Source: Ignavibacteria bacterium (GTDB taxonomy: Bacteria > Bacteroidota > Ignavibacteria > Kapaibacteriales > UBA2268). From it: 47,732 nt of DNA. The stretch is from contig JAOADV010000016.1 in NCBI GenBank assembly GCA_026417135.1, forward strand, positions 1 through 47,732, read 5' to 3'. Numbering within the stretch: position 1 is the stretch's first letter; each line of letters opens with the position of its first letter. Below are positions 1-47,732 of the stretch, in pieces. The translations under genes and the position numbers were made by a program. The notes beneath the pieces were generated by a model. That model had not been told where the DNA came from, did no database searches, and was given only the letters and a program-made list of their open reading frames with translations.

Positions 1-419
1 AATGGGGTTTACACAATACTTTTAAAAAATAATCAAAATACAATCATTCATTACAATAAATTGATAAAAATGCAATAAAACAAGATATTCAAACAGTACA
101 ATATCTTTATGAAAAATTTCTTTCCTTATTGATTAAAAAGTTAAGTAAACCTAATTTTTAATACATTTCCGAATACATAGTGTGAAATTTTTTTATTGTA
201 TTATCTGTGAGTAATTGCGAATAAAATCTCATAAAATTTGAATATGATTTAAAGTTCTATAATTATCTTTTTATTACTTTGACTGTTTTGAATATTTACC
301 AAAGCGGGGTAAGCTCGTTATGGATAAGTGCAAGAAAACATTCGAGGATAAACAAACAAGATATTTGTTTGCCCCTAAATTAATTTATGAAACTCCATTA
401 AACATAATTAATTGAAGAT
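1..419. other. AT-rich stretch, no gene seen
   Basis: All frames are interrupted by frequent stops. I see no RNA gene, strong palindrome or terminator here. The stretch leads into a region of decayed genes and may be eroded coding sequence. Confidence 0.5.
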
Positions 420-922
420 ATGCAAAAATATGGTTTATCAAAGAAGCCCAAAAAAGATGCTAAAATATGTCGAACAATTGGGGTTTCTTTTCATAAAAAG
501 TGGAACATTAAACCGTTCAAATTTCTCCAAGATTGCAATTGGGATACATCTCTTGTTCTTGAACGGCTTACAAATGACAAGCATTTCTATTCAGGAAGAT
601 AGTTATAGATTATCCAGTCATTCGCGGTCCCAAAATTGTTCATTAATATGAAATAATCGAAGTTTTAGGTAAAAGAAAGTATGTAGATATTGTTAAATAT
701 GCAAATATTGTTAAATTAGAAATTTAAAAAGATAAAATTCAAATTCCTTTGGCTGATTGTCAAGGAATAAGATTTAAGATGAAAAAAATCGATGATGCTA
801 TTCAAAGAGATTTTCAGCTATTGCTTACACAAAAAATTCTTATCCTGGCAATTTTGCTCTTTTCCTTTTGGGTGCTCCACACCTATTTTCTTATATTTTT
901 TCAACTAATAAGGAGTTTATAA
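420..922 (+). pseudogene. decayed ORF of unknown function
   Basis: A 60-residue open frame starts at the ATG at 420. It reads like real protein (contains SFHKKWNIKPFKFLQD and LVLERLTNDKHFYSG) and stops at TAG 600. The sense then appears to continue in another frame from about 593 (RKIVIDYPVIRGPKIVH), meets TAA at 644 and another stop near 725, and runs open again to TAA at 920. The last part includes an ATG at 779 followed by a hydrophobic segment (LILAILLFSFWVL). One frame change plus at least two stops suggest an inactivated gene rather than chance. I do not recognise the family. It lies directly upstream of a broken restriction gene, so it could be a partner from a defence island, but that is inference from position only. 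Confidence 0.4.
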
Positions 923-923
923 A

Positions 924-1916
924 ATGAGCCTTTGGTTGGTAAGAGCGGGAAGATATGATGAAAACGAACAACAAGCCCTTGACAATAATATTGTAACAAT
1001 TGCATGGAACGAGTTTGATGATTTATAACAAATAAAATCCAAAGAAGAATTAACTGAACTCTATATAAAACTGAATCCTGGTTCAAAAAAAAGGAAAGTA
1101 GTAAATGAAGTTGGACAAGTATGGAGATTCATTCGAGAAATTCAAAAAAATGACCTTGTAGCTCTCCCATTAAAGATGCAATCTGGGATTGCTATTGGTA
1201 AAGTAGAAAGCGATTATGAGTATAAGGAAATAAATCCAAACATAAAACACATCAGACACGTAAAATGGTTAAAAATAATTCCTAGATCTGCTTTCGACCA
1301 AGATATTCTCTATTCTCTTGGTGCATCTATGACAGTTTGCAAGATAGAAAGAAACGAAGCGGAAAATCGAATTAAGCAACTTCTTAAAGGGGAGATTGCA
1401 CCTATAAAAGAAGAAGTGCCCGAAAGTGAAGAAATTATTGATATCGAGGAATATGCTAAGGACCAAATCATCAAATACATTGATAAAAAATTTAAAGGGC
1501 ACAATTTAGCAAGATTGGTTAATGCAATTTTGAAAGCACAAGGATTTATTACCAAGGTTTCTCCACCCGGACCAGATGGAGGAGTGGATATTTTGGCTTC
1601 AGGAGGGACATTAGGCTTTGATAACCCCAAAATATGTGTGCAAGTCAAATCATCATCATCTCCGGTAGATGTAAAAATATTAAGAGACCTTAAAGGTACG
1701 ATGAGAGATGTAAAAGCCGAACAAGGACTATTAATTTCTTGGGCGGGTTTTAAAGACATAGTTGTTAGAGAAGCAAAAAATGATTTCTTCTTCATTCGCT
1801 TGTGGGACCAAGGTGACTTGCTTAATGAAATTTTCAGATATTATGACCGTTTTGACTACGAACTTAAGGCAGAACTGCCTTTGAAAAGGATTTGGGGACT
1901 AATCATTGAAGAATAA
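924..1916 (+). pseudogene. Mrr-type restriction endonuclease interrupted by an in-frame stop
   Basis: The full frame begins at ATG 924, eight bases after AGGAG at 911-915. It would encode about 330 residues but carries TAA at 1026-1028 (codon 35). The first 34 codons (MSLWLVRAGRYDENEQQALD) and the sequence just after the stop both match, as I remember it, the N-terminal domain common in Mrr-like restriction proteins, so the stop falls inside a conserved domain. The C-terminal half has the Mrr nuclease signature: GPDGGVDIL supplies the metal-binding Asp, followed by VQVKSSS with the family's Q-x-K version of PD-(D/E)xK. An internal ATG at 1176 leaves a 246-residue frame holding the whole nuclease domain but missing the N-terminal domain. 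Such enzymes cut modified DNA. I read it as a recent nonsense mutant. A truncated active nuclease from an internal start is possible. Confidence 0.8.
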
Positions 1917-1936
1917 AAGAATCGAAACAGAAGACC

Positions 1937-1962
1937 GTAGGGGCAATTCACGAATTGCCCCA
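1937..1962. repeat. short palindromic intergenic repeat, copy 1
   Basis: GGGGCAATTC at 1940-1949 and GAATTGCCCC at 1952-1961 form a perfect 10-bp inverted repeat around AC, preceded by GTA. A closely related copy lies at 2157-2184. It has no poly-T tract, so it is not a typical terminator. It resembles REP-type elements. Confidence 0.8.
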
Positions 1963-2088
1963 ACAAAGGATTGATATATCGCACCTACCAGCGGGAGTAT
2001 ATTTCGCAAGGTTTAAGAATTTTACAGAAAAATTTGTGGTAATTAGGTAATTATTTAAAACTTTTTTTCAATAATAATAAGGTGATTT

Positions 2089-2160
2089 ATGAAAAAATTA
2101 TTACTTGTTTTTTTTTGTAATTCTTACCCAAAATGTATTTACACAATGGCAAGAACGTAG
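2089..2160 (+). pseudogene. clipped 5' end of an exported-protein gene
   Basis: AAGGTG precedes an ATG at 2089 by a normal spacing. The codons that follow give MKKLLLVFF, a classic signal-peptide start, and then run into a tract of nine T. If one base of that tract is skipped, the reading continues as VILTQNVFTQWQER, the kind of sequence seen around a signal cleavage site. The frame then enters the palindromic repeat at 2157 and stops. No body of a secreted protein follows, because the next gene is the oppositely oriented carboxylase. I read this as the relic of a secreted-protein gene cut off by the repeat or by a rearrangement. Confidence 0.45.
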
Positions 2161-2184
2161 GGGCAATTCATAAATTGCCCTTAC
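2157..2184. repeat. short palindromic intergenic repeat, copy 2
   Basis: GTAGGGGCAATTC is followed by an imperfect reverse complement ending CCCTTAC, the same element as at 1937-1962. Its right edge overlaps the TAA stop codon (2181-2183, minus strand) of the carboxylase gene, so the repeat supplies that stop. Confidence 0.75.
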
Positions 2185-3788
2185 ATACGGAACACACCAA
2201 AATGATGTTCTGGAATAGGAGCGTTCAAAGCCATAGAAATTCCAAGAGCCAAAGCATTTCTTGTATCGAGAGGGTCGAGTATTCCGTCGTCCCAAAGTCT
2301 TGCAGTGCTGTAATATGGGCTGGCTTCGTCCTCATATTTTTTTATTATTGGTTCACGTATAGCATTAATCTCCTCCTCAGTTAAAGTCTTGCCTTGCGAT
2401 TCGAGTTGTTTTATTTTAACTGTTGCAAGCACGTCCGCAGCTTGTTCACCGCCCATAACAGAGATACGACCGTGGGGCCACATCCAAAGCAATCGTGGAT
2501 TATAACCACGTCCACACATTGCATAATTGCCAGCACCGTATGAACCGCCAACTATTACGGTAAATTTGGGGACATCTGCATTTGCAACTGCGTGGACCAA
2601 CTTGGCACCGTCTTTAGCAATACCACCGTGTTCATACTTTTTCCCTACTATAAATCCAGTTATGTTTTGAAGAAAAATAAGAGGTATTCTTCTTACTGCA
2701 CAAAGTTCGATAAAATGTGCTCCTTTTAAGCTTGATTCGGAGAAAAGAACTCCATTGTTTGCCAAAATCCCAACTGGATAACCCATTATCCTTGCAAAGC
2801 AAGTAACAAGAGTTGTCCCATAAAGTTCCTTAAATTCTTGAAACCGACTTCCATCGACAATTCGAGCAATGATTTCGCGAATATCGAAAGGAGTTCGAAT
2901 ATTTCTTGGCATAATTCCGTAAATCTCTTCGGGGTCGTAATATGGGTCTTCGGGTTCATCTCTTCCAATGTCGAATTTTTCGGCCCTCCCTAAATTTTCG
3001 ACAATATTTCTTGCTATTTGCAAGGCGTGTTCATCGTTTTGTGCGTAATGGTCCGAAACCCCAGAAATTTTACAATGGACATCGGCTCCGCCAAGTTCTT
3101 CGTCTGTAACGACTTCGCCAGTTGCTGCTTTGACAAGTGGGGGACCACCGATGAAGATAGTGGCTTGATTTCGGACCATAATTGTTTCGTCGCTCATCGC
3201 TGGAACGTAAGCGCCGCCGGCAGTACACGAGCCCATAACAACTGCTATTTGCGGTATGTTAAGGGCAGACATTCTTGCTTGGTTGTAGAAAATTCTACCA
3301 AAATGTTCTTTGTCTGGAAAAGTTTCGGCTTGATGCGGAAGAAAAATTCCGCCAGAATCTACCAAGTAAATGCAAGGTAATCTATTTTGAAGGGCAACTT
3401 CTTGGGCACGGACGTGTTTCTTGATTGTCATCGGGAAATAAGTCCCACCTTTGACGGTAGCGTCGTTTGCAATAATGAGACATTCACGCCCTTTAACTAC
3501 CCCAATGCCAGTTATTATTCCAGCCGATGGTGCTTCGTTTTCGTACATATCCCACGCAGCAAGAGCGGACAACTCTAAAAAAGGAGTGTTCGGGTCGCAA
3601 AGCTTTTTTATTCTATCTCGTGGTAGAAGCTTTCCGCGGCTAATGTGCTTTTCGCGGGCTTTTTCGGGTCCACCTTGTCGGACAAGTTCCAATCTTTGGC
3701 GAAGTTCTTCGACAAGCTTAATTGAATTTTCGAAATTTTCTTTATAATCAGGCGACTTTGTATTAATCCTTGTTTTGAACCTTTCCAT
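2181..3788 (-). CDS. mccB: methylcrotonyl-CoA carboxylase, carboxyltransferase (beta) subunit
   Basis: The 535-residue protein is the carboxyltransferase half of a biotin-dependent acyl-CoA carboxylase. Length and sequence favour 3-methylcrotonyl-CoA carboxylase of leucine breakdown over propionyl-CoA carboxylase. The N-terminal crotonase-like domain has [15 protein letters not shown] and [18 protein letters not shown]. The second half has [18 protein letters not shown] and [16 protein letters not shown], both typical of the MCC-beta type. Geranyl-CoA carboxylase beta is the main alternative. The biotin carboxylase/biotin carrier (alpha) subunit is not in the window and must be supplied from elsewhere. 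The gene is the last of a leftward run, five bases after the DUF6125 gene. Its stop codon lies in a palindromic repeat. The enzyme is cytoplasmic. Confidence 0.88.
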
Positions 3789-3793
3789 TTTTA

Positions 3794-4315
3794 TTACTCA
3801 TTGATTAATTCGAATTTCCACACACAAAAGAATTCAGGTTTTGATATATTTGGTGGACAAGAGACTGAAGTTGTTTTTATTCTTGTGTCGATTGTTTTGG
3901 CGAACAAAGAGTATTCAACCAAACCGACAGATTGGCAAGGAAAATCGGGCAAACCTTTGCGGCGTCGGGCTTCTTGAACTCGACAGGTTCTTACGAAATA
4001 AAGAAGAGAAGTTGGGCTTTCGTATTTCGAGAACTGCTCATTTAATGTTGAATATAAGCGAAAGTTTAAGGCAATACGCAAGCCTTCTAATCCGGGTTCG
4101 TCGGGAAGATTAAGAAATTCCTTAATCCTTTTGGCTTCGATTTTGGTGAAAGTTTCCCAAGCTTTAGTGTCGAAATGTATGGCTTTTTCGAGCCCTAACT
4201 CAGATTCAATCGCTAAAAACCAAGAACCGTCGTGAGCCAGCCAGTTCCTTGCATAAATTTTCAAAAGCTCATACAGCTCATCCTTCGATAAGTCCTCGAT
4301 TTTTTCAATCTCCAT
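3794..4315 (-). CDS. DUF6125 family protein
   Basis: This 173-residue soluble protein matches the pattern I remember for DUF6125: an N-terminal helical part with [20 protein letters not shown], then [18 protein letters not shown], and a Cys-containing tail ([14 protein letters not shown]). The family has no established function known to me. The spaced cysteines (in TCRVQ, FPCQS, SCPP and FFCVW) could bind a metal or cofactor. Its ATG overlaps the stop of the mutase gene by one base (TAATG), so the two are probably translationally coupled and act in the same pathway. A role as accessory protein or chaperone for the B12-dependent mutase, or as a separate small enzyme acting on acyl-CoA, is inference from position only. 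Confidence 0.7.
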
Positions 4316-7300
4316 TACATTCCTCGCCTATACTTCCCGCCAATTTCGTAAAGCATATGAATTATTTCACCCATAGTGCAGTGTTCGACAGTATTCAAAA
4401 GTTCTTCGAATATGTTCCCATTTTTCAACGCAACATCTCTTAATCGGTCGAGTGCTTCTCGTTTCTTGTCCGCGTGCAATTCTTTAAACTTTGCGACTTG
4501 TTCAAGTCGCTCCTTTTTCTCCTCGAAAGTAGCACGCGTAATCTTCATATTGTCGTAATAATTAATAGGATTTTCATTGATAAATGTATTTACGCCGACT
4601 ATAGGATATTCGCCACTTTCTTTTAAAGACTCGTAGTAAAGGGATTGTTCTTGAATCTTAGAGCGTTGATATTGTGTTTCCATTGCCCCAAGCACTCCAC
4701 CGCGGCGGGAAAGAGCAAGGAACTCGTCGAGAACAGCTTCCTCGACCAAATCTGTTATCTCTTCGATGATAAATGAACCTTGATTCGGATTTTCGTTTTT
4801 GAGTACTCCGAATTCCTTTGAAAGTATCATTTGAATAGCCATAGCACGGCGGACAGATTCTTCGGTAGGGGTAGTTATTGCTTCGTCGTAAGAATTAGTA
4901 TGCAAGGAGTTACAATTGTCGTACATTGCCAATAATCCTTGCAAGGTTGTTCGAATATCGTTAAAATCAATTTCTTGGGCGTGGAGACTGCGTCCAGAAG
5001 TTTGTATATGATATTTCAATTTCTGGCTTCTTTCGTTTGCCCCATAGACATACTTCATAGCAATAGCCCAAATTCGGCGAGCGACGCGACCAATAACAGA
5101 GTATTCTGGGTCCATACCATTAGAAAAGAAGAATGAAAGGTTTGGGGCGAAATCATCGACTGGAATTCCGCGATTAAGGAAATATTCTACATACGTGAAT
5201 CCGTTTGCAAGAGTGAAAGCAAGCTGAGTTATCGGGTTTGCACCAGCTTCTGCAATATGATAGCCACTAATACTTAAAGAATAGTAATTGCGTATATTGT
5301 GTTTCGACAAATATTCTTGAACATCTCCAATAAGCTTCATAGCAAAGTTAATCGAAAAAATACAGGTATTTTGGCCTTGGTCCTCTTTGAGCATATCGGC
5401 TTGAACGGTGCCGCGTAGTTTACGAAAAGTTGATATTTTTAATGCTTCTTTCTCTTCGGTAGTAAGTTCAACACCTTGTTGCTTTAACTTTTCGAGTTCT
5501 CGTTTGTATGCAGTTATAAAGTAGAAGGCAACCATTATCGGAGCAGGTGCGTTAATCGTCATAGATACAGATGTTAGTGGGTCGGTCTGGTCGAATCCTT
5601 TTAGAAGTTCGTCCATATCTTCAAGTGTGCAAACTGATACTCCGCTTTCTCCGATTTTCCCAAAGATATCTGGGTCTGGTGCTGGGTCTTCTCCGTAAAG
5701 GGTAACTCCGTCGAAAGCGACAGAAAGGCGTTTGGCAATGTCATTTTTTGTTAAGTAATGAAAACGCTTGTTTGTTCGCGCCGGACCACCTTCGCCGGCA
5801 AATTGACGTTTGGGGTCTTCTGTAACTCTTTTGAAAGGGAAAACGCCAGCAGTAAAAGGAAAGTAACCAGGCAAATTTTCTAAGTAAAGAAATTTTAAAA
5901 GATTTCCCCAGTCATCGAATTTAGGTAAGGCTATTTTGGCAATTTCTGTTCCACATATTGATTTACTAAAAAGTTCTATTTCTAATTCTTGATTTTGAAT
6001 TTTGTACTTTATTTTCTCTTGTTGGTATTGTTTTTTCAATTCAGGCCATAAAAGTAGTAAGTCCTTCGAGTCGCTTGTAAGTTTGTCCCATTTTTGATTG
6101 TAAAGTTCAGTTAACAATTTCTGGGTTTCGCCGTCTTTTTTTTCTTCTTTTAGCAAATCTAAGGTTTGTTTTAAAGAAAATACTTCGGTAGCAAGTTTAG
6201 CTTGCTCTTTGGCATTTTCTTTGTATTTACGAACCGCTTCGGCTATTTCGGCAAGATAATTTATTCGCTTGTGGCTTATTAACCCAAAGTCGAACACCAA
6301 GTCTGTCGGAAGTAAATCAATAACCTCATCTTTAACACCGTAGTTGCCATTTCTTCTATCTTTGAGAACTTTTAATAGAGCTTTGAAAAGTTTATTAACA
6401 CCAGGATTATTAAACTGGTTGCTACTACAAGCAAAGATAGGCAGGTCGAGAGTTTCGAGTGGCACCCCGCGTGGAACTTTCAACTGGTGTGTTCTAATAT
6501 AATGTATAATTACTTCACGCAAAGCGTCTTCGGAGCCAATCTTTTCGAACTTATTTATAACGATGAAATCGGCAAGGTCGAGCATATCGATTTTTTCGAG
6601 TTGACTGGGTGCTCCGAATTCAGCTGTCATAACATAAATAGAAAACTCGGCTAAGGATGTAACTTGGCTATCTCCTTGCCCGATACCGGGGGTTTCCACA
6701 AAAATCAAGTCGAAGCCACAAGTTTTGAGTAAGTCAATAGAGTCGCGAACGGAACGACCAAGGTCGCTTCCGCTATTGCGTGTTGCAAAGCTTCGGAAAT
6801 ATACTCTTGGGTCGTAAATATGATTATATCTAATTCGGTCTCCAAGAAGGGCACCACCAGTTGAACTCTTTGTTGGGTCGCTCGCTAAAATAGCAATTTT
6901 TGTATTTGGGGCATAAGCCAAAAATCTCCCTACAATTTCATCGACGACGGAACTTTTACCACAGCCACCCGGTCCGGTTACTCCAACAACAAGGGATTTC
7001 CCCTTATCGAATTTTCTAATTCTTTGCCTTATAAGTTCGGCATCCGAAAGTGCTGGCAATTTCTCTTCGATAAAAGTAATTTGCTTAGAAATTGAGCGAT
7101 GATTTTCTGTATTATTTTCTTCGAGCATTTTATCTGCGAGATTATCCAGCCATTTGGCTTCGACGCGAGGTTTATTGTCGATAATTCTTTTAATAATATC
7201 GTCGGCAATTCCATTTATGCCCATTCTTTGCCCGTCAACTGCGTGGTAAAGTTTGGTTACTCCGTATTCTTCGAGAGCTTGTATCTCGGAAGGTAAGATG

Positions 7301-7581
7301 ACCCCTCCGCCACCGCCAAAAATTTGTTTTTCTTCGGCTCCAACTTCACGAAGTTGGTCGACAAGGAAACGGAAATACTCATTATGCCCACCTTGGTAAG
7401 AACTGATTAAGAGAGCATCGACATCCTCTTGGATGGCGACTGTAACAATTTCTCGGACCGAACGATTGTGTCCGAGATGAATAACTTCGGCACCTCGTCG
7501 TTGTAATAACCTACGGAAGAGGTTAACAGAAACATCGTGTCCATCGAACAATGCTGTGGCTGTTAGGACTTTTATGTTCAT
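4315..7581 (-). CDS. icmF: fused isobutyryl-CoA mutase with built-in GTPase chaperone
   Basis: The 1088-residue protein shows the full IcmF order. An N-terminal cobalamin-binding domain has LFDGHD with the axial histidine near residue 15 and a GGGGGVI loop. A MeaI-type G-protein domain has the P-loop GVTGPGGCGKSS near residue 200 and a G4-like NKFE near 340. A linker of about 150 residues follows, then the mutase TIM barrel from about 560 (YFPFTAGVFPFKR, AGEGGPARTNKR, SISGYHIAEAGANPI). IcmF converts isobutyryl-CoA and n-butyryl-CoA, and some also isomerise isovaleryl-CoA and pivalyl-CoA. The Phe in FTAGVFPF is the isobutyryl-type residue where methylmalonyl-CoA mutase has Tyr. It sits between an acyl-CoA dehydrogenase (30 bases upstream) and DUF6125 (one-base overlap). 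The cofactor is adenosylcobalamin and the protein is cytoplasmic. The call is secure, but substrate preference is not readable from sequence. Confidence 0.93.
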   Translation of the reverse strand: MNIKVLTATALFDGHDVSVNLFRRLLQRRGAEVIHLGHNRSVREIVTVAIQEDVDALLISSYQGGHNEYFRFLVDQLREVGAEEKQIFGGGGGVILPSEIQALEEYGVTKLYHAVDGQRMGINGIADDIIKRIIDNKPRVEAKWLDNLADKMLEENNTENHRSISKQITFIEEKLPALSDAELIRQRIRKFDKGKSLVVGVTGPGGCGKSSVVDEIVGRFLAYAPNTKIAILASDPTKSSTGGALLGDRIRYNHIYDPRVYFRSFATRNSGSDLGRSVRDSIDLLKTCGFDLIFVETPGIGQGDSQVTSLAEFSIYVMTAEFGAPSQLEKIDMLDLADFIVINKFEKIGSEDALREVIIHYIRTHQLKVPRGVPLETLDLPIFACSSNQFNNPGVNKLFKALLKVLKDRRNGNYGVKDEVIDLLPTDLVFDFGLISHKRINYLAEIAEAVRKYKENAKEQAKLATEVFSLKQTLDLLKEEKKDGETQKLLTELYNQKWDKLTSDSKDLLLLWPELKKQYQQEKIKYKIQNQELEIELFSKSICGTEIAKIALPKFDDWGNLLKFLYLENLPGYFPFTAGVFPFKRVTEDPKRQFAGEGGPARTNKRFHYLTKNDIAKRLSVAFDGVTLYGEDPAPDPDIFGKIGESGVSVCTLEDMDELLKGFDQTDPLTSVSMTINAPAPIMVAFYFITAYKRELEKLKQQGVELTTEEKEALKISTFRKLRGTVQADMLKEDQGQNTCIFSINFAMKLIGDVQEYLSKHNIRNYYSLSISGYHIAEAGANPITQLAFTLANGFTYVEYFLNRGIPVDDFAPNLSFFFSNGMDPEYSVIGRVARRIWAIAMKYVYGANERSQKLKYHIQTSGRSLHAQEIDFNDIRTTLQGLLAMYDNCNSLHTNSYDEAITTPTEESVRRAMAIQMILSKEFGVLKNENPNQGSFIIEEITDLVEEAVLDEFLALSRRGGVLGAMETQYQRSKIQEQSLYYESLKESGEYPIVGVNTFINENPINYYDNMKITRATFEEKKERLEQVAKFKELHADKKREALDRLRDVALKNGNIFEELLNTVEHCTMGEIIHMLYEIGGKYRRGM

Positions 7582-7611
7582 ATTATAATGCTATTACATA
7601 GTTGGACAAAT

Positions 7612-8751
7612 TTATTTTAGCAACTGTCTTGAAATAACGAGCCGCTGGATTTCGCTTGTTCCTTCATAAATTTCAGTGATTTTTGCATCGCGAAAGTATC
7701 TTTCGACGTTAAAATCTTCGGTATAACCATAGCCACCATGTATTTGTATTGCTTTTCTTGCAGCGTCGACAGCAAGTTCCGATGATTTTAGTTTAGCCAT
7801 CGCTGCTTCGGCTGAGTATGGAAGACCACGGTCCTTCAAAACAGACGCTCGCCAAGTTAGCAACCAAGCACTTTCGTATTCCATCCACATATCTGCAAGC
7901 ATCCATTGAATTGCTTGAAAGTTAGCAATTGGTTGCTCGAACTGAACCCTTTCCTTAGCATATTTTACAGAGTCTTCTATACAAGCTCGCGTTATTCCAA
8001 GGGCTTGGGCAGCAATACCAAGTCTACCTCCATCGAGAGTTACCATAGCGACTTTGAACCCCTGATTTAATTCGCCAAGCAAGTTTTCTTCGGGAACTTC
8101 GACATTTTCCAAAATTATTTCTGTCGTCGAAGAGGAGCGAATACCAAGTTTTCTTTCAACTTTACCTATACGATATCCGGGCATATCTTTTTCGACAATA
8201 AAAGCAGAAACGCCTTTGGTTTTCTTTCCAGGGTCAGTCGAAGCAATAAGCACGAAAATATCTGCTTCGGCTCCATTAGTAGCAAAAAGTTTGGAACCAT
8301 TCAAGACCCATTTGTTTCCAGATTTGACCGCTGTCGTTCTTGTGTTTCCAGCGTCGGAACCTGCTTGTGCTTCGGTTAGCGAAAAGCTCCCTATTTTCCG
8401 ACCAGAAAGCAAATCTGGAAGATATTTCATCCTCTGCTCCTCCGTTCCAAATCGGTAAATTGGGTCGCAAACTAAAGAAGAATGGGCCGAAATAATAACA
8501 CCAGTCGAGGCACACCACCTCGAAATTTCTTCGATAGCAAGGAAATACGATACAAAATCCATCCCAGCACCACCATATTCAACTGGGTATGCAATCCCCA
8601 TCAAACCGAGTTCCCCAGCTTCGCGAATGATTTCCCACGGAAATCGGTGATTTCGTTCGTTTTCGGCAGCAACCGGGGCTATTTTCTCCTTTGCAAACTT
8701 TGCAACCATCTCCCGCAACATCTTTTGCTCTTCTGTCAATAGATAATCCAT
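7612..8751 (-). CDS. acyl-CoA dehydrogenase (short/branched-chain type)
   Basis: This flavoenzyme of about 379 residues introduces an alpha-beta double bond into an acyl-CoA and passes electrons to ETF. The three-domain order is intact: N-terminal helices, a middle beta domain with SLTEAQAGSDAGNT and WVLNGSKLFATNG, and a C-terminal domain with KERVQFEQPIANFQAIQ, QIHGGYGY and the catalytic-base motif EIYEGTSEIQR. The start chosen is ATG at 8751, preceded by GGGAGAG. A TTG four codons upstream is less likely. It is the first gene of the leftward set and lies 30 bases from icmF, which points to butyryl-, isobutyryl- or isovaleryl-CoA as substrate. The exact chain preference is inferred from context only. 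Confidence 0.9.
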   Translation of the reverse strand: MDYLLTEEQKMLREMVAKFAKEKIAPVAAENERNHRFPWEIIREAGELGLMGIAYPVEYGGAGMDFVSYFLAIEEISRWCASTGVIISAHSSLVCDPIYRFGTEEQRMKYLPDLLSGRKIGSFSLTEAQAGSDAGNTRTTAVKSGNKWVLNGSKLFATNGAEADIFVLIASTDPGKKTKGVSAFIVEKDMPGYRIGKVERKLGIRSSSTTEIILENVEVPEENLLGELNQGFKVAMVTLDGGRLGIAAQALGITRACIEDSVKYAKERVQFEQPIANFQAIQWMLADMWMEYESAWLLTWRASVLKDRGLPYSAEAAMAKLKSSELAVDAARKAIQIHGGYGYTEDFNVERYFRDAKITEIYEGTSEIQRLVISRQLLK

Positions 8752-8880
8752 AAACTCTCCCAATAAACATCAAAAAATTTTGAACAAATAAAAAAAAATT
8801 ACTAATATTACATTTTCAATATATAAAAAAATTTGTTGTTGAATAAATGAATTTTCATTTTTTCTTTTATCGGATTTGTT
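8752..8880. promoter_or_regulatory. divergent control region between the two acyl-CoA operons
   Basis: This AT-rich gap of 129 bases separates two outward-facing acyl-CoA dehydrogenase genes, so promoters for both directions must lie here. I cannot assign a clear -33/-7 pair or an operator palindrome by eye. Confidence 0.5.
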
Positions 8881-10041
8881 ATGAGTAATAAGTTTAATCT
8901 TACCGAAGAACAAATAATTTTGAAGGAAACTGTCCGAAAATTTGCAGAAACAGAAATTAAACCAAAGATACGAGAACTGGACGAAAACGAAGAATTTTCT
9001 TACGAACTTACTGAAAAATTAGCAAAGGAAGGTTACCTTGGTTGTTTAATCCCTGATGAATATGGTGGTGCAAACCTTGATTATTTGTCGTATATCATAA
9101 TTGTCGAAGAAATTGCTCGTATCGATTCTTCGCAAGCTGCTACCATTGCTGCACACAATTCGCTTGGGGCTGCGCCAATTGTTTATTTTGGAAATGAACA
9201 GCAAAAGCAGAAGTATTTGCCTAAATTGGCTGAAGGGTATCTTTGGGGCTTTGGTTTGACCGAACCCGAAGCTGGATCCGACGCCGGCAATACGAAAACC
9301 ACAGCAATCAAAAATGGGGACAAATGGATTTTGAATGGCACGAAAATCTTTATTACAAATGCTTCGACTGATGTAACGCTTGGTTCTACTATTCTTGCAG
9401 TTTCTGGGACTTTGCCCGACGGTAGAAAGGAATACTCTTGCTTTTTAGTTGAAAATGGGACTCCGGGCTTTACTGCTCGCTCGATGAAACACAAAATGAT
9501 GTGGCGCTCCTCGAATACAAGTGAATTGATACTCGAAGATGTTGTAGTTGGAGAAGAAAATCTTTTGGGTAAACGAGGCGATGGTTTCAAACAAATGCTT
9601 AAAACTTTGGACTACGGTCGACTTTCTATCGCTGCGATAGGACTTGGTTTGGCACAAGGCGCATTCGAATATGCTTTGAATTATGCTAAAACAAGAAAGA
9701 CCTTTGGAACTCCAATCTCTAAGCATCAAGCAATTGCTTTCAAGCTTGCAGATATGCAAATGAACATCGATTTGGCAAGGACCTATCTTTATCAAACTTG
9801 TCGATTGGCGAATACATCCGCGAAGATTACAATGGAATCTGCTATTGCCAAGTTATATTGTTCCGAAGTTGCCCGCCTTTGTGCAAACAATTGCGTTCAA
9901 ATTCTTGGCGGCTACGGCTTGATGAAAGAGTATGATGCAGAACGATACTATCGCGACCAGAAAATCTTGGAAATAGGCGAAGGAACAAGCGAAATTCAGC
10001 GACTGGTAATTGCTCGAAATATAGGATGTTTCGATGTTTAA
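8881..10041 (+). CDS. acyl-CoA dehydrogenase, second paralogue
   Basis: The protein has 386 residues and the same fold as the divergent neighbour but is clearly a different subfamily member. It has GLTEPEAGSDAGNT and WILNGTKIFITNAS in the middle domain, RKTFGTPISKHQAIAFKLADM in the C-terminal domain, and the catalytic motif ILEIGEGTSEIQRLVI near the end. It starts the rightward set (dehydrogenase, unknown protein, HMG-CoA synthase, thiolase, DUF35). Having two dehydrogenases back to back suggests two steps or two substrates, for example straight-chain butyryl-CoA versus isovaleryl- or isobutyryl-CoA. This assignment is inference. Confidence 0.9.
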   Translation: MSNKFNLTEEQIILKETVRKFAETEIKPKIRELDENEEFSYELTEKLAKEGYLGCLIPDEYGGANLDYLSYIIIVEEIARIDSSQAATIAAHNSLGAAPIVYFGNEQQKQKYLPKLAEGYLWGFGLTEPEAGSDAGNTKTTAIKNGDKWILNGTKIFITNASTDVTLGSTILAVSGTLPDGRKEYSCFLVENGTPGFTARSMKHKMMWRSSNTSELILEDVVVGEENLLGKRGDGFKQMLKTLDYGRLSIAAIGLGLAQGAFEYALNYAKTRKTFGTPISKHQAIAFKLADMQMNIDLARTYLYQTCRLANTSAKITMESAIAKLYCSEVARLCANNCVQILGGYGLMKEYDAERYYRDQKILEIGEGTSEIQRLVIARNIGCFDV

Positions 10042-10052
10042 GGAAAAAGCAA

Positions 10053-10763
10053 ATGGCAATTGATAAATCTTTTATCGAAAGCCTTCCATCCAATCCTTTG
10101 CTTGCCGAAACTAAAATTATCGGTGAATTCAATAGAATCTTGGAAAATGCAAATAAAGACTTTACTCGCGAAGCGTTTTACGAGGATTTTCTCAACATCT
10201 TCAGTTTCTACCAAGTTTACGCTGCAAAACATTCCTTAAATATTAATTTTCCACCATTAACCAACGATAAGAAAATCAATACCGGGATAATCATCAACTT
10301 TTTCGAAAATCGCCAGAAGGAAACACAAATTGAATTAGAAGATTTCCTTTCTTTTCAAAAATTGATTGAAAAGAAAAGTACTTTTGAATCCCTTCTCCGC
10401 GAAGAAATTACTTATAAGCTTAGCGATAAGGATTTAAACACACTTTATCATAAATTCGATTCGATAATCGATTTGGTTAACGAAAATTTCGATATAAAAA
10501 GAAATTTAAAATTGCGTTTAATCGGTTATATTGGTACGCTAAAAAAGGAATTGAAACCCGAAATGTCGAATTTTGATAAATTTTGGTCTCTCGTTAGCTA
10601 CATTGGTTTGTTGTATGGTTTGTATGGCGACAAAGTTATTAAAATAATCGATAGGATTAAAGATGTGCTAAATTTTATTTGGAAAGTACAAGCGACAGCC
10701 GAAGGCTTGCCTATAACAAATCCAGTTATCACAATTATATTTAAGGAAATTAAACCAACATAA
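10053..10763 (+). CDS. hypothetical protein, mostly helical
   Basis: The protein has 236 residues and I do not recognise it. The start chosen is ATG 10053, 11 bases after the dehydrogenase stop. An in-frame upstream ATG at 10026 would overlap that gene. It is rich in Lys, Glu, Asn, Phe and Ile, with long predicted helices, no signal peptide and no cysteines. A mildly hydrophobic stretch near the C-terminus (FWSLVSYIGLLYGLYGDKVI) might be a membrane-associated helix. Base composition matches its neighbours. It sits between the dehydrogenase and the HMG-CoA synthase genes with short gaps, so it is probably co-transcribed, but whether it takes part in the pathway is unknown. Confidence 0.75.
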   Translation: MAIDKSFIESLPSNPLLAETKIIGEFNRILENANKDFTREAFYEDFLNIFSFYQVYAAKHSLNINFPPLTNDKKINTGIIINFFENRQKETQIELEDFLSFQKLIEKKSTFESLLREEITYKLSDKDLNTLYHKFDSIIDLVNENFDIKRNLKLRLIGYIGTLKKELKPEMSNFDKFWSLVSYIGLLYGLYGDKVIKIIDRIKDVLNFIWKVQATAEGLPITNPVITIIFKEIKPT

Positions 10764-10790
10764 TATGTTTTACTAACTTTAGGTGATTTT

Positions 10791-11843
10791 ATGATTGGTA
10801 TAGTTGGATATGGAAGTTATGTTCCAATGTATCGTATCAAAAGTTCAACGATTGCTAAACAATGGGGGAGCGACCCGGCGGCAATCGAAAAGGGGCTTAT
10901 GCTCATCGAAAAAACAGTTCCTTATTTCGACGAGGATACAATAACAATATCTGTTGCTGCGGCAAAGAATGCACTTTTGCGAGCACAAATCGACCCCCAA
11001 CGGATTGGAGCAGTTTATATTGGTTCAGAATCGCATCCTTATGCTGTAAAACCTTCTGGAACTGTGCTTATTGATGCCTTGGGAATTGGACCACACGTTC
11101 ACGTTGCGGATTTTGAATTTGCTTGCAAAGCGGGGACAGAGGCAATGTATGTTGCGTATAGCCACGTAAAGAGCGGCGAGATGGAATTTGCTATGGGGAT
11201 TGGCTCCGATACTTCGCAAGGTGCACCGGGCGATGCTCTCGAATATAGCGCCTCGGCCGGAGGCTCTGCATTCATCTTTGGAAAGGAAAATGTTGTAGCC
11301 GAAGTTCTTTTTACCCATTCTTTTACTTCCGATACTGCTGATTTTTGGCGACGAGAATACCAAACTTATCCACGACACGGTGGTCGATTTACCGGAGAAC
11401 CAGCATATTTCAAGCATATTCTTGGTTGTGGGAGAGCATTGCTTGAAAAATCTGGGATGAAGCCCGAAGAATTTCAATTCGCTGTATTTCATATGCCCAA
11501 TGGTAGATTCCCCTTAAAAGTTGGAAAGGACCTTGGATTCAAACAAGAACAAATGTCCGAAGGTTGGATAGTCAATATAATGGGAAACACATATTCTGGC
11601 TCTTCTATAACTGGTTTGACTGCTATTCTTGATGTGGCAAAACCTGGCGATAAAATATTTCTTGTTTCTTTTGGCTCTGGGGCTGGAAGCGATGGTTTCA
11701 TTTTCCAAGTTACCGAAAGAATAAACGAGGTTCGGGACCTTGCCCCGAAAACTCGTGAAATGTTAAATAATCCAAATAAGATATATCTTGATTATGGGCA
11801 ATATGCCGCTATTAGAAAGAAAATACATTTTAATGAGTATTAA
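10791..11843 (+). CDS. archaeal-type hydroxymethylglutaryl-CoA synthase
   Basis: The 350-residue protein condenses acetyl-CoA with acetoacetyl-CoA to HMG-CoA. It is the short archaeal form, not the eukaryotic or Gram-positive form. The thiolase-fold active site is complete: a Glu in IGSES (about residue 80), the acyl-accepting Cys112 in FEFACKAGTEAM, and His234 in FHMPNGRFP. DTSQGAPGDALEYSA is characteristic of the archaeal group. AGGTGA precedes the ATG. It is followed 19 bases later by the partner thiolase and then the DUF35 protein, the gene order known for the archaeal HMGCS-thiolase-DUF35 complex that channels acetoacetyl-CoA. In archaea the product feeds the mevalonate pathway. Here, next to leucine-type genes, the direction and purpose are open. 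Confidence 0.87.
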   Translation: MIGIVGYGSYVPMYRIKSSTIAKQWGSDPAAIEKGLMLIEKTVPYFDEDTITISVAAAKNALLRAQIDPQRIGAVYIGSESHPYAVKPSGTVLIDALGIGPHVHVADFEFACKAGTEAMYVAYSHVKSGEMEFAMGIGSDTSQGAPGDALEYSASAGGSAFIFGKENVVAEVLFTHSFTSDTADFWRREYQTYPRHGGRFTGEPAYFKHILGCGRALLEKSGMKPEEFQFAVFHMPNGRFPLKVGKDLGFKQEQMSEGWIVNIMGNTYSGSSITGLTAILDVAKPGDKIFLVSFGSGAGSDGFIFQVTERINEVRDLAPKTREMLNNPNKIYLDYGQYAAIRKKIHFNEY

Positions 11844-11861
11844 CAATTTCGAGGTGTATAA

Positions 11862-13010
11862 ATGCGTGATGTTGCAATCATTGGAGTAGGTCTTACGCAA
11901 TTCGGCGAAAATTGGGACCAAAGTATAAGGGACTTGTTCGCCGAAGCGGCTTTAAAGGCAATGGAAAGTGCAAAAATTGAAAAGGTGGACTCTCTTTACG
12001 TTGGGTCGATGTCCAGCGGATTATACGCTTACCAAGAACATTTGGGCTCGTTGATGGCAGATTATGTTGGCCAGATTGGTGTTCCAGCTGTCCGAATCGA
12101 ATCGGCTTGTTCTTCTGGTGGCCAAGCTGTGAGAATGGGGTTCTTGGATGTTGCCTCTGGTATGCACGATATCGTACTTGTCGGTGGTGTCGAAAAGATG
12201 TGGGATGTCGAAGACGGGACTTTTGTCCTTGCGACTGCTGCGGACCAAGAATATGAAGTTTACAATGGGGTTACTTTTCCCGGTCTTTATGCAATGATGG
12301 CTCGTGTTTATATGGAAAGATATGGGCTTACTCGGGAGGAATTGGCACAAGTTCCAATAAAGAATCACAAGCACGGGGTGAATAATCCTTACGCTCAATT
12401 TCCATTCGAAATCGATTTAAAAGCTGTATTAAGTTCTTCTATGGTTGCCGACCCTCTTCGACTTTTAGATTGTTCTCCAATCACCGACGGAGCTGCTTGT
12501 GTTATACTTTGTCCACTCGAACGAGCAAAAGAGTTTACGGATAAGTTTGTCAAAATTCGGGCTGTTGGTTCGGCAAGCGGTCCTATTGCCTTCCACGACC
12601 ACAAAGATTTAACCAGATTGGATGCTGTGAAACTTGCTGGCGAAAGAGCGTATAAAATGGCAGGGCTAAAACCCGAAGATATTGATTTTGTTGAAGTTCA
12701 CGATTGTTTCTCGATTGCAGAAATTTTAGTTGCCGAAGAGCTTGGTTTCTTCGATTATGGGACCGCTGGAAAGGCTATCGCCGAAGGTCAAGCTACCTAC
12801 GGTGGTAAAATTGTTATTAACCCAAGCGGTGGGTTAAAAGCAAAAGGTCATCCAGTTGGAGCAACTGGCGTTGCACAAATTGTCGAAGCATATCTGCAAT
12901 TAACTGGCCAAGCGGGCAAAAGGCAAGTTTCTAACGCTCGCTTTGGGATGACCCAAAATATGGGTGGTTCTGGTGGTAGTTGTGTTGTTCACATTTTGGA
13001 GGCAATGTAA
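11862..13010 (+). CDS. acetoacetyl-CoA thiolase, archaeal/SCP2-type
   Basis: This 382-residue thiolase catalyses the reversible condensation of two acetyl-CoA into acetoacetyl-CoA. The nucleophilic Cys83 lies in [12 protein letters not shown]. His280 is in [11 protein letters not shown], and His330 is in [15 protein letters not shown]. It belongs to the group lacking the covering-loop Cys motif of classical FadA thiolases, which is the kind that pairs with DUF35 proteins and archaeal HMG-CoA synthase. GAGGTG lies upstream of the ATG. The next gene starts one base after its TAA. I infer that it forms a complex with the flanking proteins and hands acetoacetyl-CoA to the synthase, or receives it in the degradative direction. 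Confidence 0.88.
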
Positions 13011-13011
13011 T

Positions 13012-13404
13012 ATGGCAATAAGTCAAAGATATACAAGGGAGATACCACATCGCTACCGCTTGGAAGCTCAAAAATTTCCAAGCGGATTTGTTTCTTTACC
13101 TCGTCGTTATGTCGACCCAATCTCTGGTAGCCGAGAATTTGAAAAAATCAGACTTTCGGGGAAGGGCACCATTTTGTCGTACACTATAATTTATGTTTCT
13201 GCGGACCAATTTAAACTTCTTACTCCATACGCTGTTGCAGTTATCGAAACTGACGAAGGTGCTCGTGTAACAGCAATGATGACAGATACAAATTTCGAAG
13301 ATTTAAAAATTGGGGCAAGGGTAGAATTTGTTTTTCGCAAAATTATGGAAGAAGGTGCAAGCGGGATAATCAACTACGGTTACAAGGCAAAAATCATCAA
13401 GTAA
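13012..13404 (+). CDS. DUF35 OB-fold protein with a degenerate zinc ribbon
   Basis: The 130-residue protein begins at ATG 13012, one base after the thiolase stop. A longer in-frame start inside the thiolase gene is unlikely. The C-terminal OB-fold part is recognisable (REFEKIRLSGKGTILSYTII, then LTPYAVAVIETDEGARVTAM). Canonical members carry an N-terminal rubredoxin-like zinc ribbon with two CxxC pairs. The matching stretch here (about residues 19-40) has none, with DPIS at the position where CPxC is expected. The protein contains no Cys at all. In archaea the DUF35 protein bridges thiolase and HMG-CoA synthase and its ribbon helps hold CoA. The gene position says the same partnership, but metal binding must be lost. 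Confidence 0.82.
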   Translation: MAISQRYTREIPHRYRLEAQKFPSGFVSLPRRYVDPISGSREFEKIRLSGKGTILSYTIIYVSADQFKLLTPYAVAVIETDEGARVTAMMTDTNFEDLKIGARVEFVFRKIMEEGASGIINYGYKAKIIK

Positions 13405-13508
13405 TTTTAATAAATCAATAAGTTGGGAAGGGTTCGGAGGTTACTTGTCCAAATTCTTTGGGTTCTTCGTGCATATATTTCAAGATAAAACCGATGAAAT
13501 TATTTGGT

Positions 13509-13527
13509 ATTGTTAGATTCTAACAAT
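13509..13527. repeat. small palindrome in the convergent gap
   Basis: ATTGTTAGA and TCTAACAAT form a 9-bp inverted repeat around a single T in the gap between the convergent DUF35 and prenyltransferase genes. No T tract follows, so a role as terminator or protein site is uncertain. Confidence 0.35.
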
Positions 13528-13658
13528 GCTCAGATATATTATCGATTTTCATCATTTTGTTTGAAAATAAGTATAAGAAGGTTCGAGCTTTAACATTCAT
13601 AATTGAATGCTATTTTCTCTTTTTGGTTGGTGATTTAACGAAGGAAATTATAGAAAGG

Positions 13659-14675
13659 TCATCCCAAATTTAGCAAACCAGAATACTTAAAAACAAGTTC
13701 GATAATTAAAGCAAGTAGAAAGATGGTGCCAAACCTTCTATTGTACATAAATGCAAAGTAAACCAAATACAGGGGCCAAGCGGTTTCGTAGCCTTTTGGG
13801 GCTTCGGTTGGACGTGGCTTCGAAAAAACTTTGATTGAGGGTATAAGTTTTGGAACTGCTGCCAACGAAAGTGCCATAATTGGGGTAAAATAATTTATAG
13901 TTATAAGATAAGCAATCAAAAGATATTGAATTATCCACAAAATTATCACTAAAAATCGCGATGCTGTTTCGCCAATAATAACAGGTAAGGTATTAATTCT
14001 TTTTTCTTTGTCCACCTTCATCTTGTCGGTATGTTTGCCAAGAAGTACAGTTGTCGGACCAATCGAATAAACCAGACTTACAAAAATCACTTCCCAACTC
14101 CAGGTACCACCGGTAACCACAAAATAAGTCCCACCTACCATTAAAGGTCCCCATACGATAAGAACGGTAACTTCGCCAAGCCCAATATACTTAAGGGGCC
14201 AAGTGTAGAACGCGATGAAGAAGATACCAGCCAAAATAAGATAAATTGTCGTTGTAGGAGTAGTCAAAGCCAAATAAATTCCACACGAAAGTGCGATAGC
14301 GAAACTTCCAAGGATATAACCCCACATTTCTTTTTCTGTCATAAGTCCGTGTTCTAAAGCTTGCGGACCATAAAGATTTCGGTAATAGTTATCCTTGTCG
14401 ACCCCTTTTTTTGAATCTGTCCAATCGTTAACTAAATTGTTAGTTGCGTGAGCGAAGATAAGCCCAAAGAAGGAGAGTAAGAATGGTAGAAGATTAAATT
14501 TTCCATCTTTTAATGCTAAAAGACCTCCATACAAAGCCGACATTGCTGTCATAACAAAAACAGCTCCACGCGCAGAGATAAGCCATCTCGAAACGATGTC
14601 GAGTTGTTTCCATTCTGCCAAAGTAACTTTTGGGATTATTCGGAGCGCCTTGCCCCACATTGCAATATTGACCAT
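13659..14675 (-). CDS. UbiA-family prenyltransferase, MenA-like
   Basis: This polytopic membrane protein of about 338 residues has roughly eight or nine hydrophobic helices. The two Asp-rich prenyl diphosphate/magnesium motifs are present: NLVNDWTDSKKGVD in the first half and GKHTDKMKVDKEKRINTLPV in the second. The likely job is prenylation of dihydroxynaphthoate for menaquinone, but other UbiA substrates cannot be excluded. The longest frame starts with TTG at 14723. ATG at 14675 is the more credible start, and ATG 14660 is also possible. The gene converges with the acyl-CoA operon. No other menaquinone gene is nearby. Confidence 0.8.
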   Translation of the reverse strand: MVNIAMWGKALRIIPKVTLAEWKQLDIVSRWLISARGAVFVMTAMSALYGGLLALKDGKFNLLPFLLSFFGLIFAHATNNLVNDWTDSKKGVDKDNYYRNLYGPQALEHGLMTEKEMWGYILGSFAIALSCGIYLALTTPTTTIYLILAGIFFIAFYTWPLKYIGLGEVTVLIVWGPLMVGGTYFVVTGGTWSWEVIFVSLVYSIGPTTVLLGKHTDKMKVDKEKRINTLPVIIGETASRFLVIILWIIQYLLIAYLITINYFTPIMALSLAAVPKLIPSIKVFSKPRPTEAPKGYETAWPLYLVYFAFMYNRRFGTIFLLALIIELVFKYSGLLNLG

Positions 14676-14759
14676 AGTTTGGAAGTAAATATTCAACAAA
14701 TCTACAAAATTAAAAAAATGCAAAAATTTGAGATTTTTCCCGTGCGAAATTTGACTTAA

Positions 14760-15000
14760 TTATTTCAAGCAAAGTTTACCAAAAGACAAGTCGAATTTAT
14801 AAGTTTCGCCTTGAAAATTTAAGTTTAAACTATCTTTTGTTTTTTGTGAAATAGAAAGACTTGACAACGAATCGAACATTAAGAAAGTTTTACCATTCAA
14901 GCGATTGTTTGGTTGCCATCATCATCGTGGAGTAACGCACGATTTTCGGTGTTTTGGTAAGTTAATTGTAAACAAGGGGTTTGGAATATATTTAGTTTAA
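14760..15000 (-). pseudogene. possible relic of a small coding region
   Basis: The minus strand between the MlaE and prenyltransferase genes reads like protein in two successive frames. One ends ENRALLHDDDGNQTIA at about 14897. The other runs from about 14918 through LNGKTFLMFDSLSSLSISQK and ends FDLSFGKLCLK at TAA 14760. The second frame also has its own ATG at 14879 (39 residues). No family is recognised. It could be a frameshifted remnant, a tiny gene or chance. Confidence 0.22.
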
Positions 15001-15003
15001 AAA

Positions 15004-16134
15004 TTATAATCCGATAGCGTCGAAAATAAAAGTAAACAAAGCATCGGCAATAATTATTGCAAAAATTCCAGAAACAACAGAAATTGTTGTATATGTTCCA
15101 ACACTTTCGGCACCGCCCCGAACTTGAAGTCCACGAAAACAACCAATCGAAGCCACTAAGTATCCGAAAATTAAGCTTTTTAGAATACCAGACATCAAGT
15201 CGCCTAAATCGACTGCAATTCGCAATTGTGTAAAGTAACCGACTGTGGTAATATCGAGTGTTGCTAACCCAGAAATCAACCCTCCTAAGATACCAGCAAG
15301 ATTCCCGAACAATACCAAAAATGGTATAGAAAAAGTTACAGCAAGTACGCGGGGTATTACAAGAAAGTAAATTGGGTCGAACCCCATAGAGCGTAGTGCA
15401 TCAATTTCTTCGGAGACCTTCATCGTTCCAATTTCTGCTGCAAACGCCGAGCCCGAGCGTCCAGCAACAATTATCGCAGTCATAAGTGGGCCCAGCTCTC
15501 TTGTTAACGATACCCCTATTAAATCGGCAATAAAGATGTCTGCTCCGAATTGTTTTAGTTGTAATGCACCTTGATAACCCGAGATAATTCCAATTAGTAG
15601 TAGTATTGTCCAAACAATAGGAACGGCGTTGACTCCATTTTTTAGAAAAAGCGAAGGAAAATCGGTCCAGCGAACTTTTCGAGAAAAGGCTGAGGATAAA
15701 GTTTTTATAACCAATTCGCCGAAAAACTCAACGAAATGAATTACTTCTTTGAAAATATCGATGAAACGTTCGCCAATATAGGTAAAATACCAGATAAATG
15801 GGTTTCCCTTTGGTATGTCTTTTTTTTCGAAAAGTGCAACGTCCGAAAATTTTTCAAGGAAGTTTCTCATATTTTCCTTTAATCCTTCGAAAACTACCTC
15901 TATCTGGTTACGCTTTGCCCACATAATAAGCTCGGAACACAAAACAGCGAATGCAGTATCGAATTGTTCGAGATTTGAAAAATCAAGGTGTAAGTCCTTT
16001 ATGTTTTGAAATGTTTTGTCGTAAGGCTTCAACTTGTCGTAAATGTCGAGATTGTAAATAGTGAGGGTTTTCGAAAAAATTAGCGTTGCACTTTTTTCGG
16101 TTTTAATAAGTTTATAATTTGTCTCTTGTTCCAT
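15004..16134 (-). CDS. MlaE-type lipid ABC permease with N-terminal STAS domain
   Basis: The protein has 376 residues. Residues 1 to about 100 form a STAS-like domain (LHLDFSNLEQFDTAFAVLCS). The remainder is the MlaE permease domain with several membrane helices and the signature EIGTMKVSEEIDALRSMGFDP. MlaE permeases work with an MlaF ATPase and an MCE protein (MlaD) to move phospholipids between inner and outer membranes. The STAS domain is normally the separate protein MlaB; here it is fused, which is common in this group. No MlaF or MlaD gene adjoins. An MCE protein is encoded about 25 kb away at 41281-42228. Confidence 0.9.
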   Translation of the reverse strand: MEQETNYKLIKTEKSATLIFSKTLTIYNLDIYDKLKPYDKTFQNIKDLHLDFSNLEQFDTAFAVLCSELIMWAKRNQIEVVFEGLKENMRNFLEKFSDVALFEKKDIPKGNPFIWYFTYIGERFIDIFKEVIHFVEFFGELVIKTLSSAFSRKVRWTDFPSLFLKNGVNAVPIVWTILLLIGIISGYQGALQLKQFGADIFIADLIGVSLTRELGPLMTAIIVAGRSGSAFAAEIGTMKVSEEIDALRSMGFDPIYFLVIPRVLAVTFSIPFLVLFGNLAGILGGLISGLATLDITTVGYFTQLRIAVDLGDLMSGILKSLIFGYLVASIGCFRGLQVRGGAESVGTYTTISVVSGIFAIIIADALFTFIFDAIGL

Positions 16135-16414
16135 TTTGAACCTATATATAGTTTTAGCTTAGTTGCAAAATAAAAATTTTTTTCGTTTATGTTTGTTGCT
16201 GTAAATAAATATCTATTAAACAATAAAATAGAAGTTGGCGATTTAATCATATTTTAGCTTAACCCATTTCGAAAAATTTTAAAAGTGAAGTAAGTTGGAT
16301 AATTTAGAGTTTTAAACAAATGTAACAGCCTATTTTCGAGTAATTCAGTAAACAAAAACAAAGCTCCTTTTTTTTCGTCTAATCAATTTTCATTGAAAAT
16401 TTTATTTTTGAGAT

Positions 16415-17158
16415 ATGGAAAACGGCACCGAGAAAAAATCGACAAAACCTACTGGAAACCGAACGAAGGATATTTACAATACTTATCTAAAAAGCGAATC
16501 TGGTCGGGCAGTCCCTACAACAAAAAAAATAGTTGAACCCTTAGAAAGCAATCTAAAAGAAAGGGAATTGAGCGAGGACGAAAAACTTGGGACAGAATTG
16601 AAAGCGAGCAGCGAGCAAAGCATTTTGGAGATAGAGCAAATCAAAGCAGAGAACGAGGCTTTACGGGCAAAAATTGAAGAAATCGAAAAGGAGAAAGCGG
16701 AACTTTACGACCAGTTGTTACGCAAAGCAGCAGAATTTGAAAATTTTCGTCGTAGGACCCAAAAAGAGAAAGAAGATATAATAAAATATTCGAACGAAAA
16801 ACTTTTATATGAATTTCTGACTATACTCGACGACCTTAGTAATGCTGTTATTTCTGCGAAACAAACCGAAGATTTCACTTCACTAGCTGAAGGCGTTGAA
16901 CTTATTCTACACAAAACAAAGCGACTTTTTGAGCAAGCTGGCGTTACGGAAATCGAATGCCCAGTTGGAAAGCCATTCGATGTTGAATACCACGAGGCAT
17001 TAATGACTATGCCATCGCAATTGCCCGAAGGCTATGTTGTTCAAGAATTGCAGAAAGGCTATAAATTCTTCGATAAAATATTACGACATACAAAAGTGAT
17101 AACTTCTGCTGGGGGCTTGGGTAGCGACGGCACGATGAAGAATGAAAATGTTGAATAA
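16415..17158 (+). CDS. grpE: GrpE nucleotide-exchange factor
   Basis: This 247-residue cochaperone releases ADP from DnaK. It has a long, charged, probably disordered N-terminus, then a long coiled coil (IEQIKAENEALRAKIEEIEK onward), and the C-terminal beta domain with FDVEYHEALMTMP and KGYKFFDKILRHTKVITS, the conserved GrpE signature region. dnaJ follows 12 bases later, the usual heat-shock pairing. dnaK itself is not in the window. No CIRCE element is visible in the 280-base gap upstream. Confidence 0.95.
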   Translation: MENGTEKKSTKPTGNRTKDIYNTYLKSESGRAVPTTKKIVEPLESNLKERELSEDEKLGTELKASSEQSILEIEQIKAENEALRAKIEEIEKEKAELYDQLLRKAAEFENFRRRTQKEKEDIIKYSNEKLLYEFLTILDDLSNAVISAKQTEDFTSLAEGVELILHKTKRLFEQAGVTEIECPVGKPFDVEYHEALMTMPSQLPEGYVVQELQKGYKFFDKILRHTKVITSAGGLGSDGTMKNENVE

Positions 17159-17170
17159 ACCTAAAAGATT

Positions 17171-18331
17171 ATGAACAAAAGAGATTACTACGAAATACTT
17201 GGTGTTTCGAAAGATGCCAGCTTGGACGAGATAAAGTCTGCATATAGGAAATTAGCAATGAAATATCATCCGGACCGGAATCCGGGAGATAAAGAAGCCG
17301 AAGAAAAATTTAAAGAAGCTGCCGAAGCTTATGAAGTGCTTAGCGACCCAGATAAAAGACGGAGATACGACCAATTTGGCCACTCTGGGTTACGAAGTGG
17401 ATACGATTACCATAGTTATTCAACAATCGAAGATATATTTTCTGCATTTAGCGACATTTTTAGTGGTTTTGGAGGAAGCATTTTCGATGACTTTTGGGGG
17501 CCAAGTCGTTCCGAACGAAGGGCAAGACATACGGGAGTTGGCGAGCCGGGTTCTGATTTAAAAATTCGTTTGGCTTTAACTTTAGAAGAAATTGCAAGCG
17601 GTGTCGAAAAAACAATAAAAATAAAGAAGTACGTTAAGTGCGAAGAATGCGATGGTTCTGGGGCGAAACGAGGTTCTGGTTATCGAGCTTGTCCAACTTG
17701 CGGTGGAAGTGGGGAGATACGACAAGTTTCTCGGTCTTTCTTTGGTCAATTTATTAATATTACGCCTTGCTCGACTTGTAATGGGAGTGGTAGAGTAATA
17801 TCTGCTCCTTGCCCTAATTGCCACGGCGAAGGTCGAGTAAATGGTGAAGAAACTGTCTCCGTCCGTATTCCGCCCGGCGTCGAAAACGGGAATTACATTC
17901 CAATACGTGGAAAAGGAAATGCTGGGCGACGCGGAGGTTCTTCTGGCGACTTAATCATTGTTATCGAGCAAAAAAAACACGAATACTTCGAGCGACATAA
18001 CGACGATGTATATTATGAACTTTTGTTAAGTTTTCCAGAACTTGTTTTAGGCACTAAAATAGAGGTTCCAACCTTATATGGTAAGGAGCAAATAAAGATT
18101 GACCCTGGAACTCAACCTGGGACTAAGATTAAACTGCCGGGCAAAGGAATTCCTCACTTAAATCAATATGGAATTGGCGACCAAATTATTATTGTCAATG
18201 TATATATACCTACAAATTTGAACCACAAGGAAAAGGCAATTATTAAAGAGCTTTTACAATCGGAAAATTTCAAACCTAAAAATTCCAAGACGAAAGATTT
18301 CTTTTCGAAAATTAAAAATTCGTTTTTTTAA
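17171..18331 (+). CDS. dnaJ: chaperone DnaJ
   Basis: The 386-residue protein is a full-length type I J-protein. It has an N-terminal J domain with [16 protein letters not shown] (HPD at about residues 33-35) and a Gly/Phe-rich linker ([18 protein letters not shown]). Four CxxCxGxG zinc-finger repeats follow ([32 protein letters not shown]), then the C-terminal client-binding domains. It stimulates DnaK ATPase and delivers unfolded clients. It is co-transcribed with grpE. Confidence 0.97.
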
Positions 18332-18539
18332 GAGGCAGTTTTAGCCATTTTCCAAGCTTGAAATTTTGTAGAGATTAACCAAATTTTATTTTAGTAACGA
18401 ATTAAAGCACCTTTTCAATCCAAATAAATCCAAATAAAACAACATCTTTTATCCATAACTCGTATCGATACCATCTTTTTCCCTTTTAATTCGTAAGTTT
18501 AAAGGATTGAAATTTAACCGTTTGATAGAGGGCAAGTAG

Positions 18540-19445
18540 ATGGAGTTGTTAAATCAAATCATAATCAAACTAATGCCGATGGTTCCTAAATCTATTATTC
18601 GAAGAGTTTCGCGTCGATATATTGCTGGCGATTATATTCAAGATGCTATTCGGGTTTCGCAAGAAATTATGAAATTGAACGGGATGACTACTATTGATGT
18701 TCTTGGTGAGTTTGTTACTACTCGTGAAATGGCTTTGAAAGAAGCAGAAATGTGTTCGAAAGTTTTGGATGCTATCTGGGAACATCGTTTGGATTCTTAT
18801 CTTTCTGTTAAACCAACTTCTTTAGGAATTGGAATTGATTTTGAATTTGGATATTCTAATATTCGGAAACTGGTCGAAAAAGCTAACAATCTTGGTTTGT
18901 TTGTTCGCTTAGATATGGAAAATTCCCCTTATACCGATTCGACATTCGAGGTTTTCCGCAAGTTGCGTTCCGAAGGATTCCAAAATGTTGGAATTGTCGT
19001 ACAAGCTTATCTTTACCGTAGCGAGTCGGATATTAAAAACCTTGCTCCATTGAAACCTTCGATTCGATTATGTAAAGGTATTTACCGAGAGTCTCCTACA
19101 ATCGCTATTCAAGATAGGGAAGGAATAAGAAATAACTTCAAAAAGCTTTTGAATTTAATCTTAGAACTTGGGCTTTATCCTGCCATTGCCACTCACGATG
19201 AGCCTTTAATTAAATATTCCATTGAGTTAGTCGAAAAGTACAAACTAAAAAGGGAAGATTATGAATTCCAAATGCTTCTTGGAGTACGCGAAGAGCGAAG
19301 AAACGAACTTTTAAGATTGGGCCATCGGCTACGAGTTTACGTCCCCTTCGGCGAGGATTGGTATGGATATTCAACTCGTCGGCTCAAAGAAAATCCAGAT
19401 ATTGCTGGTTACATTTTCAAGGCTCTTTTGTTTAAGAATGGTTAA
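18540..19445 (+). CDS. proline dehydrogenase (monofunctional)
   Basis: The 301-residue FAD TIM-barrel enzyme oxidises proline to pyrroline-5-carboxylate. The conserved blocks are present: SVKPTSLGIGIDF, FVRLDMENSPYTDSTFEV, VVQAYLYR, IRLCKGIYRE, IATHDE, YEFQMLLGVREE, and the substrate-binding YSTRRLKENP near the end. Its length fits the single-function enzymes, without the P5C dehydrogenase domain of PutA. No P5C dehydrogenase gene is adjacent. It stands alone between gaps of about 200 and 300 bases. Confidence 0.93.
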   Translation: MELLNQIIIKLMPMVPKSIIRRVSRRYIAGDYIQDAIRVSQEIMKLNGMTTIDVLGEFVTTREMALKEAEMCSKVLDAIWEHRLDSYLSVKPTSLGIGIDFEFGYSNIRKLVEKANNLGLFVRLDMENSPYTDSTFEVFRKLRSEGFQNVGIVVQAYLYRSESDIKNLAPLKPSIRLCKGIYRESPTIAIQDREGIRNNFKKLLNLILELGLYPAIATHDEPLIKYSIELVEKYKLKREDYEFQMLLGVREERRNELLRLGHRLRVYVPFGEDWYGYSTRRLKENPDIAGYIFKALLFKNG

Positions 19446-19741
19446 ACTTGACCAATATTTTTTCGCTACAAACTTCAAATTTTTAATTATTGTCTTTTAA
19501 AATTTTGCTAAGCTTTAGATTTTAAGCAAATAAAACAATAGAGATAATCGAACTAAACATGATATAAAATTTTTTAGTATTTGCACCTCTCTTAATTAAT
19601 TAATTGACAAATACTGGGTCTTGGTCAAAATTATAATTCTTTCTTTGATAATCGTCTCGTTATCTTGGTTTCAATATAAATTTGAAAAAATAAAAAATTT
19701 GTTTTATAATTTTGTAGTAAAATTTTAAAAATTGGGTAGTT

Positions 19742-22700
19742 ATGAAGATTCTATACTTGCTCTTTTGTATATTTTCAGCTTTTATATATGTTTATGCTAA
19801 TGAAGAGCGGTACGAAAAAGACTTCGATGACCCTCTCCGTCGTTTCTTAGAATTCAATAAACCAAGAGCCTATCCTTTCGAGTCGATACCCGATTTTGCA
19901 AGACAAAAAGCTATCGAACAAACTGAAGAAATCTTAGCAAAAACCATAAGACCCGAAATGTTGAAAGAGCAACCAGAGTGGCGTCCTATTGGACCTTTCG
20001 ATATTGGAGGTAGAATTAAGTCCATCGTATTTCATCCTTTAAATCAAAATGTAGCCTACGCCGCAGCTGCGGCAGGTGGAATATGGCTTACATCCAATCT
20101 TGGACAAAGCTGGAATCCTATCTTCGACTTTGAAAATGGAATTGCCTTTGGTGCATTGGCAATAGATGTTAACTCACCCAATGTCATTTGGGCTGGCACT
20201 GGCGAATCAGTTTTGGGTGGAGGAATGATTTATCTTGGAAATGGAATTTACAAAAGCACCGATGCTGGTAGAACTTGGAAGCTTATGGGGCTAACCGAAG
20301 TTGGTGCATTTTCCAGAATCTATGTCCATCCGCTAAATTCAAATTTGATTGTTGCTGGAGCAACAATTCGAAGGCCTGGGCTTTATCTTTCAACAGATGC
20401 TGGTAATTCGTGGCAAAGAGTTTTCGCTGGTAACGTAACTGATTTGTCGATTAATCCAAAGGACGAAAACGAAATTATAATTGGGGTAAATGCAGACGGC
20501 ATATATTATACTTCGGATAAAGGAAAAACTTGGAGTCGTAGGGTTAATGGTATCGAAACTGGTTTTGGAAGAATTTCAGTTCAATTTGCTCCTTCTGCAC
20601 CAGATATTGCTTACACGCTACTCGATATTTCTTCGCAAGGATACATTTATCGAACAACTAACAAAGGTCAAACTTGGACACTTGTTTATAAGGGCGACCA
20701 ATCCTTTTTTAATAACCAAGGGTTTTATAATAATTTCATCGAGGTTCATCCACAAAACCCGAATATTGTCCTTGCTGGTGGAATTGACCTTTGGAGAACT
20801 GGCGACGGCAAAAATTGGACAAATGTCTCCAATTCTGGTTCAAATAGAATACACGTTGACCAACACTGCGCTGCTTTCTTCCCGAAAAATCCAAATTTAG
20901 TTTTATTGGGAAACGATGGAGGCGTTTATTTTTCGAGTGATGCTGGTTATAGCTGGGTGCCAAAAAATAGTAATCTACAAGTTACCCAATTTTATGGATT
21001 TGATATAGACAACACTAAACCAAATGTGAACTTCGGAGGGACACAAGACAATGGCACACTTGGGAATCAAAGTGAGGTTTGGGGATTTATTGCTGGGGGC
21101 GATGGATTTCGAACAGTTGTCGATTATCTTAATCCAGATATTGTTTATGGGCAAACTACCCCGGGTGGTCGAATTTCGCCATTCAAGTTAAATTTAAGAA
21201 CTGGCGATTTTGCTTACTTGAATAACGGTATAAATTTAAATGAAAATGTATGGGACCCACCTTTAATAATTGACCCAAACTTTAATAATATTTTGTATAA
21301 CGGTCGAGTCCGATTATATGTTTCTTACAATTTTGGTGCAAATTGGGAAGTCCTACGAACTCCCCCGAGTAGTGGTCGGTTTACAGCTGTTGATGTTTCG
21401 AGTCTAAACTCTGAGTATATCGTTGCTGGGACAAGCGTAGGCGATGTTTTTCTTTCGACAAATGCTGGCGAAAGTTGGGAAGTACTTTCAAATAATGGAC
21501 TTGTAAACAGATGGGTAACTGATATAGCTTTTTCTCCATTTCGGCTTAATACTATTTATGTTACATTTTCTGGGTTTTTCACCCCACATATATTTAAATC
21601 CACAGACCTTGGAAAGACTTGGCTCAACATAAGCCGAACTTTTCCAGATATTCCCGTCAATACTATTGCTATTCATCCTTTGAATGAAGATATTCTTTTT
21701 GTAGGCACTGATATAGGAGTTTTTGTCTCTTACGATGGAGGGAACAATTGGTTTCCTTATGGAAAGAAGTTACCTCGGAGCCCCGTAACAGAGCTTAAGT
21801 TTTTGAAATATAAGCTCTCGCAAGAAACAACAAGATTGAGGGCTGCAACACACGGACGTGGTATTTGGGAAGTCGAAGTACCTCTCGAGATAATAACCGA
21901 ACCCGAAATTGCTTCGCCAGCGGGAGGAGAAATTTTCACCAGCACGACAATGCAAACTATTTCTTGGTATGGTTTTACTCCACCCGTTCGTATCGAGTTT
22001 TCATCTGATGATGGTACAACTTGGCAAACAATCGCAGAAAATGTGGTCTCTTCGCCATTTCTTTGGGCTGTCCCAAACCGAGCTTCCGAGCTTGCTCGGA
22101 TTCGAATATCGTCGCAATCGTTGACTACACAGAGCAAAGTTTCTAATTCTTTTACCATAGTACTCGTCGAAAAAGGCTCGATACTTCAAGCTACGGGAAT
22201 AAACCAAATCCCCTATGGGATAGCTTTCGATGGGAAGAATGGTCTATGGGTTACAAGTTTTCAAACAAATCAGCTTGTTAGGCTAAATGCCAATACATTC
22301 GTTAGAGAAAAAAGTTTAACACTTCCCGGCGACAGCCTTTTCACCGATATCGCCTACGATAGAAATAGACATATTATATATGTTCACCGTATGAACAGCA
22401 CGAGCGGTGGTGGTGGGAACGTTATTGTTTTGGACACGAATGGAAAAGTACTCCGAGAGTTTCAAAGCCCAGCAAATGTTTACCCGATTGGACTTGAAGT
22501 ATTCGACGATAAATTATTAATTGGTGATCGCGATAAAAAAGATGCATTTAACCGTCAAATGCTCTTTGTTGCAAGTCCTATAGATGGAACGGTCGAGGCA
22601 ACTTTTACCAATCCTTATTCAAAAAACTATGGTCCACGAGGTCTTGCTTACGATAGAGAAAAATATGTTTATCAAGTCGGAACATTCTTCCCAAGTGGAG

Positions 22701-23203
22701 CTAGTTTGTCCGAAGCTGTTGTAAGCAAGATTGATAAAAACAACTTATCGGTTGAGCTCGAAAGAATCCCACTGCAAACAATGACTGGATTGATTAATGC
22801 TCGCGGAGTAGAATATGACCCACGGGACAAAAATCTTTGGATAACAGATTACAATGGAAATATTTACAAGATAGCTGGATTCGAACTTGTACTTTCGGCG
22901 GATAAGTCAATCAAAAACGAACTTAGATTAGAAACATCTGTCGAACTTTCTCTTTATCCAAACCCCGCATCCGATATTGCCTTTTGTTCGATTAAATCGA
23001 ATAAAACCATTTTGAATGCTTCTATTGAAATAGTCGATTTATTTGGAAGTACTGTTTTGAAAATGCAATTAGCTCCTTTGGAAAAAAATATCAGGAAATA
23101 TTTCGAGTTAGACCTTTCAAATTTATATACTGGCACATATTTTGTTAAAATTTTTACTTCGGACGGACTTTTAGAAAGCAAGCTGATTATAGTTTTGAAA
23201 TAG
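19742..23203 (+). CDS. secreted BNR/Vps10-like repeat protein with T9SS sorting domain
   Basis: The protein has 1153 residues. The first 19 form a signal peptide ending at YVYANEE. Up to about residue 720 it is built of beta-propeller repeats with the Asp-box pattern S-x-D-x-G-x-T-W: STDAGRTW, STDAGNSW, TSDKGKTW, TTNKGQTW, SSDAGYSW, STNAGESW and STDLGKTW. The folds resemble sialidase or Vps10 propellers. A middle Ig-like piece and a second, six-bladed-propeller-like region follow. The last 80 residues (LSLYPNPASD ... GTYFVKIFTSDGLLESKLII) are a type A sorting domain for the type IX secretion system. It is probably surface-attached or released. No catalytic sialidase residues are obvious. The next gene starts two bases after its stop. 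Confidence 0.92.
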   Translation: MKILYLLFCIFSAFIYVYANEERYEKDFDDPLRRFLEFNKPRAYPFESIPDFARQKAIEQTEEILAKTIRPEMLKEQPEWRPIGPFDIGGRIKSIVFHPLNQNVAYAAAAAGGIWLTSNLGQSWNPIFDFENGIAFGALAIDVNSPNVIWAGTGESVLGGGMIYLGNGIYKSTDAGRTWKLMGLTEVGAFSRIYVHPLNSNLIVAGATIRRPGLYLSTDAGNSWQRVFAGNVTDLSINPKDENEIIIGVNADGIYYTSDKGKTWSRRVNGIETGFGRISVQFAPSAPDIAYTLLDISSQGYIYRTTNKGQTWTLVYKGDQSFFNNQGFYNNFIEVHPQNPNIVLAGGIDLWRTGDGKNWTNVSNSGSNRIHVDQHCAAFFPKNPNLVLLGNDGGVYFSSDAGYSWVPKNSNLQVTQFYGFDIDNTKPNVNFGGTQDNGTLGNQSEVWGFIAGGDGFRTVVDYLNPDIVYGQTTPGGRISPFKLNLRTGDFAYLNNGINLNENVWDPPLIIDPNFNNILYNGRVRLYVSYNFGANWEVLRTPPSSGRFTAVDVSSLNSEYIVAGTSVGDVFLSTNAGESWEVLSNNGLVNRWVTDIAFSPFRLNTIYVTFSGFFTPHIFKSTDLGKTWLNISRTFPDIPVNTIAIHPLNEDILFVGTDIGVFVSYDGGNNWFPYGKKLPRSPVTELKFLKYKLSQETTRLRAATHGRGIWEVEVPLEIITEPEIASPAGGEIFTSTTMQTISWYGFTPPVRIEFSSDDGTTWQTIAENVVSSPFLWAVPNRASELARIRISSQSLTTQSKVSNSFTIVLVEKGSILQATGINQIPYGIAFDGKNGLWVTSFQTNQLVRLNANTFVREKSLTLPGDSLFTDIAYDRNRHIIYVHRMNSTSGGGGNVIVLDTNGKVLREFQSPANVYPIGLEVFDDKLLIGDRDKKDAFNRQMLFVASPIDGTVEATFTNPYSKNYGPRGLAYDREKYVYQVGTFFPSGASLSEAVVSKIDKNNLSVELERIPLQTMTGLINARGVEYDPRDKNLWITDYNGNIYKIAGFELVLSADKSIKNELRLETSVELSLYPNPASDIAFCSIKSNKTILNASIEIVDLFGSTVLKMQLAPLEKNIRKYFELDLSNLYTGTYFVKIFTSDGLLESKLIIVLK

Positions 23204-23205
23204 TA

Positions 23206-23985
23206 ATGTTTTTTAAAAAGAAAACCCAAGAGGAAGAAAGCGGACGGACAAGCCCCGATAGGTACTTAATAACCTATGCCGACCTTATTACATTACTTCT
23301 TGGTTTGTTTGTTATTCTATATGTTAGTTCTCGTGTCGACGAGGAACGATACAAAGAGTTTGCAAAAGCTTTCGCCGATTACTTCAAGCCCGGTGTCGAT
23401 TACGAACACGGAACTGGACTTGAACCATTTCAAGGTGTGCGAAAAGGGATACCAGAACCAGTTTTGCCATTTCCTAATCGACGCTCTATTCAAGAAATTC
23501 AGTCGGATGTTGAGAAACTTTTAGAACAATATATTAAAAATGGAGATATTTCGGTATTAACCAGAGAAGGTAATGTCATAATTACATTGCCAGAGAAATT
23601 GCTATTCAAAAGTGGAAAAGCCGAAATCGAACCAGAAGGTCAAGCAGTTTTGGAAAGTTTAAGTAGTGCTTTACAAGGTTTGGCAAAGGACCAGGAGGTC
23701 GCAATTGACGGACATACCGATAGCGACCCAATAAGCAACTTTCGTTATCCCTCCAACTGGCATTTGTCCGTAGCTCGCTCTGTTAATGTTGCTTACTTGC
23801 TTATTGAAAAAGGAGTTCCCGAACATTCCATCGTTGTACGAGGCTTTGGCGCCCAAAGACCAGTTGCGGATAATTCGACTCCCGATGGCAAAGCAAAAAA
23901 TAGGCGTGTCGAAATTACTATATCCGAAGTAAAATCAACAACTCCCAACACAAAAGGATATGAAGCAAATACTCCACCAAAATAA
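23206..23985 (+). CDS. MotB/OmpA-like inner-membrane protein
   Basis: The protein has 259 residues. The N-terminus has the MotB pattern: a short basic head, then TYADLITLLLGLFVILYVSS as the only membrane helix, with the proton-channel Asp26 kept. The C-terminal half is an OmpA/MotB peptidoglycan-binding domain (LLFKSGKAEIEPEGQAVL, IDGHTDSDPI, SVARSVNVAYLLIEKGVP, KAKNRRVEITI). MotB partners with MotA to make a proton-driven stator, but no motA or flagellar gene is present. It follows a T9SS substrate gene by two bases and overlaps the next outer-membrane gene by 26. It may be a cell-wall anchor or part of a non-flagellar ion-driven motor; I cannot decide which. Confidence 0.85.
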   Translation: MFFKKKTQEEESGRTSPDRYLITYADLITLLLGLFVILYVSSRVDEERYKEFAKAFADYFKPGVDYEHGTGLEPFQGVRKGIPEPVLPFPNRRSIQEIQSDVEKLLEQYIKNGDISVLTREGNVIITLPEKLLFKSGKAEIEPEGQAVLESLSSALQGLAKDQEVAIDGHTDSDPISNFRYPSNWHLSVARSVNVAYLLIEKGVPEHSIVVRGFGAQRPVADNSTPDGKAKNRRVEITISEVKSTTPNTKGYEANTPPK

Positions 23986-24754
23986 TTTTTTTATTTACAC
24001 TTTAATACTTCTCCCACTTTTTTTTACAAACATTTTGTATGTAGTTGCTTCCAAACACTTTGAACCGATTGAAATTGTGGAACTGCAAAGTGCCGGTATC
24101 CTACCAAAAGGTTTTTTCGATGTCCAAACAAATTTGTTTACAAGCGGTGGTGTAAGAATGTCTTTTAGGCTTTCCCCTTTGAAGAACATAAATCTTGGTT
24201 TATCGTTTGGAGGAACGAACATAATCGGAACTGGGAAAGTAAGTTTTCAAAATTTGCCCGGAGTGCTACTTAAATTCCGTCCAATCGACGAAAAAATTAC
24301 TTTTCCAGCAATTTCTTTTGGTTTTTCTACCCAAGGCTTTGGTCCTTATAATTATGAAAACAAAACATTCGAAACTTTTTCCGAAGGAATCTTTGCTGTA
24401 GCAAGCAAAAGTTTTACTAACTTTCTTGGCTATTTCGATACTCATTTAGGAATTAATTATTCTTTCGAGCCAAGACCAAAGGATAGAAAAATTAACCTAT
24501 TCGTTGGAATTTCTCAAGAAATGTTTAATATTCTGCAACTAAACTTGGAATACAACACAACATTAGCAGATACGATTAATATGAAGGGCAAAGGATTGTT
24601 AAATTTTTCCGCTGCTTTTTGGTTAACAAACAATTTATGCGTTGGTTTAATATTAAAGGACTTAACCAACAATATTAAGCAAAGAAGCAATCCAGAAAGA
24701 AATTTAATGCTAAGATATATTGGAAATTTTTTGCCTTCGAAAACTTCGAATTAA
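23960..24754 (+). CDS. predicted outer-membrane beta-barrel protein
   Basis: The 264-residue protein has a hydrophobic signal segment (IYTLILLPLFFTNILYVVAS). The body alternates polar and aromatic/hydrophobic residues in amphipathic strands (VRMSFRLSPLKNINLGLSFG, FTNFLGYFDTHLGINYSF, NNLCVGLILKDL), as in small transmembrane barrels. I do not recognise a named family. It resembles uncharacterised YjbH-like barrels of Bacteroidota and Ignavibacteria. Its start overlaps the MotB-like gene by 26 bases, suggesting coupled expression. Its 3' end overlaps the convergent lgt gene by 45 bases. Confidence 0.7.
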   Translation: MKQILHQNNFFIYTLILLPLFFTNILYVVASKHFEPIEIVELQSAGILPKGFFDVQTNLFTSGGVRMSFRLSPLKNINLGLSFGGTNIIGTGKVSFQNLPGVLLKFRPIDEKITFPAISFGFSTQGFGPYNYENKTFETFSEGIFAVASKSFTNFLGYFDTHLGINYSFEPRPKDRKINLFVGISQEMFNILQLNLEYNTTLADTINMKGKGLLNFSAAFWLTNNLCVGLILKDLTNNIKQRSNPERNLMLRYIGNFLPSKTSN

Positions 24755-25534
24755 TAGAATTATACCAGCAAGAATAAAAGGGATACTTAAAATTTGACCC
24801 ATAGACAAAGGAAGAAACTGTTCAAAATCGGTTTGCGGCGCTTTAGTAAATTCTAAAAGGAACCTAACAGTAAATACCAATATCAAGAAAAGAGAAAGAA
24901 GCAAACCTTCGCGAAGATACAGCTTTCTCTTATAAAGTATTATAAAAACCACAAATAAAATAATGTATGCCAAAGCTTCATATAGTTGAGTAGGATGGAC
25001 TGGTGGGGTCGTTCCAACAACTTCTCTACCTTGGAAAACATTAAAAACGATAGCCCAAGGTAAATCGGTTGGTTTTCCCAGTATCTCGTGGTTAAAGAAA
25101 TTCCCGATTCGGATGAACGCAGAACCGGGAAGTATAGCAATCCCAAGCCTATCGAGCAGCCACCGCATATTTAGCTTCTTATGCTTCAAGGAAAAAATCC
25201 AAAGGGCTAAGATTATTCCAAATCCTCCCCCGTGACTTGCAAGTCCCCCACGCCAAATCATTAAAATTTCGATTGGATTTCGTAAATAATAGTCGGGTTC
25301 ATAAAAGAAACAATGCCCTAAACGAGCTCCAACAACAACTCCAATAATTAAATAGAGAACTAAACTTTCGAGCTCTTTAATCGGCTGTTTTTCTTTCTTA
25401 AAAAAATAATGCAAAATTTGGTAGCCAACAATAAAGCCTAATGCAAAAAGTACTCCGTACCAACGAATTGCAAATCCACCAAAACGAAAAATTTCGGGAT
25501 TTGCTGTCCAATGAAAAAAGGCGACTGATTCCAT
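24710..25534 (-). CDS. lgt: prolipoprotein diacylglyceryl transferase
   Basis: This 274-residue, seven-helix inner-membrane enzyme transfers diacylglycerol from phosphatidylglycerol to the lipobox Cys of prolipoproteins. Signature blocks: GARLGHCFFYEP, WRGGLASHGGGFG, GSAFIRIGNFFNHEILGKPT (the Lgt signature with its key Arg and Asn), and VHPTQLYEAL. It follows nadK by 16 bases on the same strand. Its end overlaps the 3' end of the convergent outer-membrane gene by 45 bases. Confidence 0.96.
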   Translation of the reverse strand: MESVAFFHWTANPEIFRFGGFAIRWYGVLFALGFIVGYQILHYFFKKEKQPIKELESLVLYLIIGVVVGARLGHCFFYEPDYYLRNPIEILMIWRGGLASHGGGFGIILALWIFSLKHKKLNMRWLLDRLGIAILPGSAFIRIGNFFNHEILGKPTDLPWAIVFNVFQGREVVGTTPPVHPTQLYEALAYIILFVVFIILYKRKLYLREGLLLSLFLILVFTVRFLLEFTKAPQTDFEQFLPLSMGQILSIPFILAGIILLIRSFRRQKISNIS

Positions 25535-25550
25535 AACGATTAGTCAATTG

Positions 25551-26429
25551 TTAGCATTTTTGAGTAATATCAATAACATTTGCAGCCCAAAGTAGCTTCT
25601 TGCGAAGCAAATCGTAATAAGTACTATTGACGGGTTTAATTAGTTTGACAACATAGTCGGACTTTTTTATATGAATCATATCTTTATTTTGGATTTCCAA
25701 TGTTGTTCTTCCGTCGGCAACAAAGTTTGCTTTTCCAGTAGGTGAAAAGACTTTCAAATCGATTTCATTTGTCTCGGGAAGGACAAGAGGTCTATAAGTT
25801 AAAGAATGAGGTGCTATTGGAGTTATACAAATAACTTTTGCCGATGGAGAAAGGATTGGCCCCCCACAAGACAAGGAATAGGCAGTTGAACCAGTTGGGG
25901 TTGTTACAATCAAACCATCGCCCCGATAATCTCCGATATAATGCTCGTTTGTATAAGCAGAAATTGTTATCATTCTCGAGGAGTTTAATTTTTCGACAAC
26001 AAAGTCATTAAGTGCATAAAAAGTAGTATCTTTCGTAACACCTTCGAGAACGCTTCGGTCGACAATTCTAAAATTACCCTCGATTAAGTCAATCAGTGCT
26101 TTATCTAAATCTTGGAAAGAATATTCAGCTAAAAAACCAAGTTTTCCAACATTTACTCCCATAATGGGAATATTGGATTTCAGAAGCAAGTTTGCCGCAG
26201 AAAGCATCGTTCCGTCGCCGCCAAAAGAAATGAGAACATCTATAAACTTTTCGAACTCATTTTCTTCGACAACTTCAAACTTTTTGGAAATTTCTGGGTC
26301 AATCCTTTCAATAAGTTCTTGTTTTGCAAAGCATTGAGCGTCCATCTTAACCAACCTTTTCGCAGCGTATTCAGCACATCGAATTGCTTCGGGCATTGAT
26401 ACATTTTCGTATATACCAATCCTTTTCAT
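25551..26429 (-). CDS. nadK: NAD kinase
   Basis: The 292-residue cytoplasmic enzyme phosphorylates NAD to NADP. The active-site motif SFGGDGTML (about residues 68-76) is intact, followed by IMGVNVGKLGFLAEY and the NAD-binding GDGLIVTTPTGSTAYSLSCG. It lies upstream of lgt with a 16-base gap. A strong terminator separates it from the tRNA gene upstream, so it probably has its own promoter or relies on read-through. Confidence 0.96.
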   Translation of the reverse strand: MKRIGIYENVSMPEAIRCAEYAAKRLVKMDAQCFAKQELIERIDPEISKKFEVVEENEFEKFIDVLISFGGDGTMLSAANLLLKSNIPIMGVNVGKLGFLAEYSFQDLDKALIDLIEGNFRIVDRSVLEGVTKDTTFYALNDFVVEKLNSSRMITISAYTNEHYIGDYRGDGLIVTTPTGSTAYSLSCGGPILSPSAKVICITPIAPHSLTYRPLVLPETNEIDLKVFSPTGKANFVADGRTTLEIQNKDMIHIKKSDYVVKLIKPVNSTYYDLLRKKLLWAANVIDITQKC

Positions 26430-26473
26430 ATTTCAAACCAAAATAATGTCAAAAATAAAGAAATTAAGGAAAT

Positions 26474-26512
26474 AAAAAAAGCCTTGCTATCGGGGGGAAA
26501 GATAGCAAGGCA
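26474..26512 (-). terminator. Rho-independent terminator after tRNA-Gly
   Basis: Read on the minus strand, GCCTTGCTATC pairs with GATAGCAAGGC (11 bp) around a 9-base loop and is followed by seven T. It ends the transcript that carries lipB and the tRNA. Confidence 0.9.
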
Positions 26513-26552
26513 TGCAGTATAACGAGGAACTGACGGTTGGGGGAGACCGTCG

Positions 26553-26625
26553 AGCGGGAAACGGGATTCGAACCCGCGACCCCAACCTTGGCAAGGTTGT
26601 GCTCTACCAACTGAGCTACTCCCGC
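26553..26625 (-). tRNA. tRNA-Gly (GCC anticodon)
   Basis: The cloverleaf is complete on the minus strand. The acceptor GCGGGAG pairs with the 3' strand (one G-U). The D-arm sequence is GCTCAGTTGGTAGAGC. The anticodon stem-loop CAACCTTGCCAAGGTTG has anticodon GCC, and the T-arm is GCGGGTTCGAATCCCGT. CCA is not encoded. It lies just downstream of lipB and ends in a strong terminator. Confidence 0.95.
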
Positions 26626-26670
26626 TTGTCAAATCTTCCGTTTTGGGATGTCAAAATTAACAAAATAATT

Positions 26671-27324
26671 TTAATTTTCCAAATTATTCCCTTTTGCGAA
26701 TCTATTTTCAAAGACCTCGATGCAAACTTGCTTAACAATATCGAAATCAATTTCTGTGCCAAGCTCTTTTGTAATTGAAGTAACTTCTTTATTTTCGATG
26801 CCACACGGGACGATATACGAAAATTCGCTTAAATCATTGCAAACATTTAAAGCGAACCCGTGCGAAGTAACCCAACGCGAACATCGTAGCCCAATCGAAC
26901 AAATTTTTCGCTGCCCTTCTATCCAAACCCCAGTCATTCCATCGACTCTATCGCCTTTTAACTTAAACGTATCGAGAAGAGAAATTATTGCATTTTCGAT
27001 TTCTCGTAAAAACCAATGCAAGTCTGGTCGAAATGCATTTAAATTGAAAACGAAGTAGCCTACCAATTGACCCGGATTATGGAGAGTTACATCACCACCT
27101 CGGTCAGTTTCGACAACTTTAACACCTTTTTGTTCTAAAAATTTTGTAGGAAGAAGAATATGCCCCGGTTTAGAAGCACGACCAATTGTTATAACCGATG
27201 GATGTTGGCAAACAATGAAAATATTTCGATTGCGGTGAGTTTGAACTTCTTTTACTATTTCCTTTTGTCTATTCCAAGCTTCGAGGTAATCAATCAAACC
27301 CCAATCTTGTATCTCGATTTTCAT
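26671..27324 (-). CDS. lipB: octanoyl-[acyl-carrier-protein]:protein octanoyltransferase
   Basis: The 217-residue enzyme moves octanoate from acyl carrier protein to lipoyl domains, the first step of lipoate synthesis for the glycine cleavage system and 2-oxo acid dehydrogenases. It has TDRGGDVTLHNPGQLVGYF, the catalytic Lys region GQRKICSIGLRCSRWVTSHG, and the acyl-Cys in IVPCGI. Its ATG overlaps the stop of the porQ-like gene by four bases. tRNA-Gly follows. A glycine-cleavage gcvT lies about 3 kb upstream on the same strand. Confidence 0.95.
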   Translation of the reverse strand: MKIEIQDWGLIDYLEAWNRQKEIVKEVQTHRNRNIFIVCQHPSVITIGRASKPGHILLPTKFLEQKGVKVVETDRGGDVTLHNPGQLVGYFVFNLNAFRPDLHWFLREIENAIISLLDTFKLKGDRVDGMTGVWIEGQRKICSIGLRCSRWVTSHGFALNVCNDLSEFSYIVPCGIENKEVTSITKELGTEIDFDIVKQVCIEVFENRFAKGNNLEN

Positions 27325-28256
27325 AATTTAATGTCGTAATATACGCTGAACCGATGAAAAATTGCCGAAACTCCAACTTGGGAAATTGCATAGTCGAAAT
27401 TAAAATCCTTGAATTTAATACCTAAGCCACCAGAAAAGCCAGAAAGCTGTTTATCCTTTGAATGAGTTGAATATTTACGAATATTGTTGTCGTAGCCTAA
27501 TCGAAGATTAATGTATTCCCCAAAATAAAATTCGCCGCCAAGCGAAAAGCGTAGAAATCTATCGAAAAAGTTAGGGGTATGATTTGCCAAGCTATAGAAA
27601 TTAAAATTCAATAAAAGAGGGAGCCCACGAAGTCTATGCGATACTCCTATCCGCACATCGAGTGGAAGGGGCTCTTGCACTCCATCGAAGGTTGAAAGTT
27701 GTTTGCCAAAATGTAGAATTGAAAAACCAATACTTGTTCTATCTTCGGGCATTAGGTAAAGAAGCCCAAAATCGAAAGCCAACGCCAACGAAGAGTATTT
27801 ATCGATGATAGATGAAATGAACTTTAAAGTACCGCCGTAAAATAAGTTAGTATCCAAAATATTGGCATAACTAAAGCCCAAAGAAAAGTCGTTTGCAGAA
27901 AAATTGCCAAGATATTGGCCATTTGCATCGGTGCGGTCGAAAGAGCCATAATTAGTGTAAGACCCCGAAAAAGCGAACCATCCAATTTTTTCCCAATTCT
28001 TGAAGAAAGTAACCGACCCAGAATTCACATCCAAAACGTGTTTGAAAAATGTTACCGAAAAATTTTTGTCGGCATTTGTTGCTACACTAGCTGGATTGAA
28101 GAACAAAGCAGACGGGTCGTCCACCATTGCAACAAAAGAACCTCCTAAGCCCGATGAGCGTGCGCTCCCAGTATACTTTAAAAAATTAAAGGGACTTTCT
28201 TTGGCATTTAAGATCAAGGGGACCAAGAAAATCCAGAACATCAAAATTTTTTTCAT
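27321..28256 (-). CDS. PorQ/PorV-like outer-membrane barrel of the type IX secretion system
   Basis: The 311-residue protein has a signal peptide (LMFWIFLVPLILNAKES). Its start FNFLKYTGSARSSGLGGSFV followed by DDPSALFFNPA is the hallmark of the PorV/PorQ-type (UPF0164) barrels. The rest consists of amphipathic strands, ending in an aromatic-rich C-terminus as expected for an outer-membrane barrel. PorQ sits with PorU, PorV and PorZ in the surface complex that processes T9SS cargo. The two large T9SS substrates in the window make that role sensible. PorQ is the preferred family member but not certain. It overlaps lipB by four bases. Confidence 0.82.
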   Translation of the reverse strand: MKKILMFWIFLVPLILNAKESPFNFLKYTGSARSSGLGGSFVAMVDDPSALFFNPASVATNADKNFSVTFFKHVLDVNSGSVTFFKNWEKIGWFAFSGSYTNYGSFDRTDANGQYLGNFSANDFSLGFSYANILDTNLFYGGTLKFISSIIDKYSSLALAFDFGLLYLMPEDRTSIGFSILHFGKQLSTFDGVQEPLPLDVRIGVSHRLRGLPLLLNFNFYSLANHTPNFFDRFLRFSLGGEFYFGEYINLRLGYDNNIRKYSTHSKDKQLSGFSGGLGIKFKDFNFDYAISQVGVSAIFHRFSVYYDIKL

Positions 28257-28266
28257 TTTATACCTT

Positions 28267-28680
28267 TTAACAATTTTCCTTAATCCATTCTAAGAAAAAT
28301 TTAGGTGGGCGGACTGGAACAAATTTATCGGCTCGGACAAATGTATGAACTGTAAAGCCAGTTGCAATTTCTCTTTCGTTAGAAAATAAGTGATAATCGA
28401 AGCGAATCTTGGAATTTACCGACCTCGGGTCGAATGATGTTTGTATTTCGATTAAGTCGTCGTATCGAGCAGAACCTTTCCAGTTTATATGCGCTTCGAC
28501 AAGTGGTAGAATATACCCACGCGATTCGACTTCGGAATAAGGCAACCCAAAGTTTCTCATCAATTCTGTTCTTCCTTGTTCAAAATAACGAAGATAATTT
28601 CCATTGTAAACAATGCCCATTTTATCGACATCTGCGTATGGTATTCGAATAAATATTGAGTGAACAATTTGGTTGTTCAT
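28267..28680 (-). CDS. acyl-CoA thioesterase, YbgC/FadM hotdog family
   Basis: The 137-residue hotdog-fold protein has the family signature IPYADVDKMGIVYNGNYLRYFEQGR, in which the Asp is the catalytic residue. It hydrolyses acyl-CoA (4-hydroxybenzoyl-CoA thioesterase type). In many bacteria such genes lie with tol-pal. Here it lies between moxR (8 bases) and the porQ-like gene (10 bases). The substrate is not readable. Confidence 0.9.
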   Translation of the reverse strand: MNNQIVHSIFIRIPYADVDKMGIVYNGNYLRYFEQGRTELMRNFGLPYSEVESRGYILPLVEAHINWKGSARYDDLIEIQTSFDPRSVNSKIRFDYHLFSNEREIATGFTVHTFVRADKFVPVRPPKFFLEWIKENC

Positions 28681-28688
28681 AACTAGCT

Positions 28689-29690
28689 TTATTTTAATTC
28701 TTTAAGTAAGCTTTCGATTATATCAGCAGTAGTTACATTTTCGGCTTCTGCATTAAAATTTGTAACCAAGCGGTGCCGAAGAACGGGAAGGGCAACAGAA
28801 CGAACATCGTCGATTTCGGGTGTAAAACGGCCATCCAAAGCACATCGACTTTTTGCCCCAAGAATAAGATACTGCGAAGCACGAGGTCCAGCACCGTAAC
28901 GTATATAATTTTCTATCATTTTCGGGGCTTGTCCATTCGGTCGAGTCATCCTCACCATTTTCACAGCAAAGTTAACGACATTTGAGGCAACTGGAATACG
29001 TCTGACTAAATCTTGGTATTGTATTATTTCTTGGGCAGAAAGAACCTTTTCTATCTTTGGTTGTTGCAATGATGTTGTGGTTTGGACAATTTCGACTTCT
29101 TCGTCGAAATTAGGATAATCCAACCAAAGATTAAACATAAATCTATCCAATTGTGCTTCTGGAAGGGGATATGTTCCTTCCTGTTCGATTGGGTTTTGAG
29201 TTGCAAGGACAAAAAAAGGCTCGTCGAGTTTATAAGTAACCCCAGCTGCTGTAACTTCGTGTTCCTGCATAGCTTCGAGTAAAGCCGATTGTGTCTTTGG
29301 TGGGGTTCGATTTATCTCGTCGGCAAGGATAATATTGGCAAAAATTGGGCCCTTTACAAACTTGAAACTTTTGCTTCCAGTTGTTACGTTTTCCTCGATA
29401 ATTTCTGTTCCCGTGATATCGGAAGGCATAAGGTCGGGTGTGAATTGAATACGGCTGAATTTTAAATCGAGAGCAGAAGCCAAAGTTCGTATCATCAAGG
29501 TCTTTGCAAGTCCGGGAACTCCTATCAACAAACAGTTACCCCGCGAAAAGAGAGCCATCAAGAGCTGTTGTATAATGTCTTTTTGCCCAATGATAACTTT
29601 TGCAACCTCTCTTTGCACCAGATTAATTGCTTTTGCAAAGTTTTCAAGTAATTCTAAGTCTTTATCGTTTTTATCCATTGCTATGTTCAT
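28689..29690 (-). CDS. MoxR-family AAA+ ATPase
   Basis: The 333-residue protein has Walker A IGVPGLAKT, Walker B IILADEINRTPPKTQSALLE, sensor-1 LATQNPIEQEGTYPLPEAQL and a C-terminal lid. MoxR ATPases act as chaperones for metal-centre or membrane-complex assembly, usually with VWA-domain partners. No VWA or DUF58 gene is next to it here, because the downstream gene is the thioesterase. Another Met lies four codons after the chosen start and is a possible alternative. Confidence 0.93.
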   Translation of the reverse strand: MNIAMDKNDKDLELLENFAKAINLVQREVAKVIIGQKDIIQQLLMALFSRGNCLLIGVPGLAKTLMIRTLASALDLKFSRIQFTPDLMPSDITGTEIIEENVTTGSKSFKFVKGPIFANIILADEINRTPPKTQSALLEAMQEHEVTAAGVTYKLDEPFFVLATQNPIEQEGTYPLPEAQLDRFMFNLWLDYPNFDEEVEIVQTTTSLQQPKIEKVLSAQEIIQYQDLVRRIPVASNVVNFAVKMVRMTRPNGQAPKMIENYIRYGAGPRASQYLILGAKSRCALDGRFTPEIDDVRSVALPVLRHRLVTNFNAEAENVTTADIIESLLKELK

Positions 29691-30033
29691 TAAAAAGTTG
29701 AATGACGACCAAAATAAAACAAAATTGAATTTTACTGCAATTTATTTGCTCTTTATTTTAAAATATTTGTTTAAAAACATTTCTTTCAATTAGTCGTAGT
29801 TGAACAAATTGTCAGCTCGGATTCATTTCTCGGCTGTGTAGCCATTATAGTGAAAGTGAGAATGAAAAATTGCTGTTAAACCTTTTGATAACATAAATTT
29901 CGACGTTGATGAAATTTGAATCCAAGTAATCTTAGTTTAAATAATCAGTAATTTTGGTTCTTAATTTTGTTTGGGTAATATTCTTTGAATTTAACTCTGT
30001 TGAAGTTGGGTCGAGATTTATTTTAATAAAATT
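29691..30033. other. AT-rich gap, no gene seen
   Basis: This stretch lies between the gcvT stop and the moxR start, both leftward genes. It should contain the moxR promoter and the gcvT terminator. I see no strong hairpin, conserved RNA or open frame in it. Confidence 0.5.
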
Positions 30034-31122
30034 TTAAACAAAAGGTAGTTTAACAACTTTTGCAGGGAAAAACTTTCCGCGTGCTTCAATTTCTATTATA
30101 GTTTCGGGCTGCGAAAATTCGCTCCGTACATAACCCAATCCAATTGGTTTTTCAAGAATTGGGGAAAGATTTCCACTTGTTACGAACCCAATTTCATTTC
30201 CATCGGTAAAAATTTTGTGATTTTGACGAGGAATAAAATTGCTACTTTCTACAATAAAGCCAACAAGTCTTCGCGCTGGTCCTTCTTCTTTTACTTTTGA
30301 AATAACATCGCTACCGTTGAATTGTCCTTTGTTAAGCTTAGTTATCCATCCCAATCCTGCTTCGATAGGGTTTGTCCTGGCATCAATATCATTTCCATAA
30401 AGGCAATATCCTTTTTCCAAACGTAAAGTATCTCGGCAGCCCAATCCGACTGGCTCGATATTGAATTCCTTCCCAGCATCGAAGATTGAATTCCATATAT
30501 GCTTTGCCAATTCGAAATCGCCACGAAAGTAAAGCTCGAAACCTAATTCTCCTGTGTATCCAGTTCTTGATATGATTAAATCGACATCGGCAAGCTTCCC
30601 AAAAACAAAAGAGTAAAAAGGAATTGACCCAAGTTCGATATTAGTTAGTTTTTGAAGCGAAACAAGAGAGTTCGGTCCTTGAACAGCAAGAAGATTAATT
30701 TCGTCGCTTACATTTTTAAGTTTTACATCAAACCCTTTCGAATTTTCGAGAAGCCAGTTGAAATCCTTATCGATGTTTGCAGCATTTACTACAAACATAA
30801 ACTTGTTCTCTTCCAATCTATAAACTATAAGGTCGTCGACAATTCCACCGTCGTGGTAGCACATCGCAGAGTATTGTGCTTTGCCAGGAATTAGCTTGCT
30901 TGCATCATTAATTGTAACTTTTTGGACGAAAGATAGCGAATCCGAGCCTTCGATTTCAAATTCGCCCATATGGGAAACGTCGAATACTCCAACGCTTTGC
31001 CGAACTGCTTTGTGCTCGAATATTATTCCATTCTTGTAATGTATGGGCATTTGGAAGCCAGCAAACTCGACCATCTTGGCACCAAGTTCCTTATGAATTT
31101 GATTAAATATAGTTAGTTTCAT
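30034..31122 (-). CDS. gcvT: glycine cleavage system T protein (aminomethyltransferase)
   Basis: The 362-residue enzyme transfers the methylene unit from the H-protein lipoyl arm to tetrahydrofolate and releases ammonia. Typical blocks are present: FAGFQMPIHYKNGIIFEHKA, VGVFDVSHMGEFEIEG (with the catalytic Asp of the DVSHMGE motif region), ISRTGYTGELGFELYF, and GLGCRDTLRLEKGYCLYGND. gcvH and gcvP are not adjacent, so the complex is encoded in pieces. The upstream neighbour is a ComEA-like gene on the same strand. Confidence 0.95.
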   Translation of the reverse strand: MKLTIFNQIHKELGAKMVEFAGFQMPIHYKNGIIFEHKAVRQSVGVFDVSHMGEFEIEGSDSLSFVQKVTINDASKLIPGKAQYSAMCYHDGGIVDDLIVYRLEENKFMFVVNAANIDKDFNWLLENSKGFDVKLKNVSDEINLLAVQGPNSLVSLQKLTNIELGSIPFYSFVFGKLADVDLIISRTGYTGELGFELYFRGDFELAKHIWNSIFDAGKEFNIEPVGLGCRDTLRLEKGYCLYGNDIDARTNPIEAGLGWITKLNKGQFNGSDVISKVKEEGPARRLVGFIVESSNFIPRQNHKIFTDGNEIGFVTSGNLSPILEKPIGLGYVRSEFSQPETIIEIEARGKFFPAKVVKLPFV

Positions 31123-31149
31123 TTCTTTACCTTGTTTAATACACTAATT

Positions 31150-31638
31150 TTAGAATGTAATAAATTTTATGATTTTTTCGAGCTTCTTTTTTCCTATTCC
31201 TTTGATTTTCAACAAATCTTCCGGTTTGCGGAAAGGTGTTTTTTCTCTATAATCAATAATCATTTGTGCGGTAGTTTCTCCGATTCCAGGTAGCCTCATC
31301 AATTCAACTCTGGAAGCTGTATTAATGTTGATTTTTATTGTGGTATCGGAATCAGTTAATTTAGAGTAGTCCCTTTTGTTCCCTTTGCCTGGTTGATTTA
31401 TAGTATCTATTGGATTACCATAAATATCTGTCCCAACGAAAGTTTTTTTCTCTTCTTCGGCCAGAGAGTCAATCGCTCTTAAAATAAAATACGACAATTG
31501 CTCTGATTTTTCGTCTCGGTTTAACCCTTTAAAAACAGACCCAATGAATAGTCCTAAAAAAATTATTATTAAAAAAATAACTTCTTGTTTTGTAAAGGAA
31601 AAATTATTTCGGAAAAAGTTTACAAACTTCTCAAACAT
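31150..31638 (-). CDS. ComEA-like helix-hairpin-helix membrane protein
   Basis: The 162-residue protein has one N-terminal membrane helix (VIFLIIIFLGLFIGSVF). It has a charged linker and, in the last 65 residues, tandem helix-hairpin-helix motifs (ININTASRVELMRLPGIGET and LLKIKGIGKKKLEKI). This is the layout of ComEA proteins, which bind DNA at the cell surface during natural transformation. Similar proteins also occur without a competence role. No comEC is in the window. Confidence 0.88.
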   Translation of the reverse strand: MFEKFVNFFRNNFSFTKQEVIFLIIIFLGLFIGSVFKGLNRDEKSEQLSYFILRAIDSLAEEEKKTFVGTDIYGNPIDTINQPGKGNKRDYSKLTDSDTTIKININTASRVELMRLPGIGETTAQMIIDYREKTPFRKPEDLLKIKGIGKKKLEKIIKFITF

Positions 31639-31651
31639 ATAAGCTCCATAA

Positions 31652-32188
31652 TTATTTGACTTTTTCTTTTGTTTTGTTCTTGGTTTTACTTTTTTTGGAG
31701 GTTGCCTCGTCTTTGGCTTGGGTCTTTTCCTTAATCAATTTATCTATTTCATCAAATTTTTCCTTTCTAAGTTTTTCGATTTCCGCCATAATTTGTTTTC
31801 TTTCCTTCTCGATTTTTGCTCTTTGTTGTTCGATAACCTTTTGAACATCCTTGTTAGCTTTTTCTTTGGCTTTGGCAATATCTTGCTTGGCTTTTTCCTT
31901 TGCAATCGAAATTGCTTCGCGGGCTTTGCGTTCTAACTCTTTAATTTTTCTTTTGGCTTCCTTTTCAGCTTCTTTAATTTTCCTTAAAGCTTCGGCGCGC
32001 ATCTCTCGAATTTCTTTGACATCGTCGAAATGCATTTGCTTTATAGAATCTTTTCTCATTTTGTTACTATCTTCAACAGAGCGTTTTTTCGTTTCCTTGT
32101 TATTAATATTGGCTTGGGCGTTGCTTACAAATTGTGCCAAAAAAAAGATAATTAAACCAAAGACAAGAGTTAAAAAGTATTTTTTCAT
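31652..32188 (-). CDS. exported coiled-coil protein, Lys/Glu-rich
   Basis: The 178-residue protein has a signal peptide (YFLTLVFGLIIFFLAQFVSNAQ). From about residue 55 it is a nearly continuous coiled coil of Lys, Glu, Ala and Arg with repeated EKAKQDIAKAKEKANKD-type heptads. The tail is Lys/Thr/Ser-rich. I know no specific family, and low-complexity composition makes homology unreliable. It lies 13 bases upstream of the ComEA-like gene and is probably co-transcribed. The mature protein would be periplasmic and strongly basic at its end, which could suit nucleic acid or cell-wall contact (inference). Confidence 0.75.
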   Translation of the reverse strand: MKKYFLTLVFGLIIFFLAQFVSNAQANINNKETKKRSVEDSNKMRKDSIKQMHFDDVKEIREMRAEALRKIKEAEKEAKRKIKELERKAREAISIAKEKAKQDIAKAKEKANKDVQKVIEQQRAKIEKERKQIMAEIEKLRKEKFDEIDKLIKEKTQAKDEATSKKSKTKNKTKEKVK

Positions 32189-32876
32189 AATTCTCCAACG
32201 AAAAAGAAAGAAGCAAAAATATAAAAAAAGGACAAAAGAAAAAACAAAATAATGTTTTAATATAGTTATCTCCTGATTGGACTTAAATTCACTATAAATT
32301 AAAAATCAACCGAATCTTCAAGCAAAAGTACCATTCTTTTGTAATCAAGAATTTCTTACAAATCCACTATGGATGATAAACAAAACTGTACAGGCTGGAA
32401 GCCCGTGCTACCAGAAGTAGGAGAAGCATCCTTGCTTCTCCAAGTGGTAGGGCGGGCATTTTTGCTCGCAAAATTGCATTAAATCTTAGCTTTTTTGAAA
32501 GATGAAAAAACCATTCACGAATTGCCAAGGACTGTTTATTTTGAAGTTATTTCTTTTGCTGCGTAAAAGTGGATAGATTTCATCTTGTTTTATTTTCACA
32601 GAAGTAGTAATCTCTTGTTATGAATTACGACTGATGGAATATGAATTAATGTTTATATTTTTTAAAGCTAAATTTTTGTTTACAAGAGAAAACGATATTG
32701 GTTTTGATATTGTAGTTTAAAAAGTTGTTTATAAATTTTAGGGAAAGAGGAGAATTTTATTTTGTTTTTGGTCGCATTGGGTGTTTGAAAATATAGATAA
32801 GTTTAAAATTTCTTTTCAATGATTTGTAAAATAGATTTAACAACAGCAAACTTTTGTTGTGTATTTAGCAATTGAC
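32189..32876. other. gene-free intergenic stretch
   Basis: This lies between divergent genes. It contains the composite hairpin repeats at 32390-32470 and AT-rich sequence otherwise. No open frame of note and no recognisable RNA gene was seen. Confidence 0.55.
32390..32470. repeat. composite hairpin repeat, locus A
   Basis: Three units stand in a row. The first is ACAGGCTGGAAGCCCGTGC followed by TAC. The second is a hairpin GGAGAAGCA-TCCT-TGCTTCTCC (32420-32441, perfect 9-bp arms). The third is a hairpin GCGGGCA-TTTT-TGCTCGC (32452-32469, one G-U pair). The same unit types recur at 46627-46706. GTAG and CTAC occur at the edges. Confidence 0.8.
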
Positions 32877-32939
32877 AGTGTGTAAAAATTTACACACTTT
32901 CTTGTAAAAAAATGAGTGTTTTTTTCCACAAGTGGAAAA
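32877..32939. promoter_or_regulatory. two palindromes upstream of the large T9SS-substrate gene
   Basis: AGTGTGTAAA-AA-TTTACACACT (32877-32898, perfect 10-bp arms) and TTTTCCAC-AA-GTGGAAAA (32922-32939, perfect 8-bp arms) both have an AA centre. They lie 135 to 200 bases before the start codon. The symmetry and lack of a following T run suggest dimeric regulator sites rather than terminators. Confidence 0.4.
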
Positions 32940-33073
32940 TTTTGCACATAATTTCCTATTAAGAAGGTAACTTTTTGTCTATTTTTGCATTGGTTTACTT
33001 TGGATAATAGTCGATAATGGAAAAAATGTTCAAAATATATAGTGTTTTTGTTTCACCAAATGGAGGTATAAAA

Positions 33074-36000
33074 ATGAGACCTTCTTCGAATCATTTATCG
33101 CTTTTGGGAAGCCTTTTTGTAGCTTTCCTTCTCGCAGTTTTCCCATTCAAGTCTTATTCGCAGCCAGAAGGTTATTGCACCGTTTTCCCGGCAGATCCAT
33201 CGGGGTATACCTATGTTTATCAATACTGTTACGGCGGTATGTATTATGGTTACCTTACTAATGTTAGAATTGTTGATGCTGGAACTGGGGCTGTTATTCT
33301 CGACTGGTCCACTGGGGATAATAACTGCTACACAAACACAATGCAAGAAGCCAAACTAAAACTTGGAAAAAGCTACCAATTAACCTTTAAGTTCTTTATG
33401 CCATATTCCTGGTATTGCCAGTATATTAGACAATATGGATATAATAGCTATTGTTATGGTTTGGCTTGGCTCGACTGGAATATGAATGCCCGATTTAGCG
33501 ATGCCAACGAATTTTTAGGTGTTCAAACGTTGCAATTAACACAATGGGACGAAGCTACTTGTACGGGAACTTATGGTCCATTTACAATTAATGTTCCTAA
33601 CACTCAACAGGTTGGAAAGACAAGACTTCGTGTGGCACATAATATGTGGGGTCATTACGGTGGTACTGGAAGTACTGGCTGCCGTCTGTATTATGCTTAT
33701 GATTACCCACCTTATTTGTATTACTATGCATATGGTGAGGCCGAAGACTACATTCTTGAATTCCTACCAGATATAGAAGCTACTTTCCCTGCAGATGGAG
33801 ATGTTTTGCGTGCGAATGTAGCATACGATGGAGGTGCTCCTGATAGACCACGACCTATGCTTCGAATGGGTTCTACACAACCAAGTGGTGCTATATTGCG
33901 ATATCGAATTACTGGTCCACGTCCCTCGACAAGTGTTGTTTATGAAGGGTTAGACCCAGCAACTGGTTCTATCGATATAAATATGGGTGGCTTTAGGCAA
34001 TACAATATTCAAAGAGCTCGAGGTTCTTTTGCAATGGCTAATGGTGGTTTCCTTTCCAACCGAGGTGGAGAATATGTCCTTACTGCTAGTGTTGGTGGAA
34101 CTGCCCCGCCAGCAGAAACACGAGCTTCTTTCACTGTTGCTTGGGATAACGACCTTTCTGTCAATGCTGTACAATCTCCAAGGACAAATCTTGCCCCACG
34201 CTTTACTAAATATTTACGAGGACAAAGTATAGGAGTTGTCGTAACTTTCCACAATACTGGGCTGAACAATATTACCGAATTTTACGGAACTGTGCGTATA
34301 TTCGACCCCAGTGGTACCCAAGTTTACAATAGAACAATTCATTATGATGCTAATAATAATCCTGCACACTCGCCTATTGCTCCGGGTCAGAAAATTGACC
34401 TAACATTCCCTGCGTTTTCATCGAATACCATTGGTATATTTAAGATCAGGGTTGAATGCGACCTTCGAAGTGCAATCGACCAGGAAGCATTTAACAATAC
34501 GTTTCCACGTCAAGGAGACCCAGATTATACATTTGAAATTGCTTATGAATTCCAAGTTAAGGCAAATCGTGTTGTCCGACCAGCACTTAATCAACAATTA
34601 ATTGGGAACCGTCCAATTATTCCAACAGGTGAACTTAAAAATGAGGGAATTTATTTAGCTTCCGAATTTCCAGCAACCTTGCTCTTCTATCGTTTGCCTG
34701 ACTCCACAAATCCTGTTTATTCAAGTACAATCACTATCACCGATATTCAATCTGGGCGATATAATACAAAGACTTTCGACTTCGATGTTTTCATCCCACG
34801 CCTTAGCGGTAATTATATGGCTAAGTTAATTGCGCAACATCCAGAAGACCCGGTTCGTGAAGATGATACCGTTCGTTCTTACTTCACGGTGCTTGGCGGT
34901 CTTGCTGGTGTTTACCAAGTTGGGTCGGGGCAACGATTTCCGACTATTGACTCTGCGATGAATGCGTTGTACTATTTCGGCTTGGCTGGTAATGTTGTTT
35001 TCGAACTTACCGATAGTTACTATCAAGTTACTGCGAGGACATCGGTAGAGCCCAATGCTCCCGCTTGGGATTTCCGCGGTATGATACTTGCTCTTGGATA
35101 TAACCCAGATTTGAACACAACTTATACAGTAACCTGGCGGCCATCAACCCAACGTTCATTAACAAAAGGTAGTATTACAATTGATTTGGTTTCTCCAAGA
35201 ACTGGTGTTGGTATTGCGTTTGGCCAATCGCTGAGAATTTCCAATCCATATTCTGTATATCGTGAGTATCTAGCTATGGGTACTATTTCCCGTAGATATG
35301 TTAACTCACCTGGGCATATAATCTTTGATGGTGGTTCCCAAAAGTCGATTAAATTGAGATTAATTAGTGGTTCACGAGGTGGCCAAGCAGTTTACCTTGG
35401 GCCTGGTTCGAGCAATATAACTATAAAGAATCTGATTATCGAAAACGGAACCTCAGCCATAGCCGATAGAGTTTGGCTGCCAATGACTGCATACAGCCCC
35501 ATTTACGGCTTTACCTATACTCCCGATACATTATTATCAGGTACTCAAGTATTTAGCTACTCGGCTGGTGTGGTTTCCCGAGCATATATCCCATTCGATG
35601 AACGAGAGCGAGAGCAATTTGCTTTGATGGCGCTGGATACCCTACCAAATACAAACAACGTAATTGAAGGAAATGAAATCTATGGCTTTGGCTATGGTAT
35701 TGTATCTCTTGGCTTTGGACAACTCTGGCGTGGCGATAACTACGTGAAATATTATAACAGAAATAATACTTACGCAAATAATACAATATACAATGTAAGA
35801 CGAGCTGGTATTTTCTTAGGTTACGAGCAAAATTCTCAAGTTATTGGCAATAGGATTTACAATGTAAATGGTGGAAGCGAAGTTGCTTTCGGAATTGCAC
35901 TTGGCGGCGAAGGTTCGTCTGCTTACAAAGGATATAATAATATTAATGTAACTATTTCCCAAAACGAAATTAGCGGAGTAAGTTCAAATGTTGGTTCTTT

Positions 36001-38623
36001 TGGCATTAAAGTTGAACAAGAGCTTAACGTACTACCGCACCACCTTTATGGAGATGTTCGATACCCAGATGAACCAGAAAGCATTACAATAACTAATAAC
36101 ACAATTTGGCGCATTACCACAGGTAGTGGAAGTGCTTACCGAGCTGGTATTGCTTTGTATACTTCGCGACAACCCAGTAGTGTTCCAATGACATTCTTCA
36201 TTACACCGAAAGTTAGGGATTATCATTCGAGAAACGATAGAATTGCAAACAATACAGTGGTTATTAGCCCGAATCCCGGAATAGTTACTACTGCACCAGT
36301 GTTCGGCGTTGGAATTTTGAACTCAAGAGGTGCAACATTCAAGAACAATGCAATTGCATTGCTCGATATGAATGTTGACCCGAACAATCCAGTGTATGCA
36401 GGGTTGTTCTACCAAGGAATGATGCCGAATGAGTTTGGTTTCGTAAGCGACCGTAATGCATTCTGGTATCCCAGTGGAAGCGGTGGTAATGTTGCTCGCT
36501 TTGTAGAATTAGATAAGAACAACAATGTGCTCGACAATGCTGGCAACCGAAATGACTTTTCGACTCTCGAACAATGGCAAAATTGGACCGGCCAAGACTT
36601 CAACAGTGTATTTGGTAACTTTACCAACGACTTTGTTTACCTTGGATTCGAACCAAACCAAAGGTTGAGAATTGCTACCAATCCTGCTCCTATTGGTTCG
36701 ATTTTGAACAACCGAGCTGAAAGACTGAGCTGGGTTGTTGGCGATATCGACGGCGAAACTCGTGGTGCTGCTGGCGAAAACTATGATATCGGAGCCGACG
36801 AGTTCGTTGGGCGACTTTACCTAAATGACCTCGAAGTGTTGAAGATAACCTATCCATCGAAGTATCAAGCCTCCACTGGCTTATTCAACGATGCTCAATA
36901 TGTAATGGACAACTCTCCAACAAATGTCCGCGCCTTAGTCCGAAACAACGGTAACCTCCCACAAAACGGTGTTAATGTTACGTTGAATATCTTCCGTGAA
37001 TTACCAAATGGTACATTCTCGACAACTCCAGAAATAACAACAACTCAAACTATTAATTTGACTAGTGGACAAAGTGTCGAGCTCGATTTCAAACTTGCCG
37101 ATGGTATTGCCCCCGATTTCAGACCCAAAACTTATGGAGAATTAGCAAATCAAGGATATTATGTTCCCGACCACTTCCTCACAATGCAAGCAAATGTAAC
37201 TCCAAGATACCGAATTGTTGTATCCTTAGGTTCCGACCAAAACAATGGTAATAATCAAGTTTCAAAAGTAGTTCGTTACTACTTACCACAAAGCCCGATG
37301 CGAGTTGTATTCAGTGTCGAAAATAGTTTCGTTACCTTGGATGCCAATTCTACTCTGGACCAAATTGCTGGACGTCTGAACTACGATAGTTTGCTTGTTG
37401 CTTTCCGAAAAGTTGGACTATTCATTGATATCGCAGAAGGAATATATAGATTTGACATCTTCGACCGAAATGGCTGGGAACCACGCACTGTTGACTATAC
37501 TTTGTTCAAGTCCCTCATTTGGTCCGATGGTAACGATAAAGCACTAACAAGATTCCAAAAATTAGACATAAGACGATTCCTAACAAGCGGTACTACCCGA
37601 CTTGTTCGAAACTTTGTCGCATCCTCACAAGAATTTGTCCGTAGCAATGCCTCCGACACTGAGTTCCTATCTCAACTCTTCCGTGCAGTTCACGTTTCAC
37701 CGGGCAACCCAATGGGCAGTGGCGTAAGCAATCACGGAAATGCTGTTATTGGTGTTGCCACAGGTAAGAATCTTGCCTTCCCAATTGCAAGAACTGGATA
37801 TTCTGCTGATGCTGTCCCACTATGTGGTTTGATGAGAGTTGAACCCAGCGGTGAAGGACTTGCTCTTGTTGCTGGATACTATCAAAGACGTGCCTCTACT
37901 GTTACCGACTCCATTGCTGGTATTGCGATTTCTACACCGACCCGTGCAGTTCTCCTATTTGGCGTTGATTGGAGACACTGGGGCAATAATGACTTAGTTG
38001 CCCGAGCCGTTATGGACTACGCAGAAAAGGTTGGTGGAGGATTGTTCATACCGGTTGAACTTACCGACTTCGTTGCAAAACCAGTCGGTAACGCTGTCCA
38101 TATTTCTTGGACAACCGCAAGTGAATACAACACCGACCGATTCGAACTCGAACGAGCAAGTCTCGAAGGTGAATTCAAGTCCGAATTCTTGAAAGTAACC
38201 GAAGAGAAAGCCGCTGGGAATAGTGTATCGCCACGTAATTATGGACCTGTCGTCGACCGAAATGTTCAGTTCGGTAAGACTTATGTTTATCGCCTGAAAG
38301 TCGTCGACTTGGACGGTTCAGTCAGCTACAGCCGAGAGCAAACCGTCAAGATGGACGGCGCCGTTAACTGGCTCGGTGAAATCGTTCCCAATCCAGCATC
38401 CAATCAAGTCTGGTTCGAAATGAATATTTCCGAAGGCTTGCCAGTTTCGATAACACTTATCGATATGAGTGGTCGAGAGTTGAAGAATGTTTACACTGGA
38501 TTGGGCAAAGGTAACATCGAAAAAGTTTACTTCGATGTCGCCGATTTACCGAGCGGTGTTTACACATTGGTCATCAAACTCGAAGGCGAAACAATTACTC
38601 GAACCATAAATATCGTGCGATAA
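33074..38623 (+). CDS. giant secreted protein: GEVED, CARDB-like and beta-helix regions with T9SS sorting domain
   Basis: The protein has 1849 residues from ATG 33074, which follows GGAGG. An upstream ATG at 33017 in frame would put 19 residues before the signal peptide and is less likely. The signal peptide ends near FPFKSYSQ. The first 240 residues are unusually rich in Tyr and Cys and carry a GEVED-type domain (LAWLDWNMNARFSDANEFL, closing GEAEDYI). Next come CARDB/Ig-like segments. Then comes a right-handed parallel beta-helix with many N-rich turns (NNVIEGNEIYGFGYGI, NNTYANNTIYNV, SQVIGNRIYNV). The C-terminal part has more Ig-like domains and ends in a type A sorting domain (IVPNPASNQVWF ... 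GVYTLVIKLEGETITRTINI). It is probably a cell-surface adhesin or glycan-binding protein. No catalytic site is seen. Confidence 0.92.
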   Translation: MRPSSNHLSLLGSLFVAFLLAVFPFKSYSQPEGYCTVFPADPSGYTYVYQYCYGGMYYGYLTNVRIVDAGTGAVILDWSTGDNNCYTNTMQEAKLKLGKSYQLTFKFFMPYSWYCQYIRQYGYNSYCYGLAWLDWNMNARFSDANEFLGVQTLQLTQWDEATCTGTYGPFTINVPNTQQVGKTRLRVAHNMWGHYGGTGSTGCRLYYAYDYPPYLYYYAYGEAEDYILEFLPDIEATFPADGDVLRANVAYDGGAPDRPRPMLRMGSTQPSGAILRYRITGPRPSTSVVYEGLDPATGSIDINMGGFRQYNIQRARGSFAMANGGFLSNRGGEYVLTASVGGTAPPAETRASFTVAWDNDLSVNAVQSPRTNLAPRFTKYLRGQSIGVVVTFHNTGLNNITEFYGTVRIFDPSGTQVYNRTIHYDANNNPAHSPIAPGQKIDLTFPAFSSNTIGIFKIRVECDLRSAIDQEAFNNTFPRQGDPDYTFEIAYEFQVKANRVVRPALNQQLIGNRPIIPTGELKNEGIYLASEFPATLLFYRLPDSTNPVYSSTITITDIQSGRYNTKTFDFDVFIPRLSGNYMAKLIAQHPEDPVREDDTVRSYFTVLGGLAGVYQVGSGQRFPTIDSAMNALYYFGLAGNVVFELTDSYYQVTARTSVEPNAPAWDFRGMILALGYNPDLNTTYTVTWRPSTQRSLTKGSITIDLVSPRTGVGIAFGQSLRISNPYSVYREYLAMGTISRRYVNSPGHIIFDGGSQKSIKLRLISGSRGGQAVYLGPGSSNITIKNLIIENGTSAIADRVWLPMTAYSPIYGFTYTPDTLLSGTQVFSYSAGVVSRAYIPFDEREREQFALMALDTLPNTNNVIEGNEIYGFGYGIVSLGFGQLWRGDNYVKYYNRNNTYANNTIYNVRRAGIFLGYEQNSQVIGNRIYNVNGGSEVAFGIALGGEGSSAYKGYNNINVTISQNEISGVSSNVGSFGIKVEQELNVLPHHLYGDVRYPDEPESITITNNTIWRITTGSGSAYRAGIALYTSRQPSSVPMTFFITPKVRDYHSRNDRIANNTVVISPNPGIVTTAPVFGVGILNSRGATFKNNAIALLDMNVDPNNPVYAGLFYQGMMPNEFGFVSDRNAFWYPSGSGGNVARFVELDKNNNVLDNAGNRNDFSTLEQWQNWTGQDFNSVFGNFTNDFVYLGFEPNQRLRIATNPAPIGSILNNRAERLSWVVGDIDGETRGAAGENYDIGADEFVGRLYLNDLEVLKITYPSKYQASTGLFNDAQYVMDNSPTNVRALVRNNGNLPQNGVNVTLNIFRELPNGTFSTTPEITTTQTINLTSGQSVELDFKLADGIAPDFRPKTYGELANQGYYVPDHFLTMQANVTPRYRIVVSLGSDQNNGNNQVSKVVRYYLPQSPMRVVFSVENSFVTLDANSTLDQIAGRLNYDSLLVAFRKVGLFIDIAEGIYRFDIFDRNGWEPRTVDYTLFKSLIWSDGNDKALTRFQKLDIRRFLTSGTTRLVRNFVASSQEFVRSNASDTEFLSQLFRAVHVSPGNPMGSGVSNHGNAVIGVATGKNLAFPIARTGYSADAVPLCGLMRVEPSGEGLALVAGYYQRRASTVTDSIAGIAISTPTRAVLLFGVDWRHWGNNDLVARAVMDYAEKVGGGLFIPVELTDFVAKPVGNAVHISWTTASEYNTDRFELERASLEGEFKSEFLKVTEEKAAGNSVSPRNYGPVVDRNVQFGKTYVYRLKVVDLDGSVSYSREQTVKMDGAVNWLGEIVPNPASNQVWFEMNISEGLPVSITLIDMSGRELKNVYTGLGKGNIEKVYFDVADLPSGVYTLVIKLEGETITRTINIVR

Positions 38624-38649
38624 GATTTTGAACTAAAATTTCGAAATTA

Positions 38650-38683
38650 GGCTGGCTCCTGCAAAGGAGCCAGTCTTTTTTTT
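38650..38683 (+). terminator. Rho-independent terminator
   Basis: GGCTGGCTCCT pairs with AGGAGCCAGTC (11 bp, one G-U) around a GCAA tetraloop, followed by eight T. It lies 27 bases after the large T9SS-substrate gene and ends its transcript. Confidence 0.95.
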
Positions 38684-38944
38684 ATAAATAAAGGGAATTT
38701 GTTTAGAGGAGGTTTATATCTTTAAAATTTTGTAGTAAACTAGCTATCCAATAAAGTATTCAGGTAAGCGACAGCAAAGCAAATACTATTTTTTTAGAAA
38801 CCAATACTAAAATGAAAATGGATATGTAAGTGATATATTTTAATTTGACTACAGCTGAACTGGCGCCACTTCTTATAATTTAGTAAGGGGAGAGAAAAGG
38901 CCTTTTGGTTAAAAATTTAGTTTTTCTACAACAATACCAAATTG

Positions 38945-39943
38945 TTATTCAAGATTAATTTCTAATTGACAATTTTCGTTTCTTAATAATTTATCATTTA
39001 TTGGTTTTTTATTATGGGAGGGTGTTATCTTATTGTTTGATAGAACAATTTCTTGAAATTCAAGATGTTTAATTGTTTTTGGTAAAATAAATGCATTTTG
39101 GATTTTTTCCCAATCCTTGTCCCTAATCGTTAGTATTTTATTTAAAAAATTACTTACATAGCACTCATTAATTAGCGATGGCTTCGTATGTTGTAATTTT
39201 GCTTTAGAAATTTCCACGTATTTGGGGTCAATTTCAATTCCAATGAATCTTCTTCCAAGTTTTTTAGCTGCAACAGCAGTTGTCCCTGTCCCCAAAAAAG
39301 GGTCAAGGACGATATCACCTTCGTCGCTACTCATCAATATTAAACGTTCAAGTAGATGTATAGGTAGTTGGCAAGGATGTTCATCTCGTCGCTTTTTGTG
39401 TCTTATTCGGTGTATATCGGTCCAAACATCTGAAAGTAGAGGTCCGAAATGATGCATCTGGTTTTTCTTTCCTCCATAATCTTGTAATATATATTTGCAA
39501 TTTCTACATCTTTTATGGAGCATTCTGATATCATAAAACTTAAATTTATCCGATTTTACGTAGTATAAAATGCCATAATGATTTGGAAGGAGGGTTCTTC
39601 CGAGAGGTGAACCCATTGCATCCCAAACAATCCAATGGCGAAATATAGCTATTTCATTAAGAAAGTTGCCAAAATATATTAACCATTTAGGGATGTTATG
39701 GACAAAAATTGAACCTGTCGGCTTGGTGATACGCACCATTTCGCTAAGCCAGTTCTTACACCAGGAAAGATAAACCTCGACTTCACGCTCATCATAATAG
39801 TTGTTGTATTTCTTTTTCAAATTAAAAGGAGGGTCTGCAAAAGTTATATCAATACTATTGTCTGGAATTTGGCTCATAATTTTCAGACAATCGCCTTGAA
39901 TAACTTTATTAACTAGCTCATTTATAATAATTTTATCCTGCAT
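38945..39943 (-). CDS. type II DNA methyltransferase, beta-class amino-methylase
   Basis: The protein has 332 residues. Catalytic motif IV ADPPFNLKKKY lies near the N-terminus (D37-P-P-F40), and the AdoMet-binding motif DPFLGTGTTAVAAKKLGRRF lies near residue 220. That order is the beta class of N6-adenine or N4-cytosine methylases. Between them is the target-recognition region with a CRNCKYILQDYGGKK element that may bind zinc. About 80 extra residues follow the AdoMet motif. The gene overlaps the 3' end of the restriction gene by 11 bases, so the pair was an R-M operon. The methylase frame is intact. I cannot read its target site. Confidence 0.9.
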   Translation of the reverse strand: MQDKIIINELVNKVIQGDCLKIMSQIPDNSIDITFADPPFNLKKKYNNYYDEREVEVYLSWCKNWLSEMVRITKPTGSIFVHNIPKWLIYFGNFLNEIAIFRHWIVWDAMGSPLGRTLLPNHYGILYYVKSDKFKFYDIRMLHKRCRNCKYILQDYGGKKNQMHHFGPLLSDVWTDIHRIRHKKRRDEHPCQLPIHLLERLILMSSDEGDIVLDPFLGTGTTAVAAKKLGRRFIGIEIDPKYVEISKAKLQHTKPSLINECYVSNFLNKILTIRDKDWEKIQNAFILPKTIKHLEFQEIVLSNNKITPSHNKKPINDKLLRNENCQLEINLE

Positions 39944-40900
39944 TAAAAACTTCCATTAAAAGTTTTTCAAAATTTTTTAATTCCTCATTATGAAATGTAA
40001 ATACATAGTCATATGCTTCAACCATTCGTTTTAAATCGGCTTTTCTAACATACCATCCAATGCCATCAATGAAACCAACAAAAACTACCTTAGGATAATT
40101 TTTATTTATGTATTCAGCTACTGTTTTCTCCGTTTTTGCTTTATCACCCATCCCAGAAGCGGTAGTTACTGAATATGAACACTCAATAATCAATTTTGGG
40201 GAAGTTTTATTTGGAACAATAAAATCCATCGTTCTCGGAATATCACCCACTTTTGAAATTCCGAATTTTCCTTTTTCAAATTTTAAATTTTGAGAATTTA
40301 AAATGTTTTCAATTAAAACCTCAGGATTTCCTTTTCTTAGAGCTTTATAAGAGCCTTTCGTTTTATATCTTACAATAGTATCTATTAAAGATTCTGGGGT
40401 AAAGGTGAATTTATTTATGTCAAGTTTTTTAAATTCAAACAATGGTAAAGTGTCTTTAATAACCTTTATCGTCGCTCCTTGGAAAAAAATGTTAACGATA
40501 CCTTCGGCGAATTTTTTGTTTGACCTTAGCAAATGTTTAATTTTATTTAAGTCCCACTCTGTTTGAAAATCTTCTTTCGCCCAGCTGCTTTTATTGAAAA
40601 GTTTCGACAAATCTTCATCATCATACACTCTGATGAATGTGATTAGTCTTTGAAAACTTTCTTTTGAAAAGCCAGTTATTGTTAGTATAGCATCCAGTCC
40701 ATCGGGGACGGATGTTATATGCTCGACCACAACGGGTTTTTTTAGTCCTTTTGTTTCGATTTTATTTTTAAAAGAAATATATTCTGAGCAATCGATGAAA
40801 TACTTGTTTCGAAAGATTCTTCGAATTCATTATTGGAAAAATAAAATGTATTTTTTGTAATTACAGTATTAAATTTTTCTTCAGTCGATTGGTAAACCAT
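39933..40900 (-). pseudogene. type II restriction endonuclease gene with a 5' frameshift
   Basis: A 265-residue frame begins with GTG at 40730. The protein-like sequence clearly continues upstream in the same frame to a stop at 40827-40829 (RNKYFIDCSEYISFKNK then IETKGLKKPVVVEHIT), with no ATG, GTG or TTG in that stretch. A second frame starts with ATG at 40900 (MVYQSTEEKFNTV ... NNEFEESFE) and ends at TAA 40742. Joining the two by one base shift between about 40829 and 40790 restores a protein of about 320 residues. The C-terminal part has MDFIVPN and KLIIECSYSVTTASG, a possible PD-(D/E)xK-like core. It is followed by a methylase with an 11-base overlap. I read it as a disabled nuclease; a single sequencing error is the alternative. 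Confidence 0.75.
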
Positions 40901-41280
40901 ACAAAACTTTTTGCTAATGAGTTCCTTTCAAATCCTTACATTTAATTCAACAAAATTACACTAAATAATTGTGATGATTAATAAAATATGTTCGGCAATA
41001 ATATAGTTTATATGCTTTTAAACAAGGACGCGCCGGAGAAATAGCATCTAGATATATCTATATTCTTATTTCGACTTCTTAAAATATTCTTTCCTTTCCT
41101 CCCATTTATTGTAACAACTTAAAAATTTATTGGTGAAATATACGCGAATATAGAAAAATTTAGGAATCCTTTCAATCAAATCTCTGTAATATTAATTATA
41201 GTTTCTGCGAAAAATTTCATTGATAAAGTATCTTTTTGTATCGCAAAGATTTTTTTGCTCTAATTCTGTTTTAGTAAGAA
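40901..41280. other. gene-free stretch between the R-M pair and the MCE gene
   Basis: It is AT-rich with stops in every frame. No hairpin or RNA gene is evident. It should hold the R-M promoter and the 3' end of the MCE transcript. Confidence 0.5.
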
Positions 41281-42228
41281 TCAAGGTCTTGTACCTAAGC
41301 GGACGTTAGTATTTAACCCGTGTTTTTTAAGCTGTGTAACAAAATCATTAAGTAAAGCGAGAGTTGAATCCAGTCGGTTTCCAAGTTGTTCGTCGAAAAT
41401 TAATCTATTGGCAAAACTTTTTTTAGTTCTAAATTCTGTTAAAACTGAATTAATCTCTGAAACAAGGGTATCGACCGTTCTAAGAGTTATTTCACCTTTC
41501 GAAAGTAATCTTGTAGTCTCGTCCGAAATGACTTCGAGATTTGTTATGATTTTTTTTAATTTTGGTTGATAATATGAATAATCGGAGCTAAGTTGTGAGC
41601 TGATTTCTCTGAGATTTCGAAGTGTTTTGTCGATATTGGATTGATTTTGAACTAATATATCTTTTACAGAGGTAAGGATTGTGTTTAGATTTTCAATTGA
41701 CTGATTTGTATTGTTTATAAATTTCTCGGAGCCAAAGATTTTATTTGTTGCAGTTAAAGTGGTATCCAGTCGATTTAAAATATTTTTCACATCTGAGAAA
41801 AGAATCCCCATTTGGGAAACGAGTTCGGCGAAATCGGAGGCAGTAACCCCGGGTATTTCCTGCATTGGGTCGAAAGGCTCGTCCGAGATTCCGGGATTAA
41901 TTTCTACTTTTTTCCCCCCCGTTATTTCCAAAATTGTGATTGTAGCACTTGCATCCTTCCTTAAATCCTCAATATGGTCTAGGGTCGCTGTAACTAATAC
42001 AGAACCTTTATCGTTAACAACTGAGCTTACAACTCCTCTTTTCACTCCATTAACAACAACTGGGCTCGAAACTTGCAAACCGCCTGAATTTTGGAATCGC
42101 ATTTTAATTGTTTGCATAGAAACCGAAACTTGATACCCTCGGCCTACTATTATGCCTATTATAAGTAAGGCTGTCGCTAACACAGAGACAACACCTACCT
42201 TTAATTCCATTTTCTGAATGTTTTTCAT
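41281..42228 (-). CDS. MCE-domain (MlaD-like) lipid-transport protein
   Basis: The protein has 315 residues: one N-terminal membrane helix (VGVVSVLATALLIIGIIVG), then a single MCE domain (about residues 38-115, FQNSGGLQVSSPVVVNGVKR and GKKVEINPG), then a long helical tail of about 180 residues. MCE proteins form hexameric rings that carry phospholipid across the periplasm, partnered by MlaE permease and MlaF ATPase. The helical tail resembles those that build tubes spanning the periplasm. The only permease in the window is at 15004-16134. It lies 45 bases downstream of the DCC-family gene on the same strand. Confidence 0.9.
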   Translation of the reverse strand: MKNIQKMELKVGVVSVLATALLIIGIIVGRGYQVSVSMQTIKMRFQNSGGLQVSSPVVVNGVKRGVVSSVVNDKGSVLVTATLDHIEDLRKDASATITILEITGGKKVEINPGISDEPFDPMQEIPGVTASDFAELVSQMGILFSDVKNILNRLDTTLTATNKIFGSEKFINNTNQSIENLNTILTSVKDILVQNQSNIDKTLRNLREISSQLSSDYSYYQPKLKKIITNLEVISDETTRLLSKGEITLRTVDTLVSEINSVLTEFRTKKSFANRLIFDEQLGNRLDSTLALLNDFVTQLKKHGLNTNVRLGTRP

Positions 42229-42273
42229 TTCTGCATTATAAAAAAAGCAAAATTACGAGAAATGTCTGTTGTT

Positions 42274-42675
42274 TCATTTACAATTTGATTTGGAAAATTT
42301 TCTGCTAAAAATTTTTGAAAAGAGGTATCTATTTTTGGAAAAGAACAAATAAAAGCGGTCGAGAAAGAAAAAAGCAAACTTGTTGTTTAACATCTTCCCA
42401 AATATCGAATAAGGTGTTGGCAGTTCCATAAGTACTTTGACAATAGATTTTCCGAAAGTGAATTTTTGGTTGCCTTCGATTACAACAGCGGTATGGTTAA
42501 GAATTGTAGGATTATCAAAAATACATTCATTTGCTTTGTGCTCTCGAATTGTATTTGTAAGGATTTCGCTAGATTTTAATAATTTAAATTTTTTTGATAT
42601 ATCCTTTTTGCTTACCCAATTTGCGAAATTCGAACAGATATTACAGCTATCATCGTATATCAAAAGTTTTTGCAT
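42274..42675 (-). CDS. DCC-family (DUF393) thiol-disulfide oxidoreductase-like protein
   Basis: This 133-residue thioredoxin-fold-like protein has the family motif YDDSCNICSNFANW (Y-D-x-x-C-x-x-C) at its start and a Pro-containing segment LMELPTPYSIFGK. Function in the family is poorly known; a redox role is suggested by the CxxC. Its ATG shares one base with the stop of the upstream methyltransferase gene, so the two are probably coupled. Confidence 0.88.
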   Translation of the reverse strand: MQKLLIYDDSCNICSNFANWVSKKDISKKFKLLKSSEILTNTIREHKANECIFDNPTILNHTAVVIEGNQKFTFGKSIVKVLMELPTPYSIFGKMLNNKFAFFFLDRFYLFFSKNRYLFSKIFSRKFSKSNCK

Positions 42676-44510
42676 TAATCAAAGCCATCTAATGTTTGGT
42701 AAACACTATCGAGACGTCCAAAAGGTGCAGAAATTTGCAAACCTTGAACGAAACTTCTAATTTCGGAAATAATTTCTCTTGCAATCTTTATACCTTCTTC
42801 TAAGCTCTTTTCCTTCGAATCTGCTACTTTTCTCATTCGCTCGATAATAGTTTCGGGAACATAGCAACCTGGAACTTCGTTGTTCATAAATTCAGCATTT
42901 CGCAAAGAAGTAAGAGGCCAGATACCAGCGATAATAGGAAGTCGATAATGCTCGATTTGTTTGTAAAATGAAATAAAAGAGCGGTGGTCAAAGATTGGTT
43001 GAGTAACAATAAATTCAGCTCCGGCATCGACTTTCCAATAAAGTCGGTTTAGTTCTTCTTGTAAGTTGACTGCAACTGGATTGGCTGCAACTCCGATGAA
43101 AAATCCAGTAGGTTGCCCAATTGAATAACCTGCGATGTCCAATCCGTGGTTCAGTCGATTCAATATGTTGACTAAACCAATCGAGTCGACATCGAATACC
43201 CCAGTTGCATCTGGATATGAACCTAATTTTGGTGGGTCGCCAGTTATTGCCAATATATTTTTGATACCCAAAGCGTAAGCACCAAGTAAATCCGATTGAA
43301 TTCCAATAACGTTTCTATCTCTACAAACAAAATGCAAAACAGTTTCGATTCCAACTTCTCTTTGAATTTGAACTGCAAGAGAAAGAGCACTCATTCTTGA
43401 ACTTGCCCGAGGTCCATCGGGAATGTTGATAACATCGATACCATAGTAAAATAATTCGCGTGCTTTTTGAATTTCTTTCGAAGCATCGACACCGCGTGGG
43501 CTCAACAACTCAACGAATTTTACGAACTTTCCATTGCAAAGACGATTTGCAAGCCGAGACTTCTTTTGTTTTTCTAATGGTTCTACTTTTTTTTCTACTT
43601 TAATATCGATTTTTTGTATTGATTTGAACGAAATCTTTGGTCGCAAAGCTTGAATTGCTGTGGACATACTCTTGATATGTTCTGGAGCGGTACCACAGCA
43701 ACCTCCGATTACATTTGCTCCCGATTGAACAAATAATTTTGCGTATTCAGCGAAATACTCTGGGGAAGCAAGGTAAATGTTGCGACCGTCGATGTTTTTA
43801 GGTTTACCAGCGTTTGGCATAACAGATATTGGTAAATCTGTTAGCGGACGAACCGTTTCCAACCAACTTAACATAACTCTTGGACCTACGGTGCAATTTA
43901 CCCCAACAACGTCTGCTCCAAGCGAAACTAATTCTTCTATTGTTGTTTCTGGTGATGTTCCAATTAATGTATTGCCGTCCTCGTCGATTGTAATTTGTGC
44001 AACAATTGGTAAATCGGTTATTTTTTTAGCAGCAATAACAGCTTGCCGTAGTTCATCGATGTTGATAAAAGTTTCGAAAATCAACAAATCGACGCCTCCG
44101 TCGATAAGTGGTTTGATAATTTCAGTGAAAAAGTCTTGTGCTTCTTCCCGTGCGATTGGTCCTAAAGGTTCGATTTGAACCCCGAGAGGACCAATTGACC
44201 CAGCAACAAGGATTTCGTCTTTTGCGACTTTCCGTGCTAAATCGGCTCCTTTGTTTACGATTTCGTATAGTTTGTCCTCCAAATTGAATTTTCTCAGTTT
44301 AAACCTATTCGCACCGAAAGTGTTTGTTTCTATAACGTCAGCCCCAGCATTTTTGTAATCCAGATGAATTTGTTGAACAAGTTCGGGATTCGAGATATTA
44401 ATTTCTTCGAAACATCTATTTATAAAAACGCCTCGACGATAAAGTTCCGTCCCCATCCCGCCATCGAAAAGTACTACTTTTTGGCTGAGCAATTCCTTAA
44501 AGTTTCGCAC
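42675..44510 (-). CDS. bifunctional homocysteine S-methyltransferase / 5,10-methylenetetrahydrofolate reductase
   Basis: The protein has 611 residues. Residues 1 to about 290 form the homocysteine methyltransferase domain with FDGGMGTELYRRG and the zinc-binding cysteines in GVNCTVGP and GGCCGTAPEHI. Residues from about 315 form the MetF-like flavin barrel (VELLSPRGVDASKEI, AITGDPPKLGSYPDATGV, FIVTQPIFD, PIIAGIWPLTS). The fusion resembles Bacillus YitJ. It links methylene-THF reduction to methionine formation. It lacks the B12-binding domain of MetH. No SAM or cobalamin riboswitch is recognisable in the 140 bases upstream. It diverges from the HtrA gene. Confidence 0.93.
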   Translation of the reverse strand: MRNFKELLSQKVVLFDGGMGTELYRRGVFINRCFEEINISNPELVQQIHLDYKNAGADVIETNTFGANRFKLRKFNLEDKLYEIVNKGADLARKVAKDEILVAGSIGPLGVQIEPLGPIAREEAQDFFTEIIKPLIDGGVDLLIFETFINIDELRQAVIAAKKITDLPIVAQITIDEDGNTLIGTSPETTIEELVSLGADVVGVNCTVGPRVMLSWLETVRPLTDLPISVMPNAGKPKNIDGRNIYLASPEYFAEYAKLFVQSGANVIGGCCGTAPEHIKSMSTAIQALRPKISFKSIQKIDIKVEKKVEPLEKQKKSRLANRLCNGKFVKFVELLSPRGVDASKEIQKARELFYYGIDVINIPDGPRASSRMSALSLAVQIQREVGIETVLHFVCRDRNVIGIQSDLLGAYALGIKNILAITGDPPKLGSYPDATGVFDVDSIGLVNILNRLNHGLDIAGYSIGQPTGFFIGVAANPVAVNLQEELNRLYWKVDAGAEFIVTQPIFDHRSFISFYKQIEHYRLPIIAGIWPLTSLRNAEFMNNEVPGCYVPETIIERMRKVADSKEKSLEEGIKIAREIISEIRSFVQGLQISAPFGRLDSVYQTLDGFD

Positions 44511-44782
44511 TGCAAAAAATTTATTTAACTTAACTATATCCTACAAATTTACATTATATGTATTAATTTATTTTAATCCATAAGCATATAATAGAAGATT
44601 GAATTCTGGCATTCATAAAAAGCCGAGGTTTCTTTTCTAAACCAAATTTTTGGATGTCGATAAAGAAAATTTTACTTCATTTGTCTAATACGAGACGAGA
44701 CCATTTAAAAGAAATTAAAAATCGAGTAAATATTAAATTTCATTATTCGTCAAAAATATTGCAATTCGATTTGGAGGAATTT

Positions 44783-46345
44783 ATGGAAAAACAAAAGGTT
44801 ATTAAAATTTTAGCCATTTCGGTTGGCGGTCTTGCTGTTTTAGTTGGGCTTTATTTTGCTTTCTTTAAAGGGCAAATTTTTGCTCAACAAGATATCGGCG
44901 CAAGCAAACCACCGATAGAAATTAATCCAACAATCAAAGCTTTGAACGAAGCGTTCACTGCAACTGCAAATGCGGTGATTCCCAGTGTCGTAAACATTCG
45001 TGTAAAAATTAAACAGAAAATCTCGAGAGATTTGCCAGTTATTCCTTTCGAAGAAGACGAAAGATTTCCATTCTTTAAGGATTGGAACGATTTTTTTAGA
45101 AGGCATTTCCAAGATTTGGAACCAGATGTAACATCTGCTGGTAGCGGGGTATTTGTAACTTCTGATGGTTACATAGTAACAAATAACCACGTGGTCGAAA
45201 AGGCTGATGAAATAATCGTTTTAACACACGAGAAAAAAGAGTATAAAGCCAGAATCATTGGGACAGATAAATGGACCGACCTTGCTGTAATAAAAATTGA
45301 TGGCGAAGGATTTAAGCCCGTTCATTTTGCAAATTTAGAAGATGTCCAAGTTGGGGAATTGGTCGTTGCAGTAGGTAATCCGCTCGGTCTTTCTTCGACC
45401 GTGACCTTCGGTATTATAAGTGCCAAAGGTCGCGGAGGACTTTCTGTAATTAGACCAAACGTTGGTGAAAAAGGTAACTTTGCAATAGAAAACTTTATTC
45501 AAACTGATGCTCCTATTAACCCGGGTAATAGCGGTGGTGGTTTGTTCACTTTGAATGGCAGTCTTGTTGGAATCAACACTGCAATTGCAACTCGAACTGG
45601 AACTTACATTGGCTACGGTTTTGCGATTCCAGTTGATTTAGTGAAGACCGTTGTAACCGAGATAATTCGAAAGGGCAAGTTCGACCGTGCTTATTTAGGA
45701 GTATATATTCGCTCTATTGATGAAACTTACGCAAAGGCTCTTGGGTTAAAGAAAATCAAAGGAGCCTTTGTGAACGAAATAGAGCCAAATAGTCCAGCAG
45801 AAAAAGCTGGAATTCAAGTAGAAGATGTTATACTTGCTGTTGATGGGAAAGAAATTAACTCTTCGAACGAGCTCCAAGTCGAAATTGCGAAACGAAGGCC
45901 GGGCGAAACTGTTGAATTGACGATTTGGAGAAATAGAAAAGAAATAAAATTAAAAGTGAAGCTTGCCTCACGCGAACGTGGTGAACTTGTCGAAGAACGT
46001 AACACAGATTTTATCGAGCCCCGACCCGGGCAATCTGTAACCATCGATAAGCTTGGAATTGTTGTAAGCCCACTGGACGACAAGCTTAAAGAGCAATTCG
46101 AGGTTTCGAATGGAGTTTACTTAAAAGAAGTAAAGGACCGTAGCCTTATCGACGAACGCGGGCTTTCTCCGAACGGGGTTATTACAAAAGTTGACAATAT
46201 AGAAATTCGTTCTGTGAAGGATTTAAACAAAGCACTCGAAAATAAAAAACCGGGCGATGCTGTTCTCTTGCGAGTTAAATACAAAAATTCGACGAATATA
46301 ATTGCAGTCGAAATACCAGAATCCAAAGAAAAAAGAGAAAATTAA
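44783..46345 (+). CDS. HtrA/Deg-family serine protease with two PDZ domains
   Basis: The protein has 520 residues from ATG 44783, preceded by GGAGG. An in-frame ATG at 44654 would add 43 residues before the membrane segment and has no ribosome site. It has an N-terminal signal-anchor (ILAISVGGLAVLVGLYFAFF), then a trypsin-like domain with the triad His in TNNHVVEKADE, Asp in WTDLAVIKI and Ser in NPGNSGGGLF. Two PDZ domains follow, the first typical (AYLGVYIRSI ... GAFVNEIEPNSPAEKAGIQ) and the second weaker (DKLGIVVSPL ... NKALENKKPGD). It provides periplasmic protein quality control. Transcription is divergent from the methyltransferase operon. Confidence 0.94.
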   Translation: MEKQKVIKILAISVGGLAVLVGLYFAFFKGQIFAQQDIGASKPPIEINPTIKALNEAFTATANAVIPSVVNIRVKIKQKISRDLPVIPFEEDERFPFFKDWNDFFRRHFQDLEPDVTSAGSGVFVTSDGYIVTNNHVVEKADEIIVLTHEKKEYKARIIGTDKWTDLAVIKIDGEGFKPVHFANLEDVQVGELVVAVGNPLGLSSTVTFGIISAKGRGGLSVIRPNVGEKGNFAIENFIQTDAPINPGNSGGGLFTLNGSLVGINTAIATRTGTYIGYGFAIPVDLVKTVVTEIIRKGKFDRAYLGVYIRSIDETYAKALGLKKIKGAFVNEIEPNSPAEKAGIQVEDVILAVDGKEINSSNELQVEIAKRRPGETVELTIWRNRKEIKLKVKLASRERGELVEERNTDFIEPRPGQSVTIDKLGIVVSPLDDKLKEQFEVSNGVYLKEVKDRSLIDERGLSPNGVITKVDNIEIRSVKDLNKALENKKPGDAVLLRVKYKNSTNIIAVEIPESKEKREN

Positions 46346-46383
46346 AAATTTAGAGCAAATCCAATTTAACTTATTACAAAGTG

Positions 46384-46413
46384 TTGCACTTCACTCTTCG
46401 AAGTGAAGTGCAA
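46384..46413. repeat. strong hairpin downstream of the protease gene
   Basis: TTGCACTTCACT pairs with AGTGAAGTGCAA (12 bp) around a six-base loop, 38 bases after the protease stop. No T tract follows, so it may be a bidirectional stop, an mRNA 3'-end stabiliser or another palindromic repeat. Confidence 0.6.
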
Positions 46414-46626
46414 AGTTATATTGTTTTATTTTTAGATAATCGAAAAAGTTATTCATAATTTGGTTTTAGAAAATTTATTTGCAACTGGCGGAGAATTGGT
46501 TAACAGCTCAAACATATCGCCTATAGACTAATTCAAGAGTTTTAGGGCTATTGCCATAATGCAACAAATAATCCTTCCTTTTTGTTTTTTCCTCTCGTAA
46601 ATGATGCTTTCGCTACCTCCGAAGTA

Positions 46627-46706
46627 CCAAAAGCATCCTTGCTTTTGGAACGACGGCAAGGATGCCGTCGCTACTTTATTTGCACAGGCTGGGAAGCCCG
46701 TGCTAC
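46627..46706. repeat. composite hairpin repeat, locus B
   Basis: CCAAAAGCA-TCCT-TGCTTTTGG (46627-46648) is followed by CGACGGCA-AGGA-TGCCGTCG (46651-46670). Next come CTAC and then GCACAGGCTGGGAAGCCCGTGC with TAC (46682-46706). The loops TCCT and AGGA are complementary, and the unit types match locus A at 32390-32470 in different order. The last unit supplies the stop codon of the adjacent minus-strand gene. Confidence 0.82.
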
Positions 46707-47536
46707 AATTCCCAATTCACTCCCGCTCGAAGTGATTGCCGATACTGAATTCCTGATTTCTGCCTCTGGTCGTATTGTAAGTCCAAACGTACGGTTATTC
46801 CAACTGTTTTCCAAAGTGAAACTACCATCTCTGTTGTGCTACGAAATGTGCTCTCGCTTATTTTTCTTGCACTTGCGAAGATTTCCACACTGCTCGTTAT
46901 CTTCACACTTCGCTCGACCAACACCACTGCCTCGGCTTTCCATTCCAACCCAGCCTCCGCCTTCCATCGCTCCCGCTCCAATGTCCTTGGGTCGTCTGTC
47001 ATTTGCGTATATATTTCTGCTCTCGTTTGCTTAAACGATACTCCAACTCGGTTCGTTAGAACCTTCCGTTTCCCACTATCTGCTATCGAATGAGCAAATC
47101 CAAACGACTGCATCGATACCACTGGGTCCCATAACTTCGCAGTCGCTCGCTTGACTCCTTTCGACACTGAAAACGACTCGGTCAACTGTGTTCGAAAATT
47201 TGCAGAAACAAATGGGTCGACTATCCAACCCGCTGGATATTTCAGCATTCCTTCGGCAAAAAGTTCGTTGTCGGTTGGAACGACATAATTCACCCGTTGA
47301 GAAGTCAGATTTGTGTATTGCACCCCAATTGCATAGCGAAAGTTCGGAGTAAACACGAAGGTATCGATTCGGAAATCCTTTTTGAATGAAAACGAATGGT
47401 TCAGTTCAAATATTACCGCCTCCCCTTGCTTCCAATCATCGACAATCGATTGGGAAAATGTAAAAGTAAAGCGAGGGGAGGGATGAATACATAATGTCAG
47501 AAAAATAAATAAAAATAAGTATGCGTAAAATTTCAC
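46703..47536 (-). CDS. DUF3078-like exported protein
   Basis: The 277-residue protein starts with GTG at 47536, overlapping the stop of the upstream gene by four bases. It has a signal peptide (FYAYLFLFIFLTLCIHPS). The body reads as amphipathic strands with SFSFKKDFRIDTFVFTPNFR, LKYPAGWIVDPFVSANFRTQ and a block like LWDPVVSMQSFGFAHS that fits DUF3078 proteins of Bacteroidota, which are probable outer-membrane barrels. The function is unknown. Its synonymous positions look richer in G and C than neighbouring genes. Its TAG stop lies inside the palindromic repeat, so the end of the protein may have been reshaped by the repeat. Confidence 0.75.
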   Translation of the reverse strand: MKFYAYLFLFIFLTLCIHPSPRFTFTFSQSIVDDWKQGEAVIFELNHSFSFKKDFRIDTFVFTPNFRYAIGVQYTNLTSQRVNYVVPTDNELFAEGMLKYPAGWIVDPFVSANFRTQLTESFSVSKGVKRATAKLWDPVVSMQSFGFAHSIADSGKRKVLTNRVGVSFKQTRAEIYTQMTDDPRTLERERWKAEAGLEWKAEAVVLVERSVKITSSVEIFASARKISESTFRSTTEMVVSLWKTVGITVRLDLQYDQRQKSGIQYRQSLRAGVNWEL

Positions 47537-47732
47537 TTGTAAAGTTCTTTTTCTATTTTTTCATAAGGGACGAAAATTATCGTATCATTAGTACAAATAA
47601 AATATGCTGGTGTTTTAGAGATTTTATATTTGCCAAAAATCCCATCTTTTAAATTATATGGTGGCCAAGGATCTTTTTCTGCGTGGACATCAAAAAATAT
47701 TTTAAATTTGCCTTTTTTTAACCATTTAAAAT
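47533..47732 (-). CDS. 3' end of a probable thioredoxin-like/redoxin gene (partial)
   Basis: The minus strand is open from the window edge to TGA at 47533-47535. It gives 65 residues including VHAEKDPWPPYNLKDG, then IFGKYKISKTPAYFI and NDTIIFVPYEKIEKELYK. The pattern of a short helix, K/T-P-A-Y-F (cis-Pro position) and a final strand-helix resembles the C-terminus of TlpA-type redoxins. The active-site CxxC would lie outside the window, so the call is tentative. It is coupled by a four-base GTGA overlap to the DUF3078 gene. Confidence 0.5.
   Translation of the reverse strand, partial: FKWLKKGKFKIFFDVHAEKDPWPPYNLKDGIFGKYKISKTPAYFICTNDTIIFVPYEKIEKELYK

Follow-up and report, generated by a model that had tools for sequence, protein, structure and literature searches.

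The gene cluster at positions 2181-13404 of the DNA analysed here (the window, i.e. the whole stretch of 47,732 nucleotides from contig JAOADV010000016.1 of an Ignavibacteria bacterium) is probably a module for branched-chain acyl-CoA degradation (from leucine, probably also from valine), in which a triad of archaeal-type HMG-CoA synthase (HMGS), thiolase and DUF35 protein replaces HMG-CoA lyase. The occurrence of this archaeal-type complex within leucine clusters of various uncultured bacteria, at the place where the lyase is expected, suggests that it runs backwards there. All nine genes that the earlier note had described were found in place and identified by profile search:

2181..3788, minus strand, carboxyltransferase (beta) subunit of an MCC-type acyl-CoA carboxylase (PF01039, 510 bits)
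3794..4315, minus strand, DUF6125 protein (PF19620, 234 bits)
4315..7581, minus strand, IcmF, fused isobutyryl-CoA mutase/GTPase (NF045497, 1578 bits, cut-off 1500)
7612..8751, minus strand, acyl-CoA dehydrogenase 1 (ACD1) of the short-chain/butyryl-CoA type (Pfam acyl-CoA dehydrogenase domains)
8752..8880, no strand, divergent intergenic spacer of 129 bases (ATG at 8751, minus strand, to ATG at 8881, plus strand)
8881..10041, plus strand, acyl-CoA dehydrogenase 2 (ACD2), by context probably for the isovaleryl-CoA step (Pfam domains)
10053..10763, plus strand, mostly helical protein without Pfam or NCBIfam match
10791..11843, plus strand, archaeal-type HMGS (TIGR00748, 500 bits, cut-off 353)
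11862..13010, plus strand, acetoacetyl-CoA thiolase of the complex (PRK06064, 542 bits, cut-off 420)
13012..13404, plus strand, DUF35 OB-fold subunit (PF01796, 68 bits, cut-off 27)

The nine-gene order is kept in four related loci (L007-L010; the contig of L010 begins inside the MCC-beta gene), and L011 keeps it without the genes for DUF6125 and the helical protein. The spacer is exactly 129 bases long, as described before, if ACD1 starts at the ATG at 8751. Its proposed role as a shared control region was not borne out: 27 promoter-like matches were counted in 1900-14000 against 27.1 expected from shuffles, and a search of the spacer for a shared regulatory element found none, its repeats being mostly A/T-run matches.

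The three triad proteins find their best PDB matches in the subunits of one archaeal thiolase/HMGS/DUF35 complex, 6ESQ (HMGS, 6esq_I, 418 bits; thiolase, 6esq_A, 406 bits; DUF35, 6esq_E, 85 bits), and all three are encoded by neighbouring genes in the window. With 518 bits for PRK04262 (cut-off 244), the HMGS belongs to the archaeal equivalog family. Its motif FEFACKA with the catalytic cysteine is present in all 80 related loci, and the thiolase cysteine of E..C.SG as well as the HDCF motif were found in 72 of 72 matches of at least 340 columns (a GHP motif pattern was set aside as too narrow, as it matched 25 of these 72). The DUF35 subunit of the archaeal complex has zinc-ribbon cysteines, whereas the window protein contains no cysteine at all; counted anywhere in the match, 0-2 cysteines are present in 10 of the 12 loci L007-L018 and at least four in 55 of the other 58. 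The surroundings differ as well: the archaeal complex serves the mevalonate pathway, whereas the window triad adjoins genes for MCC-beta, acyl-CoA dehydrogenases and IcmF, in a host that lacks HMG-CoA reductase and possesses the MEP enzyme IspG. In the archaeal complex the CoA site is shared and acetoacetyl-CoA is not released, according to PMC12329534.

As for the neighbours, the best PDB match of IcmF is 4xc6 (1196 bits). The PDB ranking of MCC-beta is headed by 9tps, which is labelled propionyl-CoA carboxylase beta (807 bits); the chains labelled MCC score 663-779 bits, and 1vrg and other propionyl-CoA carboxylase beta chains at most 281 bits. Short-chain and butyryl-CoA dehydrogenases are among the named best PDB chains of ACD1, and by sequence both dehydrogenases look more like short-chain dehydrogenases than like classical isovaleryl-CoA dehydrogenase. 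Relatives of ACD2 are located in the MCC operon of genome G238 (60% identity, L127) and immediately before a gene of the HMG-CoA lyase (HMGL) family in genome G246 (70% identity, L121).

In the proposed pathway, ACD2 would convert isovaleryl-CoA to 3-methylcrotonyl-CoA, from which MCC (beta subunit from the cluster, biotin carboxylase encoded elsewhere) would form 3-methylglutaconyl-CoA, and an enoyl-CoA hydratase encoded elsewhere would produce HMG-CoA. The reversed synthase would then cleave HMG-CoA to acetoacetyl-CoA and acetyl-CoA, and the thiolase would cleave acetoacetyl-CoA, giving a total of three acetyl-CoA. IcmF would convert valine-derived isobutyryl-CoA to butyryl-CoA, which would enter ordinary beta-oxidation. 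The HMGS reaction is classically regarded as irreversible, and the earlier note had argued against reversal on thermodynamic grounds. This argument holds for the synthase alone but not for the thiolase-coupled complex, whose net reaction is near equilibrium according to a rough estimate, so that cleavage would be compatible with thermodynamics; the reversal of the synthase, unfavourable in itself, would be driven by the thiolytic removal of channelled acetoacetyl-CoA. If the proteins form such a channelling complex in these bacteria too, no free acetoacetate would be made that has to be re-activated, and thus one ATP equivalent per leucine would be saved, which would be relevant to energy-limited cells. 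In a variety of uncultured bacteria (Kapabacteria, Aminicenantes, Zixibacteria, Coatesbacteria, others), leucine breakdown would then end differently from the textbook pathway, and an enzyme complex of the mevalonate pathway would operate in the opposite direction. Annotation would have to be corrected accordingly, since the presence of an archaeal-type HMGS would not by itself imply a mevalonate pathway in genomes of this kind.

The linkage of the triad to leucine genes extends far beyond the window. Among 80 related HMGS loci, the thiolase gene is present in 77 and the DUF35 gene in 70; MCC-beta was found in 32, MCC-beta together with a hydratase of the methylglutaconyl-CoA type in 23, and both together with biotin carboxylase in 21 (19 of them with the biotin carrier as well). 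The top profile of the operon hydratase is gamma-carboxygeranoyl-CoA hydratase, with a score of 276 bits against a cut-off of 426. Triad, MCC-beta, hydratase and biotin carboxylase genes lie on one strand in 8 of the 11 MCC-linked loci that were laid out (L039, L041, L049, L053, L059, L062, L071, L075). Both deep HMGS subclades include MCC-linked loci (tree of 87 of the 95 collected rows, eight partial or duplicate copies left out), in several gene arrangements, and the window MCC-beta is 69-77% identical to the adjacent MCC-beta of most triad operons in other phyla; note that MCC-beta-like proteins of ~50% identity, which are common in the phylum, were excluded from its clade. The 48 loci without MCC-beta are partly explained by short contigs, and among the 53 loci with at least 4.5 kb downstream MCC-beta is present in 28 and absent in 25. 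A single HMGL-like gene was found in the 80 loci (L037), within a citramalyl-CoA-like operon.

For the leucine/isovalerate utilisation (liu) pathway, PMC9636800 lists the genes liuR, A, B, C, D and E. MCC-beta and acyl-CoA dehydrogenase are common to this pathway and the window, and the operons of other phyla share the hydratase and biotin carboxylase too; in the triad operons, however, the carboxylase alpha subunit is split into biotin carboxylase and biotin carrier proteins, and LiuE (HMG-CoA lyase) is absent, with the triad at its place. In effect, such a locus is a liu operon in which the triad occupies the position of the lyase. That an unrelated enzyme can take over from the classical HMG-CoA lyase in leucine breakdown is exemplified by Rv2498c of Mycobacterium tuberculosis, a CitE-like (R)-HMG-CoA lyase of the CitE/HpcH family (PMC6689899). 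This candidate can be dismissed for the host, as its sole match to the family (PF03328) is pyruvate kinase. No paper on a triad replacing HMG-CoA lyase was found by phrase matching in open-licence PubMed Central, a collection with few subscription papers and searched without preprints.

The host genome (2.24 Mb, 98% complete, not closed, Kapabacteria-like) contains no match to PF00682, the HMG-CoA lyase family, and thus no 2-isopropylmalate synthase either; the control search with this profile was positive in 14 of 14 genomes, and it matches both HMGL types of the relatives (82 and 154 bits). HMG-CoA reductase (PF00368, control positive in 5 of 14 genomes) is absent as well, and IspG is encoded. 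KARI was found neither in the host nor in four members of its family, and the branched-chain amino acids of the host are therefore probably of external origin. As noted before, the cluster itself carries no lyase or hydratase; profile searches with its nine proteins and with ten others from the window are consistent with this. The genome-wide search then proposed extended this absence to the lyase family but gave a divided result for the hydratase: one enoyl-CoA hydratase is present, 28% identical to the operon hydratase, and a clear methylglutaconyl-CoA hydratase is lacking (the other protein matching PF00378 is a peptidase S49). Of two full-length biotin carboxylases, one (AccC) is encoded beside a biotin-carrier gene; the other (505 aa) is unlinked and shares 47-50% identity with the MCC-operon subunits and 52% with the host AccC.

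Outside the divergent type of the window, 26 MCC-linked genomes were searched, and in none did an HMG-CoA lyase score over the NCBIfam cut-off of NF004283 (eight show just weak matches, at most 60 bits). Gaps alone are insufficient to explain this absence, as IspG was found in 22 of the 26; HMG-CoA reductase is missing in 21. Two genomes of the host's family, G159 and G246, have an MCC-beta of 75-76% identity, no matched HMGS and a second type of HMGL-family gene, which in G246 directly follows the ACD2 relative, a positional swap in one relative. Among 296 genomes of the phylum, this second type occurs in none of the 11 that carry HMGS (P ~0.05 by a simple draw that ignores relatedness). The sister genomes G001-G005, which have the same cluster, do encode an HMGL-family protein over the cut-off, and it was first counted against lyase replacement. 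We now regard it as ambiguous because of its neighbours, an IDH-like protein and a class III CoA-transferase (in G001-G004 also LeuC/LeuD-like proteins). This neighbourhood resembles the setting of R-citramalyl-CoA lyase in Chloroflexus and suggests another role, with action on HMG-CoA possible. HMGL over the cut-off is present in ten genomes, and in nine a CoA-transferase gene adjoins (L087-L090, L139, L105, L125, L106, L104); the tenth, G046 (L103), combines the triad with an HMGL-family protein (342 bits) without those neighbours.

Some other enzyme, such as AtuA or a lyase missed by the assembly, might cleave leucine-derived HMG-CoA and leave the triad a separate function. The AtuA gene (PF07287) follows the triad in four Ignavibacteria loci (L130, L131, L133, L134) and is part of the MCC operon of G238, in which neither HMGS nor lyase was found at the thresholds used; the unclosed host assembly and the HMGL-family protein of the sister genomes can be added. 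We consider this unlikely, given the linkage of the triad to MCC, hydratase and biotin carboxylase genes in 21 of 80 loci, the absence of HMGL-family and CitE-like lyases from the host and the rarity of AtuA, which occurs in 8 of 138 loci but not in any of the 32 triad loci with MCC linkage. Operation in the synthetic direction is likewise improbable: three acetyl-CoA would yield HMG-CoA, which dehydration, decarboxylation by reverse MCC and a reduction would turn into isovaleryl-CoA as a precursor of iso-branched fatty acids or even of leucine. The known archaeal complex does run this way, the usual leucine route is closed to a host without PF00682 protein and KARI, and a 2-oxoacid:ferredoxin oxidoreductase-type gene is present (L092). 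The alternative isovaleryl-CoA route of myxobacteria (MvaS, LiuC, AibABC) is also synthetic and, as proposed here, ties an HMGS to isovaleryl-CoA/methylglutaconyl-CoA steps outside the mevalonate pathway; it uses a dedicated decarboxylase instead of MCC, however, and the window HMGS belongs to the archaeal family, scoring 109 bits (cut-off 360) with TIGR01835, which we take to represent the bacterial MvaS kind. For the window, synthesis would require a biotin-dependent carboxylase to act as a decarboxylase, the combination of MCC, hydratase, acyl-CoA dehydrogenases and IcmF generally typifies catabolism, and G246 has a lyase-family gene at the same position. Furthermore, 7 of the 26 MCC-linked genomes possess KARI, so the missing usual branched-chain route is not general to the module. 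Even less probable is a reversible carbon shuttle that would degrade leucine to three acetyl-CoA during amino acid surplus and could also run in reverse, in which the MCC step would conserve or spend ATP and isovaleryl-CoA, even leucine, could be made from acetyl-CoA without 2-isopropylmalate synthase or KARI.

The earlier note had weighed a stand-in for the lyase against a mevalonate-type supply of HMG-CoA located beside acyl-CoA genes; the evidence favours the former, and the latter, which the note preferred, fails for the host. Despite the homology of the triad with the archaeal complex of the mevalonate pathway, this supply is practically excluded in the host, which has IspG and no reductase, and a reductase match is also missing in 41 of 50 triad genomes, which makes it very improbable as an explanation of the cluster. 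HMG-CoA reductase was matched in the other nine, in five of them with high scores (303-370 bits), and five of the nine lack IspG (G010, G017, G027, G030, G039); the triad may thus serve the mevalonate pathway in some reductase-bearing genomes, among them G027 and G030, which are MCC-linked. (G007 and G210, with identical coordinates, are one genome; both were included in the IspG search and one in the KARI search.) Complete leucine (with lyase) and mevalonate pathways elsewhere in the genome, together with an unconserved neighbourhood, had been named as evidence against the earlier proposal; this combination was looked for and did not occur. That two unrelated operons became adjacent by chance, as the divergent transcription of the arms and the 48 of 80 loci without visible MCC-beta might imply, is hardly credible in view of the one-strand arrangements and the MCC linkage in both HMGS subclades.

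Turning back to the proposed degradation module, two of its proteins are less easily placed. The helical protein is 67-74% identical in the four closest loci, L007-L010, and the locus comparison found no match in the other loci; its AlphaFold model (mean pLDDT 83, pTM 0.52) has no PDB match at E 0.001. In Foldseek, the model of the DUF6125 protein (mean pLDDT 76) weakly resembles folds of the phenol-sensor and TRAPP-like kinds, with a best E of 1.9e-3.

All nine genes that the earlier note had listed were found, as placed and described, in two divergent arms:

7612-8751, minus strand, acyl-CoA dehydrogenase (ACD1)
4315-7581, minus strand, IcmF
3794-4315, minus strand, DUF6125 protein
2181-3788, minus strand, MCC-type carboxyltransferase (MCC-beta; MCC, methylcrotonyl-CoA carboxylase)
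8881-10041, plus strand, acyl-CoA dehydrogenase (ACD2)
10053-10763, plus strand, helical protein without assigned function
10791-11843, plus strand, archaeal-type HMG-CoA synthase (HMGS)
11862-13010, plus strand, thiolase
13012-13404, plus strand, DUF35 protein

The spacer between the arms is indeed 129 bases long; the regulatory signal in it is not above chance, and its designation as a shared control region was not upheld. As modelled, the DUF6125 protein (3794-4315) weakly resembles TRAPP folds and the phenol-sensing domains of regulators (best E 1.9e-3), and it is perhaps a small-molecule-binding partner of IcmF. A gene for an Mrr-type nuclease (1176-1916) adjoins the MCC-beta gene, and a DNA methylase and a DpnII/BanI-like restriction enzyme are encoded at 38945-40730.

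The last three genes of the plus arm (HMGS, thiolase and DUF35; the triad) had been read in two ways, as a supply of mevalonate, which the earlier note preferred, or as a stand-in for HMG-CoA lyase. The genome search proposed there was done on the host assembly (2.24 Mb, 63 contigs including the window, completeness 98.15%, contamination 0.15%). The profile search of this genome gave no match to the HMG-CoA-lyase-like family PF00682 (control positive in 14/14 genomes), a profile that does match both types of HMG-CoA-lyase-family proteins (HMGL) seen in relatives. HMG-CoA reductase (PF00368) had no match in the host genome either, the sole match to HpcH/CitE (PF03328) was weak and is pyruvate kinase, and the MEP enzyme GcpE/IspG (PF04551) is present with 498 bits. 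Therefore, host isoprenoids probably originate from the MEP route, and HMG-CoA is without a mevalonate outlet, the usual lyase being absent as well. The mevalonate reading thus fails for the host. Enoyl-CoA hydratase (PF00378) has one true match, which fits the operon-type hydratase poorly (the other match is a peptidase S49); one biotin carboxylase adjoins a biotin-carrier gene, and the other (505 aa) is unlinked. The host's MCC-beta thus has no linked carboxylase alpha parts. KARI (IlvC, PF01450) has no match in the host genome, nor in four other genomes of its family f1 (5/5 without a match: G000, the host itself, G159, G210, G246, G337). Since KARI was unmatched in all five, the usual route to branched-chain amino acids is probably closed to this family.

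An HMGS scan of a genome collection with one genome per species (84,980 species) confirmed at least 565 relatives, of which the best 80 loci (62-89% identity) were analysed. Their contigs are labelled Kapabacteria, Ignavibacteria, Krumholzibacteriia, Gemmatimonadota, Aminicenantes, Zixibacteria, Coatesbacteria, Cloacimonadota, Calditrichia, Acidobacteria and others. Among these best 80 of at least 565 loci, thiolase is present in 77 and DUF35 in 70; of the ten loci lacking thiolase or DUF35, only two (L038, L084) have 10 kb left downstream. MCC-beta (counted at ≥55% identity) occurs in 32/80 loci, or 28/53 where at least 4.5 kb lies downstream of HMGS, and is accompanied by operon-type hydratase in 23/80, by hydratase plus biotin carboxylase in 21/80 and by these two plus biotin carrier in 19/80. 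The Aminicenantes loci L041, L049 and L059 run HMGS-thiolase-DUF35-MCC-beta-hydratase-biotin carboxylase-carrier, successive matches ranging from a slight overlap to a distance of 286 bases; this type of operon amounts to a lower leucine pathway in which the triad has replaced the lyase. The divergent arrangement of the window is kept in L007-L011, L007 coming from a complete Kapaibacterium genome, and in L011 the hydratase adjoins MCC-beta. In other loci DUF35 is directly followed by MCC-beta (L026), the genes are spaced out (L082), or the MCC genes lie on the opposite strand (L083). On the HMGS tree (87 rows), MCC-linked members fall in both deep subclades (26/42 and 7/45), with 12 label changes for MCC linkage versus a shuffled mean of 26.6. 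The cluster observation is confirmed and wider than described before.

With the lyase absent from the host and the triad found in liu-type operons, the stand-in reading is the best explanation: judged from gene content and gene order, the triad quite probably takes the place of HMG-CoA lyase. This would be a variation of a known pathway, with a known complex in a new role; phrase matching in the open-licence literature found no paper on lyase replacement by the triad.

Lyase and reductase were also searched in the genomes of 50 of the best 80 loci. The HMG-CoA lyase model NF004283 scored over its cut-off in 10/50 (any match at E 0.001: 26/50), and HMG-CoA reductase was found in 9/50, with strong matches in five genomes (303-370 bits) and weak ones in the other four (49-60 bits). 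The five genomes with the divergent cluster (G001-G005) all have HMGL over the cut-off and no reductase. In the 26 other MCC-linked genomes HMGL over the cut-off is found in none (weak matches of ≤60 bits in eight) and reductase in five; in the 19 genomes without MCC-beta in reach of the locus, HMGL is found in five and reductase in four. As IspG was found in 22 of those 26 genomes, assembly gaps by themselves do not account for the missing lyase. Of the nine genomes with reductase, G010, G017, G027, G030 and G039 had no IspG match; in these five the triad may feed the mevalonate pathway, and we therefore do not claim a single role for all triads.

The HMGL gene of G001-G005 lies beside genes for an isocitrate/homoisocitrate-dehydrogenase-like protein and a class III CoA-transferase, to which LeuC- and LeuD-like aconitase genes are added in G001-G004 (the contig of G005 ends there); the full set is also present in G006, G019, G105, G222 and G230. 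We take this neighbourhood to resemble the R-citramalyl-CoA lyase/CoA-transferase setting of Chloroflexus. G337 has the same HMGL type without those neighbours, and neither MCC-beta nor HMGS was matched in that genome. Because of the citramalyl-CoA-like neighbours and the G337 copy, this HMGL, which is absent from the host, is probably not the leucine lyase. The operon of dehydrogenase-like, HMGL, CoA-transferase and LeuC/LeuD-like genes is conserved in L087-L090, L105, L128, L129, L137 and L037, the last, on a Gemmatimonas contig, having it ~5 kb from the triad.

A natural exchange of the triad and a lyase-family gene was visible among 296 genomes of the phylum (completeness ≥90%). Five of them (G000, G210, G159, G246, G238) carry an MCC-beta that falls in the clade of the window's copy (≥68% identity), and 11 carry HMGS, including G000 and G210; HMGS was not found in G159, G246 and G238. 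A second HMGL type (157-213 bits, below the model cut-off), the sole HMGL match in 70 of the 296 genomes, is present in G159 and in G246 (there alongside the first type) and in 0/11 HMGS genomes (P ~0.05 for a simple draw that ignores relatedness); the first type occurs in 3/11 (G105, G210, G222). In G246 this second-type gene starts 19 bases after the stop codon of an ACD2 relative (70% identity), the position taken behind ACD2 in the host by the unassigned gene, HMGS, thiolase and DUF35. In G159 it adjoins a urocanase gene instead. G238 is an exception, having matches neither to HMGS nor to the lyase; its MCC operon (L127) contains MCC-beta, hydratase, biotin carboxylase, carrier, AtuA and ACD2, and AtuA may therefore be a third solution to the lyase step. 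In Ignavibacteria loci L130, L131, L133 and L134 the triad is followed by AtuA (PF07287) and an AtuA ferredoxin-like protein.

The HMGS motif FEFACKA is conserved in 80/80 of the best loci and the catalytic cysteine and HDCF motif of thiolase in 72/72 thiolase matches of at least 340 columns. For all three subunits the best solved relative by sequence is the archaeal complex 6ESQ. According to PMC12329534, thiolase and synthase of the archaeal complex have a CoA site in common and do not release acetoacetyl-CoA. If the triad ran backwards, thiolysis would pull the reversal of the synthase reaction. The standard values are -26 kJ/mol for thiolysis and -20 to -35 kJ/mol for the synthase. With these values and assumed concentrations, net cleavage is estimated at -22 to +17 kJ/mol, being negative in 7/8 cases where acetyl-CoA/CoA is 1 or 0.1; the estimate only permits the cleavage direction, and nothing beyond.

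At the histidine motif of HMGS, the window's subclade reads HMPNG and the Aminicenantes-type subclade HQPNG (53 versus 42 rows), in agreement with the deepest split of the HMGS tree; HQPNG is also the motif of the archaeal 6ESQ chain. DUF35 of the window has no cysteines and 10/12 of the loci L007-L018 have 0-2, compared with at least four in 55/58 of the other bacterial copies (cysteines counted anywhere in the match). From these counts, the DUF35 zinc ribbon seems to have been lost in the group of the window and L007-L018.
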